Under the pieces are notes generated by a model. The model worked only from the letters and a program-made list of their open reading frames with translations. It did no database searches and was not told the DNA's origin. The position numbers and the translations under genes were made by a program. From the NCBI GenBank assembly GCA_027622715.1, contig JAQBYN010000004.1:1-64000 (forward strand): DNA of 64,000 bases, given 5' to 3'. The stretch comes from Pseudomonadota bacterium. Its GTDB lineage: Bacteria > Pseudomonadota > Alphaproteobacteria > SHVP01. This document shows positions 1-64,000 of the stretch, one piece after another (within the stretch, counting starts at the first letter, position 1; the number at the start of each line of letters is the position of its first letter).

Positions 1-459
1 AAACATATGCGTGACGCCGGTCTGTGGGCCAAGAAGGTGCCGTCGATCGACACGCTGCAGCTCGACGGGAAGGCGATGGAGATCGACGATCGGTTGGCGC
101 CGGCGCCCGGCGAGGCGATTATCGTCAAGAAGTACCCTTCGGCGTTCTTCGGGACCGACCTGCGAGACCGGCTTGACGCGCTTGATGTCGACACGATCGT
201 GTTGGCGGGTTGCACGACAAGCTGCTGCGTTCGCGCGACCGCCATCGAGGCTATGCAACTCGGCCTACGGACGCTGGTATGCGCGGAGGCGGTCGGCGAT
301 TTCAACCCGATGCTCCACTGGCTCCATCTGCTGGACATGGCATCGCGCTATGTCGACGTGTCGACCTTGGCCGAGTTGGTGCCCTATTTCGAAGCCTGCG
401 CTGCCCTGAAAGAGAGGCCCGTGCCGGGTGAAAGCAGCGCCGCAAATGCCAACCCCTGA
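1..459 (+). CDS. Isochorismatase-family cysteine hydrolase, 5' end outside window
   Basis: The frame is open from the first base, so only the last 152 residues are visible; the ATG at 7 is internal. The segment VKKYPSAFFGTDL carries the catalytic Lys region, and GCTTSCCVRATA carries the nucleophilic Cys of the isochorismatase/N-carbamoylsarcosine amidase fold. Members hydrolyse amide, carbamoyl or enol-ether bonds in small molecules in the cytoplasm. The C-terminal tail (ERPVPGESSAANANP) is low complexity. The substrate cannot be told because the upstream part and neighbours are missing. The family call is firm; the subfamily is not (N-carbamoylsarcosine amidohydrolase-like is my best guess). 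Confidence 0.88.
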   Translation, partial: KHMRDAGLWAKKVPSIDTLQLDGKAMEIDDRLAPAPGEAIIVKKYPSAFFGTDLRDRLDALDVDTIVLAGCTTSCCVRATAIEAMQLGLRTLVCAEAVGDFNPMLHWLHLLDMASRYVDVSTLAELVPYFEACAALKERPVPGESSAANANP

Positions 460-593
460 GCTCCAGGAATGCCATAAGAGCTTCCCTTTGCGGATCGGGA
501 ATGCAGCACCGAGACACCTGAATGTGCTCCGCGCGTCTTGGTGGCGATCTCCGGGAAAACCCCGATGCCCGACAGCAATACGGTGCGGCTAAA

Positions 594-734
594 TTAGCGT
601 TTCTTTTGCCCTGCCTTGGTCCCTTTTCCCACCGCCGCGACGGTCGCCGCAGCGGCGGTTGTTTTCGCGGGCTGCAGCGCGGTTTTCTTCGGTTTCTTGG
701 CCTCGCGATTAGATCGTTGCTGCCCTTTGGCCAT
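594..734 (-). CDS. Tiny Lys/Ala-rich conserved protein, 46 aa
   Basis: On the minus strand an ATG at 734 opens a 46-residue frame ending in TAA at 594. It is preceded by a strong Shine-Dalgarno (AGGAGG, about 6 bases upstream). The protein starts MAKGQQRSNREAKKPKK and ends GTKAGQKKR: very basic, with an Ala/Val-rich middle and no hydrophobic core. Proteins with the same MAKGQQRSN-KEXKKPKK start occur in many alphaproteobacteria with no assigned role; I recognise that start pattern but cannot name a family. The composition would suit an RNA- or ribosome-binding or intrinsically disordered protein, which is inference. The perfect SD and the compositional match make it a real gene. Confidence 0.8.
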   Translation of the reverse strand: MAKGQQRSNREAKKPKKTALQPAKTTAAAATVAAVGKGTKAGQKKR

Positions 735-953
735 GACGGCCTCCTATTGTGGACGAATTGCTCGGGACGGCCATTTTTCGGTCAAACGCCGCGCACCCGA
801 TGGTGATCTCAAGATAGCCGATGAAAGGCGGCGCGACGACGAAAGTATTTCAGAGCGCCAAATGAAGTAAACCGGGCACGACGTAGGGCGCGCAGCGGTC
901 GGCGCGAAATCTTACCCGTTTGTCGCCTAGGCTGCGCTTGCGTCGCCCGGTTG

Positions 954-1970
954 TCAGAGCAGCTTTGCGGCACGAACGTGTCGACGAACAGACTCCGCGG
1001 CCCAATCGAATCCGCGAAAGCGGAACGCGGCGGATCCCACAGCGTTGGTGCCCGCGGACAGGCCGCATAGTTGGCTGAAATCCTTGGCGCAAAGAAACAG
1101 TGGGAACTGGTCTCGTTCGGCTTTGTCGCGCGGGCGCACCTGGTCGTAGGCCGCTAGGAAGCGCTCAGCGATTTCCGGCGGATAATTGTTTTTGGCGGCC
1201 GACCAGCAAAAACTTCCCAGTTCGTGCGACATGTGACCGTAGCCGCACGTTTCGAAATCCATCAGCGTAACGTGGCCGTCGTGGACAAAGACATTGAACG
1301 GCGTCGTGTCGCCATGTGTAGGCGACATCGGGGCTGCGGTGCCAGCATTGTCGAGCGCGGCGGGCAAGACTTCCGCCACGCGCGCATAAAACGCAAGATC
1401 GTCAGGTCGGTGGCCAAGACGGCGAGCGAGCGCGGGGAAGTTTCGGCGAATCGAATCCGCGTGATCCAGGCGCCGCTGATCGCCGCCGCCGAAACGCGGC
1501 GATACGACGTGAAGTTGTCCGATTAATGCGCCCAATGCCGCCGCGTGTTCCGCGGTTGGCGTGGCGGCCATTTCCGCGCCCTGGGCCCACTCAAATAAGG
1601 CGACATACCGGCGTCCTTCGGGGGCCTCGACCGAAAAGTGAAACTGTCCATTGCGTGCGCGCAGGGCCGGGGATACCGGCAAGCCCTCGGCCTTCAGAAA
1701 ATTGAGGTAGTCCAGTTCGTAAATGACCTCATCTTCGGTACGCCCCCGGGCGTTCCACAGGCGCACCGCGAGCCGTTCGGATCCGCACCGCAATTCGTAG
1801 ACATCGTTCATGCCGCGCGCCAACAACTCGCAGTGCAGCGGTTTCGGTAGGTCATAATGCGCCCCGATCTCGGCACCCAAGGCGTCGGCATCAATAATGG
1901 AATGCAGAATCGGCAGTACGCGACGTGTGGTATCTGCGCCGACCGAGTTTGTGTCTTTTGCTGCGACCAT
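954..1970 (-). CDS. Aminoglycoside phosphotransferase/homoserine-kinase-II-like kinase
   Basis: This is a 338-residue protein of the APH/choline-kinase fold. The Brenner-type catalytic loop HGDTTPFNVFV and the metal-binding MDFETCGYGH are both present in the last third, and the N-lobe has an AVRLWNARG strand with the expected Lys position occupied by Arg-Leu-Trp. These enzymes transfer phosphate from ATP to a small hydroxylated substrate such as homoserine, choline or a sugar. I place the start at the ATG at 1970 because GAGGA lies just upstream; a longer frame reaches 2024 but has no clear ribosome site. It is divergent from the hydrolase at 2119. Substrate unknown. Confidence 0.85.
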   Translation of the reverse strand: MVAAKDTNSVGADTTRRVLPILHSIIDADALGAEIGAHYDLPKPLHCELLARGMNDVYELRCGSERLAVRLWNARGRTEDEVIYELDYLNFLKAEGLPVSPALRARNGQFHFSVEAPEGRRYVALFEWAQGAEMAATPTAEHAAALGALIGQLHVVSPRFGGGDQRRLDHADSIRRNFPALARRLGHRPDDLAFYARVAEVLPAALDNAGTAAPMSPTHGDTTPFNVFVHDGHVTLMDFETCGYGHMSHELGSFCWSAAKNNYPPEIAERFLAAYDQVRPRDKAERDQFPLFLCAKDFSQLCGLSAGTNAVGSAAFRFRGFDWAAESVRRHVRAAKLL

Positions 1971-2118
1971 AATTCCTCGTAATAAAGTGTGGGCCTGAGC
2001 CAACAAGTCGTCATGGTGCCACAAAAATTGGCCGGGTGCCGACCACCGCGGCCAGCCCTTCAGGGGCGATCCCCTGCTATGCTAGTTTTTGCGCGAAGTT
2101 TCCAGCAGAGGCGTCTTC

Positions 2119-2928
2119 ATGCCCTACGTCAGCAGCGACGGTGCTGAAATCTATTTCGAGTCCCATGGCGAAGGCCCGGCGGTTGTTCTCGCCCACGGCG
2201 CGGAAGGGAACGCCCTTAGCTGGTTCCAACAAGTACCGATTTTCGCAAAGCACTATCGTACGGTGCTCTACGAACACCGCGGTTTCGGTCGCTCGACGTG
2301 TTCCCCCGAAGCGCTTCAACCGTCGAAGTTTGGCGCAGACCTTCTTGCCGTCATGACGGCGCTCGAAATTGATCGCGCGTCGATCGTCGCGCAGTCGATG
2401 GCGGGGTGGAGCGCAATGCAGGCGGCTCTCGCCGCGCCGCAGCGGATTTCGTCGATTGTCCTGGTCGCAACATCGGGCGGTCTTGCGCCACCGGTCGGAG
2501 GCGATACGCCGCCCGCGGTTGATCCGCTACCCCTGGCAGGACGACTTTCCCAACTCGCGCTCGCCCCAAGTTTCCCGGCAGGCGAGCCCGCGCTGGCCTG
2601 GCTGTTCGATCAGGTTTCGATGCACAACATGAATATCGAACTCTTGGCAGGGCGCCTCGGGCTGGTCGAAAACCTCATCCGTCCCGAAGTCTTGGCTGGC
2701 TATACAACGCCGACGATGGTGGTTGCCTGTGACCAAGACACATTTTTCCCGCCAGATTTACTTGAGCGGGTTGCCGCGATGATACCGGGCGCGGGCTACG
2801 TTACGATCCCCCAGTCGGGCCATGCGCCCTACTGGGAAAGGCCGGCGGTATTCAACGACATGGTGCTGAAATTCGTCGGGGAACACAGCGGCGGGCAGGC
2901 GACCCAGAGATCGATTGAGAATCGGTAA
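2119..2928 (+). CDS. Alpha/beta hydrolase
   Basis: A 269-residue alpha/beta-hydrolase-fold protein. The oxyanion region is VLAHGAEGNA, and the strand after it holds YEHRGFGRS. The nucleophile elbow is AQSMAGW, where Ser sits in an Ala-x-Ser-x-Ala form instead of Gly-x-Ser-x-Gly; the catalytic His is in PQSGHAPYWE near the C terminus. It should hydrolyse an ester, lactone or C-C bond in the cytoplasm. The ATG at 2119 gives the canonical N terminus (MPYVSSDGAEIYFES); an upstream ATG at 2089 adds ten unlikely residues. It lies 18 bp before the quinone oxidoreductase gene, so the two are probably co-transcribed. Confidence 0.88.
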   Translation: MPYVSSDGAEIYFESHGEGPAVVLAHGAEGNALSWFQQVPIFAKHYRTVLYEHRGFGRSTCSPEALQPSKFGADLLAVMTALEIDRASIVAQSMAGWSAMQAALAAPQRISSIVLVATSGGLAPPVGGDTPPAVDPLPLAGRLSQLALAPSFPAGEPALAWLFDQVSMHNMNIELLAGRLGLVENLIRPEVLAGYTTPTMVVACDQDTFFPPDLLERVAAMIPGAGYVTIPQSGHAPYWERPAVFNDMVLKFVGEHSGGQATQRSIENR

Positions 2929-2946
2929 CGGTCGGTTGGAGCGAAC

Positions 2947-3948
2947 ATGACGGAAATGAATGTCATTGAGATGGATGGTCGCGGGGCCGCCAAGGTCATG
3001 CGGCTTGCGACACGCCCGATTCCGGCGCCAGGGCCGGGCGAGGTATTGATTCGGACGCGGGCGATCGGCGTCAACCGTGTCGATATTCTGCAGCGCAGCG
3101 GCCAATACACGCCGCCCTACGGCATCATCGACGTGCCCGGTGTCGAACTGTCGGGCGACGTTGCCGCCCTAGGCGATGGCGTAACCGGCATGGCGGTCGG
3201 CGATGCGGTATGCGGCCTGATCGTCGGCGGTGCTTACGCAGAATACTGCGCCGTCCCGCAAACGCAGGTGCTGCGCTTGCCAAAGGACTACGACTACATT
3301 CACGGCGCGGCACTGCCCGAGGTGCACTTCACCGTCTGGACCGCGTTGATGCAGCACGGTCGCTACAAGGGCGGCGAATCCCTGCTCGTGCACGGTGGGT
3401 CGAGCGGAATCGGCACCACAGCGATTATGCTGGCCCGCGCGCTCGGCGCCGGAGACATCTACGCCACGGCCGGCAACGCGCAGAAGTGCAAGGCTTGCGA
3501 GGATCTCGGCGCGGCTAAGTGCGTCAACTACAAGACAGCGGATTTCGTCGAGGCCATCGGCGACCTGCGCGGGGACGCCGGCGTCGACGTGATCCTCGAC
3601 ATGGTGGTCGGTCCCTACGTGCCGAAGAACCAGTCGCTGCTCGCGCCCGACGGCCGGCTGGTCTTCATCGGCCTAATGAGCGAACAGCGCGAGGTTCAGA
3701 TCAACGCGTCGTCGGTGATGATGAAACGACAGATCATTACCGGGGTTTCGCTGCGCGGCCAGTCCCTCGCTCAGAAGGCGGCGATCCGCGACGAAATGGA
3801 GAAGGTCGTGTGGCCGCTGCTCGACCACGGCAAGATGCGGCCCGTCATCGATTCGGTCTATCCGATGGCCGAAGCCGTCGCGGCGCACAAACGGCTCGAA
3901 ACCAGCCAGCACATCGGCCAGATCGTCCTGACGGTGGACCCCGCTTAA
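2947..3948 (+). CDS. NAD(P)H:quinone oxidoreductase, PIG3-type MDR protein
   Basis: A 333-residue medium-chain dehydrogenase/reductase of the zinc-free quinone oxidoreductase branch. The N-terminal GroES-like part has the GVNRVDILQRSG segment typical of the TP53I3/PIG3 group, and the Rossmann half has GGSSGIG for NADPH binding. The catalytic zinc Cys/His set of alcohol dehydrogenases is absent. Such enzymes reduce quinones or alpha,beta-unsaturated carbonyls. The protein has the usual family length. It follows the hydrolase at 2119 with an 18 bp gap. The precise substrate is not visible. Confidence 0.9.
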   Translation: MTEMNVIEMDGRGAAKVMRLATRPIPAPGPGEVLIRTRAIGVNRVDILQRSGQYTPPYGIIDVPGVELSGDVAALGDGVTGMAVGDAVCGLIVGGAYAEYCAVPQTQVLRLPKDYDYIHGAALPEVHFTVWTALMQHGRYKGGESLLVHGGSSGIGTTAIMLARALGAGDIYATAGNAQKCKACEDLGAAKCVNYKTADFVEAIGDLRGDAGVDVILDMVVGPYVPKNQSLLAPDGRLVFIGLMSEQREVQINASSVMMKRQIITGVSLRGQSLAQKAAIRDEMEKVVWPLLDHGKMRPVIDSVYPMAEAVAAHKRLETSQHIGQIVLTVDPA

Positions 3949-3983
3949 GTTTCAGGGCTTCATACCGCACTAGTTGAGACATC

Positions 3984-3995
3984 CGAGACGTCTCG
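3984..3995. promoter_or_regulatory. 12-bp perfect palindrome upstream of the amidohydrolase
   Basis: CGAGACGTCTCG reads the same on both strands and lies 34 bases before the amidohydrolase start. A half copy, GAGAC, precedes it at 3976-3980. It could be an operator for an unlinked regulator; no regulator gene is adjacent, so the role is a guess. Confidence 0.3.
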
Positions 3996-4029
3996 TGAGT
4001 GCCCAAGCATCAATGAGCCCGGAGGGACC

Positions 4030-5511
4030 ATGGCGATTATTCAGCGTTACGCGGCGGCACCCACTAAATCGGAAAAAATTCGCGGCGGACTGGGGCACCC
4101 TGTTATTGATGCCGATGGTCATCTTCTTGAAGTGGAACCGGTTCTTCTCGATTACATCAAGGCGGTGGGGGGGCCAAAACTTCAGCATCGCTATGAGACG
4201 TTCATGGCGAGCCGGCCCTACGACAAATGGCATGCCATGTCGTGGGATGAACGGCGCGCAAATCGCCCGATGCGTCCGGCGTTTTGGTTTACCCCCGCCG
4301 CTAACACGGTCGACCGGGCGACGGCGATGCTGCCGGGACTCCTGCGCTCCAGGCTCGATGAAATTGGCGTCGACGTTTCGGTGCTTTATCCGACCCAGGG
4401 GCTCGCGGTGTGGCGCATCGGCGATTCGGAGCTGCGGCTCGGGGTCATCCGCGCACTGAACGACATGAACGCAGATTTGTTTAGCAGTTACGGCGACCGT
4501 CTGATCCCCGCGGCGGTAATCCCGATGCAAACACCGCAAGAGGCGCTAGACGAACTGGCCCACGCGGTTGGCACACTCGGCATGAAGGCAATCATGATCG
4601 AAGGCACCATCCGCCGTCCATTCCCCACGACCCAACAGGGCGTTATCGAAAGGCCCGGCGATAACAAAGCATTCTGGATCGATTCGCTGGGGATCGACGG
4701 CGCCCATGACTATGACCCGGTATGGCGCCGCTGTGTCGACCTAAAGGTATCGCCGACGATCCACACCGGCACGATGGGGTGGGGCGCACGTTGCTCGATC
4801 TCGAACTACAACTATAACCACATCGGCCACTTCGCCGCCGGCAACGAGGCGGTGTGCAAGGCGTTATTCATGGGCGGCGTGACACGGCGGTTCCCCTCGC
4901 TGCGCTTCGGTTTTCTCGAAGGCGGAGTCGGCTGGGCATGCAGTCTCTATAACGACCTGATCGAGCACTGGGAGAAGCGCCACATCGGGGTGATCGAACA
5001 GAACCTCGATCCTGCGATGATCGACCGGGCGCTGCTGGTCGACCTGTTTGAGCGCTATGGGGATACTCGGCACCGCGAGAAGATCGATCAGATTCGTCTC
5101 GGTGACGGGACCTATTTCGATCAGCATCCGGAACGGCCGGAAGATATCGATGATTGGGCTGCTTGTGAGATCAAACAAAAACAGGACCTACGCGACCTCT
5201 TTGTCCCCAACTTCTACTTCGGTTGCGAAGCTGACGACCGGATGGCGGTCTGGGCCTTCAATGACAGGGTCAATCCGATGAATGCCCGCTTGAAAGCGAT
5301 GTTCAGTTCGGACATCGGTCACTGGGACGTCCCCGATGCGACGAACGTCCTCGCTGAATCCCACAGGCTCGTCGAGATGGGATTGATGAGCACCGACGAT
5401 TACCGCGATTTCGTTTTCGGCAATGCCGTGACGCTTTACGCTGGGCTAAACAGTGATTTCTTCAAGGGCACGACCGTCGAGGCCGAAGCTGCCCGCGAAT
5501 TGACGGCTTAA
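4030..5511 (+). CDS. Amidohydrolase-family (amidohydrolase 2) metal-dependent hydrolase/decarboxylase
   Basis: 493 residues of a TIM-barrel amidohydrolase of the ACMSD-like PF04909 type. The N-terminal metal motif appears as VIDADGHLLEVEP, where the usual D-x-H pattern reads D-A-D-G-H. A central IHTGTMGW supplies a His, and the C-terminal SSDIGHWDVPD supplies the last Asp. Many relatives are annotated as decarboxylases or hydrolases of aromatic-ring products. It is longer than typical members (about 330-400 residues), with an insertion around residues 200-320. SD GGAGGG lies five bases before the ATG. The stop overlaps the stop of the Rieske gene on the other strand (TTAA), and a role in the same catabolic route is likely but inferred. 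Confidence 0.87.
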   Translation: MAIIQRYAAAPTKSEKIRGGLGHPVIDADGHLLEVEPVLLDYIKAVGGPKLQHRYETFMASRPYDKWHAMSWDERRANRPMRPAFWFTPAANTVDRATAMLPGLLRSRLDEIGVDVSVLYPTQGLAVWRIGDSELRLGVIRALNDMNADLFSSYGDRLIPAAVIPMQTPQEALDELAHAVGTLGMKAIMIEGTIRRPFPTTQQGVIERPGDNKAFWIDSLGIDGAHDYDPVWRRCVDLKVSPTIHTGTMGWGARCSISNYNYNHIGHFAAGNEAVCKALFMGGVTRRFPSLRFGFLEGGVGWACSLYNDLIEHWEKRHIGVIEQNLDPAMIDRALLVDLFERYGDTRHREKIDQIRLGDGTYFDQHPERPEDIDDWAACEIKQKQDLRDLFVPNFYFGCEADDRMAVWAFNDRVNPMNARLKAMFSSDIGHWDVPDATNVLAESHRLVEMGLMSTDDYRDFVFGNAVTLYAGLNSDFFKGTTVEAEAARELTA

Positions 5512-6686
5512 CGGTTTGACGGGGCCTGCGGTGGCCGACCGACACAGGCGCTCCACGCCGCGTAAAACGTGCGCAATCCAATGTCGTCTTGGGCGGTGCG
5601 GTTCTCGTCGCGGGCAATGATCTGATACTGCGCGGCGCCACCGCCGAACGATTTCTCGCACGCCTCGGCGGCAAAGGCGTCCTCTGGAATGTTGCGCCCA
5701 AAAGGACCCCAGAACTGGTTGTGGTGCTGCATCCGGGTGCGCCGGGTTTCGCTACTGTCGCCTTTCAGTCCAAGACCGCGGAATTCGATCAACGTATGGC
5801 GTTGATCGATAGGGATAATCGTGTCGATGCGGATGACCGTGCCGCGCGATAGCACCATCGCGTTGGGAAACAGATGGGTTGTTCGCATGTCGTTCGCCGG
5901 TGCGCCAGGCAGGGCAAGGCTGTCGGTGCGGGCGTTCCAGCCCTTGTAATTGTCATAGTTCATTTTCTGACCGCCGCCGCCGATATGTCCGTTCTCAAAA
6001 ATGTCGACAGTACGGCCTTTGTCGATCTGTGTGCGGCGCAGCGCGACGTGCATCAACGTATGGTACGCGTCGACGTTCGTCTCCATCCACGCCTTCCAAT
6101 TGGCATCGATCCGGGTGCGGTTAAAATGAAATACTTCGAGCTCACCGCCGCCAAGGAGGTCTTCGAAGCGATCGAGCGACCCCGCAAGAAAGTCTTCGAG
6201 CGACGGTGCCTTGTCATCCATGTTGATGAAAATCAGACCGAATTTTGTTTCGGTGCGGACGGCGCGAAGGCCGCAATCGTCCATGCGCAGTCCTGTCGCC
6301 GCGTACCCTTCGGGTCGCGGAATATCAATGCAGGCGCCGAGCGCGTCGTAGCTCCACAGATGATAGAAGCAGGTTAGTCGCGCAGCGTTGCCGCTAATCT
6401 CGTGGATGATCTTGGCGCCCCGGTGAGAGCAGGTGTTGACGAAAGTTCGGACGATGCGGTCGGGTCCGCGAATCACAATCAGCGGCATCCCGACATGATC
6501 GAGGGTGCGAAAGTCACCCTGCGCCGCGAGCTCGCTTTCGTGGCAGGCGAAGCGCCATAGACGGCCAAATATCTTCGTCCGTTCGTCATCAAAAATGCCT
6601 GGGTCGGTGTAGACATTGCCGCTCACATAGTGGGTTGGCGGCAGTTGCGGCGGCGTTTGCCACTGATCGGCGTTTCGGGATGTCAT
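5508..6686 (-). CDS. Rieske [2Fe-2S] ring-hydroxylating oxygenase, alpha subunit
   Basis: 392 residues. The Rieske ligands are visible as CSHRG and CFYHLW, about 18 residues apart in the first third. The mononuclear iron site is NVDAYHTLMH followed by an Asp in NIPEDAF. The two His are separated by three residues, while I would expect four in naphthalene- or vanillate-type oxygenases. The enzyme would insert oxygen or demethylate an aromatic or quaternary-amine substrate using electrons from a separate reductase, not encoded here. It is the last gene of the binding protein-ATPase-permease operon, starting two bases after the permease stop. This implies that the transporter imports its substrate. 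Confidence 0.92.
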   Translation of the reverse strand: MTSRNADQWQTPPQLPPTHYVSGNVYTDPGIFDDERTKIFGRLWRFACHESELAAQGDFRTLDHVGMPLIVIRGPDRIVRTFVNTCSHRGAKIIHEISGNAARLTCFYHLWSYDALGACIDIPRPEGYAATGLRMDDCGLRAVRTETKFGLIFINMDDKAPSLEDFLAGSLDRFEDLLGGGELEVFHFNRTRIDANWKAWMETNVDAYHTLMHVALRRTQIDKGRTVDIFENGHIGGGGQKMNYDNYKGWNARTDSLALPGAPANDMRTTHLFPNAMVLSRGTVIRIDTIIPIDQRHTLIEFRGLGLKGDSSETRRTRMQHHNQFWGPFGRNIPEDAFAAEACEKSFGGGAAQYQIIARDENRTAQDDIGLRTFYAAWSACVGRPPQAPSNR

Positions 6687-6688
6687 GA

Positions 6689-7483
6689 TCAGGCCGCCGG
6701 CGGTCGCTTTTCGACCATCACCGACTCGTGCCAGGGCACGATCACGCGCCGTGCGCCGATGACCGCGAGATACATCACGAATCCCAGAAACGTTAAAAGT
6801 GCGATGACCGCGAACAAGCTATCGACTTCGTACGCATTCAGGGTCGCCACGGCCAAATGGCCAAGACCAACGTTGCCACCGAGATACTCGCCGACGACCG
6901 CGCCGATTGTGGCCAAAACGATGCCGACTTCCATACCGGTCAAGATCGCCGGCAGAGAGCTCGGAAATTCGAGTGTCCAAAACGTTTGTGTGCGCGAGGC
7001 ATTCAAACTGGTCATGACATCGCGGTGGCCGAGGTCGACCGATTTGATGCCGAATAGCGTGTTGGTGAAAATCGGGAAAAACGCCAGCACCGCGGCAATC
7101 ACGATTTTCGATTCCGGTCCAAAGCCGAACCACAATATGAATAGCGGAATGAGCGCGATCTTCGGTACGACCTGCGCCGCGACGATGTAGGTGTTGAGTG
7201 TTCGTTCGAGCCAGGGAACTTTGCCAAGGACCGCGCCCGTCAGGATCCCCGTGACCGACGCTATCGCGAACCCGGCAAGGGCCTCATAGACGGTGATCGA
7301 GGCGTGCCGAAACGTGCCCGGGTCGGTCAACAGCTCCCACAGGCCGCCGAATACGGCCACCGGCGACGGCAGAATGAATTTTGAGACGTCGAAGATGACG
7401 ATGTAGTAGTGCCAAATGAGAAAAAAGACGGCGAGGATCAACGGGTTGGCGATCCATACAGCGTTGCGCCGGACGAATTTCAT
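6689..7483 (-). CDS. ABC transporter permease, SsuC/TauC type
   Basis: 264 residues with about six membrane helices and the cytoplasmic coupling (EAA) segment ALNASRTQTFWTLEFP, typical of the nitrate/sulfonate/taurine/thiamine-precursor importer class. It forms the inner-membrane channel for the ATPase encoded just upstream, with which it overlaps by 4 bp (ATGA-type coupling). The Rieske gene follows after two bases. The class does not fix the substrate; aromatic acids and sulfonates are both known. Confidence 0.93.
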   Translation of the reverse strand: MKFVRRNAVWIANPLILAVFFLIWHYYIVIFDVSKFILPSPVAVFGGLWELLTDPGTFRHASITVYEALAGFAIASVTGILTGAVLGKVPWLERTLNTYIVAAQVVPKIALIPLFILWFGFGPESKIVIAAVLAFFPIFTNTLFGIKSVDLGHRDVMTSLNASRTQTFWTLEFPSSLPAILTGMEVGIVLATIGAVVGEYLGGNVGLGHLAVATLNAYEVDSLFAVIALLTFLGFVMYLAVIGARRVIVPWHESVMVEKRPPAA

Positions 7484-8304
7484 CCCATCTCCTCCAGCTC
7501 TTCGCGGAGGTCGCGGACGATTGACTGAAACTCCAGTGTGGTCTGAAGCCGCATATCCCGCGGCCGCTCGAACGACACATCGGTAATGCTGTGCACGCGG
7601 CCCGGGCGCGGCGATAACAGGATGATCCGGTCCGCGAGAAAGACCGCTTCCGAGATCGAGTGCGTGACGAACAGAACGGTTCGTTCGCTTTGCATCCAGA
7701 TGCGCTGAATTTCTATGTTCATCTGGTCGCGCGTCATTGCGTCAAGGGCGCCGAAGGGCTCGTCCATTAGCAAAATCTCAGGATCGTAGGACAGGGCGCG
7801 CGCAATCGCCGCGCGCTGGCGCATCCCGCCTGATAGTTCGCGCGGCCAACGGCGTTCAAAGCCCGAGATGCCAACGAGTTTGCAAAGTTCGTGGGCCCGT
7901 TGAAGCCGGTCCTGTTTGCTGGCGCCGCGCAATTTGAGCGGTAACGCGATGTTTTGTTCGATGTTGTACCAGGGCATCAGGTTTGCTTCTTGGAACACCA
8001 CGCCAAGTTCCTGCACGGCCTTATTGTCGCGCTGATCGTTCTGCCACAGGTCGCGTCCGCCGATGAGGACCCGGCCGTTACTCGGCCGCAGTAGTCCGGC
8101 GGCGATCCGCAGCAGCGTAGTCTTGCCGCAGCCCGACGGGCCAAGCAAGACGATGAATTCACCGCGGGCAAACGACAGGTTGATGTCCTGTAGCGCGTGG
8201 ACCGTACCTTCGGCTGTCTCGAATCGCTTCTCGATACCGGAAAATTCGATCTCTGTCGGTCGCGTGGCGGCGGCGCCCTCGGCGACATCAATCTGACTGT
8301 TCAT
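7480..8304 (-). CDS. ABC transporter ATP-binding protein, SsuB/TauB type
   Basis: 274 residues with every nucleotide-binding motif: Walker A GPSGCGKTT, signature LSGGMRQR, Walker B ILLMDEPFGALD and the switch His in VTHSISEA. It powers import through the overlapping permease gene. The length and the C-terminal SPRPGRV element match the nitrate/taurine subfamily. The N terminus (MNSQIDVAEGAAATRPTEI) is slightly extended before the ABC core. Regulation is probably shared with the binding-protein gene, with differential expression through the hairpin at 8322-8356. Confidence 0.95.
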   Translation of the reverse strand: MNSQIDVAEGAAATRPTEIEFSGIEKRFETAEGTVHALQDINLSFARGEFIVLLGPSGCGKTTLLRIAAGLLRPSNGRVLIGGRDLWQNDQRDNKAVQELGVVFQEANLMPWYNIEQNIALPLKLRGASKQDRLQRAHELCKLVGISGFERRWPRELSGGMRQRAAIARALSYDPEILLMDEPFGALDAMTRDQMNIEIQRIWMQSERTVLFVTHSISEAVFLADRIILLSPRPGRVHSITDVSFERPRDMRLQTTLEFQSIVRDLREELEEMG

Positions 8305-8321
8305 ATACCACCGATAGCAGT

Positions 8322-8356
8322 TGAACCCGGGGTGGAGTCGTGCTGCCCCGGGTTCA
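8322..8356 (-). terminator. Intercistronic hairpin between binding-protein and ATPase genes
   Basis: An exact 11-bp inverted repeat, TGAACCCGGGG and CCCCGGGTTCA, is separated by 13 bases. No T-tract follows it. Placed between a binding-protein gene and its ATPase/permease genes, it could attenuate read-through or protect the upstream mRNA 3' end, so that more binding protein than membrane complex is made. Confidence 0.55.
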
Positions 8357-8367
8357 CCGTTCTGCTC

Positions 8368-9390
8368 TTAGGCGCTGGCTTGATCGACCAGCTTGTTTGT
8401 ATAAAGCGTCGACGCTTTGACCGGTTTGGCGAGTTTCAGCGAAACCATCGCGTTGGTAATGGAGTCCCACCGGCTTGCAACGTTGCGCAGGATATTGGCA
8501 TCACCCTCTTCGAACCATGTGTCGAGCTCGGCCTTCGCCGAGATGGCAAGAAGGTCCAAATTCTTGATGCCAATCAGATCGTACTTGTCCCCGATTCGTG
8601 TCAATACCGGTTTCAGGTCTGCATTCCGAACTTCATCAAGCGAGGCCCGAACCCCGCGCAGGAAAGAAACCAACATCTCGGGATTTTTCTCCAGGGTCTC
8701 GGTGCTGCAGAAGTAGATTTGTCCCGGCATCGGGACCTCGCGGTCGGTGTTCCAGGCATGGATTGGTTGGCCGGTTTCCCGTAAGTTTACGACTGAGCCG
8801 GTGCTTGGCATGTAACAAGCGATGCGACCCGCCTCAATAAGACTGAACGCGCCTGCCGCGTTGCCGACGACCTGGCGCTCGACAGATTTGTGCGGGATGC
8901 CATTCTTCTCGAGCATCATGTCCAACAGGTTTTCGGTGCCGCCACCCGAAGATGTGATCCCGATGACTTTGCCCACCATGTCCTTGGGGCTATCAATCGG
9001 GTTGTCCTTGTGGCTTGTCACAAAGAACGGCGAAGACTGCTTGACCGTAGAGAACGAAATCAGCGGCGCGCCCTGATTGCCCACCGCGTTGACAATATCG
9101 ATTGAGCTGGCGCGGCCGATTGCGGCACGTCCGGACAGGACCTGCTGGACGGCCTGTGCAGCGCCGTTGCCCGGCAGGATTTCCGCATCGAGACCTGCTT
9201 TGGCAAAGTGGCCGCCGGTATCTGCGTTTAGAACCGGCATGAAGCCCGCCAAATATTTGAACGGTGTGATGAACACCATTTTTTTCATCTGGGCATTGGC
9301 TCTGCCGATGAAGAATGGACCGAGTGCGGCCGCGCCACCGACCGCCGCGACGCCTTTGACGACCGTGCGACGGGATATTTTTGAAGCCAT
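8368..9390 (-). CDS. ABC transporter substrate-binding protein (NMT1/SsuA-like), Tat-exported
   Basis: 340 residues. The N terminus carries a twin-arginine signal (SRRTVVKG followed by a hydrophobic Ala/Gly stretch) with a likely cut after RANA. The mature part begins QMKKMVFITPF and has the two-lobe periplasmic binding fold of the NMT1/SsuA group (GNGAAQAVQQVLSGRAAIG; SSGGGTENLLDMM). I use the ATG at 9390 because GGAGG lies upstream; a longer frame to 9408 would add six residues. Tat export suggests folding before export. It is the first gene of the importer-Rieske operon and is divergent from the methyltransferase at 9576. Confidence 0.92.
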   Translation of the reverse strand: MASKISRRTVVKGVAAVGGAAALGPFFIGRANAQMKKMVFITPFKYLAGFMPVLNADTGGHFAKAGLDAEILPGNGAAQAVQQVLSGRAAIGRASSIDIVNAVGNQGAPLISFSTVKQSSPFFVTSHKDNPIDSPKDMVGKVIGITSSGGGTENLLDMMLEKNGIPHKSVERQVVGNAAGAFSLIEAGRIACYMPSTGSVVNLRETGQPIHAWNTDREVPMPGQIYFCSTETLEKNPEMLVSFLRGVRASLDEVRNADLKPVLTRIGDKYDLIGIKNLDLLAISAKAELDTWFEEGDANILRNVASRWDSITNAMVSLKLAKPVKASTLYTNKLVDQASA

Positions 9391-9575
9391 TGTTCGTTTC
9401 CTCCCCATGTAGGTTCAGCAGGAAGGGTATCGGCTTGCTGGGGCTCCGGCAAACGGCGCCCAGGAACGTAGGCTTACACTCGCCGTCCCGCCGCGCCGCC
9501 GGTCACCGGGACGCCCAATGGTGTCATGCGCGTATTTGTCTTAGGCTTGGCAATCTCATGACTTCGGAGCAAGCA

Positions 9576-10760
9576 ATGGCCGTCTCTATCGCCGAGCCCT
9601 TCGCCCACGACATCATGCCGCGCGCGGTACACGACGAACATGCGCGCGAGAACGCGACGCTCAGCATGAAGTTACATATGACGTACGGCGTCTATGGCGG
9701 CGACCAGGCTGCGTATCAACACAATGCCCTCGCTCGATTCGCCAAGTCCCATGGGCGCGCCCCCGCTGACAAAACCGAGGTGCGCCATCTCATGATGGCA
9801 GAGCCCTTTACCCAGATGTGGAGCGCGATTGCGCGCAGTCTTCAAGAAATGCTTTGGGACAACGTCGGCGGTTGCGTTGAACGCCAGTTGCCGGATCTTA
9901 TCGACGCCGCGCAGTATGCGCCGAGGCAAGCGGGTGGGTCACTGCGCCTCAATCCGCAGTTCAAGATGCCGCGCTACCTCTCGGCGGTCGACATTCATGC
10001 CATGCCCGGGAGTTACGGCGCCGATCTGACTGAAGGCGACGTATACGCTGGCGCGGTCTACGAGCGGGGGGCCTACTATTACACCAAGGGGTTGGTCGGG
10101 CCATTGAGCGACGGCAGCGGTAGATCGTTGGTCGAATCGTTTTGCCAAATGTACCCGAAGATGCGCCCTACACGGATTCTCGATTTAGGATGCGCGATTG
10201 GCGCGTCGTCGCTGCCATGGGCCGACGCGTTTCCCGATGCCGAGGTGTTTGGTATCGATGTTGGGCCGGCGATTCTTCGCTATGGGCACGCCCGATCGGA
10301 ATATCTTGGCCGCAAGGTTCATTTCAGTCAGCAAGACGCAGAAAAGACGGATTTTCCCGACGACTACTTTGACGTCGTTGCGACCGCCGGCGTGTTTCAC
10401 GAAACGTCCGCGCGCGCCTCGGTCAACATCATGAAAGAAGTGCGTCGAATCCTAAAACCCGGTGGCCTCTCAATCAACTCAGACATCCCGCATCAACACC
10501 ACGACGATCTCCACGATCAGTTCATGCTGGATTGGGACTGCCACTACAATTCAGAACCGTTCTGGGCGCAATGGACCGCGATGACGTCGCACGACCTAAT
10601 GGCAAAGGCGGGGTTCGGCCCAGAACAGGTTTGGGAGCGCTGGCGTGACCGCGACCACCAGGGAAACTTTAGCCTACACGACCGGCCCAAGGACCCATCT
10701 GAGTCGAACCAGGGCGGCATCGGCAAAGGCGTATTCTGGGGAGCCACCAAAACCACTTAG
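9576..10760 (+). CDS. SAM-dependent methyltransferase with an unassigned N-terminal domain (copy 1)
   Basis: 394 residues. The last 240 form a class I methyltransferase: motif I ILDLGCAIGASSLPWA, acidic strand EVFGIDVG, DAEKTDFPDDYFDVV, and RILKPGGLSI. The first 150 residues (with a SHGRAP element and SAVDIHAMPG) belong to no domain I recognise. The ATG at 9576 has GGAG six bases upstream; an ATG at 9558 is in frame. A diverged paralogue lies at 47904-49012 with the same N-terminal domain, including HGRAP and TAVDIHGMPG. It is divergent from the transporter operon. The methyl acceptor is unknown. Confidence 0.85.
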   Translation: MAVSIAEPFAHDIMPRAVHDEHARENATLSMKLHMTYGVYGGDQAAYQHNALARFAKSHGRAPADKTEVRHLMMAEPFTQMWSAIARSLQEMLWDNVGGCVERQLPDLIDAAQYAPRQAGGSLRLNPQFKMPRYLSAVDIHAMPGSYGADLTEGDVYAGAVYERGAYYYTKGLVGPLSDGSGRSLVESFCQMYPKMRPTRILDLGCAIGASSLPWADAFPDAEVFGIDVGPAILRYGHARSEYLGRKVHFSQQDAEKTDFPDDYFDVVATAGVFHETSARASVNIMKEVRRILKPGGLSINSDIPHQHHDDLHDQFMLDWDCHYNSEPFWAQWTAMTSHDLMAKAGFGPEQVWERWRDRDHQGNFSLHDRPKDPSESNQGGIGKGVFWGATKTT

Positions 10761-10952
10761 TAGTTTCTCGGGCCGAGCGTATCCGTCTGGCGGGTCGCGT
10801 CCAACGCGCCCAAGAAACGGCGCCCCAAGCCCAATCCGCCAGCGCAAATCATCGACCGGCGCTCAACCTGAGCACACCGCATTATGCGCGCGACCCCGAA
10901 CGGATTGTTGTTCTTAGTTATCGACCTGCCGCCGCAAAAAGGAGTTTTCAAT

Positions 10953-11846
10953 ATGAATGATTCGCTGAACCAGCCCTCAACCTACGTCCCGCCGAAAGTC
11001 TGGAAATGGGAAAAGGAAAATGGCGGGCGCTTCGCGAAGGTCAATCGCCCGACCGCGGGGGCCACTCACGAGAAAGAACTACCGGTCGGCAAGCACCCCT
11101 TGCAGCTGTATTCGCTGGCCACACCGAACGGGGTGAAGGTTACCGTGATGCTCGAGGAGCTGCTGGCCCGCGGCGTGACCGGCGCCGAATATGACGCTTG
11201 GTTGATCCACATTGACGACGGCGACCAATTTGGCAGCGGCTTTGTCGCGGCAAATCCAAATTCCAAGATCCCGGCGCTGATGGATCACAGCCGCGATCCG
11301 GTGACGCGCGTCTTTGAATCCGGCGCGATCCTGTTGTACCTCGCGGAGAAATTCGGTGCGTTTGTTCCGGACGACCCGGCCAAACGGGCGGAATGCCTGT
11401 CATGGCTATTTTGGCAAATGGGCAGCGCGCCTTATCTCGGCGGCGGCTTCGGCCACTTTTATGCTTATGCGCCGTTCAAGATCGAATACTGCATCGACCG
11501 CTATGCGATGGAAGTAAAGCGCCAACTAGACGTGCTCGATCAGCACCTAGCCGATCATCGGTTCATGTGCGGCAACGACTATACCATCGCCGACATGGCC
11601 ATCTGGCCGTGGTACGGCGGTGTCGTTCTGAACGCGGCCTACGATGCCGCCGAGTTTCTCGGCGCTGATTCCTATAAGCATCTTGGTCGCTGGGCGCGAG
11701 AGGTCGACAAGCGCAAGGCCGTGCAACGTGGCCGTATGGTGAACCGGTCGTTCGGACCGCTCGAGCAGCAACTGCGGGAACGTCATGACGCGAGCGATTT
11801 CGCTACCAAGACGCAAGACAAGATCGAACCGAAAAGCGCTGATTGA
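10953..11846 (+). CDS. yghU: YghU-like glutathione S-transferase / disulfide-bond oxidoreductase
   Basis: 297 residues closely following the YghU pattern. The thioredoxin-like half (LYSLATPNGVKVTVMLEEL, NPNSKIPAL, ESGAILLYLAEKF) is followed by an all-helical half with YTIADMAIWPW. The N-terminal extension before the thioredoxin fold (YVPPKVWKW) is characteristic of this nu-class group, which binds two glutathiones and reduces disulfides and peroxides in the cytoplasm. The ATG at 10953 has AAGGAG upstream. It appears monocistronic, followed by a hairpin. Confidence 0.93.
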   Translation: MNDSLNQPSTYVPPKVWKWEKENGGRFAKVNRPTAGATHEKELPVGKHPLQLYSLATPNGVKVTVMLEELLARGVTGAEYDAWLIHIDDGDQFGSGFVAANPNSKIPALMDHSRDPVTRVFESGAILLYLAEKFGAFVPDDPAKRAECLSWLFWQMGSAPYLGGGFGHFYAYAPFKIEYCIDRYAMEVKRQLDVLDQHLADHRFMCGNDYTIADMAIWPWYGGVVLNAAYDAAEFLGADSYKHLGRWAREVDKRKAVQRGRMVNRSFGPLEQQLRERHDASDFATKTQDKIEPKSAD

Positions 11847-11870
11847 GGTTACGGCCCTGCGGGCGTAACC
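11847..11870 (+). terminator. Hairpin directly after yghU
   Basis: GGTTACG and CGTAACC pair over seven bases, with two more inner pairs, immediately after the stop. No T-tract follows. It is a candidate 3'-end or Rho-assisted terminator between convergent genes. Confidence 0.45.
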
Positions 11871-11924
11871 GACGGTGGCTGGCGAACAGATCGGTTCGGT
11901 CTCGCGCTGGCGCCCTGCAAGCAA

Positions 11925-12116
11925 CTAGACTCGTTCGAGGCTGCTGCCTTTGACAACGCGTTCGTGCGGCTCCAGGAGGCTCTTGATTCGATATTGTGTC
12001 TCGCCACCGCTCTCGGGCAATTGGCGGATCACCTTGTATTCGCCGGTGGCGGCGGTTCGATTCATCGGGTCGCGGCGGAGCCGGACGGTTTGTCCGGTGC
12101 GAAAAGAGGTTGCCAT
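11925..12116 (-). CDS. Small conserved basic protein, 63 aa
   Basis: Sixty-three residues from an ATG at 12116, with GGAG five bases upstream. The chain reads as a compact beta-rich protein: a TGQTVRLRR start, a YKVIRQLPE middle and RIKSLLEPHERVV near the end. I recall similar 60-70 residue proteins with the pattern GQ-VRL-R and QYRIK...EPHERVV in Rhizobiales and Rhodospirillales, all without function. No signal peptide or metal motif is seen. The frame to 12152 adds 12 unlikely residues. It is convergent with yghU. A stretch of about 320 bp upstream (12117-12440) holds nothing I can support. Confidence 0.7.
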   Translation of the reverse strand: MATSFRTGQTVRLRRDPMNRTAATGEYKVIRQLPESGGETQYRIKSLLEPHERVVKGSSLERV

Positions 12117-12440
12117 GGGTGCTCCAGATGTAGTGCCAATGCAGGTCTGCACCGGCGGGCGGCTCTTGGGCTCGCGTCGGGCGATCCAAGCAAGTTCTAC
12201 GCGTTCTCAGTATCGGGTCCGCTGGATAAGGGGTCTGGACGGGGGCGCTCGACCGCAATGAGGGCCTTAGCGGATTGTCCAACCTTGCGCGCGGATGGCC
12301 TTCAGCATCGGGCTCCGAGGGGACAATAGCAAGGGCCACCGGCTAACGCGCTCCAGGCCTAGGCCTGCCCACGACCGCATCACTTTCACTGGGCCGCCGG
12401 CGCGGTCGGTATCGTCACGCCGCAACGGACTCATTTTGCC

Positions 12441-13322
12441 CTAGGGTGGCCCGACCGCTTTCGCCAACAAGGCAATGGTCTCTTCCAAGGTGCGGGACCG
12501 GTCCAATGTTTCGCGGGTTTCCGCAGCGAGCGGCGTGCCGGCGAGATGACGGAACAGGTCGGCGGCGCCTTGATGAAACCCCTCGGGCATGCCCACGGCA
12601 CCATAGGTCGAGGCAATCTCTTCCATTTCGCCGACCCAGCGCTCGGCGTCGGCGGCAAGCCACGGTACCGATCGGTTCATCGCCTGCCATGCATTGGGTG
12701 ACCGGCTCGATACTTCAGTCGCCAAAACGTCGCCGAGGCCGTAGCGCGCCGCCACGATCAGCGCCGCCGCGTACAGCGCGTTGGTCCCTTTGGTGATCGA
12801 GGCAAAACACATCTTCAACGCCGAGGCATCGCCCACACGGTCCGACAAAATGTTGACCGCCATGCCCTTGCCGTCCAGCACTTTCAAATGTGCCGCGGCG
12901 GTACCGCTGGCGTGGAACTGGGTGACCCGGTCCTTGCCGGGCGCGAGGCCGATAATGCCGGCGTCGATAAACGGGACGCTCGCGGCGGGGGCGTCTTCGG
13001 CCAGGGCCATCGCCGTCATCGGCGAGATCGCGTTGCAGTCGGCAAACGGGATGATGCGGCCGGTACGTTGCATCGCCGATATCGCTTGCGCGGCGATTTC
13101 GGCAGCGGCCGACGGCGGTGCGATCGACAAGAAAAGATCGGCGGCCTCGATCACGGCGTCGAGGCTGCCTAGATCGCTCACGCCGCCCGCCGCGGCAAGC
13201 TGAATGCTGCGCGCGCTGCGCCCGGTCAGGTCGGTCACCACGGTGTGGCGGTGGTCGCGCAAGGCGCGCCCGACGGCATGGCCCATATCGCCCGTCGCGA
13301 CGATCGCGATCGTTTCGTTCAT
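12441..13322 (-). CDS. NAD(P)-dependent beta-hydroxyacid dehydrogenase-like protein with DUF1932-type C terminus
   Basis: 293 residues. The Rossmann start ATGDMGHAVGRAL is the 6-phosphogluconate-dehydrogenase NAD-binding fold, and the C-terminal helical domain has KMCFASITKGTNALY, resembling DUF1932 members. The usual catalytic Lys helix of hydroxyisobutyrate dehydrogenases is modified (ALKMCFAS). The function is probably oxidation of a small hydroxy acid or a related reductase step; the substrate is not predictable. It stands alone, with its own promoter region in the 470 bp upstream gap. Confidence 0.83.
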   Translation of the reverse strand: MNETIAIVATGDMGHAVGRALRDHRHTVVTDLTGRSARSIQLAAAGGVSDLGSLDAVIEAADLFLSIAPPSAAAEIAAQAISAMQRTGRIIPFADCNAISPMTAMALAEDAPAASVPFIDAGIIGLAPGKDRVTQFHASGTAAAHLKVLDGKGMAVNILSDRVGDASALKMCFASITKGTNALYAAALIVAARYGLGDVLATEVSSRSPNAWQAMNRSVPWLAADAERWVGEMEEIASTYGAVGMPEGFHQGAADLFRHLAGTPLAAETRETLDRSRTLEETIALLAKAVGPP

Positions 13323-13794
13323 GGCATCAACATATGGGTAAAACGAAATCCGTGCATTGCCGGATCGTCAGCGGTGAAATTTGTGAAATCTGCCATGTTC
13401 GCGTCAAAGTTGGATGCTTTCATCTCACCAGCACGACGCGCCTACCAGGACGGCCTCCCGCAAGAACAGAGGGGGTCTGATAATCAATCTAGGGTCGACA
13501 CCGATTCGGGCCGTCCTAAACTTTGACGGGCCGAACCAAGAGCAAGAAATGTTTGTCGACAGTCTTGGTACCGAGCTTGGTTGGGGATGTTGAGACGGCG
13601 CCCCTGCAACGGTTCTCGGCGTGGGGCGGAACGTGCCGACGAGGATGTCGTCCTCACGGCGCCTTCTCGCCGAACCAGCGCAACATCCCGCTGCTTACAC
13701 ATTTCATCTAAGTCCCAGGACCACCCAGTTGGGCGGCGCGTGGGCGGACATTGTCCCGATCGTGCATAGACGCGACGGGCGCAAGGGAGGATTG
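13323..13794. other. Gap of about 470 bp without a supported gene
   Basis: Short open frames on both strands have no ribosome site or recognisable composition. The start regions of the dehydrogenase (minus) and of the small protein at 13795 (plus) must lie here. I see no terminator, repeat or RNA gene. Confidence 0.6.
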
Positions 13795-14079
13795 ATGGAA
13801 GACACCCCTAAGCGGTCCGCCGCACCCTACATCGTCCTTCGCGTCGTCACCGAGGACCTCGCGAGTGTCGCGCCGGGCGGTACGATGATCGTGACGAATT
13901 GCGCCGACCAGGTCTTGATCCACGATGCCTGCTACGTGGTCCGAGACCGTGGCAGTGCTAAAGTTCGGCGCTACTGCCAGAGAACGAATTTGCTCTTAGG
14001 CGATGACGCCCGCCGGTCGCCTCTTGCGGGTCCCTTCGACATCGTTGGGCGGGTGGTCAGCGTGATCCGCGATCTCTAG
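13795..14079 (+). CDS. Small protein with LexA/S24-like C-terminal pattern, 94 aa
   Basis: The ATG at 13795 has GGGAGGA five bases upstream. The 94-residue product shows the order of strands seen in the C-terminal half of S24/LexA-type regulators: GGTMIVTN, an alternating VLIHDACYVV stretch, a basic AKVRRY and a final FDIVGRVVSVIRDL that closely matches the last strand of those proteins. There is no helix-turn-helix and no Ser in the usual place, so it is not an active S24 peptidase. It may be a stand-alone non-catalytic domain or a remnant. The family assignment is weak and the gene call moderate. Confidence 0.6.
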   Translation: MEDTPKRSAAPYIVLRVVTEDLASVAPGGTMIVTNCADQVLIHDACYVVRDRGSAKVRRYCQRTNLLLGDDARRSPLAGPFDIVGRVVSVIRDL

Positions 14080-14166
14080 CGGCTTTCCAGCTAGGCGGCA
14101 TGCGCGTCATTCTCAACGGGGCTGGATTAGGATAGCGTCTCGGCGCCCATCCACGGAGCGGCCCGA

Positions 14167-16569
14167 ATGAAGGATATCGAGTTACGCCTCGCGCTCGTGT
14201 GCTATGGCGGCGTTTCGCTCGCCGTGTACATGCACGGCGTGACTAAAGAGTTTCTCAAACTGGTCCGCGCCTCACGGGCCTATCACGCCCTACCAAAGGG
14301 GGCGGGGCGGGCTAACGCCGCCTACCTGACGGCAACCCATAGTGCTGATCCCGAGGTCGACACCGAGCAGGTGTATTTCGAGCTCTTCCAGGCAATCGGC
14401 AAGACGCTCGATCTGCGCGTGGTGATTGATGTGATTACCGGCGCGTCCGCGGGCGGCGTGAACGGCGTGCTTCTGGCCAGGGCGCTGGCGCATGATCTCT
14501 CGCTTAGCCCGTTGAGCGATGTCTGGCTCGAAGAGGCCGACATCAATCAATTGCTCGCCAAGAACCGAGCGGCGGGCACTTGGTCCAAGTGGTTCTTGAG
14601 ACCCTTCATTTCTTGGTACGTCCGTCGGACTCGGGAAGCCGATTCCGAAATGCGGGAAAAGCTTTCCCGATTCCTGCGGTCTCGCTGGTTTCGGCCGCCG
14701 TTCGACGGCGCGTACCTCGCGACGGTTCTATACGACGCGATGCTGGCGATGGGCGAGCCGGCTTATCCCGGCGCGTCGCTCCTGCCAGCGGGCCAGCGCC
14801 TCGACCTTGTTGTGACCCTCACTGATTTCTACGGATATCCCCGGCGGGTGCCGATGTACGACCCGCCCTTTGTGACCGAGCGCGAGCACCGGCACACCTT
14901 AGGATTCTCTTATCAACGTCATCATGGTGGCGAGGAAAAAAGCCGGTTTACCGCAGCGGATGTCCCGTCGCTCGCTTTCGCGGCGCGCGCGACGTCATCG
15001 TTTCCCGGCGCTTTCCAGCCGGCACAGATCGGCGAAATGGATCGCATCTGCGCCGCGCGCGGTGACGTGTGGACCACCCGCGAGAACTTCCTCAAGGAGA
15101 ACTTTGGACGTTACCTACAGGCCGGATCCGATCCTGGATTGACCTCGTTCGTCGACGGGTCGGTCCTCAACAACAAACCGATCGCCCAGGCGATGGATGC
15201 TATCCGCGGGCGATCTGCCCATCGGCAAGTCGATCGGCGTGTCGTGTATGTCGACCCCGATCCGGCGCACGATCCGCCACCGCCCGACGGGCGTCGCCCG
15301 GGCTGGTTCAGCACGTTGAAGGGCGCGCTCTCTGACCTGCCGCGCAATGAACCGGTCTTTGACGAACTCAGTTGGGTGCGCAGCTACAACCGGCGGGTCC
15401 GCCGAATAAGGGCCGGCGTCGAAGCCGCCCGCCCGCAGGTTTCGGAAAAAGTGCGTCAGCTCGGGCGACGTTCCCTCGAACGGGTGTCTAAGCCGAGAGA
15501 CTTAGCGAACCTGCGCGAGGCGGCCAACGCCGAGGCTGCGCGCGAGGGCGGTTTCGCCTATGAGGCCTACGTCCGCCAAAAGATGCAATCCGTGATCGAT
15601 TTTGTCGGCGGCCTATTGGCCGATCTCGGCGGGTTCCAACCGGAGTCGCCCGAAGCGGTGGCAGTCGCGAACCTTGTCGAGGCGTGGTGCCTGGCGAACG
15701 ACATTGCGATTGCCGATGGCCCTATTACGCTCGCCGACAACGTGCTGCGCCGAACGCCGCCGCCGTGGGTTCGCTTCATGTTGCAGTTCGACTTACCGTT
15801 TCGGTCGCGCCGGCTCTTGTTTGTGATCCGACAGCTCAACATCACCTATGCTCGAATCGAAACCGAGACCGACGACGGACCTTTGGCCGATGACTTCAAC
15901 AATCTCAAGGGCACGCTTTATGACATCGCCGAATCGATGCGGCATCGCACCACGGCGGCCTTCGCGAGTACCGCGTTAATCGGGGCAGTCCGCAATGCAT
16001 TCGGAGTCGATCCGGCGGCTGCGTCGCTATCATCGCTCGACTCCCTCATTGTGGATTTGGCGCTAGAAATCGATCTGAAGCACCAAAACGGGCGTATCGA
16101 CGAGGTGCTCTCGGCGCTACCGCGGTCGTGGAAGGAAGTGCGGGCCGACCTGCTGACGGCCTATATCGGATTTGCTTACTGGGATCCGCTGACCTTCTCG
16201 TCGTCGAACTGGCGCGAGGCCGAGGAGTACGAGGAGATTCGCGTTCACCGCATCAGCCCCGAAGATGCCGATACGATCCGCAAGGGCGGCGCCCGCGCTA
16301 CGCTCAAAGGAATAGACTTTGGTCATTTCGGCGCGTTCTTCAGCCGCAAGCACCGCGAGAACGATTACCTTTGGGGCCGCCTTCACGCGGCGGACCGACT
16401 GGTCGACCTCGTGTTGGATGCGGCTGCGAAACAGGGTGCGGTGCTTGATGACGAGGCGACCCGCATCAAGAAGCAATTGTTTGAAGCAATTCTTGCCCGC
16501 GAAACCGAAAATCTCACCACAATTCCGGGTGTTGTCAGTCAAATCGGCAAAGAAGTTTCGCAGCTGTGA
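14167..16569 (+). CDS. Patatin-like protein, long form (DUF3376 type)
   Basis: 800 residues. The patatin core has the glycine-rich start CYGGVSLAVYMHG, the serine nucleophile in ITGASAGGVNG and the Asp of the dyad in FVDGSVLNNKP, so the Ser-Asp lipase dyad is intact. The remaining 400 residues are helical with many charged residues and resemble the long patatin-like proteins carrying a DUF3376 tail. It is expected to be a phospholipase or acyl hydrolase; no signal peptide is seen, so cytoplasmic or membrane-peripheral. GGAGCGG precedes the ATG. It is convergent with the pentapeptide-repeat gene. Confidence 0.9.
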   Translation: MKDIELRLALVCYGGVSLAVYMHGVTKEFLKLVRASRAYHALPKGAGRANAAYLTATHSADPEVDTEQVYFELFQAIGKTLDLRVVIDVITGASAGGVNGVLLARALAHDLSLSPLSDVWLEEADINQLLAKNRAAGTWSKWFLRPFISWYVRRTREADSEMREKLSRFLRSRWFRPPFDGAYLATVLYDAMLAMGEPAYPGASLLPAGQRLDLVVTLTDFYGYPRRVPMYDPPFVTEREHRHTLGFSYQRHHGGEEKSRFTAADVPSLAFAARATSSFPGAFQPAQIGEMDRICAARGDVWTTRENFLKENFGRYLQAGSDPGLTSFVDGSVLNNKPIAQAMDAIRGRSAHRQVDRRVVYVDPDPAHDPPPPDGRRPGWFSTLKGALSDLPRNEPVFDELSWVRSYNRRVRRIRAGVEAARPQVSEKVRQLGRRSLERVSKPRDLANLREAANAEAAREGGFAYEAYVRQKMQSVIDFVGGLLADLGGFQPESPEAVAVANLVEAWCLANDIAIADGPITLADNVLRRTPPPWVRFMLQFDLPFRSRRLLFVIRQLNITYARIETETDDGPLADDFNNLKGTLYDIAESMRHRTTAAFASTALIGAVRNAFGVDPAAASLSSLDSLIVDLALEIDLKHQNGRIDEVLSALPRSWKEVRADLLTAYIGFAYWDPLTFSSSNWREAEEYEEIRVHRISPEDADTIRKGGARATLKGIDFGHFGAFFSRKHRENDYLWGRLHAADRLVDLVLDAAAKQGAVLDDEATRIKKQLFEAILARETENLTTIPGVVSQIGKEVSQL

Positions 16570-16599
16570 ATGGTCGAAGCGGTCGGCAACGCGGCGCCG

Positions 16600-17736
16600 T
16601 CAGTGGGCGGTCTCAGGCTCTTCCAATCGCATGCCGCGCGTATTGGCATTTTTCATGTCGGCGCTCGTAAGGTCTGCATACCGCGTGTAGCCGACCTCCT
16701 GACCATCCAGGGCCCGAATTTTCATTGCGCGCAAGTCAGCACTCGCGAGGTTGGCTTTTCTTAGGATAGCCCCGCGCAGCTTGATCCCGCGTAAATCGGC
16801 ACCCGCCAGAACCGCGCCCTCAAGATTGCATTCGCTCAAGTCGGCAAGCTCGAGTGCCGCGCCCCGAAGGTTGGCGCCCGCCAGATTACAATTGACGATC
16901 CGCGCGCCGCTGAGGTACGCGCCAGGAATGTCGATCCCGGTGAGATCCTGATCTTCTAAGGTCAAACGCTTGCCGCGTTCGCCGTTCGACGCGGCCCACA
17001 ACGCATGCGCCCGCATTTGACCTTGCAAAGACTCCGGCAGTGACAGAATGGCGCGGAGTGCGTCGTCGCCCGCGCCGCGATCGATCGACGCGCCGGTCAG
17101 AAGGGCGCCACGGAACCGAGAACCCAAAAGGCTGGCGCGCTCCAGATTTGCGCCGGACAGATTGGCGGCCGTGAGGTCGGCCGAATCGAGACGGGCCCCA
17201 GAGAGATTGGCCATCGACAGGTCGGCCTCTTCGAAATTTGCACTTTCGAAATTGGCCCCGGATGCGTCGACGTCCTTGAGGTTGGCGCGCTTGAGGTTTG
17301 CAAAAAGAAGTCGCGCCCTACTCAGAATCGACCCTTCAAGGTTCGCACCGCTCAAGTCCGTACGGGTCTCTGCGGTACCGAGGCTTGCCTTGCCGGGCCT
17401 CAAATCCGCGCCCGCGAGATTGGCGCCCTTGAGAACAGCGCCGCGGAACCGAGCGCCGCGCAGATCGGCGCCTTCAAAATTCGTCCGCGTGAGGTTGGCG
17501 CCGGCAAGATTGGCGCCGAACAGATCAGCCTCGCTAAGATCGGCGGTCGTCAGATCGATCCGCGATAGATTTGCGCCCGTCAACTTTGCTTGTCGCAAAT
17601 CGATGCCCGGCAGACGCAATCCGGACAGGTCGGCGCCGTGCAAATCGGCGCGTTTTCCACCAGGTCGCCCGGTTGAAAACCGCGCATGCTCGCGCAGAAT
17701 GGTCACGAGTGCCTGAGAGTCGAATGGGGTCGTCAT
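16600..17736 (-). CDS. Pentapeptide-repeat protein
   Basis: 378 residues made almost wholly of A(D/N)LxX pentapeptides (ADLSEADLFGANLAGANL and so on). The chain should fold into a right-handed quadrilateral beta-helix. The run breaks once around the SLPESLQGQMRAHALWAASNG segment, dividing it into two helices. Some family members mimic DNA and bind gyrase; here nothing points to that specifically, and most such proteins have no known role. No signal peptide. It starts at the ATG at 17736 and stands alone between convergent and divergent neighbours. Confidence 0.92.
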   Translation of the reverse strand: MTTPFDSQALVTILREHARFSTGRPGGKRADLHGADLSGLRLPGIDLRQAKLTGANLSRIDLTTADLSEADLFGANLAGANLTRTNFEGADLRGARFRGAVLKGANLAGADLRPGKASLGTAETRTDLSGANLEGSILSRARLLFANLKRANLKDVDASGANFESANFEEADLSMANLSGARLDSADLTAANLSGANLERASLLGSRFRGALLTGASIDRGAGDDALRAILSLPESLQGQMRAHALWAASNGERGKRLTLEDQDLTGIDIPGAYLSGARIVNCNLAGANLRGAALELADLSECNLEGAVLAGADLRGIKLRGAILRKANLASADLRAMKIRALDGQEVGYTRYADLTSADMKNANTRGMRLEEPETAH

Positions 17737-17847
17737 GCCGTCACCTCGCCGCTCATGCTAGGTTGAATCGTCGGCCTCCGCGCGAAGTATCGATTCGGAT
17801 TTTCATAGAATTTGTGCGGATTCTACGGGCTTTGGTATGATCCGACG

Positions 17848-18903
17848 ATGATCGACGCGCCGGAACGGATCGTCCTCGCCGACGGGCTCACGGTGTCGCG
17901 CTTGACGCGCGGCAACTGGCAGCTCGCGGCCAAGCATGGCCCGGTCATCGCGGAAGATGTCGCCATTGAAGGCATGCGCCAGTTCGTCGAAGCTGGCATC
18001 ACCAACTTCGACTGCGCCGACCACTACGTCGGGGTCGAAGAGCTGATCGGTGCCTTCCGGCGGCGCTATCCGGAACTGGCAGCGCGTCTCACCGTGCAAA
18101 CCAAGATCGTCCCGGATCGCAATATTCTTCCGGGCATCACCCGGGCTGCGGTCGAACAAATTATCGATCGCGCGCGCGACCGCCTCGGGATGGACGTTCT
18201 CGACTTGGTCCAATTTCACTGGTGGGAGTACGACGCACCGGGCTATGTCGACAGCATGCTATGGCTTGCCGATATGCAGGCCGAAGGGAAAATTCGCCAT
18301 CTCGGCGTCACCAACTTCGATTGCCGACGGCTTGAACAAATCCTTGCGGCGGGTGTGCCACTCGTCAGTCATCAGGTGCAGTACTCGGCACTCGACCACC
18401 GACCCGAACGCGGCATGGTTGATCTGTGCCGAGCCAACGCGATTGGACTGCAGTGTTACGGCGTGCTGGCCGGCGGGTTCCTATCCGATACCTGGCTGGG
18501 TCGCCCGGCGCCCGATCATGCGGCAGATCGCTCGCAGGAAAAGTACCGTCTTATCATCGATGAATTCGGCGGGTGGGACGCCTACCAGACGCTGCTCGGC
18601 GCCCTGGCGCAAGTTGCGGGGCGGCACAGCGTCAGTATTGCTGCGGTTGCGACACGCTATGTCTTGGATCGTCCGGGTGTGGCTACCGCGATTGTCGGTG
18701 CCCGCACCGACAGTCATCTCGCCGACCTTCTAACCATAACAACGCTGCGTCTAACCTCTGGGGATATAGCGGCCATAGACAATGCCGCGGGCGCCGCGCG
18801 AGGTCTGGCGGGCGATTGCTATGCATTGGAACGTGATCCCAAAGGGCCGCATACCGCGATGAACTGGAAGAACCAGAATCTGCAAGGCGCAGGCGCGCGG
18901 TAG
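17848..18903 (+). CDS. Aldo/keto reductase
   Basis: 351 residues of the AKR TIM barrel. The catalytic Asp and Tyr are in NFDCADHYVG, the Lys region in VQTKIVPD and the catalytic His in LVQFHWWEY. The C-terminal ATAIVGARTDSHLADL is the NADP-binding element of this superfamily. The enzyme reduces aldehydes or ketones in the cytoplasm. It starts at the ATG at 17848 (MIDAPERIVLADG). The following gene begins 14 bp after the stop, so the two form an operon. Confidence 0.93.
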   Translation: MIDAPERIVLADGLTVSRLTRGNWQLAAKHGPVIAEDVAIEGMRQFVEAGITNFDCADHYVGVEELIGAFRRRYPELAARLTVQTKIVPDRNILPGITRAAVEQIIDRARDRLGMDVLDLVQFHWWEYDAPGYVDSMLWLADMQAEGKIRHLGVTNFDCRRLEQILAAGVPLVSHQVQYSALDHRPERGMVDLCRANAIGLQCYGVLAGGFLSDTWLGRPAPDHAADRSQEKYRLIIDEFGGWDAYQTLLGALAQVAGRHSVSIAAVATRYVLDRPGVATAIVGARTDSHLADLLTITTLRLTSGDIAAIDNAAGAARGLAGDCYALERDPKGPHTAMNWKNQNLQGAGAR

Positions 18904-18916
18904 GGAGGAATTATCC

Positions 18917-19252
18917 GTGTCCGACGAATTCGAGCTCTATGATCTCGCGATTGAGGTCATACACCACGACCCTGCCAAACCATTCGTGTGCCAACATGCG
19001 ACGGGCGACGTGTTCCATGTCAGAGGAAGCGTCGTCGAGATTCCGCCCGGCAAAACCTTCGGTCTCTATGCGATGCTGGCCGTATTGCCGTTCGTCCCGG
19101 CCAAGCAACGCCCGACCCAGGGCAGCGACTGGATGAGCACCGATTCCGTTATCGGCTGCACCGATCCCAATTGCGGTGCCGGTTTCAAGATCACGCGGCT
19201 ACAGGCCCAGCGCTATCGCCACGCCCATCACAGCGCCGAGCCCTTGGGGTGA
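18917..19252 (+). CDS. TIGR04076-family small protein
   Basis: 111 residues from a GTG start, with AGGGAGGA upstream. The pattern is that of the TIGR04076 proteins: an N-terminal DLAIEVI strand, a FVCQHATGDVFHVRG core, a middle LYAMLAVLPFVPAKQR and a cysteine pair in CTDPNCGAGFKI. The paired Cys could bind a metal; the function is unknown for the whole family. It directly follows an aldo/keto reductase, a pairing that suggests a shared metabolic role. Confidence 0.8.
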   Translation: MSDEFELYDLAIEVIHHDPAKPFVCQHATGDVFHVRGSVVEIPPGKTFGLYAMLAVLPFVPAKQRPTQGSDWMSTDSVIGCTDPNCGAGFKITRLQAQRYRHAHHSAEPLG

Positions 19253-19261
19253 TGAGTCGTC

Positions 19262-21088
19262 CTAGGCAGTCTTAAAGAACCGAACGAGGTCGAGCAGTTG
19301 GGTTGATTGGTCGGCCAAAGCACGCGCCGCGGCGGTGTTCTGCTCCACCATCGCGGCGTTTTGCTGAGTCATCTCGTCCATCTGAGTGATCGACGCGCTC
19401 ACTTCGGTCAGACCAGTGGCCTGCTCGCGTGTTGCCTGGGCAATTTCCACCATGATCTCCGAAACTTTCTGAACGCCTTCGATCATTTGACCAAGCGACT
19501 CGCCAGTTTCATTGACGAGCTTTACGCCGGTCGCCACTTGATCGTTGCTTCGTGAAATCAGCCCTTTGATTTCCTTTGCCGCATCACTGGAGCGCTGTGC
19601 AAGGGAACGTACTTCCGACGCGACCACCGCAAACCCCTTTCCAGCATCGCCTGCACGCGCGGCCTCGACTGCCGCATTGAGGGCAAGGAGGTTTGTTTGA
19701 AAGGCGATGTCTTCGATAACATTGACGATATCCCCGATCCCGCGTGATGACCCTTCGATCGCGCCCATCGCGCCGACCGCCTTGGCGACAACCTGACCTC
19801 CGGCCTCGGCACTGTTTCGAGCAGACTCCGCCAGTGCGCTCGATTCACCTGAATTCTCCGCATTCTTGTGGACGGTCGCCGTCATCTGTTCCATCGCCGC
19901 AGCCGTTTCTTCGAGATTGGCGGCCTGCTGCTCGGTGCGCGCCGACAGGTTGTCGGTACCCTGCGCGATCTCATTCGCTGCACTGCCAATCTCGTTGGCA
20001 GCGCCCGAGAGTTGCCCTGCAATTTCCCGCAAGCGCCCGGTCGTGCGCATGAAGCTGTCGCGCAAGCCGGCGTAAGCCGGCGCCACGTCCGTATCGATCT
20101 CGAATGTTAGGTCGCCTTGGGCTAGGGCTTCGAGCCCAGAGCCGAACACCTCGACAACTTGTTCCTGCTCGCGTTGGATCGTTGCCCTTTGTTCCGCGGC
20201 ATGGCCATCTCGCTCATGACCCATTTCGGCCTCTTGGCCGACGCGGGCGATTTCGTTGTCTCGCAGTACCATAATGGCGCGGGCCATCTCGCCGATCTCG
20301 TCCTGCCGCGCGACTGGAACCTCGATGTCTCGCTCGCCAATGACAAGACGGTTTAGCGCCGCAGCCATCCGCGTGAGCGGCCGACTGACGCCGGTTGCTA
20401 CCACCGTCGAGACTCCGGCCAAACCCAGCCCACCGAGAGCCAACGCAAGAATTAGTCCGCGGCTCAGCGCCGCGCCAGCTTCAAGTTGACCGCTAATGTC
20501 GGTGGTAACCTCAAGAACGCCGCGCACGTCGCCAAGCTTCCAGTCATTCTTTGGGGTGTCCGCGCGGGTATTGTGGCAGTTCACACAAGCATCAGCGACC
20601 ATCCGGTCCGCGATCGCGACGCGAACCACACGTTTGCCTGCGCTTTCTTCCTCCCGCCAAAAAACCTCATCCGGTTTTGCGACTAACGCGTTCCAGGCAT
20701 TGTTCTGAAATTCGTCCAGCTGACGCGACGCGCGATTTGGGAACGGGAACTGACTATATAATGAGATCTTGGTGTTTTCTTCGCTCAGAATTTCGCTGAG
20801 ATCGTGGATCATCGTTGCTGGAAGCGGGACGCCATTGGCGGCGTCACGGTGATCGATTTGCGGTTTTAGGCCGTTGCGAATCGCTTTGCTAATGACATTC
20901 GTTGTGTAGTAAGCGCGGATCGCTTTGAACTGCCGGACGGTTTGAACCGCCGCGTCCACTGCGTCTTGGCGCGAATTGTCGGCAACTTTTGGCGGCAACA
21001 GGAAAGCCAAGGCAACGACGCCGACAACGATCGTGATCGGCAACGGCGCAACCAATAACCACGACACCCGTCTTTTCGGAAATTTCAT
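19262..21088 (-). CDS. Methyl-accepting chemotaxis protein with periplasmic CxxCH (Tll0287-like) sensor domain
   Basis: 608 residues. A membrane helix at about 10-31 and another at about 211-231 bracket a periplasmic domain with CVNCH at 168-172, the c-type heme attachment motif of the DUF3365/Tll0287 group. Then come a HAMP domain (about 233-285) and a long coiled signalling region with the conserved tip [15 protein letters not shown]. It should sense redox state or a small gas through covalently bound heme and signal through CheW/CheA. There is no CheR-docking pentapeptide at the C terminus. I use the ATG at 21088; the longer GTG at 21097 sits too close to AGGAGG. Confidence 0.92.
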
Positions 21089-21195
21089 CCGCCGCACCCC
21101 TCCTGAGCCATCTCACTGAAACGGTACGCGTGACGAAGGCAAGTAAACAATACGGTGCAGTACAGGTGACCTAAGGGCTATTACATTCCAATCGA

Positions 21196-21900
21196 CTACT
21201 TTGGACCATAATTGACGTAGATCAGCGCCTGACGGGCCTCGGCGAATCGGGGGCGGGCTGTTCCGGGCGGACAAAAAGCGTACGCCCCGACGCCAAAACC
21301 ATCGCCGTCGACCGTCTCAAGTGCGCCATCAAGCACGAAAAATTCTTGGTAAAACCCGTCTTGCACATCCAGATCTGGCGTCGCGCCGTCGAGGCGCATG
21401 AGTTTCGAACCCTCGCCGGTCTGCGGATCCTCGCCGAGCGCTTTGACCCCGTCGCGCCACCCACCGTCAGTCGCATCGGGCAAGGCGGCCCAGCCGCGCG
21501 CCGGTAACACGCCGTTTAGAGCGTAATATTCCGTCTTGGCCGGTTCAGGCACCTCGTGCGTACACATCTTCTTGGAATGCCGAGACAGGAACCATGTCTC
21601 CATCGGCACATCGCTTTTGAAACCATGGACGGTCTGCGGCGGATGAAAGCAATACCCGTTCGCGCCGAGGTAGGTCTTGCTATCAAACGACAGCCGGCCC
21701 TTCACCACGAGAATCTCTTCGGCCGAATGATGGTAATGCGCAACGCTCGGCGCGGTGTAGCCTTCGTCAGGCATCAGGCGCTGCAATGCGGTACGCGCGC
21801 CGTTCTCGGGATCGACGCTCAAGACCTTCGAGTAGACTCCCGGTACCGGCGTCTTCCAGTCCATGGATTCGGTGTCGAGATGCGGGATGTGCGGGCGCAT
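21196..21900 (-). CDS. Bicupin protein
   Basis: 234 residues with two cupin barrels. The first has the metal ligands in HYHHSAEEILVVKG and FHPPQTVHG, giving the full three-His/one-Glu set. The second half (QEFFVLDGALETVDGDGFGVGAYAFCPPG) keeps the fold but lacks the histidines, so only one metal site is likely. Candidate activities are dioxygenase, isomerase or a small-molecule sensor. The sequence carries no export signal and stands alone; nothing nearby specifies the substrate. Confidence 0.82.
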   Translation of the reverse strand: MRPHIPHLDTESMDWKTPVPGVYSKVLSVDPENGARTALQRLMPDEGYTAPSVAHYHHSAEEILVVKGRLSFDSKTYLGANGYCFHPPQTVHGFKSDVPMETWFLSRHSKKMCTHEVPEPAKTEYYALNGVLPARGWAALPDATDGGWRDGVKALGEDPQTGEGSKLMRLDGATPDLDVQDGFYQEFFVLDGALETVDGDGFGVGAYAFCPPGTARPRFAEARQALIYVNYGPK

Positions 21901-22202
21901 GGCTCCCCCTGGGGTGTGGGATTTCGATTATCATAGCGCAATGCGACCGGCGTTGCCTGATCGTGCGGCGGATGCCCGCGGGCTGATCAGGCGGCGGGCA
22001 GCGCCCGCACGTTCGGTCCGGGCGAGATCCATTACCTTTGGCGCGCGGTAGATCATGCGGACCAGCTGCAGTATAGGGATGGCGGCCGCCCGTGAAATTT
22101 GACCTAGTTCATTAAACTGACGGCACCATAGTAGGGGCCATCGCGGTTGCCGCCGACCACCGAACAGGGTCGCGGAACTTCCGGGAACAAAAATGCGCAA
22201 AC

Positions 22203-23282
22203 ATGTCGGTATTTGATCGCTATCTCTCGCTCTGGGTTGCCCTGTGCATCGTTGCAGGTGTGATCTTGGGTAACTTTCTTCCAGGCGTGTTTCAGACCAT
22301 CGCAAGTTGGGAATACGCCTCGGTCAATTTGGTGGTCGCCGTCCTGATCTGGGCGATGGTCTACCCGATGATGGTCGCAGTGGATTTCGCAAGCCTTCGC
22401 CACATCCACAAGCGCCCGAAGGGTCTGATCATCACCGTCGCCGTCAATTGGCTCATCAAGCCATTCACCATGGCGGCGCTCGGTGTCCTGTTCTTCCAGT
22501 ACGTGTTCGCTGACCTAATCGATCCCGCGGATGCGCAGCAGTATATCGCGGGGTTAATCCTACTGGGCGCAGCGCCTTGTACAGCGATGGTCTTCATCTG
22601 GTCGCAGCTGACCCGAGGCGATGCAAATTACACGCTCGTACAGGTATCGCTGAACGACGTCATCATGATCTTCGCGTTTGCGCCGATCGTTGCTTTGCTG
22701 CTGGGAGTCACCAACATCGAGGTGCCCTGGGAGACGTTGCTCCTTTCGGTTGGGCTCTATGTAGTTATTCCGCTGGCTGCTGGCGCCTCAACGCGTGCTG
22801 TGCTGGTCAGAAGGGCCGGCAACGGCGAGCACGGCGAAGGCCGCGTCGCCCGTTTCACCACGACGGTCAAGCCATTCTCCATCCTAGGTCTGCTTGCAAC
22901 GGTGGTGCTCCTGTTTGGCTTCCAGGGGCATGTTATCGTTGAAGACCCGTTGCTAATCGGGTTGATCGCCGTCCCGCTCCTGATCCAGTCTTACGGCATC
23001 TTTGTCCTCGCCTATACGGCTGCCTGGGCGTGGCGCGTACCCCACAATGTGGCGGCTCCTTGCGCCCTGATCGGGACCTCCAACTTCTTCGAACTCGCGG
23101 TCGCGGTCGCGATCGGCATTTTCGGCCTGAACTCCGGTGCCGCGCTGGTGACAGTCGTGGGGGTGCTGGTGGAGGTGCCGGTGATGCTGTCGCTCGTCGC
23201 CCTCGCGAACAGAACCCGAAACTATTTCCCGACAGCAGTGGAGGAGACGGGCGCCGACAATACGACGGTCCGTGACAAATAA
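22203..23282 (+). CDS. acr3: Acr3-family arsenite efflux permease
   Basis: 359 residues with about ten membrane helices. The Acr3 signature [19 protein letters not shown], with its catalytic Cys, is intact, followed by [14 protein letters not shown], typical of the family. It extrudes arsenite (or antimonite) from the cytoplasm using the proton gradient. No arsR, arsC or arsH gene lies beside it, so regulation must come from elsewhere or be absent. About 300 bp upstream (21901-22202) hold no gene I can support. Confidence 0.92.
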
Positions 23283-23299
23283 ATGACACGACGCCTCGT

Positions 23300-23638
23300 C
23301 TAGTCGCCGCGCGCGCACGCGATGCACAGCGTCGCCGCCGGGTCGGCGTCGAGGCGCTTGTCATCGATGATCTCGCCACAGCGTACGCACTCGCCGAAGA
23401 TGTCGTCGTCGAGCCGTTTCAGCGCGGCGTTCACTCGCTGCAGCCGCGTATCGCGCCGGACCTGCTCGGCCTTGGCCATCGCTTGGACCTGCAGGGCGTC
23501 CATCCGCGATAGCCGCCCGACGCTTTGCTGGTCGAGCTGCACGGGCGCGCGTTCCGACGCGGATCGCGCCGCTGTCGCCGCGAGGACGCGCGCTTCCTCG
23601 TGCAGGCGGGCGCGAAATGCCGCAGTATTGTCCTCCAC
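23300..23638 (-). CDS. DksA/TraR-family zinc-finger protein
   Basis: 112 residues: a helical arm rich in Ala and Arg, the loop LKRLDDDIFGECVRCGE, and a C4 zinc finger (CVRCG then CIACARG). The spacing matches short DksA/TraR homologues, which insert a coiled-coil into the secondary channel of RNA polymerase and help ppGpp-dependent control. At 112 residues it is shorter than E. coli DksA (151), as is usual for alphaproteobacterial paralogues. The DksA tip acidic pair is seen as LDDD. Convergent with acr3. Confidence 0.88.
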   Translation of the reverse strand: MEDNTAAFRARLHEEARVLAATAARSASERAPVQLDQQSVGRLSRMDALQVQAMAKAEQVRRDTRLQRVNAALKRLDDDIFGECVRCGEIIDDKRLDADPAATLCIACARGD

Positions 23639-23693
23639 CGGTTACCGGTCGCCCGGCCTATGCAAGGGCGCCGACAACAAAGGGAGGACCGTC

Positions 23694-24346
23694 ATGGCAG
23701 ACGCATTGGGGCACCGGGCAAAGTGGGGCTTGATCATTCCCTCAAAGAATACCGTGTGCGAGACCGAGATGCACCGCCTCGTTCCGCCCGGCATCACCAT
23801 CAATACCGCGCGATCCGCGCGGTCATGACCTGCGAGCCGGACTACCTGTTGATGGGTGAGGGCGGCTTTTCGTTCCCCCGCGCCGAGCTCGAGGCGTTCG
23901 ACCGAAAGTACGAAGAAATCTCCGGCCTGCGGGTCGCGTCATCGACCCGTGCGTTCCTCCGCGCGCTGGAAACCATGAAGGCGCGCAAGGTTGCCGTCCT
24001 CACCCCGCGGCTCCCCGACAGCGGGATCGTTTCCGGCGGCCTGTGGGAAGCGTGCGGCTACGAGGTCGCGGCGGCCAAGGGTCTCGGCTGCGCGTCGATC
24101 CACGATATTGCCAATCTGACCGAAGACACCTTGCGCACCGGCTTGCGCGAACTCGCGCGCAGCGATGCCGATGTCATCCTCGCCACCGGCAGCGAGATCG
24201 CGCTGGCCCACATGATCGCCGAAGCCGAGGAGTGGATCGGCAAACCGGTCCTCCACCTCAACGCGGTGTTGGTCTGGTACGCGCTGCGCGATTCCGGTTT
24301 CGACGATCGTCTGGCCGGCTACGGGACGTTGCTCAACGCGTATTAA
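23694..24346 (+). pseudogene. Asp/Glu-racemase / maleate-isomerase-like gene with internal deletion and frame change
   Basis: The ATG at 23694 has AGGGAGGA before it and begins a good family N terminus (WGLIIPSKNTVCETEMHRLVPPG), but this frame stops at 23828. The rest of the family sequence continues in another frame from about 23815 (MTCEPDYLLMGEGG to GYGTLLNAY, stop at 24346). About 25-30 residues seen between these blocks in relatives are missing, so I read a small deletion plus a frame change rather than two genes. The C-terminal catalytic Cys of maleate isomerase is replaced by ATGSE. The stop overlaps that of the MmgE/PrpD gene by 4 bp. Confidence 0.7.
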
Positions 24347-25713
24347 ACCAACAGCCGCACGAAGTCCGCCACGTCGTCGAAATTCTCCAGCCCGTCGATC
24401 GCCTGCAGCACCGCCTCGGTCCGTTTGTCGTTGAGCACGGTGCCCGCCAGCTCGCGGAACTTCTTCTCGATCTCAGGCCGGCCCATCGGCGGTTGATCGC
24501 GCGGCCACTCGACATCGCGTTTGACGGTCTTGCCACCTTTCAGCGCGATCTCGATCCCGAATCGCATCTTCTGGTCGGTGAAAAAGTCGGCGTCGGCGGC
24601 GGTGTCGTGATGCATCTCGACCTTCGACAACAGCCCGCGCACCACCGGGTCGGCCAGCTTCTCGTCGCTGTACATCGCCGGCAGCAAGGGTTCCTGCATA
24701 ATCGTCGTGACCACCGTGTAGGGCAGTGAGAATTGTGCGTCCACGGCCCCTTGCGGGTTGGTGTCGCCGATCAAGTTCATGTTCATACCGGAAATCTTGA
24801 TCTTCTCGACCTGGTCGGGCGTGATCGCATGCTCCTTCACGAGCCCGCGCGTCGCGGCGTAGAGCGGATGGTTCCATGCGATCGACGGGTGAATCTTGTA
24901 TTCCGTCTTGGTGATCGCCCAGCTTTTCCCCAAGTCCTTGACAATCTGCGCGAAGTCGCAACGGTCCGACCCGGCCATCACGTGAAAGCCCTGTTCGCCG
25001 TCCAGCACGCCGTGCCCGCCGCGAAACCCGCGGTGGGCCGACTGTGCGGCCACCGTGCCCGCCATGCTCATCCAGCCCCAACCAAGTTTCACCTCGCGCA
25101 TGGGCCGCGTCTCGGCGACGACGCCGAAATACTTGTACGCCGAGGGCACCGTGGCGTAGGTCCCGGCAATGCCGAACGCCACGTCCAACGCGTCGGCATC
25201 GAGCCCATACAGCTTGCCGGCGGTCACGGCCGAGGCGAACGGATGGTACTGCTCGCCCCACACTAGTTTGCCGCGCTCCGGCGTCGGTTGCATCGCCGCG
25301 CCGATCCGGGCCACGACCTCGAAGCCGAGCGCGATGCTAAGGATCAAGTCTTTCCCCGACGACCCCAGCAATTCGCCGACCGCCAGTCCTGATGATGCCG
25401 TGATGTACCCCGGGTGGGCGATATAAAGAACCGTATCTTCGTAATCCAGCGCGAAGCCGAAATTGCCGTTCGCATAGGCCGCCAACGGCGCCGACACCTT
25501 GGTCCCGTCGCCGATGATCGTCGATTGCTCGCGCCCGCCGCCCATGTCCTTGGCCATCTCGGTGTGCAGCTTGCCGATGCGGGTCTGATAGCCCGCCAGC
25601 ATGCAGCCGATAATGTTGAGGACGGCCAACTTGGTCGCATCGATCGTCTCTTGCGGCAGGTCTTGGTAGGTCGTTTTGGCGACAAAGTTTGTCAGGTCGC
25701 GGGTCGTGCCCAT
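24343..25713 (-). CDS. MmgE/PrpD-family protein (copy 1)
   Basis: 456 residues. The pattern is that of MmgE/PrpD: an all-helical start with NIIGCMLAGYQTR, the central DYEDTVLYIAHPG, and a C-terminal alpha/beta lid with YSDEKLADPVVRGLL. 2-methylcitrate dehydratase and cis-aconitate decarboxylase belong here; both dehydrate or decarboxylate citrate-like acids. The typical Asp-Asp-Thr near the active site is present as DYEDT. AAGGAG precedes the ATG. A second, diverged copy lies at 37493. The neighbouring isomerase-like remnant suggests an old organic-acid cluster. Confidence 0.88.
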   Translation of the reverse strand: MGTTRDLTNFVAKTTYQDLPQETIDATKLAVLNIIGCMLAGYQTRIGKLHTEMAKDMGGGREQSTIIGDGTKVSAPLAAYANGNFGFALDYEDTVLYIAHPGYITASSGLAVGELLGSSGKDLILSIALGFEVVARIGAAMQPTPERGKLVWGEQYHPFASAVTAGKLYGLDADALDVAFGIAGTYATVPSAYKYFGVVAETRPMREVKLGWGWMSMAGTVAAQSAHRGFRGGHGVLDGEQGFHVMAGSDRCDFAQIVKDLGKSWAITKTEYKIHPSIAWNHPLYAATRGLVKEHAITPDQVEKIKISGMNMNLIGDTNPQGAVDAQFSLPYTVVTTIMQEPLLPAMYSDEKLADPVVRGLLSKVEMHHDTAADADFFTDQKMRFGIEIALKGGKTVKRDVEWPRDQPPMGRPEIEKKFRELAGTVLNDKRTEAVLQAIDGLENFDDVADFVRLLV

Positions 25714-25773
25714 GCAAAGCTCCTTAAGGTTGGCGTCGTGAGGTTCGTTGTCGTGCGGACGGGCGTTGATCGA

Positions 25774-26157
25774 TCAGCCGCCGCCCCGCAGGCGCGACAG
25801 CTCTTCGGTGGCGTCACGCAGGCGCGCGACCAAAATCGTGACCATGCGGCGCAACACGGGATCGACTCCCGACAGCCGGTTTTGAAATTCATCGCGGCTC
25901 ACGCGAAACACTTTGGTGTCGGTGACCGCCACCGCGTCGGCCGAGCGCAACTCGCCGCCGAACAACGCCATTTCGCCCAGCACGTCGCCATTACCCAACG
26001 TTGCCATCACCTTATGACCGTCGCCGGTGCGCTTGCGCACCTCGACTTGCCCTTCGAGCACGAGAAACGCCGCATCGGCATCCTGGCCTTCGACAAAAAT
26101 CTCGGTACCGGCTTCAAAGGTGGCCCGGTTCTGTGGCGCAAACCCCCCATTCGACAT
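25774..26157 (-). CDS. Cyclic-nucleotide-binding-domain protein
   Basis: 127 residues forming a single CNB (cAMP-type) domain: EAGTEIFVEGQDADAAFLVLEG for the first strands and GEMALFGGELRSADAVA for the phosphate-binding cassette. The cassette has a Gly-Glu-Met-Ala-Leu core and a Ser-Ala where Arg-Thr/Ser-Ala is usual, so nucleotide binding is likely. There is no DNA-binding helix, unlike CRP. A class III cyclase that could supply cAMP is encoded at 53413. I use the ATG at 26157 because GGAAGG precedes it; the frame extends to 26463 without support. Confidence 0.83.
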   Translation of the reverse strand: MSNGGFAPQNRATFEAGTEIFVEGQDADAAFLVLEGQVEVRKRTGDGHKVMATLGNGDVLGEMALFGGELRSADAVAVTDTKVFRVSRDEFQNRLSGVDPVLRRMVTILVARLRDATEELSRLRGGG

Positions 26158-26316
26158 CGGCCCCCCTTCCAAAACCTGAACCGTAGGGGGCAACACCGGC
26201 ACCGACAAGCGGCGGTTTCTGTACAGACACTCTATCGGTGGTGCGCTGGACCAGGAGGGCGGGCTAGAGTGCCTGTACCGTCGGCCCGGCCCGGCCCGGC
26301 GATGTGGGGGCATGCG

Positions 26317-26460
26317 ATGACCGAAATCCACGATCCGGCACGGGCCGCGAGCGCCTTTTCCATCGGCGATGTGTTGGGCACCACGTTTGGCGTGCGCCGC
26401 CACAACTTTCTCGGGTTTGTCTTGCTTGCGGTCGTCGTCAGCAGCAAGACCCGCAGGTAA
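26317..26460 (+). pseudogene. Truncated N terminus of a multi-pass membrane protein (first of three tandem paralogues)
   Basis: A 47-residue frame begins MTEIHDPARAASAFSIGDV and runs through FGVRRHNFLGFVLLAVVV, then stops. The same FxIxxVxxxxFGVxxRNxxxF pattern starts each of the two following genes, so this is the N-terminal tenth or so of a third paralogue that has lost the rest. It ends four bases before the GTG start of the next gene. A short peptide could still be translated, but I see no function for it. Confidence 0.6.
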
Positions 26461-26464
26461 CACG

Positions 26465-27214
26465 GTGGGTCGTCAGAACTTCACAATTTGGCGGGTTTTC
26501 CGCATCTCGTTCGGGGTGATCAAGCGGAACCTCGTCCTCTTCTTGATGGTCGCACTGATCTTGGAATTTCCGGTCAATTACCTCGGCATCGCTTTTGGCG
26601 GTGACGAGGTCGCCAGCATCGCTGATGTCGCCGACATTTTTGTTCGCGCGGCGCTTGATTCGCTTCTGGCCTCTGCAATTTCATATGCCGTCGGCTGCGA
26701 CGCCCGTGGCAATAGAGCGGATTTGGCGGGCATGCTGACGCGCATGCGCGCGGTGTTCTTTCCTGTGCTTGTCCTGTCGTTGCTATTCGAAGCGGTGCCA
26801 GCACTTCCATGGTTTCTTGCCCCGAGGGAAAGCTTTGGCGGAACGTTCGCGTTAGTTTGGTTCCTCGGTTCCTGGTTAGTGCTCACTGTCCTCCTCTGGA
26901 CGGCCGTGCCGGTAGCCGTGGCTGAAGGGCGAGGTGTCGTTCCGGCCGTGCGGCGTGCTCTATCTCAAAGCAAAGGTCAGCACGTTCGAATTCTCGGGAT
27001 GCTGTTGATCTTGGTTTCGGCACTGCTGATCGGTTTGATTTTGGAGTGGCTCGTTGGCGAGGGCGCGTTGTTTATGTTCGAACAGCCTGGACTCGCGGAG
27101 TGGCTCTTAGCAGCGGTATTCGATCTCATGCTTTTGGTCGCAATGGCCGTTTCGTATTTTCTTCTGGACGACCCCGACCCCGACCCCGAGTCGGTCGCCG
27201 CCGTCTTCGAATAG
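26465..27214 (+). CDS. Multi-pass membrane protein, second tandem paralogue
   Basis: 249 residues from a GTG at 26465 (MGRQNFTIWRV when initiated). The protein has about six hydrophobic helices and ends in an acidic tail, DDPDPDPESVAAVFE, in which (CCCCGA)3 repeats encode DPDPDP. The two halves share the layout of the downstream paralogue: FGV-RN entry, central helices, a short cytoplasmic VAEGRGVVPAVRRALSQSKG segment, two terminal helices. Its family resembles the membrane domain of glycerophosphodiester phosphodiesterases and other uncharacterised integral membrane proteins; no catalytic motif is seen. The start is weak (AGGT at seven to ten bases). Confidence 0.7.
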   Translation: MGRQNFTIWRVFRISFGVIKRNLVLFLMVALILEFPVNYLGIAFGGDEVASIADVADIFVRAALDSLLASAISYAVGCDARGNRADLAGMLTRMRAVFFPVLVLSLLFEAVPALPWFLAPRESFGGTFALVWFLGSWLVLTVLLWTAVPVAVAEGRGVVPAVRRALSQSKGQHVRILGMLLILVSALLIGLILEWLVGEGALFMFEQPGLAEWLLAAVFDLMLLVAMAVSYFLLDDPDPDPESVAAVFE

Positions 27215-27233
27215 GCCGCCGGACGTTTTCGGC

Positions 27234-27261
27234 GATAAGCAGTGTAAGATAAGCAGTGTAA
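27234..27261. repeat. Tandem exact 14-bp direct repeat
   Basis: GATAAGCAGTGTAA occurs twice in direct tandem, 35 bases before the start of the third membrane-protein gene. It could be a duplicated operator half or a replication-slippage product; it is AT-richer than its surroundings. Confidence 0.6.
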
Positions 27262-27296
27262 ATGTTCCCGATCAACCAATGCCCCCGGGGGATTCG

Positions 27297-28075
27297 ATGA
27301 CAAAAATCGACTATTCAGACCGCGCGGCACGTGCCTATTCCGAACGCGAGGTGTTACTGACGTCGTTTCGTGTGCTCGGACGCAATCTGTTTGGGTTTGT
27401 TTTTCTCGCCGGTTTTATCAATGTCGCCGCAATTCTGTTAGCGATGCTCCTGGGCCTTCTGCCCATTCCCGACGCCGGACCCATGCCCGCCCAGAAAATG
27501 GTGATGATCCCGCTCTACATGCTGTCGACATCGTTGCTGACCGCCATGGTGTCGTACGGGACGTACCGCGACTTGCGGGGGAGCCGGCTCGGTTGAGCGA
27601 GTTGGTCGGCCAAGGATTGCGGGTCGCGGTGCCGATCATACTTGTGGGCCTGCTTATCACGATCATTGTTTTGATCGGCTCTATTCTGCTGATCATTCCC
27701 GGCATCGTTCTATTCGTAATGTTGTGGGTCGCACTGCCGGCCGCTGTTGTTGAGCGTCAGGGCGTTTTTGCGGCGTTGCGCCGCTCAAGGCAACTGACCA
27801 AGGGCGCGCGGTGGAAAATCTTTCAACTGCTGTTCATGATCTACTTGGTGTTCACCGTGACAGTGGCGGTATTTGGCGAGCCGTTCATGGGCGCAACTAT
27901 TGGGGCCTCAAATAGCGCCGTTCCTGGGTCACCCTTGGAGTTCGTCGTGATCAGTACGGCGCTCTCCGTCCTTGTTGCGCTCTTTGTCGGGGTGGCGTCG
28001 GCTGTCAGCTATTTCTACCTGCGCATGTACAAGGAGGGCGTCGAGATCGGCGAGATCGCGACGGTTTTTGACTAG
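27297..28075 (+). pseudogene. Membrane protein, third tandem paralogue, split by a frame change
   Basis: Two frames overlap at TTGA (27593-27596): MTKIDYSDRAARAYS to YRDLRGSRLG (99 aa), then MSELVGQGLRVAVPIILVG to GEIATVFD (160 aa). Together they give one protein with about six helices, the same order of elements as the paralogue at 26465 (FRVLGRNLFGF entry, VVERQGVFAALRRSRQLTKG segment, two last helices). I read a single-base frame change in one gene, though the TTG start overlapping TGA could allow coupled translation of two pieces. Confidence 0.65.
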
Positions 28076-28088
28076 GAGGCGTTCTCAG

Positions 28089-30251
28089 CTAACCCGTCGC
28101 GCGTTTCCCAACCAATAATGCCAGCGCGTTGCCGATCAGTCGGTGCCCTGCGTCCTCACGCATCGACAGGATCGACTCCGGATGGAACTGCACCGCCGCG
28201 ATCGGCAGGGTTTCGTGCTGCACCGCCATCACCACGCCGTCCTCGGTCCACGCTGTCTTCCGCAGCACGCTCGGAAACGACGCATTGACCGCCTCGAGTG
28301 AATGGTAGGCGCCTACCGTGCAAGGATTGGGCAATCCCGCGAACAACGGCCCGCCGTCGTGGGTCACGTCCCAGCGTTTGCCGTGGCGCGGCACGTCCAT
28401 CACATGCAGCCCGCCGCCAAATGCCTCGACGATCCCTTGCAGGCCCAGGCATACACCGAATTGCGGCACGCCGCGTTCGGCCAGCGCCCGCACCAGGTCG
28501 GGCACACCGTATTCCGCCGGCGTCCCGGGGCCGGGCGAATGTACGATGAGGTTCGGCGCCCCCGCCAACAGCCGTTCAACCGGTGTCCCGGCCCGCAACG
28601 TCTGCACTGTCGCCCCGGTCTGCCGGATGTAATCCGCTAGCGTATGGACGAACGAATCTTCGTTATCGACCATCACCACCGACAGCCCGGCGAACGGGCC
28701 GGTCTTTGTCGGCACCGCCGTCGGTCCTGCCGCAGTTGGCACGTCACCCGCCAGCACCCGAAAAAACGATGTCGCCTTCGTCTTGGTCTCGGCGGCCTCT
28801 TCTGCGCCGTCCGAATCGAACACCAGCGTCGCGCCGGCGCGGTACTCCGCCTGGCCGTTCTTCAGATGCACGGTGCGGATCGTGATGCCTGTGTTCACGC
28901 TGCCGTTCATCAACAGCCCGCCGATCGCCCCGCCATACCAGCGCCGCGCGCTGCTTTCCATGTTCTCGACCAACTGCACCGCGCGTTTCTTGGGCGCACC
29001 GGTCAGTGTCACCGCCCACATGTGCGACAGAAACGCGTCGATCCCGGTGAACCCGGCGCGCAGCGTTCCCTCAACGTGATCGACCGTGTGGAACAGCCCG
29101 GCGTAACGCTCGATCATGCGCCGCCCCAACAGACGCACCGATCCGGGCTCACAAATACGGGCCTTGTCGTTGCGGTCGACGTCGGTGCACATCGTCAGTT
29201 CCACCTCGTCCTTTTCCGAATTGTAGAGCGCCCGGATATTGTCGGCATCCTCCATCGGATTGTTGCCGCGCCGCACAGTGCCCGAGATCGGCGAAGACTC
29301 GACGCGGCGTCCCTCGACGCGGACAAACATTTCGGGCGACGCGCCGACCAGCTGTTCATCACCCATCTGAATCAAGAATTCGTAAGGACTTGGATTGACC
29401 GCCTGCATCTTGCGGAACAGGTCCGAGGGTTTGCCGCTATACGGCGCCGAAAATTTGCGCGACAGCACTACTTCAAAAACGTTACCGACCCGAATTTCTT
29501 CGCGCGCCCGGTCGACCATGACGGCATAATCCGCGTCGCTATGGTCGGTCACGACCGCAGGGGGCGGGTCATCGGCACGCGCTGGCGCCGCCGCGGCCGG
29601 TATGTCGCGCGCCAGCCCAACCGTCGTGAGCCCGCCGCGCGAAAATTCGTAGTCATAGCGGAACGCCGTTTCCTTGCGCCGGTCGACCATGAAAAATTGA
29701 TCGGGCAGGAACAAATGCAGGTTTGAGTCCTGGGCGTCGCGCGCCAGACGTTGAACGATTGGCTCGAACTGAAACAAAAGGTCGTAGCCAAACGCGCCGT
29801 AGAGGCCCAGCGAGGTGTCTTCGACACCGGCGAAGTCGGCGATCAGCCGGCGCAGCGGCGAGAATAGTGTCGGCTGCAAGCTGCGTTCTTCTTCGGCGAA
29901 ATCGCCGTCGCTTTCGGCAATGTTGAGGATCAGGGTTTGCGGATCACGTTGTTCGGTAGTCGTGCCGTCGCCTGCCAGCGCAGGTGCCAATAGCCCAAGT
30001 AATGCTTCGCCGCGTACGTTCAGGGCACGCACAGTGAGCAATCGGCCATGCCCGACGAATTCGAGCGGCGGCGAGGCGAATCCCATTTCCCACCGCGAAT
30101 ACCGGTCGGGGTACTCGAACCCCGACGAATACAGAGCGCCCCGTTCGCTGTCCAAACGGTCAACAAGGGTCCGGATGCCCTCGCCAAAGGGAAGTTCGGT
30201 GGTGGTCCTCGAGACAAGGATCCCCGATTGCGTGGTGAAATCATGGGTCAT
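28089..30251 (-). CDS. trpE(G): Fused anthranilate synthase TrpE-TrpG
   Basis: 720 residues. The first about 520 form the chorismate-binding component (SPEMFVRVEG, GTVRRG, TMCTDVDRNDKARIC, AVTLTGAPKKRAVQL). The last about 190 form the glutamine amidotransferase: PGPGTP, nucleophile Cys in FGVCLGLQG and the His-Glu pair in VQFHPESIL. The fusion makes anthranilate from chorismate and glutamine without a separate TrpG and is typical of alphaproteobacteria. It stands apart from other trp genes. A possible leader peptide and hairpin lie upstream (30335-30385), suggesting attenuation. Confidence 0.95.
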   Translation of the reverse strand: MTHDFTTQSGILVSRTTTELPFGEGIRTLVDRLDSERGALYSSGFEYPDRYSRWEMGFASPPLEFVGHGRLLTVRALNVRGEALLGLLAPALAGDGTTTEQRDPQTLILNIAESDGDFAEEERSLQPTLFSPLRRLIADFAGVEDTSLGLYGAFGYDLLFQFEPIVQRLARDAQDSNLHLFLPDQFFMVDRRKETAFRYDYEFSRGGLTTVGLARDIPAAAAPARADDPPPAVVTDHSDADYAVMVDRAREEIRVGNVFEVVLSRKFSAPYSGKPSDLFRKMQAVNPSPYEFLIQMGDEQLVGASPEMFVRVEGRRVESSPISGTVRRGNNPMEDADNIRALYNSEKDEVELTMCTDVDRNDKARICEPGSVRLLGRRMIERYAGLFHTVDHVEGTLRAGFTGIDAFLSHMWAVTLTGAPKKRAVQLVENMESSARRWYGGAIGGLLMNGSVNTGITIRTVHLKNGQAEYRAGATLVFDSDGAEEAAETKTKATSFFRVLAGDVPTAAGPTAVPTKTGPFAGLSVVMVDNEDSFVHTLADYIRQTGATVQTLRAGTPVERLLAGAPNLIVHSPGPGTPAEYGVPDLVRALAERGVPQFGVCLGLQGIVEAFGGGLHVMDVPRHGKRWDVTHDGGPLFAGLPNPCTVGAYHSLEAVNASFPSVLRKTAWTEDGVVMAVQHETLPIAAVQFHPESILSMREDAGHRLIGNALALLVGKRATG

Positions 30252-30267
30252 TTACGTTCCTCGGCGG

Positions 30268-30283
30268 GTAAGAACCCGCGGCG
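30268..30283 (-). promoter_or_regulatory. Hairpin between leader peptide and trpE(G)
   Basis: GCGGGT-TCTT-ACCCGC is an exact 6-bp stem starting about 17 bases before the trpE(G) ATG. Its distance from the gene start would suit a transcription or translation attenuator; it lacks a T-tract. Confidence 0.3.
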
Positions 30284-30334
30284 CCTAGTCTTGGTATCTT
30301 GTGGAAAGAAAGCGCAGGCCAGCTGCGCGCCGGG

Positions 30335-30385
30335 TTACCGGCTTCGCCAGAGGAACGTCTTGGACTTTGGCGGGTACGCTTTCAT
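30335..30385 (-). CDS. Candidate trp leader peptide, 16 aa
   Basis: An ATG at 30385 opens a 16-residue frame, MKAYPPKSKTFLWRSR, whose stop lies in a small hairpin (GCCGG-TAAC-CCGGC). It has one Trp, whereas rhizobial trpE leaders have three consecutive Trp codons, so attenuation is less certain. No good ribosome site is seen. I list it because of its place and the following hairpins. Confidence 0.3.
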   Translation of the reverse strand: MKAYPPKSKTFLWRSR

Positions 30386-30581
30386 GGCGCGGACGCTAGC
30401 AGAATAGGTTTACCGGGTCTATTGGACTGAATCTGCTGCGAACGGCCAAATCCTGGCTAATAAAGGGGGATTTCAAGCCATCTCACGGGTGGACCCAAAC
30501 AGTGTCCAGAGAGTAGAGTCCCAGCAACGACCTGGGCGATCCTGGGCAAGGCGACGTTTTGCATTTTTTTGGAGGATTTTC

Positions 30582-31481
30582 ATGGCCAGATCGGTCCGTT
30601 TTCTAACACTCATGTCGGTGCCGCTGTTTTTAGCAGCTTGCTCCGGCCAGCAATTGGGCAAGGCCGAAAAGGTCGTACCGCAGGGATCTCTGTACCAAGT
30701 GTCGCTGTACCAGGGTTACATGGAAAAATCGCGCGCAGAATTTGCGGAGGCCGACTACGCCGACTCTGACCGGTTTGCGTTACGGGCGATTACCGCTGGC
30801 GGCGGCAACAACGTCGGTCCCGAGGGCCTCAACGCCCGTAATCTTCCTGCATCATCGCGCGCAGAACTCAGCGGCGCGCGCAGCCGGCTGACCGCGTTGG
30901 CGGGGCAGGGCGCCATCAACTTCATTCCGGCACTCATGGCGCGTTCACAAGTTGCATTCGACTGCTGGATGCAGGAACAAGAAGAAAATAACCAGCCTGC
31001 CGATATCGCGGCATGCCGCGGCGAGTTTTACGGCTCGCTGATTTCCGCCGAAGAGTACATGGCCCGCAAACGCGCGCCGGTTCAAATGGCGCAGGCCGCT
31101 CCGGCTGAGATGCCCGCGGCGATGCCTGCACCCGCGCCCGCGGCGGTCAAGCCGGCGTCGTTCACGGTCTACTTCGAAACCAATAGCGACCGGCTGACGC
31201 CCGCCAACGCGGCGACCGTCCGGCGTGCCGCTGGTCAAGCCAAGGCAAGGGGCGCTGGGACACGGATTACCGTCATTGGTCACGCCGACCGGGCCGGCGA
31301 CATCCGCTCCAACATCCGGCTCTCGGATCGTCGCGCGGCGGCGGTCATGCGTGCTCTGGTGTCGCAAGGCGTTTCCGCCGGTGCGATTACAACGTCGTCC
31401 GTCGGCGAGGCCCAACCGGCCCAGCCGACCCAGGACGGGATCGCGTCAGTGTTTAACCGCCGCGTGGTCATCTCGTTCTAG
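30582..31481 (+). CDS. OmpA-family outer-membrane lipoprotein
   Basis: 299 residues. A lipoprotein signal ends LFLAAC (Cys at about 20), followed by a soluble segment with a distinctive pattern (SLYQGYMEKSRAEFAEADYADSD is its core). A Pro/Ala hinge comes next and then an OmpA-like peptidoglycan-binding domain in the last 110 residues (FTVYFETNSDRLTPA, GHADRAGDIRSNIRLSDRRA). The protein should tether the outer membrane to peptidoglycan. ATG at 30582 with TTGGAGGA upstream. A terminator hairpin follows the stop. Confidence 0.9.
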   Translation: MARSVRFLTLMSVPLFLAACSGQQLGKAEKVVPQGSLYQVSLYQGYMEKSRAEFAEADYADSDRFALRAITAGGGNNVGPEGLNARNLPASSRAELSGARSRLTALAGQGAINFIPALMARSQVAFDCWMQEQEENNQPADIAACRGEFYGSLISAEEYMARKRAPVQMAQAAPAEMPAAMPAPAPAAVKPASFTVYFETNSDRLTPANAATVRRAAGQAKARGAGTRITVIGHADRAGDIRSNIRLSDRRAAAVMRALVSQGVSAGAITTSSVGEAQPAQPTQDGIASVFNRRVVISF

Positions 31482-31504
31482 TCTAACCTTCGACAATAAC
31501 GACC

Positions 31505-31533
31505 AAGCGGCCGGGGGAAACCTCGGCCGTTTG
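31505..31533 (+). terminator. Terminator after the OmpA-like gene
   Basis: AAGCGGCCG pairs with CGGCCGTTT across a ten-base loop; T-rich sequence (TTTGCGTTT) follows. It lies 24 bases after the stop and could serve both convergent genes. Confidence 0.6.
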
Positions 31534-31536
31534 CGT

Positions 31537-32295
31537 TTAAGGGAACAACGGCGGCGCACCGTCGGTGGCGTCGCCCGCCAGATAGCGAAATAGCGCGACG
31601 GCACGATTGCCGTAGGATTTGCGTCCTGTGGCGGCGATCGGATTTGGCCCGTTGCCGGTTCGCATCAATGCATAAATGCGCCATCTGCCGTCATTGTCCC
31701 GCCGGAAGACGTAAAGAAACTCGTGATGCCCGGGCGGCAAACGGCTGAAAATGGTTGCCCGTGCGGCCCGCGCATTCGCCATATCGACGATGACCGTGGT
31801 GTCATCTGCTTGGCGGATTGAAAGACGGTAGGTCACGGCGCCCAGCGGTGTGTTTTCCTTTTGCCAGAAAAAGTGCTCGGCGGTTGTCAGCTCCTGCGCT
31901 GTAAAGTCGGCCGCACGGCGGTCGTCGGGATCGTCCGATGACAGCGCTGCCGCATCCGGGATCAAGCCACGCCACCGACCGCGCGTGGTCGACCAATATT
32001 GGATCGTCGTCAGGTCGCTGATGCGCCCCAATCGGTCGAGAATATCCGCCGTAGATCCGGAAAGATTGGTCTCGCCGGCGGTCTCGACCAGGACGGTGAA
32101 GGGCCGTGCCGCCCATCCTGTGCAAGGCGGCGGTTGCCACGCTGCGAGGTCGCCGCCAAACCAAATGCCGACCGCGGGGACTCCTTCACGGGTTTCGCCG
32201 GTAGCGCCCGCGCCGCAGTCGGGCTGTGGCAGTGGCGCCGCAACAGCGATGGTTGCCGATAGCGCCGCCGCTGCAACCAAGATGAACAGCTTCAT
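31537..32295 (-). CDS. Exported conserved protein, possibly DUF6675-like
   Basis: 252 residues with a cleavable signal (LFILVAAAALSATIAVAA then PLPQPD). The mature chain has an alternating pattern of strands and Trp-rich loops: ISDLTTIQYWSTTRGRW, RLPPGHHEFLYVFRRDNDG, YALMRTGNGP and SYGNRAVALFRYLAG. I recognise the YWSxxRGRWRxLI and SYxNRAxALFRYLAG patterns as those of a conserved exported alphaproteobacterial family but not the function. It overlaps the next gene (upstream on the same strand) by 4 bp, suggesting coupling to a hydroxyacid dehydrogenase, which is probably historical. Confidence 0.75.
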   Translation of the reverse strand: MKLFILVAAAALSATIAVAAPLPQPDCGAGATGETREGVPAVGIWFGGDLAAWQPPPCTGWAARPFTVLVETAGETNLSGSTADILDRLGRISDLTTIQYWSTTRGRWRGLIPDAAALSSDDPDDRRAADFTAQELTTAEHFFWQKENTPLGAVTYRLSIRQADDTTVIVDMANARAARATIFSRLPPGHHEFLYVFRRDNDGRWRIYALMRTGNGPNPIAATGRKSYGNRAVALFRYLAGDATDGAPPLFP

Positions 32296-33092
32296 TCGAG
32301 GGTGTTGGCCAAAGCTGCGGCGAGGGCGCCGGCAAGCGGTGCGGTGACCCCCAGGTCATGGCTTGTCTTGTCGACGAGGCGTGCGCTATTGGCGAATCGA
32401 TTGATGGCCGGCGCGTTGCTCCCCTGCGTCGCAATGAGGGCCCCGAATCGTTGATAGAACGACGTGGGGAATAGAGCCGTCGTGACGATGTCGACAAACT
32501 GTTGGCGGTTGGCGCCGGCTGCTTCGGCAAGGGCGAGCGCCTCGCGCAAACTTTGCACTGCCGACGCCATCAGGAAATTGCCGGCCATCTTCACCGCATT
32601 AGCCGCGCCAGGGTCGCTCCCGATCACGTCGACCCGGCCAAAACTCTCTAGAACGTCGCGGCAAGAGTCGATCGCCGCCGCTTCGCCGGCGACCGCGAGC
32701 ACCGCCGATCCCGCCAGTACATCGTCGGGCCGGCCGAACAGCGGCGCCGAGACAAAGCCCTGGCCGGCGGCGGCATGGGCCGCGCCGATTTGCCGAACCA
32801 ACGGAACGCTTATCGTGCTGACCGAAACATGGGTAACGCCGGTGCGCCCGGAAAAAGGTTGTCCATCGACGAGCACCGCGCGGGCCGCGTCGTCGTTCAA
32901 CAAAACGCTAAAGACGATGTCGGCGTCACAGGCGGCCTTTGCGCTGGCGGCGGGCACGAGGCCGGAATCGGCCATTGCCGCGACCCTGGCCTCGGAGCGG
33001 TTAAATCCAACGGCTTCGTGGCCTAAGGCCAACACCCGCCGCGCCATGGCGCTGCCCAGGGCACCCAGCCCGATAAACCCGATTCGCGCCAT
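32292..33092 (-). CDS. NAD(P)-dependent beta-hydroxyacid dehydrogenase (3-hydroxyisobutyrate dehydrogenase family)
   Basis: 266 residues. The Rossmann start is GFIGLGALGSAMARRVL; the substrate-binding VSVSTISVPLVRQI and the catalytic Lys in GAANAVKMAGNFLM are all present. The active enzymes oxidise 3-hydroxyisobutyrate, tartronate semialdehyde or succinate semialdehyde analogues. It is somewhat short (family about 290). Its gene overlaps the exported protein downstream by 4 bp; the AT-rich 150 bp upstream carries both divergent promoters with the Sel1-like genes. Confidence 0.9.
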   Translation of the reverse strand: MARIGFIGLGALGSAMARRVLALGHEAVGFNRSEARVAAMADSGLVPAASAKAACDADIVFSVLLNDDAARAVLVDGQPFSGRTGVTHVSVSTISVPLVRQIGAAHAAAGQGFVSAPLFGRPDDVLAGSAVLAVAGEAAAIDSCRDVLESFGRVDVIGSDPGAANAVKMAGNFLMASAVQSLREALALAEAAGANRQQFVDIVTTALFPTSFYQRFGALIATQGSNAPAINRFANSARLVDKTSHDLGVTAPLAGALAAALANTLE

Positions 33093-33241
33093 CTCGCGTC
33101 CTTTCGTGAATTTCGACCAAAATTACAACAAAATTATAGATTGTTTTTACTAAATACTAAACCCGCTAAAGTTGCGCGACGGTGCATTTCGGCGTAAGTT
33201 TGTGAAAGTTGAAGAGTTGAAATCGGCTGACGGAGAGGGCC

Positions 33242-33655
33242 ATGACGAGAAGAAAAAGGCGGCAGCGCATGATTCGGCGATCGATTTTTCTAGGCTTGAT
33301 TGCGTTCGGTGTTTCGCTGATTGGCTCCCAGCTCATGGCGCAAGACGCTCGGTCGTGCAGCGCGTCGCACGGCACTGTGGCTGGCGCGATGGCACAACAG
33401 TTCGAGACCGTCGTGTCGGCGGCCCGTGCCGGTAACCCGGCAGCCATGATTGAGGTGGCTCAGATGTACCGCGATGGGCTCGGCGTCGAGCGTGACCTGG
33501 TCCTCGCGCAAGCTTGGTCCTCGATTGCGTTCGATCGCGGCGCCGAGGTGTCCAAATTCCACAGCAGTGTCTCGGCGTGTCTTTCCCGGGACGAAATTCG
33601 CCAAGCGGACGCCAAGGTACTCGCGCTGCTTCAGGGGGAGGAGTTGGTCGAGTGA
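33242..33655 (+). CDS. Exported single-Sel1-repeat protein A
   Basis: 137 residues. A signal anchor (RRSIFLGLIAFGVSLIGSQLMA) is followed by one Sel1/TPR-like unit, AAMIEVAQMYRDGLGVERDLVLAQAWSSIA, typical of Sel1 solenoids that bind proteins in the periplasm. Only one unit is present, unusually small for the family. GGAGAGG precedes the ATG. The downstream gene overlaps it (GTGA) and encodes a paralogue, so the two are translated together. Confidence 0.8.
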   Translation: MTRRKRRQRMIRRSIFLGLIAFGVSLIGSQLMAQDARSCSASHGTVAGAMAQQFETVVSAARAGNPAAMIEVAQMYRDGLGVERDLVLAQAWSSIAFDRGAEVSKFHSSVSACLSRDEIRQADAKVLALLQGEELVE

Positions 33656-34098
33656 GCCGCCTGTTTGGTAAACGTTTGGTTGTTTGGCTTATTCAATATT
33701 TCGCTGCTTGCCGTCGTGGCCTGGGATACGCCGTCGGCGTCAGCGTGCTCAGTGTTCTTCTGGTGCCGATCCCGCTGGGGTCGGTTGCCCATGCTTGCGG
33801 CAATGCGGTGGTACTGGCTAGCGCCGATCCAGCGTCTATCGAAAAGTTCCGATCGACCCTATCGGCCGCACAGGCAGCCGACCCGCAGGCACAAATCGCC
33901 TTGGCCAATATGTACCGACGTGGCGAGGGTGTCGCGCCCGACCGTATACTAGCCTATGCATGGTTGAACGTCGCGGCGGCACATCACCGGGACGCGGCGG
34001 CACAACGGGACGAGATCGCGACGTGCCTGGATCCCGGGCAACGGCTTGAGGCTCAACTGCTCTCGGTCAAACTCCTCTCATCGATCACGGCCCGTTAG
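33652..34098 (+). CDS. Exported single-Sel1-repeat protein B
   Basis: 148 residues from a GTG at 33652 overlapping the previous stop, with GGGGGAGGAG upstream; this start excludes a longer frame from 33514. A membrane segment (AVGVSVLSVLLVPIPLG) leads to one Sel1 unit, AQIALANMYRRGEGVAPDRILAYAWLNVAA, closely matching protein A. The pair is a tandem duplication with coupled translation. The partner they bind is unknown; Sel1 proteins often act as scaffolds or stress adaptors. Confidence 0.8.
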   Translation: MSRLFGKRLVVWLIQYFAACRRGLGYAVGVSVLSVLLVPIPLGSVAHACGNAVVLASADPASIEKFRSTLSAAQAADPQAQIALANMYRRGEGVAPDRILAYAWLNVAAAHHRDAAAQRDEIATCLDPGQRLEAQLLSVKLLSSITAR

Positions 34099-34108
34099 CG
34101 CCCTCACA

Positions 34109-34136
34109 TTGACCCCGCGCACGCTGCCTCTATAAT
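34109..34136 (+). promoter_or_regulatory. Sigma-70 promoter of the dioxygenase operon
   Basis: TTGACC at 34109-34114 and a perfect TATAAT at 34131-34136 are separated by 16 bases. The predicted start of transcription is near 34143, giving a 5' leader of about 27 bases before the GTG at 34170. The GntR-type operator overlaps its -10. Confidence 0.65.
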
Positions 34137-34147
34137 GTCCGTACATT
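34134..34147. promoter_or_regulatory. Palindromic operator A (likely GntR target)
   Basis: AATGT-CCGT-ACATT is a 5-bp inverted repeat with a 4-base centre, overlapping the -10 and start point of the dioxygenase operon. The same element recurs at 38959-38972 and 39742-39755. Occupation would block RNA polymerase, so repression by the local GntR regulator is predicted. Confidence 0.6.
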
Positions 34148-34169
34148 TGGTCGGTCGAAGGAGAGTGGC

Positions 34170-35018
34170 GTGGCGTTGTCGGTCCAACCCATCAAGGGAT
34201 CTTTCGTCGGCGAGGTCGAACTGCCCGATTTGCGACAGATTGACGACGCCACCGTGGTCGAGCTCAGGCAGGCCTGGAATCAGTACCAAATACTGATCCT
34301 TCGCGGCCTCAAAATGGACGAGGGCGCACAGGTCGCCTTCAGCCAACGCTTCGGCGACCTCGAGATTCACGTTCGCACCGAATATCTCTCGCGCGAACAT
34401 CCTGAGATTCTCTACGTCTCGAACATGAAGGACGAGACGGGCCGCACCATCGGCATTCTGTCTGACGGCGAAGTGGGCTGGCATTACGACCAGATTTATC
34501 TGCCGGGCCCCGCCGTCGGCTCGTTCCTTGTGGCGCACACGCTGCCCAAAGAGGGCGGCGCGACGTCGTTTGCCGACATGTCGCTGGCCTACGAAAAGCT
34601 GCCTCACGCGACAAAAGAGATCATTGAAGGGCGCAAGGCGGTCCAGTCTTACGAGGCCTTCAACAGCGCCTATTCCGTGCCAACCAGCGGCAAACAGCGC
34701 AAACAGACCCCCGACATCGAGCATCCGATCGTCCGCACCCACCCGGTGACTGGCCGCAAGGCGCTCTATATTTGTCCAGGCATGACGATCGCGATCGTTG
34801 GCTTGCCAGAGGACGAAAGCCGCGCGCTGCTCGACGAGCTGTTCGCCTGGACCGTTCGCCCCGAATTCGTCTACACCCACAAGTGGCGCGCGGGCGACGG
34901 CGTGATGTGGGACAATGCCTCCACAATGCACCGGCGCGAGCCGTTTGACGTGAACGAACAGCGTCTGATGAAGCGCACCACGATATTGCCGCCCGCCGAG
35001 TTGGCGGTGCCGTTCTAA
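34170..35018 (+). CDS. TauD/TfdA-family Fe(II)/2-oxoglutarate dioxygenase
   Basis: 282 residues. The facial triad is visible as H-x-D in WHYDQIY and a distal His in TMHRRE; the 2-oxoglutarate Arg is in MKRTTI. The enzyme hydroxylates a substrate carbon next to a heteroatom or carboxylate, releasing CO2 and succinate. The GTG at 34170 has AAGGAG upstream. The flavoprotein gene follows after 19 bp and the lyase gene overlaps that one, so the three form one operon under operator A. Substrate unknown; a hydroxy, sulfo or amino acid are all possible. Confidence 0.9.
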   Translation: MALSVQPIKGSFVGEVELPDLRQIDDATVVELRQAWNQYQILILRGLKMDEGAQVAFSQRFGDLEIHVRTEYLSREHPEILYVSNMKDETGRTIGILSDGEVGWHYDQIYLPGPAVGSFLVAHTLPKEGGATSFADMSLAYEKLPHATKEIIEGRKAVQSYEAFNSAYSVPTSGKQRKQTPDIEHPIVRTHPVTGRKALYICPGMTIAIVGLPEDESRALLDELFAWTVRPEFVYTHKWRAGDGVMWDNASTMHRREPFDVNEQRLMKRTTILPPAELAVPF

Positions 35019-35037
35019 AGCCGGAAAGGCGACGACC

Positions 35038-36585
35038 ATGTTGATGACAGCCGAGTCCTACCGCGATTCGCTGCGCCGCTATCGGCCCAAGGTTTTCGTC
35101 AACGGCGACCGCGTCGACTCGGTGGCCGACGAGGCACGCTTTATGCCGGGCATCAATGCGATTGGCGTGACGTATGATTTCGCCCAGGCCGAGCGCAGTC
35201 GCTTCCTCATGGCGCCGACCGACACCCGCACCGGCAAGACGGTTAACCGCTTCCTCCACATGAATCGCAGCACCACCGACTTGCTGCACAAACTCGAAGC
35301 CGTGCGGTTGGTCTGCCAAGAGTCCGGCTGTGCCCAGCGCTATCTGACGCAAGACGCGCTCAACGCGATCTATCAGGCGACTTGGCGGATGGATCAGGAC
35401 GGTGGCGAGGGCGTCCACGATCGCTTTCTCGCCTATCTCGACCGCGTGCAAGACGAGGATCTAACGCTCGGCGTTGCCATGACCGACGCCAAGGGTGACC
35501 GCTCCAAACGGCCGCATCAACAGGCCAACCCCAATACCTATCTTCACATCAAGCAGCGGCGCCCCGACGGGATCGTTATCGAAGGCACTAAGGCGATCGT
35601 TACCGCCGCGCCCTACGTTCACGAATTTCTCGTCATGCCGTGCCGCAACATGACCGAAGCCGACAAAGACTTCGCGGTGTGCTGCGCGGTGCCGGTCGAT
35701 GCCGAAGGCATCACGATCATTGCGCGGCCAGCCGGCCGGCCCGGCGAGGCGGCGGCGAAGTTCAGCAACAAATACGGCCAGTCCACCGGCGTCGTCGTCT
35801 TTGAGGACGTGTTCGTGCCCTGGGACCGTGTCTTTATGGCGGGCGAGTGGCAGCACAGTCAGTTCCTCACGACCTCTTACGCCGCCCACCACCGGCATTC
35901 CTGTATCGGCGCGCGTGCCGGTTTCGGCGACCTCTTGATCGGCGCCGGCATGCTGATGACCGAGGCCAACGGTCTCGATGTCGCGAACGTGCCGCATCTG
36001 CGTGCGCGGATGGTCGATCTCATCAAAATCGTCGAAGGGTTCTTCGCTTGCGGCGTCGCGTCATCGACCTACGGTCAGGTCGATCCGTCCGGACTGGTCG
36101 AGCCCGAACGGATCTACGCCAACATCGGCAAACTCCTGATGTCGACGCAAATATATGAAATGCACCGCGTCGCGCACGAAGTGTCGGGCGGCCTGATCGT
36201 CGCGTTGCCGGGTCCGGAAGAAGACCACAATCCTGAAACCGCTGGCCTGTTATCTGACGTGTTGCGTGGCCGCGACGATATTCCCTACGACAAACGGATG
36301 GATGTCGCGCGCATGATTGAAGACCTCACCGCATCGGGACAGGCAGGTTGGTATTCACTGATCTCGCTGCACGGCGGCGGTTCGCCCGAAGCAATGGGCT
36401 TGGAAATTTTCCGCAGCTACCCGCTGCAAGACAAAGTGGATTTGGTCGCACGTCTCCTCGACCGTGGCGCGCTCGCTGACGATGCGGGCACGCCGAGCCG
36501 CGACAAACAACCCGGCCGCTGTTGCGTTACGGGGTGCGAAACACCCGAAGAAGCTGCGCAACCGCCGGCGCGGGTGCGTTCATGA
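35038..36585 (+). CDS. HpaB/4-hydroxybutyryl-CoA-dehydratase-like flavoprotein
   Basis: 515 residues. The start MLMTAESYRDSLRRY resembles 4-hydroxybutyryl-CoA dehydratase (AbfD), and the fold is that of the HpaB/AbfD group with an acyl-CoA-dehydrogenase-type flavin site. AbfD from Clostridium holds a [4Fe-4S] cluster by Cys99, Cys103, His292 and Cys299. Here the matching positions are Cys98, Tyr102, His285 and Ala292, so two cluster ligands are gone. That favours a flavin-dependent monooxygenase or another FAD reaction over the radical dehydratase. A flavin reductase (HpaC) is not encoded nearby. Its stop overlaps the lyase start by 4 bp. The C-terminal tail (GTPSRDKQPGRCC) is unusual. Confidence 0.88.
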   Translation: MLMTAESYRDSLRRYRPKVFVNGDRVDSVADEARFMPGINAIGVTYDFAQAERSRFLMAPTDTRTGKTVNRFLHMNRSTTDLLHKLEAVRLVCQESGCAQRYLTQDALNAIYQATWRMDQDGGEGVHDRFLAYLDRVQDEDLTLGVAMTDAKGDRSKRPHQQANPNTYLHIKQRRPDGIVIEGTKAIVTAAPYVHEFLVMPCRNMTEADKDFAVCCAVPVDAEGITIIARPAGRPGEAAAKFSNKYGQSTGVVVFEDVFVPWDRVFMAGEWQHSQFLTTSYAAHHRHSCIGARAGFGDLLIGAGMLMTEANGLDVANVPHLRARMVDLIKIVEGFFACGVASSTYGQVDPSGLVEPERIYANIGKLLMSTQIYEMHRVAHEVSGGLIVALPGPEEDHNPETAGLLSDVLRGRDDIPYDKRMDVARMIEDLTASGQAGWYSLISLHGGGSPEAMGLEIFRSYPLQDKVDLVARLLDRGALADDAGTPSRDKQPGRCCVTGCETPEEAAQPPARVRS

Positions 36586-37460
36586 TCAAGGGGCCGCTGC
36601 GTACGCTCCTGTTCGCGCCCGGCAACCATCCGCGCAAGGTCGAGAAAGTCTTTCATACCGGCACCGACGTCGTGATCCTCGATCTCGAGGACGCGGTCGC
36701 GATCAGCGAAAAGATCGCGACCCGGGCAACGGTGGTGGAGGCGCTCAAGCAACCGCGCCCCAATCTTGGCTACGTCCGGGTCAATGCCTTTGACACCGAG
36801 TATTGCTTTGGCGACATCCACGCGGTGATGGGCGACTGGCTCGACGGCATCATGCTGCCCAAGGTCGAATCCGCGGCTCAACTCGAAGCTGTTGACTGGA
36901 TGATGAGCGCCATTGAGCGCGAACGCGGCCTCGAAGAGGGCAAGATCGACTTGCTGCCCATCGTCGAAACCGGCCTCGGTCTTGATCGCATCGACGACAT
37001 CGCGCGCTCGGGTACCCGGGTCAAACGCCTGTCGTTCGGCGCCGGCGATTTCACCCGTGACATGGGCTACCTGTGGACCCCCGACGAAAGCGAACTCAAT
37101 TATCCGCGCTCGCGCTTCGCTGTCGCGTCGCGTGCCGCCCGGTTGGAGCCGCCGATCGACACCGTGTTTATCGACCTGCGCGATATCGAACATTTTGAAA
37201 AAGCCGCACGTACCGCAATGGGCCTCGGCTTCCAAGGCAAGCTGTGCATCCACCCCAGTCAGATCGACATTTGCAACACCGTCTTCACGCCGACCGACGC
37301 GCAAATCGTCGAAGCGAAAAAGCACATCGAGGCGTTCAAGAAGGCCGAGGCCGAAGGCTCGGCCTCAATCCAGGTCGACGGCTATTTCATCGACTACCCG
37401 ATCATCGAGAAAGCCGAGCGCATCCTGGCGTTGGCCGCGGCGATTTCGGCGCGGGGCTAG
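36582..37460 (+). CDS. HpcH/HpaI-CitE-family C-C lyase
   Basis: 292 residues, starting at an ATG overlapping the previous stop (ATGA). The pattern LFAPGNHPRKVEK and VILDLEDAVAISEK (metal Glu/Asp in the barrel) is that of the CitE/beta-malyl-CoA lyase group, and the C-terminal half has LCIHPSQIDICN. The enzyme would split a beta-hydroxyacyl ester, or a CoA thioester, to give acetyl-CoA or pyruvate. The context (dioxygenase, flavoprotein, PrpD-like partner) suggests the last cleavage step of the pathway. The substrate is inferred only. Confidence 0.9.
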   Translation: MIKGPLRTLLFAPGNHPRKVEKVFHTGTDVVILDLEDAVAISEKIATRATVVEALKQPRPNLGYVRVNAFDTEYCFGDIHAVMGDWLDGIMLPKVESAAQLEAVDWMMSAIERERGLEEGKIDLLPIVETGLGLDRIDDIARSGTRVKRLSFGAGDFTRDMGYLWTPDESELNYPRSRFAVASRAARLEPPIDTVFIDLRDIEHFEKAARTAMGLGFQGKLCIHPSQIDICNTVFTPTDAQIVEAKKHIEAFKKAEAEGSASIQVDGYFIDYPIIEKAERILALAAAISARG

Positions 37461-37464
37461 CCGA

Positions 37465-37485
37465 GCGGGCAGGGTGCAAGCCCGC
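37465..37485. terminator. Hairpin between convergent lyase and MmgE/PrpD genes
   Basis: GCGGGC and GCCCGC form a 6-bp stem around nine bases, between the two convergent stops. No T-tract is present, so the call is weak. Confidence 0.35.
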
Positions 37486-37492
37486 GGACATT

Positions 37493-38920
37493 CTATCTCG
37501 TGAGTGCGGCCGCCAACCCCGTTAGGTCCGACGCCGTATCCAGCCTTATCACGGCCTCGATGACTTGTTCGGTGCGCGCCGCATCGAACACCCGGCTCGC
37601 GTTGCTGCGGAACTTGCCGAGAATATCGCTGGTGCTGAGCGGGTTCTTGTCCGACCCGCGGTTGTGCGTCTCGCGGTGGCGCAATTCGCGCCCGTCCTTG
37701 GTACGCACCAAGACTTCGCCGCCGTAATAGCGCGGGAACAACGATGTCGGGTCGGTCTCGTAACGCGCCTTGCTGCATAGATCGAGAATCGTCGGATCGT
37801 TGAGCGCATCGTCCTCCAGTTCGTCCAGCGTGAAGCGCCCGCGCACGATCGACGCCGCCATGGTGTAGTGCACCGAAAACTTCGCGTCGTAAGAATTTGC
37901 AGGCTTTTTCTTGTTGGCTTCGGGCTCGCACACGACCGGCACTTGCTTCTCGTGGATCAACGCCACCAGTTCCGCGATATCGTCGGGCTTAAGGTCGTAT
38001 TTGGCCCGCAGCGCCAGTGCTGCGTCGGCAAAAGCATGGTTGAAGTGACAGGCCGGATAGGGCTTGAAGGCGACGTTCATCAACTCCCAATCGGTGTTGA
38101 GCCCCGCCACGGCTTTCTCCGGTTCGGTGGTCACGTCGTGCGCCGCGAACACGTTGTACAGACCAAAGCGCCCTTCGTAGGCACGGCGCGGCCCGACGAA
38201 GCCCCCTTGGGCCAATGCGGCGGCGGTAATGGCACCGACGCCGGCCCAGGCAGGGTGCATGCGCTTGGTCCAGGCGCCGTCTTCGAGAAATTCCAACGCG
38301 CCGGAGGTCGTGCTCAGCGTGATGCCTTGCGCCATGACCAATTGTTCTTCGGTCAATCCCATCAGGCGGCCCGCCGCAAGGGTCGCGCCAAACGCGCCCA
38401 CCACCCCGGTTGCGTGATATCCCTGTTTGTGGAATCCGCCGTTGGCCCCCATTCCGATCCGCGCATCGGCTTCGACCCCGGCCAAATAGGCCGCCATCAT
38501 CGTCGCACCGCTGGCCCCGTGTTTAAGGCCGACGGCAAACGCCACCGGCAACGCCGACGCAGAACAATGAACCACGCTGTCGGCGTGGGTGTCGTCATAG
38601 TCGAGGCCGTGGATCAGCGTGCCGTTCACTAACACGGCGTCGCGCAGCGGCAGACGAGTGCCGCTCGCAATCACCGGCGAGTCGCCGTCGCCCGCCAACG
38701 CGTGTACGCCGGCCAGCGTCACCCCACCGAAATCGAACGTTGAGGCCGCTAGTCCAACGCCGAAGCAATCCAAAATGTTTAGCTTGGCGCGCTCAACGAC
38801 GGCGCTTGGGACCGCGCCCAGGTCAAGATCCAAGGCAAATCGCGCCAACCTGCTCGACAAGAATGAGGGCGCGTCGTGGGCGGCGGTGGGTTCCTCGAAT
38901 GTCTCAGCGGCGGAAGTCAT
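37493..38920 (-). CDS. MmgE/PrpD-family protein (copy 2), GntR-island member
   Basis: 475 residues with the same organisation as copy 1 at 24343 but clearly diverged: NILDCFGVGLAASTFD, the active-site DYDDTHADSV and a lid with RYETDPTSLFPRYYGGE. Members dehydrate or decarboxylate methylcitrate- or aconitate-like acids. It is convergent with the lyase gene and has its own promoter, 40 bases downstream of operator B. The shared operator ties it to the same pathway. AGGAG lies about seven bases before the ATG. Confidence 0.88.
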   Translation of the reverse strand: MTSAAETFEEPTAAHDAPSFLSSRLARFALDLDLGAVPSAVVERAKLNILDCFGVGLAASTFDFGGVTLAGVHALAGDGDSPVIASGTRLPLRDAVLVNGTLIHGLDYDDTHADSVVHCSASALPVAFAVGLKHGASGATMMAAYLAGVEADARIGMGANGGFHKQGYHATGVVGAFGATLAAGRLMGLTEEQLVMAQGITLSTTSGALEFLEDGAWTKRMHPAWAGVGAITAAALAQGGFVGPRRAYEGRFGLYNVFAAHDVTTEPEKAVAGLNTDWELMNVAFKPYPACHFNHAFADAALALRAKYDLKPDDIAELVALIHEKQVPVVCEPEANKKKPANSYDAKFSVHYTMAASIVRGRFTLDELEDDALNDPTILDLCSKARYETDPTSLFPRYYGGEVLVRTKDGRELRHRETHNRGSDKNPLSTSDILGKFRSNASRVFDAARTEQVIEAVIRLDTASDLTGLAAALTR

Positions 38921-38958
38921 GGTGGGGCTCCTGAAGATGGTGCCAGCGGCGTCGCGTT

Positions 38959-38972
38959 ATTGTACGGACATT
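38959..38972. promoter_or_regulatory. Palindromic operator B (likely GntR target)
   Basis: On the minus strand this reads AATGT-CCGT-ACAAT, matching operator A at 13 of 14 positions. A TACAAT -10-like box overlaps its right half. It lies about 40 bases before the MmgE/PrpD start, so repression is expected. Confidence 0.55.
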
Positions 38973-38991
38973 TCCACGCAGCGGCCACTGT

Positions 38992-39723
38992 CTACCACTC
39001 GCGCCGCAATTCTGCCGAATAGGTAAAGCGGTCCTGCGGATGGATGCTGACCGACACTTCGAACACGCGCTTCTTGTGGCCGGCGTAGCGGCGCACCACG
39101 ACCAGGGCCGGCGTTCCGGGCGCAACTTTGAGTGCGTCGGCCACCGCTTCCGGCACGCGGTCCGCAAACAAATCCAGTTTGACCTCGTTGACATTTTCCC
39201 CGAACAGCTTTTCGACCAAGCGATAAACCGGAATTGGCTCCTTACCGATTTCGTCGGCTAGGCGCGCGTATTCCGGAATGACATAAACGTCGGTCCAGCA
39301 GATCGGTCTCTTTCCTTTGTCGAGGGAGCGCAGGCCGCTGATCCGAATCCAGTCTTCGCCCTTCTTGCACCCTAGCGTCGCGGCAAGAACCGAGTCGGCC
39401 TTCACCGCTTCGCTCGACGACACCTGAAGGGTGGTCTCCGGAGGATAGCGCAGCAGTTCATCCAAGGTGCCGATGGACTGCGTATAGGTGCCCCGCGCCT
39501 CGGTCGCTTTGACGATGGTGCCGAGACCGGCCTGGCGGGTCAGCAGGCCCATGTCCCCCAATTGCCGCATCGCTTCACGAATAGTGTGGCGGCTCACGCC
39601 GAAGCGCTCGCGCAATTCCATTTCGGTCGGCATCATGGCACCCACCGGCACCTTGCCCGACCGGATTTCGGTCAAGAGTTCGTCGGCGATCTCTTGGTAC
39701 AAAGGGCGGCTACGCTGGCTCAT
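38992..39723 (-). CDS. GntR-family regulator with UTRA (HutC-type) ligand domain
   Basis: 243 residues. A winged helix at about 8-70 (TEMELRERFGVSRHTIREAMRQL, here cut to its core ERFGVSRHTIREAM) precedes a UTRA effector domain with LDELLRYPPE and VYVIPEYARLADEIG. Such proteins repress catabolic operons and release DNA when a pathway intermediate binds. A TATGAT -10 ends nine bases before the ATG at 39723 and no ribosome site is seen, so the mRNA may be leaderless. A TTG at 39729 is also possible. Operator C overlaps this promoter. Confidence 0.9.
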   Translation of the reverse strand: MSQRSRPLYQEIADELLTEIRSGKVPVGAMMPTEMELRERFGVSRHTIREAMRQLGDMGLLTRQAGLGTIVKATEARGTYTQSIGTLDELLRYPPETTLQVSSSEAVKADSVLAATLGCKKGEDWIRISGLRSLDKGKRPICWTDVYVIPEYARLADEIGKEPIPVYRLVEKLFGENVNEVKLDLFADRVPEAVADALKVAPGTPALVVVRRYAGHKKRVFEVSVSIHPQDRFTYSAELRREW

Positions 39724-39732
39724 AGGCAATTC

Positions 39733-39738
39733 ATCATA
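39733..39738 (-). promoter_or_regulatory. -10 box of the GntR gene
   Basis: TATGAT on the minus strand; the next nine bases lead straight to ATG, so transcription probably begins at or beside the start codon. No clear -35 (GCGAAA at the right distance). Confidence 0.45.
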
Positions 39739-39741
39739 TCT

Positions 39742-39755
39742 ATTGTCCGGACTTA
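39742..39755. promoter_or_regulatory. Palindromic operator C (likely autoregulatory GntR target)
   Basis: ATTGT-CCGG-ACTTA keeps the TGTCCG/ACxT core of sites A and B but is less symmetric. It sits between the -35 and -10 of the GntR gene and just upstream of the divergent TPR gene, so it would suit weaker autorepression. Confidence 0.45.
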
Positions 39756-39812
39756 TTTCGCCCTTAACCGGCAGCCATGTTTAGCCTGCGGTCAGCCAAC
39801 GGAGGATTGAAA

Positions 39813-41111
39813 ATGCGGCACGATGCGCAGGGTTTAGCGGTTTCGACGGATCGCCCCGAAACCATCGCCGCTGTTGACCAGCTCTTGGCGCGTCAGGCAA
39901 ACCAACGCCTGGATCAAAGCGAACGCGCCGCGCTTCTGGCCGCGGCGGACCAGGACCCGGTGGCGCTGCCCAACACGATCGCGGCCATCCTCAGCATCCA
40001 CGCCGGCGACAAAGTGAGCGCTGCCCGTTATCTCGGCAGGGCGCGTGCCGCCCCAGACGCAAACGACCGTGAAGCATTATTCCTCGATGCTGCGGCCGCG
40101 TGGGCGGACGGCGACATTGACACTGCGATTGCCGGCTTCGAGCAGATTGCCGACCGCTGGCCGCGCGACATGTATGCCGTGTGGCTGTGCTGCACGCTCA
40201 AGTTCTACGCGCGCAAAGATGCCGACGGCGCGCTTGCCCTCGTGCGCCGCGTCATCGATCAAATCGACGATCGCGGCCAAGCCTACGCGCTCCTGTCGTT
40301 CATGGAAGAAGAAGCTGGGCTTTTCGCCGAAGCTGAATCATCGGCGCGTGTTGCAGTGGACCTCGATCCGACACTCATTCTTGGTCAGCACACAGTGGCC
40401 CATGTGATGGAAGCGCAGGGCCGTGACGCGGAAGGTGTCGAATGGCTCGAACGGTTCACCGAAACTTGGGATGACCTCAACGAATCGTTCAATCCGCATA
40501 TGTGGATGCATCTCGGGTTGCATTACCTCGGCATTGGCGACGGCGCGCAGGCGCTGAAGCTCTTCGACGTCGAGATTGCCCCACGCTATCTCGACAAAGG
40601 ACCGGCGCAACTCTACGGCGCCAACTTGCTGGCCCGCGCCGAACTCGCTGGGTTCGATGTCGGGGACCGGTTCGCCGGTATCGCGTCTCATATCGACATC
40701 GCGGCGCACCAGCACCTCGACGCGCTCGGCGACCTCCATCATGTCTACGTGCTGTCCCGCACCCCGGTCGGCGCACCGGCCTTCGTGAGCAGTATGGCGC
40801 AGCACGCCGAGGGCCTTCATCCCAGCGTCAAACCGACATGGGACGATGTCGTCCTACCCACCGCTCGGGCCATCGTGCTGTTCAATTCAGGCGATGCTCC
40901 GGGCGCAGCTGCAGCACTGGATTCGGCACACCACCGCTTCATCGACCTGGGCGGTAGCGCGGTTGAGCGCGGCGTTTTCGCCGACCTTTGGCTCCATGCG
41001 CTGATCGCTTCGGGCCGGCACGCAGAAGCCGCCGCCGAGCTCGATATTTTGCGGGCGCGCAAGGGCGATCATCTCGCCGTACGCCGCTTTGCCGGTTTGA
41101 TCGCCGCCTAG
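39813..41111 (+). CDS. TPR-repeat protein
   Basis: 432 residues of helical repeats with TPR-like pairs: AVDQLLARQANQRLDQSE, ALFLDAAAAWADGDIDTAIAGF, AALDSAHHRFIDLGGSA. Its Trp-Glu-Asp rich middle (NPHMWMHLGLHYLGIGDGAQALKLFD) matches a group of alphaproteobacterial TPR proteins of unknown role. No signal peptide, so cytoplasmic. ATG at 39813 with GGAGGA upstream. It is divergent from the GntR gene and convergent (stops overlap by 4 bp) with the flavoprotein at 41108. It may be a bystander to the island. Confidence 0.82.
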   Translation: MRHDAQGLAVSTDRPETIAAVDQLLARQANQRLDQSERAALLAAADQDPVALPNTIAAILSIHAGDKVSAARYLGRARAAPDANDREALFLDAAAAWADGDIDTAIAGFEQIADRWPRDMYAVWLCCTLKFYARKDADGALALVRRVIDQIDDRGQAYALLSFMEEEAGLFAEAESSARVAVDLDPTLILGQHTVAHVMEAQGRDAEGVEWLERFTETWDDLNESFNPHMWMHLGLHYLGIGDGAQALKLFDVEIAPRYLDKGPAQLYGANLLARAELAGFDVGDRFAGIASHIDIAAHQHLDALGDLHHVYVLSRTPVGAPAFVSSMAQHAEGLHPSVKPTWDDVVLPTARAIVLFNSGDAPGAAAALDSAHHRFIDLGGSAVERGVFADLWLHALIASGRHAEAAAELDILRARKGDHLAVRRFAGLIAA

Positions 41112-42298
41112 GTCTTCCAGAAATGTTGGGTTTCGTTCTCGATACCCAACATCAACCGGCCGGCGGGCGCCATGTTGCGATCCCACCCGACGCCGAATTG
41201 CTGCGACATCGCCGAGAGATCGCGAAACATGCGCTGCACTGGATTCGAATCGTAAAGACCCGAGGCGCCCATTTGCTGCACCAGCCGGTGCACCAGCGTG
41301 ACGCACAAACGGGTGACGTAGGCGCGGTCGCGCGCGAAGGCGATCTGCTGGTCCTGCGGCACCGGCTCACGCGCGGCTGCCCGGTCTCGCAAATACGACA
41401 TTTGCGCCTCGACCATCAGTTCGGCGGCGCGAAATTCGGCGGCGCTCTCGGCAAGCCGCAATTGCACCGACAACGAGGCTGCTGGCCGGTCGCCGAACAA
41501 CGCGCCGACGCGCGTCTTTGTCGATTCGGTGTAGGCCTGAAGCGCTCCCTCGGCGGCCCCCAGCAGCGGGCCCATCAACGTTGTCGCGACATAGGGGACA
41601 TACTCAATCCGGTAGAGCGCCGCGTCGCTATGCTGCGCGCCGGGCGGTTCGGGCGCGACGAGGTCGCGCGTCTTGATGAAGAGATGCGGCGGCACGTAAG
41701 CGTCTTTGAACACCATGTCCTTTGTGCCGGTGCCGCGCAGACCGGCGACATGCCACGTATCGGCAATCTCAAAGTCGCGCCGTGGCAACAGGCACGTCAC
41801 GGCGTCGCCGTCGTCCTCGACGGTACCGATGACAAAGCCCCACGGCGCATGATCAACCCCGCTGGCAAACGCGAATTGGCCGTCAAGCCGTAGCCCGTCG
41901 CCATCGCGCCGAATCTTGCCGCCGCGCGCCACCGTCGCGCCGGCCAAGACGGCACCTTTGCCGTCGCGCCAAACCTCTTCCTGCGCCTCGAGCGGAAAAC
42001 GGCCGACATAGGCCGCATGCGGCCCCACAATACTGACCAGCCAGGCGGTTGAGGGGCAGGCGCTCGCCAAGATCCGGCCCAACACGACAGGCGCGTCCCA
42101 GCCCAGCTCGTAGCCGCCAAACCGCGCGGGCTGGCAGATGCGGGTAAGGCCAGCGGCATGGAGCGCTTCCACCGTTGCCGGCAGCACGGTCCGGTTGGCT
42201 TCGGTCGCCGCGGCCTGGCCGCGTAGCATGGGCAGCAAGGCGCGGGCCCCCTCAGCAACCGCCTCAAGCGTGGGAATCTGCGCGTTTCCGCCGTTCAT
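41108..42298 (-). CDS. Acyl-CoA-dehydrogenase-fold flavoprotein (HsaA/DszC-like)
   Basis: 396 residues of the acyl-CoA dehydrogenase fold. The FAD and substrate elements are recognisable (CQPARFGGYELGW, GWDAPVVLGRILASACPSTAW near 70, GLRGTGTKDMVFKDAYVP), but the catalytic Glu near the C terminus is not obvious. This composition is shared by flavin-dependent monooxygenases such as HsaA, DszC and HpaB relatives. The protein probably oxygenates an aromatic or sulfur compound, with FADH2 from a separate reductase. No reductase is nearby. Convergent with the TPR gene. Confidence 0.85.
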   Translation of the reverse strand: MNGGNAQIPTLEAVAEGARALLPMLRGQAAATEANRTVLPATVEALHAAGLTRICQPARFGGYELGWDAPVVLGRILASACPSTAWLVSIVGPHAAYVGRFPLEAQEEVWRDGKGAVLAGATVARGGKIRRDGDGLRLDGQFAFASGVDHAPWGFVIGTVEDDGDAVTCLLPRRDFEIADTWHVAGLRGTGTKDMVFKDAYVPPHLFIKTRDLVAPEPPGAQHSDAALYRIEYVPYVATTLMGPLLGAAEGALQAYTESTKTRVGALFGDRPAASLSVQLRLAESAAEFRAAELMVEAQMSYLRDRAAAREPVPQDQQIAFARDRAYVTRLCVTLVHRLVQQMGASGLYDSNPVQRMFRDLSAMSQQFGVGWDRNMAPAGRLMLGIENETQHFWKT

Positions 42299-42438
42299 TT
42301 TGTTTCGTCCATAGCCCCAAAACCGGGCCGCACTCTACTATACTTGGTCCATGGGGCCACGGGACGGCATCCGGCATCCGCTGGGACCGCCCGCGAGGTA
42401 ATGTTATCGAGCCCCGATTCCCGTTTAAGAGGTTGTTT

Positions 42439-44436
42439 GTGAAGAAGGTATTGATTGGTCTTGTCGCGTTGGTGGCGGTTATCGTGGTCGTCGTCCTTGT
42501 CTTGCCGTCGCTCGTGCCCAAAGACACGTTGCGCGCGCAGATCGAAAGTCGGATCGAGAGCGCCACGGGCCGCGAAGTGACGATCGCCGGCGACGTCGGC
42601 GTGTCGATCATCCCTTCGGTTGAACTCACCCTCGAACAAGTCACCATTGCGAACGCGCCCGGCGCAAGCGCAACCAACATGATCGAGCTCGGTGCGTTGC
42701 GTCTCAAGGTCGGCTTGTTCCCGTTGCTCGGCGGCGAACTCGTGGTGGACGAATTCGTCCTCGACCGCCCCATCATCCAGCTTGAAGTAGACCCCCAAGG
42801 CAAACCTAATTGGGAATTCAACACGACAAAATCCGCGAACGCCGCTCAGAGCGGCGATGGCGATGCGGACAGTAGTGGCGGTGGCGCCGGCTTCCTCAAC
42901 GAATTACGCCTCGGCGATGTGGCGATTGTCGGCGGCACCGTCGTCTACGCCGACAAGCAGGCTGGGACCGAGCAGCGCCTCGACGACGTGAATCTCCGGC
43001 TCTCCTTGCCCGACCTCGATCGCCCCTTCAACGCCGACGGGGGCCTCACCTGGAACGGCGAAGCCATCACGCTCGTCCTCGACATCGCACGGCCGCGTGC
43101 GTTGCTCGACAATCAAAAGACCGGGCTCAAAGTCAGCGTGGACACCAAGCACCTGGCGCTGTCGTTCGACGGCGAGGCGACCGGTGGCACGCCGATGCGC
43201 CTCGAAGGCAAGACCGATCTGAAAACGCCGTCCGTCCGCAATCTCGCGGCGTGGGCCGGGTCGTCGATCGACATGCCGGGCGACACGCTGGGCCCGTTCA
43301 GCGTGGCCGGTACGGTGAGAGTGGCCCAACCCGTCGTCGCGTTTGCCGGCGCAGAAATTGCCATCGATGCGATCCGGGCCACAGGCAACATCGAAGTTAA
43401 CACCGGTGGCGCGGTGCCGCGCATCACCGGCAATCTCGACGTCGCGGCGCTCGACACCAACCCGTATTTGGGCGGCGGCGAAAAGTCCGCCGCGGCGGAT
43501 GGTGGCGGTGGTGGCGGCCAAGCCCGAGGGTCGGGCGATTGGAGTGACGATCCCATCGATTTGTCGGCGCTGAAATCGGTCAATGCCGACTTCACCTTGC
43601 GGGTCGAATCGATCCTGGTGCAAAGCATCCGCATCGGCCAAAGCGCGCTGCGCCTTACCGTCGAGGGTGGCCTGATGACCGCCGACCTCACCGAACTCGC
43701 ACTCTACGAGGGGCGGGGCAAGGCCAAGATTGTCGCCAATGGGTCAGGCAGCGTGCCGGCCGTCGTTCTCGACGTCGATTTGTCGGGGATGCAGGCCGAA
43801 CCACTGCTGACCGATGCGGCAGGACTGGACCGCATCAGCGGCACCGCGCGGAGCAGCATGTCGGTCCGTGGCAGCGGCCGCTCGCAACGCGAGATCGTCG
43901 GCAACCTCAACGGCAATGGGGCGTTGGCATTCACCGATGGCGCCATCAAAGGCATCAACCTCGGCGCCATGTTGCGCAACGTCGGCTCCGCGTTCCTGGA
44001 TGCCTCGGCCCGTGAACAACAAAAGACCGACTTCACCGAAATCACCGGCACATTCACCATCACCAACGGCATCCTCAAGAACGATGACCTGCAAATGCTG
44101 TCGCCGTTGTTGCGCGTTGGCGGTGCTGGCACCGTGGAAATGCCGCCGCGCACCGTCAATTACACCATCACGCCAAAGCTGGTCGCGAGCGGCGAAGGGC
44201 AGGGCGGCCAGTCCCAGGCGGCTGGCTTGACCGTGCCGGTCATCGTTAGCGGCCCGTGGTCGGATCTCTCCTTCAAGCCCGACCTCGCCGCCGCGCTAAA
44301 GGAAACCTTGAAAGATCCGGCGAAGGCCAAAGAAGCGGTGCAGGAAACCATCAAGAGCATCACCGGCGGCGGTGACGGCGCCAAGCGCGATCCGGTTGGC
44401 ACCGTGCGCGGGCTCCTGCGCGGCCGCGGCAACTAG
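42439..44436 (+). CDS. AsmA-family envelope protein
   Basis: 665 residues from a GTG at 42439 with AGAGG upstream. A membrane anchor (VLIGLVALVAVIVVVVLVLP) leads to a long periplasmic beta-rich chain. AsmA features are clear: ESATGREVTIAGDVGVSIIPS near the start, ALRLKVGLFPLLGGE, and at the end GGAGTVEMPPRTVNYTITPK. A Gly-rich linker (GGGGGQARG) divides the two domains. AsmA-type proteins bridge inner and outer membranes and may move phospholipid. It is separated from the next, frame-shifted gene by ten bases. Confidence 0.9.
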   Translation: MKKVLIGLVALVAVIVVVVLVLPSLVPKDTLRAQIESRIESATGREVTIAGDVGVSIIPSVELTLEQVTIANAPGASATNMIELGALRLKVGLFPLLGGELVVDEFVLDRPIIQLEVDPQGKPNWEFNTTKSANAAQSGDGDADSSGGGAGFLNELRLGDVAIVGGTVVYADKQAGTEQRLDDVNLRLSLPDLDRPFNADGGLTWNGEAITLVLDIARPRALLDNQKTGLKVSVDTKHLALSFDGEATGGTPMRLEGKTDLKTPSVRNLAAWAGSSIDMPGDTLGPFSVAGTVRVAQPVVAFAGAEIAIDAIRATGNIEVNTGGAVPRITGNLDVAALDTNPYLGGGEKSAAADGGGGGGQARGSGDWSDDPIDLSALKSVNADFTLRVESILVQSIRIGQSALRLTVEGGLMTADLTELALYEGRGKAKIVANGSGSVPAVVLDVDLSGMQAEPLLTDAAGLDRISGTARSSMSVRGSGRSQREIVGNLNGNGALAFTDGAIKGINLGAMLRNVGSAFLDASAREQQKTDFTEITGTFTITNGILKNDDLQMLSPLLRVGGAGTVEMPPRTVNYTITPKLVASGEGQGGQSQAAGLTVPVIVSGPWSDLSFKPDLAAALKETLKDPAKAKEAVQETIKSITGGGDGAKRDPVGTVRGLLRGRGN

Positions 44437-44445
44437 GTTCGGCCA

Positions 44446-45346
44446 ATGAAACACTATCGGTGTCGCGCTCATTCTTGTCGGGCTCGGCGCGGCAACGGCG
44501 CAGGCCCAGTCGCGCTACAGCCCGATCGACCGCGGCGGTAGCGGTCAGATTCAGACATTGATCGACGAACTGCGCCGCCTCACCGATGACGCCGACCGCG
44601 CCCGGGCGGCTGACCCGGTTTTCCTGCGCGACTTGCGATCGCTTGCGGCGCGCTACGACAACCCGTGGCGACAACGTTTGGTCGAGGACGACTTCCGCGA
44701 CGGTGAATTTGCCGCCAACCCGGCCTGGCTGGTTGGCACCGGCGAGTTTTTCGTCAGCCAAAGCGGGCTAGAAAGCCGGACCACCGCTGCGGTGGCGGCG
44801 CGCCCCAACAGCGGGTCGGGCAACACGCCCTCCACCGAAGATGTCGTCGTCGGGGTCATCGCCAACCTCCTGACCCGCCGGCTCACCGATGACAGGACCC
44901 CAAGCCCGCAAACCGCGCCGCAGCCCGCGAGTGCCGCACAAATCTACCTGCCGGCTAAAATCTCCAACCCCTTTTCGATCACCGCCGAGATTTATCAGCG
45001 CACCGCCGGCACTTCGTTGGAACTCCTCGTTTACCAAGGCGCCGGGCGCAGCGCTGGCTATAGCCTGCTGTTCGAGCCCGGCAAGAAAGCCTTGTTGATC
45101 CGCCGTGCCAGCAGCGGTGCGGCGGTTGTCCAAGAAAGCGCGTCCGCGGTCACGTTTACCGTCAACACCATCCACGCGCTCGAATGGACCCGCAACGCCG
45201 ACGGTTTCATGACCGTGCGGCTCGACGGCAACCCGGTGATGGAAACCCTCGACCGCGGCTTTCGCCACCCCTTCGACGGGTTCTCCCTGATCAACCGCGG
45301 CGGCGAATACGGCCTCGCCTCAGTTCGCATCGACGGCACCAGCTAA
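44446..45346 (+). pseudogene. Exported protein with concanavalin-like C terminus, frame change in first codons
   Basis: The ATG at 44446 is out of frame with the rest; removing one A from the following AAA run gives the perfect signal MNTIGVALILVGLGAATAQAQS and then the 260-residue chain continuing to 45346. A TTG at 44558 would be the only start in frame without repair and loses the signal. The mature part has a middle region of low complexity and a C-terminal beta-sandwich (NPFSITAEIYQRTAGTS, YSLLFEPGKKALLIRR, DGFMTVRLDGNPVMETLDR) of concanavalin/laminin-G shape. Sequencing error or very recent mutation are both plausible. Confidence 0.65.
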
Positions 45347-45437
45347 CCTCGGCTCACTGTGGTCATTGCAGGCGGCATCGAACCGTTGCCTCGATAGCGC
45401 GGGTCGTCAGGGAGGCACCACATGGCCACGCATACCG
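45316..45437. repeat. Direct repeat, copy 1 (degenerate)
   Basis: About 122 bases covering the last codons of the preceding gene, the intergenic region and the first five codons of an RraA-type gene (ATGGCCACGCATACC). Copy 2 at 47089-47205 keeps roughly 80 percent identity with two short gaps. Here the RraA start leads only to a 16-codon frame (stop at 45470), so this is the truncated copy. Confidence 0.85.
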
Positions 45438-45455
45438 ATACTAGGTGTCTGACCC

Positions 45456-46553
45456 ATGTCGCCCAGCGCTAAAATCGGCGGACTGAAAAGCACCCGTCAT
45501 CTCGCCATAGCCGCTGCGTTTGCAGCACCCGGAACCCTGGGTGCTGGGATTAAGTCACTCGGATTTGTCCAGGCGGATCCGATCCGGTCGCCTGCGCGGG
45601 CCCAAGACTTGATCCTGCGTCAGCGCGTGAACGACTACCGCGCTGGGGATCTGGAAAGGCACTACGCGGCGCTCGGGCTGGAGGAGACCTATCTACACGT
45701 TTACGGTTTCGCGGCACCGGCATTGGCGGACTACCTGCTGCCACGTCACGGCACGACTGCACCAGCCGGACTGACCGCCGACGTTCTGGCCTTCGTTCAG
45801 GCGCGGGGTGAAACGCACCCGCGTGACCTCGATGCCGCGTTTGGCCGGGCGACCGAGGCGAACCACTGGGGCAGTAAGTCGGCCGCTGGCACGCGCGCCC
45901 TAGATTGGCTGCATTTCCATGGCCACTTACGCGTGGCGCGGCGCGAATCGGGCATCCGCGTCTACGCACCACGCCAACGGCCGGTGTTGGACCTGTCGCC
46001 CCAAGCTCGGCTGGAACACGTGGTGATGGCGCTGGCGCGGCTCCTGAATCCCATTCCGGCAGCGAGTCTGGCCCCGCTCTCAACGCAGGTTGCGCGCGGC
46101 ATAGCCGGCCGCGGCGCCCGGATGGATGCCGTCAAACCGTTGCTGGCGCGCGGCGAGTTAAGGCGCGACACGGTTGACGGCATGGACTTCCTTTCGCCTT
46201 CAGAAACCCGCCAAACCGTCTCCCCGCCGGCACGCCGAGTGCGCATCCTCGCCCCATTCGACCCACTTTTATGGGACCGTAGGCGGGTAGAGCATTTGTG
46301 GGGTTGGCGCTATCGGTTTGAGGCCTATACCCCGCCGGCACGGCGGGTCATGGGCTTTTACGCCATGCCGATTTTGTGGGGCGATGCGCTGGTCGGTTGG
46401 GTCAACGCCGCACGGCGTGATGGAGCGTTGCATATCGAGACGGGCTTTCGCGCGCGCCGACCGGGCAGTGCGGCTTTCGGCAACGCGTTCGACGCCGAAA
46501 TCGCTCGCCTCGACCGTTTCCTCGTACCGCCACAAGGGCGCGGAAAATCATAG
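45456..46553 (+). CDS. YcaQ/AlkX-type winged-helix DNA glycosylase
   Basis: 365 residues of the YcaQ (HTH_42) fold: winged helices with ARAQDLILRQR and GSKSAAGTRALDWLHFHGHL, a beta-barrel with ILAPFDPLLWDRRR and a C-terminal FYAMPILWGDALVGWV. The active pair Q-x-D is present as FVQADPI, the form used by E. coli YcaQ/AlkX for unhooking interstrand crosslinks. It therefore probably repairs alkylated or crosslinked DNA. It starts within the remnant of repeat copy 1 and lies wholly inside the repeat-bounded segment. Confidence 0.92.
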   Translation: MSPSAKIGGLKSTRHLAIAAAFAAPGTLGAGIKSLGFVQADPIRSPARAQDLILRQRVNDYRAGDLERHYAALGLEETYLHVYGFAAPALADYLLPRHGTTAPAGLTADVLAFVQARGETHPRDLDAAFGRATEANHWGSKSAAGTRALDWLHFHGHLRVARRESGIRVYAPRQRPVLDLSPQARLEHVVMALARLLNPIPAASLAPLSTQVARGIAGRGARMDAVKPLLARGELRRDTVDGMDFLSPSETRQTVSPPARRVRILAPFDPLLWDRRRVEHLWGWRYRFEAYTPPARRVMGFYAMPILWGDALVGWVNAARRDGALHIETGFRARRPGSAAFGNAFDAEIARLDRFLVPPQGRGKS

Positions 46554-46791
46554 CAACGATGTGATGCCCGAGCCGGAGACGGCCTAATCGGCCGCCCACC
46601 GCGCATTTTGCGTCAGGTCTCAATAGTCCTTCTCAGAATGGCACCCGGTCGATCTCTGCTTCGTGCCAGGCGATCGCAGGGGGTCCAATTCGGTTGATTC
46701 GCGCTCTGGCTTGCTTTTCTAAATCCAAACGTAGGACATTCCGCTCTTTAGGCCATGAGTTCCCATCCAACTTGCAACAACGGTGACTCCT

Positions 46792-46983
46792 TTGAAAAAA
46801 CTTTCCTGCGACATCTGCACGACGAGCTTTACCGGCGACACGTTCGACGCGTGGTTCAAGCAGATGCAGGCCCACTACATGAACGATCATGCCGACGTGA
46901 TGGCATCGATGGCGGACAAACCCAAGTCGGAAGGCGAGGCCTGGGTGGCCGCCGCCAAGAAGCGGTTCAACGCCGCGCAATAG
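46792..46983 (+). CDS. Small C2H2-type zinc-binding protein, 63 aa
   Basis: From a TTG at 46792 (GGTGA five bases upstream) the product starts MKKLSCDICTTSFTGD and has Cys-x2-Cys near the N terminus and His-x4-His in QAHYMNDHADV, a C2H2 pattern over about 30 residues. The rest is helical and basic. A GTG at 46783 is also in frame. A zinc-stabilised nucleic-acid or protein-binding role is likely for such a small protein, which is inference. It lies inside the repeat-bounded segment, after the glycosylase. Confidence 0.65.
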   Translation: MKKLSCDICTTSFTGDTFDAWFKQMQAHYMNDHADVMASMADKPKSEGEAWVAAAKKRFNAAQ

Positions 46984-47088
46984 GCCCACGAGGCGCAGGT
47001 CAAAGGCGGCTGTGGCGCCACGGCCAGCACGGGTGAGCTTGGCAACGGTCCTCGTGTTCCTGCCGTGACCGCCCCAGGGGCCAGCCAA

Positions 47089-47205
47089 GCCTCAATACGC
47101 ATCGACGGCCTCAACGAACCTCGGCACACTGTGGTCAAGGCGGCGGCATCGAACCGCCGCGATAGCTCGGTTGTCAGGGGAGGCACCACATGGCCACGCA
47201 TACCG
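47089..47205. repeat. Direct repeat, copy 2 (degenerate)
   Basis: About 117 bases matching 45316-45437, ending in the start codons of the intact RraA-type gene at 47190. The first part recalls the last codons of the concanavalin-like gene (AATACGCATCGACGGC), although that gene ends 1.7 kb upstream. Confidence 0.85.
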
Positions 47206-47864
47206 TCGTCAGCGAAATCGACCGTCCTGATCCCGCCCTCATCGCACGCGCTCGCGATACCTACGCGTGTATCGCCGGCAGCGTCGCGGGGCGTCGCCAT
47301 GTGATGGATGCCGGCATTCGCCCGTTGCGCCGTGACTGGCGAATCGCGGGGCCGGCGGTCACGGTCGCCGCCGAGGATCCGGTCGATACGTTGGCATCCC
47401 AGGTCGCCACCCAACTCATCCAGCCCGGCGACATCATTGTTGTCGAAGCCACCGGGCGCGCCGACAAGGCCGCTTGGGGCGCGACGATGGCGTGGGCCGC
47501 CAAAGAATTGGGCTGCGCCGGTGTCGTCGTCGATGGCGTCGTGCTCACCACTGAATTGCTGATCGATCACGAGGGCATCCCGGTGTTCTGCCGTGGCTCG
47601 GTCACCAACCATTCGTCGGCGCACGGCGCCGGCTCCGTCAACGTGCCGATCGTTTGCGGTGGCATCATCGTCAACCCGGGCGACCTGATTCTGGCTGACG
47701 AGGACGGCGTCGTCGCGCTGCCTCGCGCGCTGGTCGCGTCGATCCTCGATACTGCCGGGCAGGGCCGCGCGGAAGTCTACCCGCCAGCCAGCCGCAAGAA
47801 ATCTTATGCCGAGCGCGGCTTTGTCGAAAAACTGCGCGGCATGGACGGCGTCACCTGGAAATAG
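47190..47864 (+). CDS. RraA-fold protein (copy 1), catalytic Arg-Asp replaced
   Basis: 224 residues. The RraA/HMG-aldolase fold is clear from PGDIIVVEATGRADKAAWG, GCAGVVVDGVV and GGIIVNPGDLILADEDG. In the active aldolases the D-G-x-x-R-D motif supplies Arg and Asp for pyruvate and metal binding; here it reads DGVVLTTE, so both are missing. It therefore probably does not work as 4-hydroxy-4-methyl-2-oxoglutarate aldolase. GGGGAGG lies about seven bases before the ATG. A paralogue lies at 52661. Confidence 0.85.
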   Translation: MATHTVVSEIDRPDPALIARARDTYACIAGSVAGRRHVMDAGIRPLRRDWRIAGPAVTVAAEDPVDTLASQVATQLIQPGDIIVVEATGRADKAAWGATMAWAAKELGCAGVVVDGVVLTTELLIDHEGIPVFCRGSVTNHSSAHGAGSVNVPIVCGGIIVNPGDLILADEDGVVALPRALVASILDTAGQGRAEVYPPASRKKSYAERGFVEKLRGMDGVTWK

Positions 47865-47903
47865 CACGACCGTGCTAAGCTAACGCCCGCACAGGAGGCT
47901 CGC

Positions 47904-49012
47904 CATGACCGGACCCGCACCCCACGCCGTCCTCGCCGCCGCCCACCATGACGAGGCCGCGCGCGAACAATTCTTGGTCGATCTACGCCGCGAGGTCGTG
48001 CGCCAAGCGCGCGGTCTACGAAACGCGCGTTCTGCCCGCCTTCAAGAAAGCACATGGCCGCGCGCCCAAGGATCGCCATGAAATCCGCAAAGCCATGCTT
48101 GGGGACGAATTGGGCCGCACCACCAGCGCGTTGCGGATGACCCAGCAGGAAATGAAGTGGGACGCGGTCCACGAAACCGTCACCCGGCAATACGACGATC
48201 TACAAGGCCGCGCGCACCCACACCATGCCCGCGGTACGCTCCGGCTTAACCCCGATCTAGCGCTGCCGCGGTATCTTACAGCCGTGGACATTCACGGTAT
48301 GCCGGGGAATTACACCGGCGACCGCAGCGCCGAGGACATCTTCGCCGGCGCGATCTACGACCGCGGCGTGTTCGTCCGCGGCATGGGCATGGGCGGGCCG
48401 TATAACGACAGCTTCGGTCGCGCCACCGTTGCCTACCTTAAGAAAGCCTATCCGGATTTTTATCCACGCCGCATTCTCGACGCCGGCTGTTCGATCGGCC
48501 ACTCGACGCTGCCGTTCTGCGACGCTTACCCCAAGGCCGAGATGCACGCCATTGACCTTGGCGCGCCGATGCTGCGATACGGTCATGCCCGCGCCGAATC
48601 ACTGGGGCGCACAGTGCATTTTTCGCAACAGAACGCCGAGGCCACCGACTTTCCCGACAATCATTTCGATCTGATTATCGGCATGGCGATGCTGCACGAA
48701 ACCTCGACCAAAGCGATCGCCAACGTCTTCCGCGATCACTACCGGATTCTCGCGCCAGGCGGGCTGTGTTTGCATTTCGAAGGCCCGCCGTGGGATCGCA
48801 TCCCCGATTTCGATGCCGCCGTGCACGACTGGGACACCCACTACAACGCCGAACCGTTCATCGGCAAAATGCACGACCTGGATCCGGAAAAGCTGGTGGT
48901 CGCCGCCGGTTTCGCCCCCGCCAATTACATCGACACCTATGTGCCGGCAGGGTTCAAAGGAACGTCAGGCAGTCTGGGCGGCGATATCTGGCTATTCGGC
49001 GGCCGCAAGTAG
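47904..49012 (+). pseudogene. SAM-dependent methyltransferase, copy 2, frame-shifted near the N terminus
   Basis: AGGAGG precedes an ATG at 47904 whose frame (MTGPAPHAVLAAAHHDEAA) matches the N terminus of copy 1 at 9576, yet this frame stops near 48080. The remainder of the protein, from AVYETRVLPAFKKAHGRAP to DIWLFGGRK, is in the frame two positions on. The change falls around 47995-48015. The methyltransferase motifs are intact (LDAGCSIGHSTLPF, MHAIDLGAPM, ILAPGGLCLHF). An ATG at 47948 could start a shortened protein. The N-terminal domain is the same unassigned one as in copy 1. Confidence 0.72.
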
Positions 49013-49024
49013 CGGCAAGCCGCT

Positions 49025-50350
49025 CTAACAGCTCGGCTTAGCGACCACCAGGCCAAAGCCGAACACGTTGTCTTTCCCCGGCGTCCCGAGGTCGGCCGAC
49101 TGCTTGGCCAATGCGACGCGAATGGTGGTTGAATCAGCCTTACTCTGTACGGCTTCCAGCGCCGCCAGCACCGCAATAAACGGCGTCGCAAACGACGTGC
49201 CGGACTGGTACTTGCCGCCGCCCGGCACCGCTGTCCAGATTTTCACGCCCGGTGCGGCAAAGTCGATATAGGCGCCGCTGTTGGCTTCGGAATAGACCAA
49301 CCGGTCCTCGCCCACGGCGGTCACCGCCACGACGTCATCGAAGGCCGCCGGATAGGCTGGCCGGTCAGCGCTGCCCCAGTTGCCGGCGGCGGCGACCATC
49401 ACCACTTTGCTCAACGACGCTTTCTTGAACGCGAGTTCCAATACTTTGTTGGACGCCCCCGCGATCGACAAATTGATGGCGTGCACCTTCTCGCCGATGA
49501 TCCAGTCAAGCGCCTTAACCATCCCAACGGCATTGCCTGAGGGCTGGCCGTCTTTTTCTTCGAACATGTTGCCCGCGAATAGTTGCGCGCCGGGCAATAG
49601 GCCGCCCCAACCCTTGTTGCCGGGCTGACCGACCAGCAGCGCCGCGACCGCCGTGCCATGGCTATGCGCGGCCGGCGGGCGGCCTTCTTTGTTGAATGAT
49701 TTGTAGGTTACGTTGCTGCCCTTTAGCGCGACGTGGTCGGTATCGAGCGCACCGTCGATCATGCCCAGCTTCACGCCGCGGCCGCAGCTCGGCTTGGCCT
49801 GCTCCCAACCGGCGGTCCAACGCGCCAGGCTGCCACTGCGCAAACTTGCAGGCGGCGTTCCCGACGGTTCGTACAGATGATTGGCGTCGGCAATGATGCC
49901 GGGAAATTCGCGGATCAGGGTTTGTCGCGCATCGGGCACCGTGGTGTTGGCCGGAACACGCAGACGAATTATTTCCAAGCCCAGGTTGCCCAACCGTGTT
50001 GCATCCAAAATGCGAAAGCCCAGCGCCTGCGCGTCGCGCGCGAAATCGGCCGGCGCATTGGCGACAATCACTTCGCCGGGTTCAAAGCGGTCATCGGGAT
50101 TGGCGGCATTCGGACCGCCTGCCGCGCCGGGTTGTCCGCCGCGCGGTGCTGCGGTGTTGCGGCTCCGGTCACTGCCCGCGCCGCGCTGCTGGTCGCCCGA
50201 TCCGCGGGAGCTTTCAGAGCCGATAACCCGTCCCTGTTTGTCGTATTTCAAGATGGTCGTCTTGGATTGCGCTTGCGCAGAATCGACTGCAACGACGGCC
50301 AATGCTGTAAGCAGCGATATGGCGGCGACAAAGGCAAGAAGACAACGCAT
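49025..50350 (-). CDS. Subtilisin-like (S8) secreted serine protease
   Basis: 441 residues with a signal peptide (LLAFVAAISLLTALAVVAV then DSAQAQ). The triad is Asp in GMIDGALDTDH, His in HSHGTAVAAL and Ser in GTSFATP near residue 386; the oxyanion Asn is in AAAGNWG. A long Arg/Gly/Gln-rich segment (GSGDQQRGAGSDRSR) precedes a propeptide-like region. It should act in the periplasm or outside the cell. I use the ATG at 50350; the frame opens at 50383 with a TTG. Convergent with the methyltransferase copy. Confidence 0.9.
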   Translation of the reverse strand: MRCLLAFVAAISLLTALAVVAVDSAQAQSKTTILKYDKQGRVIGSESSRGSGDQQRGAGSDRSRNTAAPRGGQPGAAGGPNAANPDDRFEPGEVIVANAPADFARDAQALGFRILDATRLGNLGLEIIRLRVPANTTVPDARQTLIREFPGIIADANHLYEPSGTPPASLRSGSLARWTAGWEQAKPSCGRGVKLGMIDGALDTDHVALKGSNVTYKSFNKEGRPPAAHSHGTAVAALLVGQPGNKGWGGLLPGAQLFAGNMFEEKDGQPSGNAVGMVKALDWIIGEKVHAINLSIAGASNKVLELAFKKASLSKVVMVAAAGNWGSADRPAYPAAFDDVVAVTAVGEDRLVYSEANSGAYIDFAAPGVKIWTAVPGGGKYQSGTSFATPFIAVLAALEAVQSKADSTTIRVALAKQSADLGTPGKDNVFGFGLVVAKPSC

Positions 50351-50572
50351 CGGCGAGTCCGTTCCAATCAACATGAGGGGCAATACATTACCACGGATTG
50401 CCGCCTGTATGAGGTGGCCGCGGAACCGCGCGACCCCGCGTTTCCTAGGCGATTCTCCGGCATTTTTGGCAAATCCGAACAGCCGCCGCGCGGCCGCTTT
50501 GACCGGCGCGTAGCGGGGCTATACCGTCGCGCCGACAAGGCGCTTATCGCGCCACTTGGGAGGAGAAAAGTT

Positions 50573-52120
50573 ATGATGCTCAAGAAACTGGTCGTGGGCG
50601 CCACCGCTCTCGCCCTTGGCGCGGCGGCGGCGGCACTACCCGCGCAAGCCCAGATGCAGGACAAAACCCTGCGCGTCGGGGCCTGGGATTTGGCCCCCTC
50701 GGAAGGCAACCCCTACTTTGGCATCGGCACGCCGAGCGTGTTCTCGTGGACGCCGATGTTCGACATGCTGACCTTCGTCGAAACCGATGGCAGCCCCAAG
50801 CCGGCGCTTGCCGTCAGTTGGGAAAACGTCGATCCGACGACCTGGCGTTTCAAGCTGCGCCCCAACATTAAGTTCCACAACGGCGAAGCGTTTGACGCCC
50901 AGGCCGTCATCAATTCGTGGGCCTGGCTGCAAACTGACGAGGGCAAGGCCAAAGGCGCCTCGGCCTCCAGCCGCACCAAGTTCATTGCCTCGATCACCGC
51001 GATCGATGCGCTTACCGTTGAGATCAAAACAACCAAGCCCAACCCCATCGTGTCCGCCGAAATGTCGGTCATGATGATCGTCGCGCCCAAGGCATGGGCC
51101 GACCTCGGCGTTGACGGCTTTGCCAAAAAGCCGGCCGGTACCGGCTCGTACAAATTGGTCAGTTGGCAAAACGATGCCAAGGCGGTCTTTGAGGCAGTCA
51201 CCGATACGTGGCGACCGGCCAAGATCAAACACCTCGAGGTCTTCGACCTGCCGCAACGTGAACCCCGTATCGCTGCGCTGCGTTCGGGCGAGCTCGACGT
51301 CGCGTTGGGCGCCACGCCTGACGACATGGCGACGCTCGAGTCCTCTGGGCTCATGATGGACATCACGGCGGGCTCGCAGGTTCTCACCTGGGGCATCACA
51401 CAGATGAATGCAGCCGAGGGCGTCAATATTTCGCCGTTCCTCGACAAACGCGTCCGCCAAGCCTTCAACTACGCCGTCGACAAACAAGCGATGGCCGATG
51501 GGTTGCTCGGCGGGGTCGGCGGTCAGGCGACCGGCACCGGCGTTGCGCCGACTGCCTTTGGCTACAACGACGCAATCAGGCCGTACCCCTACGATCCCGA
51601 CAAGGCCCGTGCGCTTCTAACGGCGGCGAACTTCCCGTTCGATCAGGAAATCGTCGTCAACGTCGTCCCCGGGGCCTTCCCGGCCGATGCGGAAATCTTC
51701 CAGCAGACGGCAGCCGATCTCGCCAAGGTTGGCGTGCGCGTCAATGTCGAGGTCGTGCCCTTCGGCGACTGGATCAAGAAGTTCTTCCCCGTCGCGTGGC
51801 CCTCACCCATGTGGCACAACCTGTGGAACGCGGCACCGGTGATGGATGCGACCAGTGCGATCCTCAACCAGTCCTGCGCTAAAGGCGGCAAGCCCTACTT
51901 GTGCGATGACACCCAGCAGGCGATGTTCGATGCCGCCAACAACGAGTTCGACCCCGACAAGCGCAAGAAGATTCTGCAAGACCTGATTGCGCTGCAATAC
52001 GACGAGGCGTCGAACCTCTATCTCATCGCCTACAACAACCTGCACGCCTATCAGCCCAACGTGCAGGGCTTCCGCAACGTGAACCAAACGATCATGTACC
52101 ACGAGATGTCGTTCAAATAG
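50573..52120 (+). CDS. ABC transporter substrate-binding protein, family 5 (peptide/oligopeptide type)
   Basis: 515 residues. A signal peptide (LVVGATALALGAAAAALPAQA) precedes a DppA/OppA-type chain: NPYFGIGTPSVFSWTPMF, WRFKLRPNIKFHNGEAFDA and NISPFLDKRVRQAFNYAVDK. Its ligand could be a peptide, nickel or another small compound. No permease or ATPase genes lie beside it, so the membrane part is elsewhere. GGGAGGAG precedes the ATG. A strong intrinsic terminator follows the stop. Confidence 0.93.
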   Translation: MMLKKLVVGATALALGAAAAALPAQAQMQDKTLRVGAWDLAPSEGNPYFGIGTPSVFSWTPMFDMLTFVETDGSPKPALAVSWENVDPTTWRFKLRPNIKFHNGEAFDAQAVINSWAWLQTDEGKAKGASASSRTKFIASITAIDALTVEIKTTKPNPIVSAEMSVMMIVAPKAWADLGVDGFAKKPAGTGSYKLVSWQNDAKAVFEAVTDTWRPAKIKHLEVFDLPQREPRIAALRSGELDVALGATPDDMATLESSGLMMDITAGSQVLTWGITQMNAAEGVNISPFLDKRVRQAFNYAVDKQAMADGLLGGVGGQATGTGVAPTAFGYNDAIRPYPYDPDKARALLTAANFPFDQEIVVNVVPGAFPADAEIFQQTAADLAKVGVRVNVEVVPFGDWIKKFFPVAWPSPMWHNLWNAAPVMDATSAILNQSCAKGGKPYLCDDTQQAMFDAANNEFDPDKRKKILQDLIALQYDEASNLYLIAYNNLHAYQPNVQGFRNVNQTIMYHEMSFK

Positions 52121-52146
52121 GCGACACCGCGCACGAAACGACCCAA

Positions 52147-52174
52147 GCCCTCCCCGCAAGGGGAGGGCTTTTTT
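52147..52174 (+). terminator. Rho-independent terminator
   Basis: GCCCTCCCC and GGGGAGGGC form an exact 9-bp stem around GCAA, followed by six T. It ends the binding-protein transcript. Confidence 0.93.
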
Positions 52175-52211
52175 GTTAGAATAAGTGCACCGTCACAACG
52201 CGGGCCGCGCT

Positions 52212-52562
52212 ATGAGCTTTCTCATCGTCAAAGCACTCCTCTCCGGCGTCATCGTGTTGGCCGTCTCGGAGGTCGCGCGCCGCATGCCCGGGCTGGGCGG
52301 CCTGATTGCATCGCTGCCTTTGGTGTCGGTACTCGGCATGATGTGGTTGTGGCGCGACACCGGCGATCCCGAACGCATGGCTATTCACGCGACGGCGACG
52401 TTCTGGTTCGTCCTGCCATCGTTGCCGATGTTCCTGCTGATCCCAGCGCTACTGAAACGCGGCATCGCCTTTTGGCCGTCGCTCGCTTTGGGCTGCCTGC
52501 TGACCATGGCGCTCTACGCCGCCATGGTGTGGCTCGGCCCGCGGTTCGGCCTGAAGCTCTAG
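52212..52562 (+). CDS. DUF3147-type small inner-membrane protein
   Basis: 116 residues with four hydrophobic helices: LIVKALLSGVIVLAV, GGLIASLPLVSVLGMMW, FWFVLPSLPMFLLIPALL and PSLALGCLLTMALYAA. The element GGLIASLPLVSxLxMxWLxxxTGD is the one I know from DUF3147 proteins. Function unknown. The ATG at 52212 has no strong ribosome site; the frame opens at 52185. It lies between a terminator and the RraA copy 2 gene. Confidence 0.8.
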   Translation: MSFLIVKALLSGVIVLAVSEVARRMPGLGGLIASLPLVSVLGMMWLWRDTGDPERMAIHATATFWFVLPSLPMFLLIPALLKRGIAFWPSLALGCLLTMALYAAMVWLGPRFGLKL

Positions 52563-52660
52563 GGCTCTCCGGGGGCCAGCACCGCGCGTCGCCGGGCTAT
52601 TTTCGCACTCCCCTCGTCCGCGCGGGAAAGCTAGTGTGAGGGTTAGAGAGGGGCAAACCC

Positions 52661-53335
52661 ATGTACACCATCATCACCGACTTCGACCGACCCGATCCTG
52701 CGCTCGTCGAACGCGCCAAGAATATTTACGTCTGCATGGCCGGCATCGAGGTCGGCCCGCGCCAATGCGTCGACAGCAAGATCAAGCCGTTACGCAACGA
52801 CTGGAAAATCGCCGGCCCGGCCTTCACCGTGCGGCCCGAATACACTGACGATTCGCTGATGAGCCGGGTCGCTACCAAACACGTCAAGCCCGGTGACGTG
52901 CTGGTAATTGACGCCGGCGGGCGCACCGATTGTTCCAATTTCGGCGCCAGCATGGCCGCAGGTGCGGTGGAAAACGGCTGCGCCGGCGTGGTGCTCGACG
53001 GCGTCGTGCTTACCGGTCAAATGCTGCGCGAGGAAGAAGGCCTGCCCATTTTTTGCCGCGGCACCGTGGCGCGTAACCGCGGCGCCGAACGCCCGGGCTG
53101 GCTCAACAGCCCGGTCCTGTGCGGCGGCGTCATCGTTTATCCGGGCGACCTGGTGCTGGGCGACGAGGACGGGGTCGTGATCATCCCCAAGGCGCGCGCC
53201 GAAGAAATCGTCGCCCGCGCCGAAGCGTCCGGCAAAAAAAGCGAAGGCGGCCGCGCCGCCGGTACCTCCTACCACGCCCGCTCCGGTGCCGAAGAAAAAC
53301 TCCGCGCCATCCCGGGCGTGGTCTGGCAAGACTGA
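52661..53335 (+). CDS. RraA-fold protein (copy 2), catalytic Arg-Asp replaced
   Basis: 224 residues, the same length as copy 1 (47190) and similar throughout (TDFDRPDPALVERAKNIYV, PGDVLVIDAGGRTDCSNFG, GCAGVVLDGVVLTGQ). The D-G-x-x-R-D motif again lacks Arg and Asp, reading DGVVLTGQ. The retained substitution in both copies points to a separate subgroup rather than decay. The C terminus has a longer Gly/Lys tail (GKKSEGGRAAG). GAGAGGGG lies about nine bases before the ATG. It stands alone. Confidence 0.85.
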   Translation: MYTIITDFDRPDPALVERAKNIYVCMAGIEVGPRQCVDSKIKPLRNDWKIAGPAFTVRPEYTDDSLMSRVATKHVKPGDVLVIDAGGRTDCSNFGASMAAGAVENGCAGVVLDGVVLTGQMLREEEGLPIFCRGTVARNRGAERPGWLNSPVLCGGVIVYPGDLVLGDEDGVVIIPKARAEEIVARAEASGKKSEGGRAAGTSYHARSGAEEKLRAIPGVVWQD

Positions 53336-53412
53336 AACCCCGTATCCCCAAACAAAGCGAAGCCCGGTTTTACTATCCTTCTTAGTTAACAACCGCTGGA
53401 AGTAGGTCCTGC

Positions 53413-54630
53413 ATGGGAACATCTAAAATCGGTGCGTTGATCTTCAACATTCCGATCCGGGCGCATCACCGGGCGACCGATCACAAGCACTTTCGCGCGG
53501 TCAATGTGATGGCGCTCATTGGCGCCGTCATGTTTGGCGGCTGGGCCCTGGCAAACGTTCTCGGCGGCCAGCAAGCCGGGCAGCAATGGGTGGCCCTAGA
53601 AAACGCCGTGTTTGCGTTGGGGTTCGGTAGCGTCATTTTCGCCAACAGGGCCGGTTACCACTTCGGTGCTGCGGTCGCCTTCCTTCTTTTGGCGCACGCG
53701 CAGACCGTTATCAGCATTGTCTGGTTTGGTTTCGCGTCGAACTCGCACCTGTTCTACTTCGTTCTCATCGTGGCCCCTTATCTTGCTTTCACCCGTCGGC
53801 ACCGGGGCCTGGCCCACGCCTTTGCTGCACTATCGTTCATCGGCCTGTTCGCCACATTCAGTCAGCGCGACAATCTTGAACCGGTATTCATTTTCTTTGG
53901 CGCAGAAGCGCAGTGGGCATCGAGCGTCATCCTGGGCGCGCTGAGCCTTGCCGCCATCGCCTACGTCTTCCAGCGCTTTATCGATCGCACCGAGGACGAT
54001 CTTTTGGCGGAGCAAGAACGTTCTCAGCAATTGCTCTTGAACGTTCTCCCGGAGTCGATCGCGGAGCGCTTGAAGGACGATTCGAGCAGCGTCATTGCCG
54101 ACCGATTCTCAAGCGTGTCGATTCTATTTGCGGATATTGTTGGCTTCACGCGGCTTTCCACCGACACAACGCCGACCGAAACCGTCAAACTGCTGAACAC
54201 CATCTTCAGCGAGTTTGATGGGATCTGCGATCGCCACGGGATCGAGAAAATTCGGACCATTGGCGATGGGTACATGGCGATCGCCGGCGCACCCATCGAA
54301 AAACCAGACCACGCGGTTGCACTCGCCCGTGCGGCTATCGAGATGCGCGACTTCATCGCAAACGCATCGCTGCCACATTCGGTTCAGGTTCGCATTGGTC
54401 TTAACACCGGAGAGGTTGTTGCCGGCATCGTGGGCCGACGTCGCTTCCACTACGATGTGTGGAGCGATGCGGTAAACGTTGCCGCTCGGATGGAGTCGAC
54501 GGGCGAGCCGGGCCGTATCCAGATCGCGGATACCTTTCACGAACTCATTCGCGATGTTCTGCCCTGCACGCCCCGCGATCCCATTGAGGTAAAGGGCAAG
54601 GGGTTGATGCGGACCTGGTTCTTGGATTAG
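53413..54630 (+). CDS. Membrane-bound class III adenylate/guanylate cyclase
   Basis: 405 residues. About five membrane helices occupy residues 30-190; a linker leads to a class III cyclase domain. The metal Asp pair appears in FADIVGFTRL and GDGYMAIAG; the substrate residues are Lys in EKIRTIGD and Asp in VWSDAVNVAARM, giving an adenylate cyclase pattern, though guanylate cannot be ruled out. It should make cAMP in response to a membrane signal; a CNB-domain protein is encoded at 25774. AAGTAGGT precedes the ATG. About 486 bp follow without a supported gene. Confidence 0.92.
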   Translation: MGTSKIGALIFNIPIRAHHRATDHKHFRAVNVMALIGAVMFGGWALANVLGGQQAGQQWVALENAVFALGFGSVIFANRAGYHFGAAVAFLLLAHAQTVISIVWFGFASNSHLFYFVLIVAPYLAFTRRHRGLAHAFAALSFIGLFATFSQRDNLEPVFIFFGAEAQWASSVILGALSLAAIAYVFQRFIDRTEDDLLAEQERSQQLLLNVLPESIAERLKDDSSSVIADRFSSVSILFADIVGFTRLSTDTTPTETVKLLNTIFSEFDGICDRHGIEKIRTIGDGYMAIAGAPIEKPDHAVALARAAIEMRDFIANASLPHSVQVRIGLNTGEVVAGIVGRRRFHYDVWSDAVNVAARMESTGEPGRIQIADTFHELIRDVLPCTPRDPIEVKGKGLMRTWFLD

Positions 54631-55116
54631 TCCGCCGCAGTTAGAAGTTCGGCCAAACCAGCATTCGTTGATTCGCACGATGGTGAGCGCAGGTCGTGTC
54701 AGCTCAGTCCGCTATCCCGATACCGCCGCGGGCGGAGACTGCTGGCGCGCATCGGGGACAGAGAACGTGATTCGCCGCCTTGTCCGTTCATGGATAGACT
54801 CGTCCCGTCGGATATTGACCGGGGCAGCACCCGCCAAATCCGGCACGGCGATCCGAACCGGCGGGCTGGACCGGGACCGAATTCTTAAACCGTTGAAATA
54901 ACGAAGGACTTTGGCTTCGATCGTGGGTTAAAATCCTAAGTGTTTGATTTTAAAGACGAGTTTGGGTTCGTTTGGCAAAAAAACTTCGCGTATCGATCGG
55001 GGTGACCAAATCGGCGGTTTCCCGCGGCTGTTGGCTTTGTTTCGGCATTTCTTCATCCGCTCGTCGCGTGCTCTGCCGGGCGACCGCCCCGGCGCAAACT
55101 TGATAGGAACGTCACC
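54631..55116. other. Gap of about 486 bp without a supported gene
   Basis: A 77-codon frame at 54668-54901 has unusual composition and no ribosome site. The right half is AT-richer and should hold the promoter of the hydrolase pair. No hairpin, repeat or RNA gene is evident. Confidence 0.6.
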
Positions 55117-55986
55117 ATGACCGTCAAACGCCGTTTCGCCGACATCGATGAAGGCCAGCTCATGGTGCGCGTCGCCGGGCCTGACAAGCCGGGCACGCCG
55201 CTTGTCATGCTGCCCGTCGCGCCCGGCACCTCGCTCGGCCTTGTCGCGCTCATGGAACTGTTGGCGCAAGGGCGCCCGGTCTACGCGTTCGACCTGCCGG
55301 GTACCGGCGATTCCGATGCGCCGCCACATCAAGGCGACGAAGAACCGCCGCTCACCGTTTTCGCCGATATGGTTTTGCGCGGCGCCGCCGCGATGGGGCT
55401 CAAGACGTTCGACCTCTACGGCAACCGCGTCGGCGCCCACACGGCGATCGAAATGGCGCTGGCCGCGCCGGCGCGTGTGCGCAAACTCATCGTCGACGGT
55501 TTGTTCATTTTCCCCTGGCCCACCGACAAGGTGGCCTGGACCCAGTCGTACGAAGAACCTTCGCTCGAATCGATGCGCAACAACTACACGCCCAAACTCG
55601 AGATCAACATGATGGGCAAGCAGTTCAACCAGGGTTGGCAGTTCATGCGCGACACCTCGTTGTTCTGGCCGTGGTTCATCCCCGACGGCGCCCATACCCG
55701 CACCGTCGGCCTGCCCGACGCGGACGCCCTGCACGACAAAACCGTCGAGGTGTTGCGCGCCGCCCGCACCCAACACCTGGTGGTGCGCGCGTCCTTCGAT
55801 CAGGATTGGCGCGCGCGTTGCGGCGATGTCGAAAAACTCAAAATGCCCGTGATGGCCGAAAAGAACACCGCGCCGTTTATCCCGCGTGCCGCGCTCAAAG
55901 CCTCGGGTCGCTACGACGCGTGGTACACCACCGGCGATAAACTAAAGGCGTTGGCCGACGAACTCGCCGGCTTCTTGGACGCCTGA
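55117..55986 (+). CDS. Alpha/beta-hydrolase-fold protein without Ser nucleophile (A)
   Basis: 289 residues of the alpha/beta hydrolase fold: VMLPVAPGTSLG loop, PVYAFDLPGTGDSDAP strand and a cap region. The nucleophile elbow reads YGNRVGAHTA, so Arg104 stands where Ser is expected (codon at 55426). No alternative Cys or Asp is near, and no clear catalytic His follows. It probably binds rather than hydrolyses, or uses other chemistry. It is followed after five bases by gene B, which has lost the Ser too. Confidence 0.82.
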   Translation: MTVKRRFADIDEGQLMVRVAGPDKPGTPLVMLPVAPGTSLGLVALMELLAQGRPVYAFDLPGTGDSDAPPHQGDEEPPLTVFADMVLRGAAAMGLKTFDLYGNRVGAHTAIEMALAAPARVRKLIVDGLFIFPWPTDKVAWTQSYEEPSLESMRNNYTPKLEINMMGKQFNQGWQFMRDTSLFWPWFIPDGAHTRTVGLPDADALHDKTVEVLRAARTQHLVVRASFDQDWRARCGDVEKLKMPVMAEKNTAPFIPRAALKASGRYDAWYTTGDKLKALADELAGFLDA

Positions 55987-55991
55987 CACCG

Positions 55992-56792
55992 ATGGTCAAG
56001 CAACACCGCGCCTATATCCAAACGGCGCCGCCGCAGGATCAAATCCACGCGCGCTACGCGGGCGATAGCGGGCCCGCCATATTTTTGCTGCACCAACTAC
56101 CGATCTCGTGCCGTCAAATGGAACGCCTCATTCCCCTGCTCGGCGAGCAAATGCGGGTGTGGGGGTTGGACACCCCGGGCTACGGCATTTCGCCCTCGAC
56201 GCTGACCCAGCAAACCTTTGTCGAGTACGCGCGGCGATTGCTTGAGGCGATCGACGCGCTCGGCGTCGAGCATTTCGCGTTGTTGGGTACCGAAATCGGC
56301 GTCGCCATGGCGGCCGAGATCGCGCGCCAAGCAGGACGGGAACGCGTCGCCCATTTCATCGCGCTGGCGGCGCCGCCGTCCGACCCGGCGGGCCACCAAG
56401 CCTTCCTCACCGAGTTGGGCGAGCCCGCGCCGCAACAAGACGGCAGCCACCTGTTGCCGATCTGGCAATTCTGGCAGCGCCGCTGGGGCGCCGATACCGA
56501 CAACGCCACCCTGCGCATGGCCTGCACCGAAAACACCTACATCTACAGCCGCTACCACTGGGGCCTGCGCGCCTACGCCGACTACGACCTCGCCGCCGGC
56601 CTCAAACAAATCGCGTGCCCGGCGTTGTTTTTGTCGGCCGAGCGCGACCTCATGAAGGACAATACAGCGGCCGCCGCGGCCTTGGTGCCGGGCGCCGAAC
56701 ACCGCATCCTCGACGGCACCCGCGCCCCGCTGGTCTCGACCGAAGCCGAAAAATTGACTGAGATCATTACGGCGTTCGTTGGGGCGGGTTGA
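55992..56792 (+). CDS. Alpha/beta-hydrolase-fold protein without Ser nucleophile (B)
   Basis: 266 residues, paralogous in layout to A: IFLLHQLPISCRQME loop, VWGLDTPGYGISPS strand, elbow LLGTEIGVAMAAE, where Glu101 (codon 56292) replaces Ser. The region expected to hold the catalytic His reads DGTRAPLVS, with Arg in its place. Both triad members are therefore gone while the fold is well kept. As with A, it may serve as a binding or structural partner, perhaps of A itself. It lies in one operon with A. Confidence 0.82.
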   Translation: MVKQHRAYIQTAPPQDQIHARYAGDSGPAIFLLHQLPISCRQMERLIPLLGEQMRVWGLDTPGYGISPSTLTQQTFVEYARRLLEAIDALGVEHFALLGTEIGVAMAAEIARQAGRERVAHFIALAAPPSDPAGHQAFLTELGEPAPQQDGSHLLPIWQFWQRRWGADTDNATLRMACTENTYIYSRYHWGLRAYADYDLAAGLKQIACPALFLSAERDLMKDNTAAAAALVPGAEHRILDGTRAPLVSTEAEKLTEIITAFVGAG

Positions 56793-56801
56793 AGCGCCTA
56801 C

Positions 56802-57659
56802 TTACTTCCGCGCCGTCACCAGCCACACGCCAGCACCCAGGCGCACCCCGTCGTCATGGGTGTGATCGGCCAGCGCGGCGGTCAGGTCGTCGCGAATGCG
56901 GGTCTGCACGTCTTCGGGCGCATCGTGAATCGCGCGCGACAACGGCCCCTGGTGGGTCACCGCCCGCACCGCGGCTTCGATGGAACCACCGCCGCCCATC
57001 AGCACCAACGTCTCGTGGCCCTCGATGGCGAGATCGCCAAAGCCGGCCGCGCCGAGGATCCCGGTGATGCGGTCTTGCGCGCCAAAAGCAAACGGGCCCG
57101 GCGCCGACGGATCCTTGCCGGGTCCATCGACCGGGATGTGCCGCGCGACGATGCCGCCCGGCACATGCACCCACGCATTGCGATCCACCGGCTGCCAGCA
57201 GGCAAAGGCAATCCGCCCACCGGGTTTCAGGGCGCGGTACAGATTGGCAAAGGCCGCCACGCTGTCTTCAAAGAACATGACGCCAAAGCGTGAAAAGATG
57301 AGATCGAACGCGTCATCGTCAAACTTATGCGTTTGCGCGTCCGCGGCATGAAAGCGCACCGGCACGGCGTGGCCCTCGTTGAACCGCCGCGCCTCTTGCA
57401 GCATCAATTCCGAGATATCCAAACCCATGACCGAACCGCCGGGCGCCACCCGCCGCGCGAGGTCGCCAGTCGTGTGGCCAGTGCCGCAACCGACATCCAA
57501 GACATGCTCACCAGGGCCGGGACAGGCGCGGGCAATCGCCGCGTCGCCGATCGGGCCCAGCATCGCGTTAAGGCGGTCGCGCTGGGTGGTCCAGGTCTCG
57601 CCACCTGGCCCGTTCCAAAAGTCGGCCTGATCGGCGTTGGGGGTGTTCGTGTCAGTCAT
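56802..57659 (-). CDS. SAM-dependent methyltransferase (class I, type 11-like)
   Basis: 285 residues. Motif I VLDVGCGTGHTTGDLA, acidic strand VMGLDISELML, DAQTHKFDDDAFDLIFSRFG and ALKPGGRIAFACW give a full class I core. The N terminus (DQADFWNGPGGETWTTQ) is that of a group of small-molecule methyltransferases. The second half forms a substrate cap. Acceptor unknown. It is followed after 13 bases by the carrier gene on the opposite order (same strand, upstream), so the two may be co-transcribed. Confidence 0.9.
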   Translation of the reverse strand: MTDTNTPNADQADFWNGPGGETWTTQRDRLNAMLGPIGDAAIARACPGPGEHVLDVGCGTGHTTGDLARRVAPGGSVMGLDISELMLQEARRFNEGHAVPVRFHAADAQTHKFDDDAFDLIFSRFGVMFFEDSVAAFANLYRALKPGGRIAFACWQPVDRNAWVHVPGGIVARHIPVDGPGKDPSAPGPFAFGAQDRITGILGAAGFGDLAIEGHETLVLMGGGGSIEAAVRAVTHQGPLSRAIHDAPEDVQTRIRDDLTAALADHTHDDGVRLGAGVWLVTARK

Positions 57660-57672
57660 CTTGAACCTATTG

Positions 57673-58911
57673 CTATGCGGCAGGCGCGGGGACGCCGCGA
57701 AAGGCGACCTTTAGAACCACCGTCGCCGCCAACACGTACACGAGGCACGCGCCCGCCACCGTTTCAATCGTGACCCCGACATCGAATAGCTCGCCGAAGA
57801 TGAACGGCGACATCGCGCTGATCGCCACCATCAACGCCTGGACCATGGAGCGGATCGCGCCCAAATTCGCGGTCCCGTACACCTCGGCCCACATCGAAAT
57901 CACCAACGTGTGCCCCGCACCCACGGTCATCCCAGCGGCGATCATATAGGCCAGCGCCGATCCCGGATGATCGAAGAACATCAACACCAGCATCGCCACG
58001 CCCAGCGGCGGCAAATAGAACGGCAACAGCTGCGAGGCACGAAACCGGTCGACTAGGGGCCCGGTAATCATCGAGGTCACGACCACCGACAAAGCATAGC
58101 CAATGAAGGTTGTTGCGAGCCAGGTCAGCGACCACCCCTTGGCATCGGCCAAATGGACCTGATGGAAAAACAATCCGGTCATCACAAAGCCGGGCGCCAA
58201 CGCCGCCGGTATGACGAACCAAAACCGAACGTCGCGCATGACCTCACGCAGTTGCCATTGCCGCTGGCCATGCCCGGTGTCGGACGCCGCTTGCGCCTTG
58301 GTCGTTTCCGCTGCCCAAACGTCGTGGCGTGCGGCATGGCCGCGCAACAGCAATAACGTCGTCGGTACCAGAACGAGCACGATGAACATTGTCGCCGTGT
58401 GCCAGGTGCCGCGCCAGCCCAAGGTGGCGATCAGGGTGACCACAATAATTGGCAAGGCCGCTTCGCCGATGGGTAGTCCCATGGCGGCGATGCTGATCGC
58501 CTTGCCCCGATCCCGGTCGAAATAGCGCGCCATACTGGTCACCGCGATATGGCTCAACAGGCCTTGCCCGGTCAGCCGCAGCAGGTAGAACGCGACATAC
58601 AAAAACACCCCGGCTGGGATCAGGGCGATAAACAGCGTGGCGAAAATCATCCCGGCGCAAGCAGCCAGGCTGTAGACCCGCAGATCGACCTGATCGATCT
58701 TGCGGCCCAGCCAAATCAGGGTCATGCCGCTGCAGAAAGTCGCGACCGAGTACATCAGGCCGACGTCGCCGTGGCTCAGCCCGAATTCACCGCGCAACTC
58801 CGCTCCGAACAGACTGATGAAATAGGTCTGTCCAAAGCTGGACGAAAACATCATCAGCAACCCGAAGCCGAGAAAGCTCCGGTTGCGCAAAATGAAAAGG
58901 AGATAGTTCAC
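57673..58911 (-). CDS. Major facilitator superfamily carrier
   Basis: 412 residues with about twelve membrane helices. The first-loop element GLMYSVATFCSGMTLIWLGRKIDQ carries the MFS motif A variant (core GRKIDQ), and the later helix has MARYFDRDRGKAISIAAMG. It resembles monocarboxylate/oxalate-type carriers (NarK/OFA relatives). The substrate is not clear. I place the start at the GTG at 58911 (VNYLLFILRNRSFL), as the frame further up has no hydrophobic pattern; no ribosome site is visible. Confidence 0.85.
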   Translation of the reverse strand: MNYLLFILRNRSFLGFGLLMMFSSSFGQTYFISLFGAELRGEFGLSHGDVGLMYSVATFCSGMTLIWLGRKIDQVDLRVYSLAACAGMIFATLFIALIPAGVFLYVAFYLLRLTGQGLLSHIAVTSMARYFDRDRGKAISIAAMGLPIGEAALPIIVVTLIATLGWRGTWHTATMFIVLVLVPTTLLLLRGHAARHDVWAAETTKAQAASDTGHGQRQWQLREVMRDVRFWFVIPAALAPGFVMTGLFFHQVHLADAKGWSLTWLATTFIGYALSVVVTSMITGPLVDRFRASQLLPFYLPPLGVAMLVLMFFDHPGSALAYMIAAGMTVGAGHTLVISMWAEVYGTANLGAIRSMVQALMVAISAMSPFIFGELFDVGVTIETVAGACLVYVLAATVVLKVAFRGVPAPAA

Positions 58912-59028
58912 AGGAGGCCTGCTAGAGGGACGCCCGACTGTGCCCGGGTTCCGTTCCTCGGGCAACGCTTGCGGTGCAATCCGCCATCCGGTACAAGCCC
59001 GCCATCCCCAAACAACCGTACGCGAGCC

Positions 59029-60708
59029 ATGGCAGTTCAATACGTCTACACGATGATCGGCCTGAACAAGACCTTTCCGGGCGGTCGTCAGGTCCTCAAG
59101 GATATTTTTCTGTCGTTTCTGCCCGGCGCCAAGATTGGCGTCCTTGGCCTCAACGGCTCGGGTAAATCGACCCTGCTGCGGATCATGGCCGGGCAAGAAA
59201 CCGAATTCCTCGGCGAAGCCAAGCCGGCCGACGGGCTGCGCATCGGCTACCTGGAACAAGAACCCAAGCTCGACCCCAGCAAAGATGTGCTTGGTAACGT
59301 CCTAGACGGCGTTGGCGAAACCGCCGCCATGCTCAAGCGCTTCGAAGAAATCAGCGAGAAGTTTGGCGAGCCGCTCGAAGACGACGAAATGAACGCGCTC
59401 CTAACCGAGCAGGGCGAACTCCAAGAAAAGATCGACGCGGCAAACGGCTGGGAGATTGAACGCACGGCTGAAATTGCGATGGACGCGTTGCGCTGTCCGC
59501 CGGGCGACGCCGAGGTTGCCAAGCTGTCTGGCGGCGAGCGTCGCCGTGTCGCGTTGTGCCGGCTGCTTCTCGAGCGCCCTGACATGCTGTTGCTTGACGA
59601 ACCGACCAACCATCTCGACGCCGAATCGGTCGCCTGGCTGGAACGGTTCCTCCACGATTACGAGGGTACCGTTGTTGCGGTCACCCATGACCGCTACTTC
59701 CTCGACAATGTCGCGGGCTGGATTCTCGAACTCGACCGCGGCCACGGCATTCCGTGGCAAGGCAACTACTCGTCCTGGCTCGAGCAAAAAGAAAAACGGC
59801 TGATACAAGAAGGCCGCCAGGAAGAAGCGCGGCAGCGCACGTTGCGGCACGAACTCGATTGGATCAGGCAAACCCCCAAGGCCCGCCAAGCGAAGGGCCG
59901 CGCGCGTATCAACGCGTACGAAGACCTGGTGCGCCAAGAGCAGGAGCGCGTTCAAGGGCCCGCGCAGATCCTTATTCCACCGCCGCCGCGCCTGGGTGAT
60001 CTCGTTGTCGAGATCGATCACCTCAAGAAAGGCTTTGGCGAGGTTCTGTTGATCGACGATTTGTCACTCAAGATCCCGCCCGGTGCGATCGTCGGCATCA
60101 TCGGCCCGAACGGCGCCGGCAAGACGACGTTGTTCCGCATGTTGACCGGACAAGAGAAACCCGACGCCGGGACCGTAAAAGTCGGTGAGACAGTGTCCTT
60201 GGGCTACGTCGATCAAAGTCGCGATGCGCTGTCGTCCGACAAGACGGTGTGGGAAGAAATATCCGAAGGCAATGACGAGATCGACCTTGGCAAACGCAAG
60301 ATGCAAAGCCGCGCCTATGTCGGCGCCTTTAACTTCAAAGGCGCCGACCAGCAAAAGAAGGTCGGTCAGTTGTCGGGCGGCGAGCGTAACCGCGTTCATC
60401 TTGCCAAGATGCTCAAGTCCGGCTCCAACGTCCTATTGCTCGACGAACCAACCAACGACCTCGATGTCGATACGTTGCGGGCGCTCGAAGACGCGCTAGA
60501 GGCCTTTTCGGGCTGCATCCTGGTGATCAGCCATGATCGCTGGTTCCTCGACCGCATCGCGACGCACATCCTGGCCTTCGAAGGCGACAGCCATGTGGAG
60601 TGGTTTGCCGGCAACTACCAGGACTATGATGCCGACTTCAAGCGGCGTTACGGCGACGCGGCCAGCCGCCCGCACCGCATCAAGTACAAGCAATTCCCGA
60701 GGGATTAA
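59029..60708 (+). CDS. ettA: EttA, ABC-F energy-dependent translational throttle
   Basis: 559 residues, the usual EttA length. Two ABC domains have Walker [10 protein letters not shown] and GPNGAGKTT, signatures [10 protein letters not shown] and [10 protein letters not shown], and Walker [12 protein letters not shown] and [11 protein letters not shown]. Between them lies the charged interdomain linker ([18 protein letters not shown]) that reaches toward the peptidyl-tRNA site; the arm insertion is in domain 1. EttA binds the ribosomal E site and throttles the first elongation steps when ATP is low. The phosphatase gene follows after five bases. Confidence 0.96.
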
Positions 60709-60713
60709 CGGCG

Positions 60714-61418
60714 ATGACGCACGGCCTCCCAGGCACCCGCGGCCGCCGCCGCATCTACCTGATGCGCCACGGCGAGGTCGATTATCACTTCGGCGGTGCC
60801 GGCGTTACTGATGCAGATGCGGTTGAATTGACCGAAAAGGGGCAACGCCAAGCCGTTCTGATGGGCGAGGCCCTAACCGACATTACGTTCGATTTGGCTG
60901 CGCATACCGGGCTCATTCGCACTAAGCAGACCCTCGAGCGGGCGCTCGCCGGGCGCACGATGCCCGTCGAAGAGATCGCGGCGTTGCGCGAAATTCGGAC
61001 CGGAAAGGTCGCCGAGTTGTCGCCCGAGCGGATCGAAGCCGAGTTCATCTACGGATTTGAAACCGCGCATTTGCCGGACACGCGGTTTGCCGGCGGCGAA
61101 GCGTTTGCCGATTTTTACGAACGCATCGCCTATGCGGTTCTTGATCTGCTTGGCCGTCCCGATTGGACCAAGGCGCTGCTGGTCTGCCACGGCGGGACCA
61201 ACCGGGCGATTCTCAGTTGGGTCACGCACGGTGGTCCCGAGGGGATGGCGTCGTTCGAACAGGATACCGGTTGCCTCAACGTGATCGATATTGATGTCGT
61301 GGACGGCGACATTATTCGTCGCTTCGTTCGGACGATGAATTTCACCCCGTACGATCCGACTAAGAACGGCAAGTATTTAACGAATATGGAACTCTACCGG
61401 CAGGGCCGTTCCGGCTAG
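60714..61418 (+). CDS. Histidine-phosphatase-family protein
   Basis: 234 residues. The catalytic LMRHGEVDY and second His in LVCHGGTNRAIL are both present, with the Arg in HTGLIRTKQTLE, so the phosphatase/mutase site is complete. The Asp-rich end (NFTPYDPTKNGKYLTNMELY) is unusual. It should remove phosphate from a small molecule; a specific substrate (phosphoglycerate, ribazole phosphate) cannot be chosen. It starts five bases after ettA and probably shares its transcript. Confidence 0.88.
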   Translation: MTHGLPGTRGRRRIYLMRHGEVDYHFGGAGVTDADAVELTEKGQRQAVLMGEALTDITFDLAAHTGLIRTKQTLERALAGRTMPVEEIAALREIRTGKVAELSPERIEAEFIYGFETAHLPDTRFAGGEAFADFYERIAYAVLDLLGRPDWTKALLVCHGGTNRAILSWVTHGGPEGMASFEQDTGCLNVIDIDVVDGDIIRRFVRTMNFTPYDPTKNGKYLTNMELYRQGRSG

Positions 61419-61421
61419 CCG

Positions 61422-62045
61422 TCAGTTTTGCGCGTCGTTCTTTTCGCGCAGGCGGTCGAGTAGGCCTTCGACATCGCCGCCCGCACGCTGGATCACTGAG
61501 GCGAATTCATCGCGCTGGGTGAGCAACATGCTGACACCCTCGACCACGACATCAACGATCTTGAACCCGTGGTCACCGTTGCGTACGCGCCAGTCTACGC
61601 GAATCGGCTGCAGTCCCTCTCGGACGATCTCCGACACCACGATCGTATCGCTGTCGACCGCGCGCGAACTCACCACCTGCAGCGTCTCGCCGCTGTATTC
61701 GCCAAGCCGCGCTGCATAGGTCGTGACGATGAAGTCTTCGAACAATTTGACGTATTCGCCCCGCTGGGCAGGTGTCGCCTTGCGCCAAAACCGACCCAGC
61801 GCATAGCGGCCGATCAACGGCAGGTCGAAGCCGTCACTGAGCAACGCGCGAAAGGCCTCCGCCCGCTGTTCCTCGCTCTGGGCGCCTTGAACCAGCACCT
61901 GAAGGGCCCGATCGCCGAGTTGGGCGATGAACTCTTCGGTTGTGTCGGCGCGGGCTTGCTGTGCGGCGGCGCTGAGCGAAAAAGTTGTCGCCGCCACAAG
62001 GACCAAAACAAATCGACGCAGTTGGATCATTCTGTCGGCCATCAT
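61422..62045 (-). CDS. mlaC: MlaC, periplasmic phospholipid shuttle
   Basis: 207 residues. A signal peptide (FVLVLVAATTFSLSAAA) leads to the Ttg2D/MlaC fold: EFIAQLGDRALQVLVQG, LIGRYALGRFWRKATPAQRGEYVKLFEDFIV and a C-terminal FKIVDVVVEGVSMLLTQRDEFASVI. MlaC carries phospholipid between the outer-membrane MlaA complex and the inner-membrane MlaFEDB transporter. Its start overlaps the mlaA stop by 4 bp. The inner-membrane genes are not in this window. Confidence 0.93.
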   Translation of the reverse strand: MMADRMIQLRRFVLVLVAATTFSLSAAAQQARADTTEEFIAQLGDRALQVLVQGAQSEEQRAEAFRALLSDGFDLPLIGRYALGRFWRKATPAQRGEYVKLFEDFIVTTYAARLGEYSGETLQVVSSRAVDSDTIVVSEIVREGLQPIRVDWRVRNGDHGFKIVDVVVEGVSMLLTQRDEFASVIQRAGGDVEGLLDRLREKNDAQN

Positions 62046-62827
62046 TGCTTCAACGCGGCCGTGCGGTCATCGGCGTCGTCGCTGGTCAGGTCGAGTTTTG
62101 GCAATGACGGTGTCGTCCCGTTGCGAATGTCGCTTTGGCGACGCTGATGATAAAGGCTGCGGATTGTGGCGTAGAAATCAATCGACGTGCGCTCGATTTC
62201 ATCGAGTGTCTCGATTGTGCGCGACCGCGCGTCGATGCCACGCACGACCGCGCGAGACACCGTGATGTACTTGCGGTCAGTGTTGTCAGCATAGTAGTTC
62301 AACGGATCAAAGTAATAATCGACGAAGTTCCCCGCCGCATCGCGCAGGCTAGAGGGGCCCAGAATCGGCAGGACGATGTAAAACCCTGGGCCGACTCCAT
62401 AGTGTCCCATCGTCTGCCCAAAGTCCTCGTCGCGCCGCGCTAATCCCATTTCGGCGGCAGGATCAAACAAGCCAAGGATGCCGATGGTTGAGTTGATAAA
62501 GAACCGCCGGCCCGTAACGCCCGCCGCGTCGATGTCGCCCTGGAGGACATCGTTGGCGAGAAGGATGGGCGTTTCTAGATTACGGAGAAAATTGCGCACG
62601 CTTTCGCGCGCCGGGTCGGGCACAAAATCCCGGTAGAACGTGGCCGCCGGTTCGATCAACGTGGTGTCGATCGCAAGGTTGGCGGCAAATATATAGCGAT
62701 TGACCGGCTCAAGCGGATCGGCGATTTGCGACGGTTCGCTGCCCGGGGTCGCGCAGGCTGCGACCGCAAACAGCGCGCCAGCGGCAATCGCGAATCGGGC
62801 GGGTCGTGCGTTCGAGAGCAATTGCAT
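62042..62827 (-). CDS. mlaA: MlaA (VacJ), outer-membrane lipoprotein of lipid asymmetry
   Basis: 261 residues. The lipobox FAVAACATP follows a basic start; the mature chain shows the MlaA order DPLEPVNRYIF, FLRNLETPILLANDVLQGD, FGQTMGHYGVGPGFYIVLPILGPSSLRD. MlaA removes misplaced phospholipid from the outer leaflet. I use the ATG at 62827; a TTG at 62857 is in frame. It forms a two-gene operon with mlaC. The 340 bp upstream hold the divergent promoter of the ArsR fusion. Confidence 0.95.
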   Translation of the reverse strand: MQLLSNARPARFAIAAGALFAVAACATPGSEPSQIADPLEPVNRYIFAANLAIDTTLIEPAATFYRDFVPDPARESVRNFLRNLETPILLANDVLQGDIDAAGVTGRRFFINSTIGILGLFDPAAEMGLARRDEDFGQTMGHYGVGPGFYIVLPILGPSSLRDAAGNFVDYYFDPLNYYADNTDRKYITVSRAVVRGIDARSRTIETLDEIERTSIDFYATIRSLYHQRRQSDIRNGTTPSLPKLDLTSDDADDRTAALKQ

Positions 62828-63138
62828 TCTGGCGGCCAACCTGGGAGATCGTTTCAAAGCTCGGACCTATACGAAAAACAGACCAGTTAATCCAGGACGT
62901 GAGCCGTCTCCGCTAACCTCGCGGAGACCCCCGAATAGCTCAGTCCGAAACTCCCCCACCCCAGGCAAATCGCGGACTTTGAAGTAGCACACCGACGGCG
63001 CCAAAACCAGCAAAGGCAATATAGATCTGCGGCTTTCCGGATGCGGGTGTTGCATCAATGACGCACCTGCGCGTCGCCCATTTGGTATGGGCGCGGGCCA
63101 ACCACACAAGGTCTCGATTTTGCGGCCTCACAATTCCT

Positions 63139-63166
63139 TTGACAAACATAAACATATCTTTATATC
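63139..63166 (+). promoter_or_regulatory. Sigma-70 promoter of the ArsR-methyltransferase gene
   Basis: A perfect TTGACA at 63139-63144 and TATATC at 63161-63166, 16 bases apart. The start point would fall at about 63173, the A of the start codon, and no ribosome site is present, so the mRNA is probably leaderless. Confidence 0.65.
63148..63163. promoter_or_regulatory. 16-bp near-perfect palindrome, likely autoregulatory operator
   Basis: ATAAA-C-ATAT-C-TTTAT is symmetric at 14 of 16 positions and lies between the -35 and -10 of the ArsR-type gene. It resembles the ATAAAGATATCTTTAT element I associate with SahR-type regulators of the methionine cycle; that link is from memory. Confidence 0.6.
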
Positions 63167-63172
63167 CATGCC

Positions 63173-64000
63173 ATGGCTGTTTCCCTCGACATTCTGCTTG
63201 CTGGCTTGCGTGCCGCCGGAGAGCCGACCCGGCTGCGCATCCTTGGCTTGCTTTCTCGCGCGGAACTGACGGTCAGCGAATTGACCCAGATCCTTGGGCA
63301 AAGCCAGCCCAGGGTCTCGCGTCATCTAAAATTGTTGGACGATGCCGGCCTCATCGAGCGGTTTCGCGAAGGAACCTGGGTTTTCTGCCGTCTGTGCGAC
63401 TCGGGCGTGGCCGGCGCGCTATCGACAAAGATCGTTGAATTGCTCCCGGTGGATGCCAGCGAGCTGGGCGGCGATCTTGCGCGCCTCGACATGGTACGGC
63501 GCGACCGCGCGACTGCCGCGGCGGCCTATTTCGCTGCCAACGCGGAGCACTGGGCCGAAGTTCGCCGCCTCCATGTCCCGGATTTGGACGTCGAATCGAC
63601 CATGCGGGGTCTTTTTGAGGGGCGGAAGGTCGATACGCTCGTCGACATCGGTACCGGCGCCGGGCGCATGCTGGAGCTGCTGGGCCCGGTGGCGGAAGAA
63701 GCTATTGGAATTGATCTGTCCCACGAAATGCTCGGCCTTGCGCGCGCCAACATCGATCGCCCCGACCTGAAGCATTGCCGGGTGCGTCATGCCGACATGC
63801 TCAACCTGCCGTTTCCCGAGGCGTCGGTGGATGCAGTGACCTATCACCAGGTACTCCACTTTGCCGACGAACCTGCCGGCGCGCTCGCTGAGGGCGAGCG
63901 CATCCTGCGGCCCGGGGGCCTCATGGTGGTGGCCGATTTTGCGCCACACAACGTCGAGTTGCTTCGGCAAGAACACGCGCACCGCCGGCTCGGCTTTCCC
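63173..64000 (+). CDS. ArsR-type regulator fused to a SAM-dependent methyltransferase, 3' end outside window
   Basis: 276 codons are visible to the last base without a stop. Residues 1-100 form an ArsR winged helix (RAAGEPTRLRILGLLSRAEL, SQPRVSRHLKLLDDAGLI); no Cys cluster for metal is seen. From about 145 a class I methyltransferase follows (LVDIGTGAGRMLELL, IGIDLSHEMLGLARANI, RILRPGGLMVV). Such fusions in alphaproteobacteria commonly precede metF/metH and are related to SahR, which senses S-adenosylhomocysteine; the methyltransferase pocket may be the ligand sensor. The neighbour that would confirm this lies beyond the window. Confidence 0.9.
   Translation, partial: MAVSLDILLAGLRAAGEPTRLRILGLLSRAELTVSELTQILGQSQPRVSRHLKLLDDAGLIERFREGTWVFCRLCDSGVAGALSTKIVELLPVDASELGGDLARLDMVRRDRATAAAAYFAANAEHWAEVRRLHVPDLDVESTMRGLFEGRKVDTLVDIGTGAGRMLELLGPVAEEAIGIDLSHEMLGLARANIDRPDLKHCRVRHADMLNLPFPEASVDAVTYHQVLHFADEPAGALAEGERILRPGGLMVVADFAPHNVELLRQEHAHRRLGFP

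Follow-up and report, generated by a model that had tools for sequence, protein, structure and literature searches.

A conserved cassette of four enzyme genes and a GntR-type regulator in an alphaproteobacterium, a candidate part of a distributed catabolic pathway

A DNA stretch of 64,000 nucleotides from an alphaproteobacterium (the window) carries genes for TauD-like, AbfD/HpaB-like, CitE-like and PrpD-like enzymes side by side, which raises the question of whether the four act in one catabolic route and on what substrate. A preliminary description had placed them under one operator and proposed a route from a hydroxylated or branched organic acid, or its CoA ester. All four are intact open reading frames with strong family matches, and no pathway with exactly this set, nor any characterized operon of known substrate that matches it, was found in the literature searched (subscription papers and preprints lay outside that scope).

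Gene set and predicted operator

The first gene (34170 to 35018, + strand, GTG start) encodes a TauD/TfdA-family Fe(II)/2-oxoglutarate dioxygenase (PF02668, E = 1.4e-67) and is followed on the same strand by the gene for an AbfD/HpaB-like FAD-fold enzyme (35038 to 36585; HpaB_N and HpaB, E = 8e-85 and 5e-53). The CitE-like C-C lyase of the malyl/citramalyl-CoA lyase superfamily (PF03328, HpcH_HpaI/CitE, E = 2e-50) was listed from 36522, but the likelier start is the ATG at 36582, which overlaps the stop codon of the hpaB-like gene as ATGA, giving a + strand gene from 36582 to 37460. The gene for the MmgE/PrpD-family protein (37493 to 38920; MmgE_PrpD, E = 6e-56) lies on the − strand, convergent with the citE-like gene, and there must thus be at least two transcription units. 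Just outside the four genes, a GntR-family protein is encoded on the − strand (38992 to 39729); with a GntR HTH domain (PF00392, 1.6e-19) and a UTRA ligand domain (PF07702, 3.9e-18) it belongs to the HutC/UTRA subfamily and is a putative repressor.

The same five genes were found complete in three gammaproteobacterial loci (L034, L037 and L076) and in the 3.7-Mb genome G001, and the set is kept in L042, from the same genus as the window. L045 and L065 have only the flavoprotein, PrpD and CitE genes, and gene order and completeness differ between loci. The four enzyme genes and the putative repressor are a conserved switch-and-pathway module across distantly related Proteobacteria. Anonymous annotations such as "TauD," "HpaB," "citrate lyase" and "MmgE/PrpD," mostly in uncultured alpha- and gammaproteobacterial genomes, would thereby become one pathway.

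Upstream of tauD-hpaB-citE lies a sigma-70-like promoter (TTGACC-16-TATAAT, 34109 to 34136, + strand) with 11 of 12 consensus positions, for which shuffled sequences gave a mean of 0.0. Its −10 box is overlapped by a 14-bp palindrome, AATGTCCGTACATT (O1, 34134 to 34147). A near-identical copy, AATGTCCGTACAAT (O2, 38959 to 38972, − strand), is found upstream of prpD, and a weaker operator-like site with one mismatch, TAAGTCCGGACAAT (O3, 39742 to 39755, − strand), upstream of gntR. The proposal of one operator thus stands insofar as the same palindrome precedes tauD, prpD and gntR, but prpD is not part of the tauD-hpaB-citE operon. The palindrome also occurs in G001, G006 and the gammaproteobacterial loci. 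Among the matches listed, exact copies of WWTGTYCGKACAWW were found only at the tauD and prpD promoters in G001 and only at the tauD promoter in G006; all matching sites in G390 and G673, and four of five in G391, lay within the cluster, and in the window's own genome (G000) two exact matches lay outside the cassette (on C22 and C71). The reversed pattern, used as a control, gave 0 to 1 matches. Across the genome, the predicted operator is thus almost confined to the cluster, and Gammaproteobacteria retain it together with the same five genes; the result is a regulon open to testing, with an exactly predicted binding site. Searches allowing one mismatch returned several sites outside the cluster. 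Suggestively, in both G000 and G001 some of these fall at the promoters of one type of transporter.

Catalytic residues, linked genes and the proposed pathway

In the TauD-like protein, the metal triad H105, D107 and H254 and the 2-oxoglutarate-binding R265 are invariant in nine orthologs, although the score is below the taurine dioxygenase equivalog cutoff (165.6 versus 313 bits). The CitE-like protein, aligned to 4l9y and 5vxc, has R86, E149, D176 and D291 (numbered from 36522) in 13 of 13 loci and so shares the catalytic Arg, the two metal-binding acids and the catalytic Asp with the malyl-CoA/citramalyl-CoA lyases Mcl, CLYBL and RipC/Ccl. It differs from these in its gene neighborhood and in falling below all the equivalog cutoffs, including those for citrate lyase beta CitE (222 versus 443 bits) and RipC (163 versus 375 bits). 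The PrpD-like protein is far below the 2-methylcitrate dehydratase cutoff (31.5 versus 458 bits) and is closest to cis-aconitate decarboxylase and iminodisuccinate (IDS) epimerase. It keeps the Asp, His and Lys active-site residues, and in eight of eight orthologs it has, like IDS epimerase, a Cys at the position of H277 (human numbering), an active-site residue of cis-aconitate decarboxylase; the residue set of the decarboxylase is thus incomplete.

It had been observed that no CoA ligase or transferase lies between 34170 and 38920, which is correct, and that this step might be supplied elsewhere. Indeed, a second locus in the window's genome (C74/C47) encodes a CoA-transferase, and the "missing" step therefore exists; the same locus encodes the ATP-dependent hydantoinase/lactamase HyuAB, an HMG-CoA-lyase-like protein (HMGL) and two isochorismatase-type proteins. 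In L034, L037 and L076 the five genes are part of a larger cluster with a family III CoA-transferase, HMGL, HyuAB, isochorismatase-type amidohydrolases and an acyl-CoA dehydrogenase, partly under the same predicted operator: in L034 the divergent isochorismatase genes have an exact site between them, and hyuA and the HMGL gene are preceded by sites with one mismatch. In the alphaproteobacterial locus L072 the linkage is kept in part. An operator copy was looked for at the HyuAB locus in the window's genus and none was found, and co-regulation thus has no support there. Of 24 flavoprotein-carrying genomes searched, 11, the window's own included, have HyuB orthologs (65 to 100% identity); at this level of identity none was found in G088, G202 and G167, all of which have a CitE-linked flavoprotein. 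Over the 24 genomes, HyuB was associated with CitE (Fisher P = 0.013, kinship ignored).

The linked HyuAB and amidohydrolase genes suggest that the substrate is cyclic and contains nitrogen, and a hydroxylated or branched organic acid as the starting compound, as proposed in the preliminary description, is therefore too narrow. This argument is indirect, since proteins of the HyuA/HyuB type are widespread and serve as carboxylases, oxoprolinases and lactamases alike. We slightly favor the view that the cassette supplies the regulation and the lower half of one distributed catabolic pathway, in which a cyclic compound containing nitrogen is broken down by way of acids activated with CoA and C-C cleavage comes last. 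The four enzymes would then form one route, as suggested by the conserved cassette, the shared operator and the retained catalytic residues, but only part of it, since homologous clusters add more enzymes. We infer the substrate class, the order of steps and the ligand of the GntR protein as follows. The repressor would bind AATGTCCGTACATT-type sites that cover the tauD-hpaB-citE, prpD and gntR promoters, and a pathway intermediate would release it. ATP-dependent HyuAB from the second locus would open a lactam, imide or ureide ring, and the isochorismatase-type amidohydrolases encoded there would remove nitrogen. The resulting acid or acids may be hydroxylated by the TauD-like dioxygenase and loaded onto CoA by the family III CoA-transferase. 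Rearrangement of the acid or acyl-CoA by dehydration, hydration, oxidation or decarboxylation might then fall to the AbfD-like flavoprotein together with the PrpD-like protein, before the CitE-like enzyme would split a malyl-CoA- or citramalyl-CoA-like ester, giving an acyl-CoA plus either a 2-oxo acid or glyoxylate. The hydantoinase/caprolactamase (HyuAB/CapAB) routes for creatinine/N-methylhydantoin and caprolactam likewise link HyuAB with isochorismatase-type amidohydrolases, but here the proteins are below the caprolactamase cutoff and coupled to CoA-ester C-C cleavage. Routes for homarine and trigonelline were considered, and we know of no matching gene set in either. Degradation of heme- or bilin-derived maleimides is presumably compatible with the amidohydrolases and a TonB receptor, but we do not claim it. 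Such a pathway frame lets one ask which compound these bacteria consume.

Alternatively, the cassette alone may suffice to degrade a di- or tricarboxylic acid that is branched or hydroxylated (itaconate-, citramalate- or aconitate-like). The acid would be hydroxylated by the TauD-type enzyme, dehydrated or decarboxylated by the PrpD-type protein, activated by any resident CoA-transferase and passed through the AbfD-like step to cleavage by CitE, while HyuAB and the amidases would be just frequent neighbors. L045 and L065, which have no HyuAB nearby, would fit this, as would the relatives of the PrpD-like protein, the matches of the CitE-like protein to RipC, CitE and malyl-CoA lyase models and the resemblance of the CoA-transferases to mesaconate and glutarate types. 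Itaconate degradation (CoA-transferase, hydratase, Ccl) resembles the present system in its combination of a CoA-transferase, a CitE-type lyase and a PrpD/aconitate-decarboxylase-type protein, but lacks the TauD and AbfD-like proteins, HyuAB and amidohydrolases. Since HyuAB and isochorismatase genes have the operator, exact or with one mismatch, in Gammaproteobacteria, accompany the set in alphaproteobacterial L072 as well and also occur in the genome of the window, we consider a self-contained acid pathway rather unlikely.

The AbfD-like flavoprotein

The best PDB matches of the flavoprotein are the 4-hydroxybutyryl-CoA dehydratases/vinylacetyl-CoA isomerases (AbfD) 6vjr and 1u8v, with 33 to 34% identity over the whole length. 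Its AlphaFold model (pLDDT 90.2) has the full-length AbfD fold (6vjr_B, Z = 52.4, 473 residues, 2.2 Å; 1u8v_A, Z = 51.5, 474 residues, 1.9 Å). It could instead be a conventional aromatic (phenol) hydroxylase of the two-component HpaB type, encoded in an aromatic degradation operon: superfamily, Pfam domains and fold are shared with HpaB (Z about 42, about 18 to 20% identity), and a gene for an HsaA-like flavin monooxygenase lies nearby (41108 to 42298). But the scores are far below the HpaB equivalog cutoffs (TIGR02309, 125.7 versus 480.2 bits; TIGR02310, 85.3 versus 885.2 bits), sequence and fold are nearest to AbfD, no flavin reductase partner adjoins the gene in the cassette and the conserved set has no ring-cleavage dioxygenase, which makes an aromatic hydroxylase improbable. 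That the cassette genes are chance neighbors without a common pathway, as the convergent prpD and the variable order and completeness of the set might suggest, is contradicted by the shared conserved operator and by the retention of the set across classes and is hardly credible.

The four [4Fe-4S] ligands of AbfD (1u8v) are C99, C103, C299 and H292. Equivalents of C99 and H292 are kept (C98 and H285), but C103 is replaced by Tyr and C299 by Ala in 28 of 28 members, whereas the bona fide AbfD relatives L009 to L011 and L039 retain CFQRC and the later Cys. New invariant cysteines are C93, C289 and those of a C-terminal QPGxCCxxGC motif, in a tail modeled with low confidence (pLDDT below 50 at residues 497 to 499 and 501 to 506). 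Judged by sequence, these 28 proteins apparently are an unrecognized subfamily nearest to 4-hydroxybutyryl-CoA dehydratase, itself a rare iron-sulfur flavoenzyme; this lets one ask what the fold does with two of four Fe-S ligands replaced. It is conceivable, but in our view unlikely, that they keep an Fe-S or other metal center beside FAD with rewired ligands (C98 and H285 plus C93, C289 and the mobile tail) and that, within an aerobic pathway for an unrecognized nitrogen-containing compound, they use this center to carry out radical chemistry of a new kind on a CoA ester. In a search of plasmids, the single subfamily member, a truncated one, came from Mycolicibacterium gilvum.

Composition and regulation of the cassette

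A preliminary description of the window (contig 33 of a 3.15-Mb genome that its named relatives place in the class Alphaproteobacteria) named four protein types at 34170 to 38920, and all four are present and belong to precisely those families. A TauD/TfdA-type dioxygenase, an HpaB-domain protein whose nearest relative is 4-hydroxybutyryl-CoA dehydratase, and a CitE-type lyase are encoded on the plus strand and an MmgE/PrpD protein on the minus strand, where a GntR/UTRA regulator (38992 to 39729) comes next. With prpD and citE convergent, these genes do not form a single operon. For citE, ATG 36582 is the probable start codon; it would overlap the preceding stop by 4 bp, consistent with translational coupling. 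A second MmgE/PrpD-family gene (24343 to 25713, minus strand) has 25% identity to the cassette's PrpD. Next to the cassette lies an HsaA-like flavin monooxygenase gene (41108 to 42298, minus strand), a neighbour shared with the congener G001 (82%) and lacking at the other loci. A second catabolic-looking group (1 to 9408) comprises an isochorismatase-like C-terminal part, an alpha/beta hydrolase, a Rieske oxygenase alpha subunit and an NMT1-type ABC transporter.

The genes had also been placed under one operator, and comparison of palindromes across the window, G001, G006 and gammaproteobacterial genomes bore this out. Palindrome AATGTCCGTACATT (34134 to 34147) overlaps the TATAAT of the tauD promoter (TTGACC-16-TATAAT; 11 of 12 consensus positions) and ends 22 bases before the tauD start, and AATGTCCGTACAAT (38959 to 38972, minus strand) and TAAGTCCGGACAAT lie upstream of prpD and gntR, respectively. 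With up to two mismatches allowed, 1.6 matches would be expected in the window; six were found, and all but one fell at these three sites. Exact genome-wide matches to WWTGTYCGKACAWW were confined to the tauD and prpD promoters in G001 and to the tauD promoter in G006; in gammaproteobacterial genomes, they preceded gntR, prpD and tauD and also separated two divergent isochorismatase genes within that cluster. The reversed-pattern control gave zero or one match genome-wide. The simplest mechanism would be a repressor occupying the -10 box.

All five genes occur together in G001 (L042; 79 to 95% identity) and in the gammaproteobacterial loci L034, L037 and L076 (44 to 70%), where gntR, citE, prpD and the flavoprotein gene follow one another in that order and tauD is convergent; L043, L044, L045, L063, L064, L065, L072 and L079 carry partial sets. 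That the genes are merely coincidental neighbours is unlikely. The reported finding is real, with stronger support than could be known at the time.

The AbfD-like flavoprotein subfamily

Every part comes from known enzyme families, and the catabolic cluster contains one distinctive new enzyme subfamily. It comprises 28 orthologous rows (two identical) with 62 to 95% identity to the window's flavoprotein and is separated from the 4-hydroxybutyryl-CoA dehydratases with full support. The AlphaFold model (pLDDT 90.2) has the fold of that dehydratase (Z 52.4 to 6vjr and 51.5 to 1u8v, versus 42 to HpaB), and aromatic hydroxylation is an unlikely function of the cluster. Of the four dehydratase cluster ligands, C99 and H292 are retained, whereas C103 is Tyr and C299 is Ala in every member. 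New invariant cysteines are C93, C289, which occupies the position of dehydratase Tyr296, and those of a C-terminal QPG[RQK]CCxxGC. The iron-sulfur cluster may have been lost, with FAD working alone, or it may be bound by a new ligand set. The tail is kept, as QPGKCCATGC, in a truncated, unannotated actinobacterial copy on Mycolicibacterium gilvum plasmid pMSPYR101 (L105, 12001 to 12567; residues 320 to 515, 60% identity).

In the flavoprotein tree, CitE/TauD-linked members were clustered (5 label changes versus a shuffle mean of 10.6; 2 of 500 shuffles as low, with L031 and L044, both on short contigs, scored as linked by tauD), but they were not monophyletic. About half of the subfamily is found in other contexts (formylglutamate amidohydrolase, nitrilase, carbonic anhydrase and others), and therefore the enzyme serves more than one setting.

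HyuAB and a proposed pathway

In L034, L037 and L076, the cassette neighbors a family III CoA-transferase, an HMG-CoA-lyase-like protein (HMGL), an acyl-CoA dehydrogenase, hydantoinase A/B, two isochorismatase-type hydrolases, an alpha/beta hydrolase and an EamA transporter. In alphaproteobacterial L072, it is flanked by HyuAB, CoA-transferases, HMGL and a TonB-dependent receptor. HyuB orthologs (65 to 100% identity) are present in 11 of 24 flavoprotein-bearing genomes, and co-occurrence with CitE across those 24 gave a p of 0.013, not corrected for kinship. The window's genome has hyuB cut by two contig ends (residues 1 to 365 on C74, L087; 308 to 621 on C47, L088), which suggests that these contigs adjoin. 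Beside it are genes for a methylisocitrate-lyase-like protein, two isochorismatases, a YciO-like protein, HMGL and a CoA-transferase; the CoA-activation step, described before as absent from the cassette, is therefore encoded in this genome. In G001, the HyuAB locus (L080) is intact, with a PotD-type transporter, an amidase and an Asp/Glu/hydantoin racemase. Since no operator copy was found at this second locus of either genome, the link to the cassette rests there on the homologous clusters.

We consider it somewhat probable that cassette and HyuAB form one pathway of nitrogen removal, oxidation, CoA transfer, rearrangement and C-C cleavage. HyuAB and amidohydrolases would take nitrogen off a cyclic amide, imide or ureide, the 2-oxoglutarate dioxygenase would then oxidize the product, and after CoA transfer the AbfD-like and PrpD-like proteins would rearrange it. 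The CitE-like enzyme, which retains its catalytic residues, would make the C-C cut; both substrate and order of steps are putative. A self-contained branched-acid pathway is a distinctly weaker candidate.

Operator sites outside the cassette

Two more WWTGTYCGKACAWW sites lie outside the cassette in the window's genome. One, the close operator match TATGTTCGGACATT at L091 position 1364 (C22), separates two divergent TauD/TfdA-family genes, which may also belong to the regulon; the other, TATGTCCGGACATT (L092 position 8399, C71), lies 49 bases ahead of a PQQ-dependent alcohol dehydrogenase gene. On C4 of G391, an operator copy (L093 position 8067) stands before the gene for a TonB-dependent receptor, a candidate uptake system, beside a CoA-transferase/HMGL pair. 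Sites with one mismatch recur close to genes of Opp-type ABC transporters, either for the binding protein or for permeases, in the window's genome and G001 (L095/L104, L096/L103 and L094/L101), in part at orthologous places.

Follow-up and report, generated by a model that had tools for sequence, protein, structure and literature searches.

Probable capture of a DNA glycosylase gene between two copies of a gene junction in an alphaproteobacterial genome

A predicted DNA glycosylase gene and a small gene lie between two direct copies, each about 120 bp long, of the junction between two neighbouring genes, here called concA and rraA. The window, by which we mean the whole 64,000-nucleotide stretch of DNA analysed, is part of contig C33 (125.7 kb) of a 3.15-Mb genome (G000). 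As the best overall explanation, we propose that a short piece carrying both genes entered the concA–rraA junction after the split from two sequenced congeners (G001 and G002), and that its entry duplicated the junction, most likely by way of a small circle and a single crossover. We give this full account a probability of roughly 0.55. On the + strand the genes follow one another in the order concA, glycosylase gene, 66-aa gene, rraA and methyltransferase gene, and the features of the locus are:

44558 to 45346, + strand: concA, an intact open reading frame upstream of the insertion; its orthologue in G002 is 75% identical and has rraA directly after it
45317 to 45437, + strand: left junction copy (L), made up of the final 9 concA codons with the stop, the spacer and the first rraA codons; its rraA side has decayed
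45438 to 47088, + strand: inserted DNA between L and R, about 1.65 kb, its right limit uncertain by about 5 bp
45456 to 46553, + strand: predicted AlkX/YcaQ-type DNA glycosylase (PF06224), 365 aa, QxD motif Q39-A-D41
46783 to 46983, + strand: putative small metal-binding protein of 66 aa, with CxxC and HxxxxH spacing
47089 to 47205, + strand: right junction copy (R), with a decayed concA end (stop lost), the spacer and the first rraA codons
47190 to 47864, + strand: rraA, an intact RraA-like gene (PF03737), 83% identical in G001 and 80% identical over the first 99 aa in G002
47948 to 49012, + strand: methyltransferase gene, after rraA

Profile searches changed several gene labels given in an initial sequence-only reading of the window. 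The YcaQ/AlkX-like call was right, since the glycosylase matches PF06224 at E 9.6e-41 over profile positions 1-329 of 329. The name RraA held at the level of the PF03737 superfamily but not at the NCBIfam RraA cut-offs, the product scoring 55 bits against an equivalog cut-off of 136 (NF006875). Two labels had to be given up: the "concanavalin-like" concA product matched no Pfam or NCBIfam family, and the "zinc-finger" 66-aa protein matched no Pfam family at E 0.001. In another genome of the set (L044; G006:C11:60000-75000, 4350-7768), three consecutive methyltransferase paralogues adjoin an rraA-like gene, where the window has a single methyltransferase gene. Elsewhere in the window, at 16842-17553, lie degenerate 15-bp-phased repeats, perhaps encoding a pentapeptide-repeat protein.

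Direct repeats of about 120 bp, each made of the concA end, the intergenic DNA and the first codons of the RraA-like gene, had been proposed to bound the segment, at roughly 20 percent divergence. Pairwise alignment of the repeat cores (L, 121 bp; R, 117 bp) and a whole-genome search bore out the repeats, their length and their composition, with 104 of 116 aligned bases identical and 4 indels. The divergence proved lower, at about 10% substitutions plus the 4 indels, or 15% when gaps are counted. The L/R pair has a local score of 148, compared with a maximum of 26 over the 626 other 200-bp stretches of the whole window. When R was compared by BLAST with its whole own genome, L was found at E 2.6e-30 (85%), and the next best of 25 matches was a 24-bp stretch at E 0.008; this whole-genome search gave no third copy of comparable strength and nothing longer than about 26 bp. 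Counting a few weakly matching bases moves the outer limits nearer to 45312 and 47084. The repeats are real and specific.

These data also bear on two rival explanations of the arrangement. An assembly chimera in a draft genome would agree with the glycosylase having its nearest relatives in other organisms, but the 12 differences in 116 bases and the 4 indels between L and R show that the copies are not one sequence used twice. Moreover, the contig is 125.7 kb long, and the genome is estimated to be 100% complete and 0.2% contaminated; we consider a chimera highly improbable. Alternatively, a longer concA–rraA block could have been duplicated in tandem and its interior later replaced by the cargo. 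Such a duplication would give the same order of parts, with L ending inside rraA and R beginning inside concA. However, when the segment was compared with the window only the repeats matched, the insert holding no further rraA or concA sequence, and an extra step would be required, which makes this history improbable.

Relatives of G000 preserve the empty site. In G002, of the same genus, 76 bp separate concA (7482-8264) from the rraA gene after it, which runs from 8341 to the contig end. In G001, also of the same genus, rraA comes after a gene that we take to be AsmA-like; concA itself is lost, and its last codons persist as a remnant in the 85-bp gap before rraA (L041; G001:C3, 7167-7251). 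Each genome has a single junction, and the inserted DNA is absent from it in both. The gene order in G002 and the concA remnant in G001 together point to an ancestral order of AsmA-like gene, concA and rraA, which bears out the concA-then-RraA order that had been suggested and supports a later insertion with a duplicated junction. In these two same-genus genomes we saw neither both repeats standing without the segment nor a repeat lacking a homologue. The glycosylase gene was absent from all nine same-family genomes searched (G001-G009).

We then compared the divergence of the junction copies with that of the species. At 0.10 (12 of 116 bases), the divergence between L and R is far below that at four-fold degenerate sites between G000 and G001 (0.45-0.50, five genes) or between G000 and G002 (0.43-0.53, three genes), and the two copies are closer to each other than either is to the relatives' junctions. 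Both comparisons place the duplication after the split from G001 and from G002, unless gene conversion kept L and R alike. The event had been called old, a label to be qualified, since it appears younger than both splits.

The differences between L and R are not spread evenly. Using G001 and G002 to polarise them, L carries the ancestral base at 5 and R at 1 of 6 sites in the concA part, while in the spacer R is ancestral at 4 countable sites and L at none. The concA stop codon has been lost in R. With 10 sites the test is small, and alignment of the spacer to G002 is poor. The count excludes gapped columns, positions 45399-45409 (an indel with uncertain alignment) and position 45366, at which G002 agrees with neither copy; of the excluded sites, 45403 is split and 45409 favours R. 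Such a polarity would follow from duplication of the whole junction and later decay of each copy on the side that had fallen out of use.

A segment ancestral in the genus could instead have been lost from G001 and G002 by recombination between its direct repeats. Direct repeats ease such a loss, G001 has lost concA at the same place, and gene conversion between L and R could hide their age. This history would nevertheless need two independent precise losses together with absence from seven more genomes of the family; it sits badly with L and R being more alike than the relatives' junctions are to either, and with a tree in which the nearest glycosylases belong to another group. We regard it as unlikely, if somewhat less so than tandem duplication.

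In AlkX/YcaQ-like glycosylases the catalytic motif is QxD, whereas AlkZ-like proteins have QxQ, as described for this family (PMC13303869). The window protein resembles the AlkX/YcaQ-like (YQL) interstrand-crosslink glycosylases treated there in matching PF06224 over its whole length and in having QxD (PMC13303869). VQAD is common to the window glycosylase and 84 of 84 relatives of the group compared. The frame is intact and QxD kept, although L and R differ by 4 indels in about 120 bp. Only one solved-structure sequence, 9zd6, matched at E 0.001 (E 7.6e-12), and no NCBIfam model matches the protein. By family membership, its function is presumably the repair of alkylated or crosslinked DNA.

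Several observations address where this gene came from. In a survey of the class, 102 of 385 sampled genomes had some glycosylase match and only 4, G000 included, scored above 200 bits; class proteins are 28-42% identical to the window glycosylase. The closest relative among the best 80 loci of the matches listed from genome contigs is 61% identical and lies in a metagenome-assembled genome labelled Asaia. A tree pairs the window protein with this Asaia-labelled locus (L080), within a set of nine rows bearing mostly Acetobacteraceae/Rhodospirillales labels (support 99/99), and a long, fully supported branch sets its group apart from five YcaQ-like rows of the class. Codon use of the two inner genes gave a divided answer: the glycosylase gene stands out from its neighbours (z -7.4), and the 66-aa gene is in line with them (z -0.3). 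The outlier lends weak support to a foreign origin because an S8 protease gene nearby (PF00082; window 49025-50383, - strand) also deviates (z -5.5), though conserved in G001. We infer that the glycosylase gene is foreign, an origin that is well supported. A plasmid origin was considered and rejected: the best plasmid match, 51%, was on a Roseomonas plasmid, and the genes annotated around it include no rraA, concA or small gene. A viral origin was rejected too, as neither the glycosylase nor the 66-aa gene had, by the scan used, a relative encoded on a viral contig. The glycosylase group (L080-L159, the best 80 among the matches listed) is spread over many phyla, including Acidobacteriota, Elusimicrobiota, Bacteroidota and Planctomycetota. 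This spread, along with the lack of an NCBIfam match for the window member, suggests frequent transfer of a little-described glycosylase group. We also considered translational coupling, as the start codon in L opens, by eye, a 16-codon frame overlapping the glycosylase start. The idea was dropped because a plausible ribosome site belongs to the glycosylase gene itself, and the length of the identical run behind the idea does not, by a hand estimate, clearly exceed chance.

The 66-aa gene is rare, matching in 5 of 385 class genomes (G000 included), two of them weakly. The segment copy is the only one found in G000. Among the nine same-family genomes only G002 has the gene, at another place beside tRNA-Thr, and the two proteins are 63% identical. 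A within-genome move from the tRNA-Thr site was considered and rejected: only the coding part is common to the segment and G002 copies (76% over 164 bp), so no move can be shown. At this tRNA-Thr, G002 has a block of pirin, cupin and small genes that G001 is without; no direct repeats of at least 18 bp flank this block. Elsewhere in G000 (L077; G000:C14:45500-50500, 1746-3090), the same tRNA, tRNA-Thr(CGT), has after it a gene for a phage-type integrase (PF00589, E 6.5e-26), and G000 therefore probably carries an element at that tRNA.

At the concA–rraA junction itself, a mobile element such as a transposon or integron is unlikely. A Pfam scan of six neighbouring genes detected no transposase or integrase, as had been noted from the sequence, and the ends of the insert have no inverted repeats: the end-to-end score was 10, compared with a mean of 9 and a maximum of 16 in 200 shuffles.

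The remaining question is how DNA could enter without such enzymes and leave the junction in two copies. In our favoured account, entry would have duplicated the whole junction, about 120 bp, with both neighbours staying intact. The most likely vehicle would be a small circle, for example a linear fragment whose ends had been re-joined, with a junction copy of its own through which it recombined into the chromosome by a single RecA-type crossover. Later, each junction copy would have decayed in the half no longer in use, and the glycosylase would have been kept in frame, presumably under selection for repair of alkylated or crosslinked DNA. The features of a single-crossover scar are present, with direct junction copies flanking the cargo and an uninterrupted single-copy site in relatives. 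Precedent comes from E. coli, where linear DNA was re-circularised and integrated by a single crossover; in 14 sequenced clones the insert was flanked by duplications of 109-950 bp (PMC3240628). As described there, such Campbell-type integration places foreign DNA between direct duplications of the homologous stretch (PMC3240628), and the reported range brackets the roughly 120 bp found here. The incoming molecule in those experiments had known homology (PMC3240628), whereas the event here is natural and aged, and no donor with the junction was found. Homology-facilitated illegitimate recombination likewise captures foreign genes without mobile-element enzymes (PMC5361080, PMC3240628). Homology serves at one end, the other being joined illegitimately, with recipient DNA predicted to be lost (PMC3240628). 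For this reason it fits less well: both flanks here are whole and duplicated.

The Campbell-like integration first proposed thus fits the arrangement and has an experimental precedent, but a donor carrying junction and glycosylase together did not appear: rraA, concA, the 66-aa gene and the repeat were found at none of the best 80 glycosylase loci among the matches listed. A circle of the junction and the 1.65-kb cargo alone would be odd as well, unless a fragment had been re-joined to form it or trimming had followed. Capture by such a tiny circle, in which junction and foreign glycosylase integrated together so that the newcomer and rraA each received the same upstream region with neighbours undisturbed, is a tentative suggestion.

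Insertion during repair could leave the same scar. A captured linear fragment could be sealed into a staggered double-strand break, its ends some 120 nt apart, as these were filled in. Alternatively, a replication fork could switch template to the fragment and return 120 bp upstream. In either case the cargo would be flanked by copies identical at birth, and the lost concA stop of R would be decay from such a copy. This route needs no homology in the donor and so fits the 80 of 80 listed glycosylase loci without the junction, and insert ends without inverted repeats agree with it. Four of 7 genomes searched, namely G000, G001, G004 and G006, encode Ku, which could do the joining. Against this route, about 120 bp would be a long duplication for end-joining fill-in, and junctional microhomology is beyond judging after so much decay. 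We see repair insertion as possible though doubtful. Since no donor was found, it and a single crossover are inseparable, and the circular intermediate with a single crossover is the best mechanism we can infer, plausible but unproven.

A literature search for flanking repeats linked to gene acquisition gave no paper. The event itself is of a known kind, an ordinary but unusually clear gene-capture scar. Most captured bacterial genes keep no trace of their route of entry. This locus has kept both flanking copies, an empty site in relatives and a rough relative age, and so offers a case study of how frequently single genes may arrive without mobile-element enzymes. If such scars are common, enzyme-free capture via short junction duplications would be a general route of single-gene transfer.
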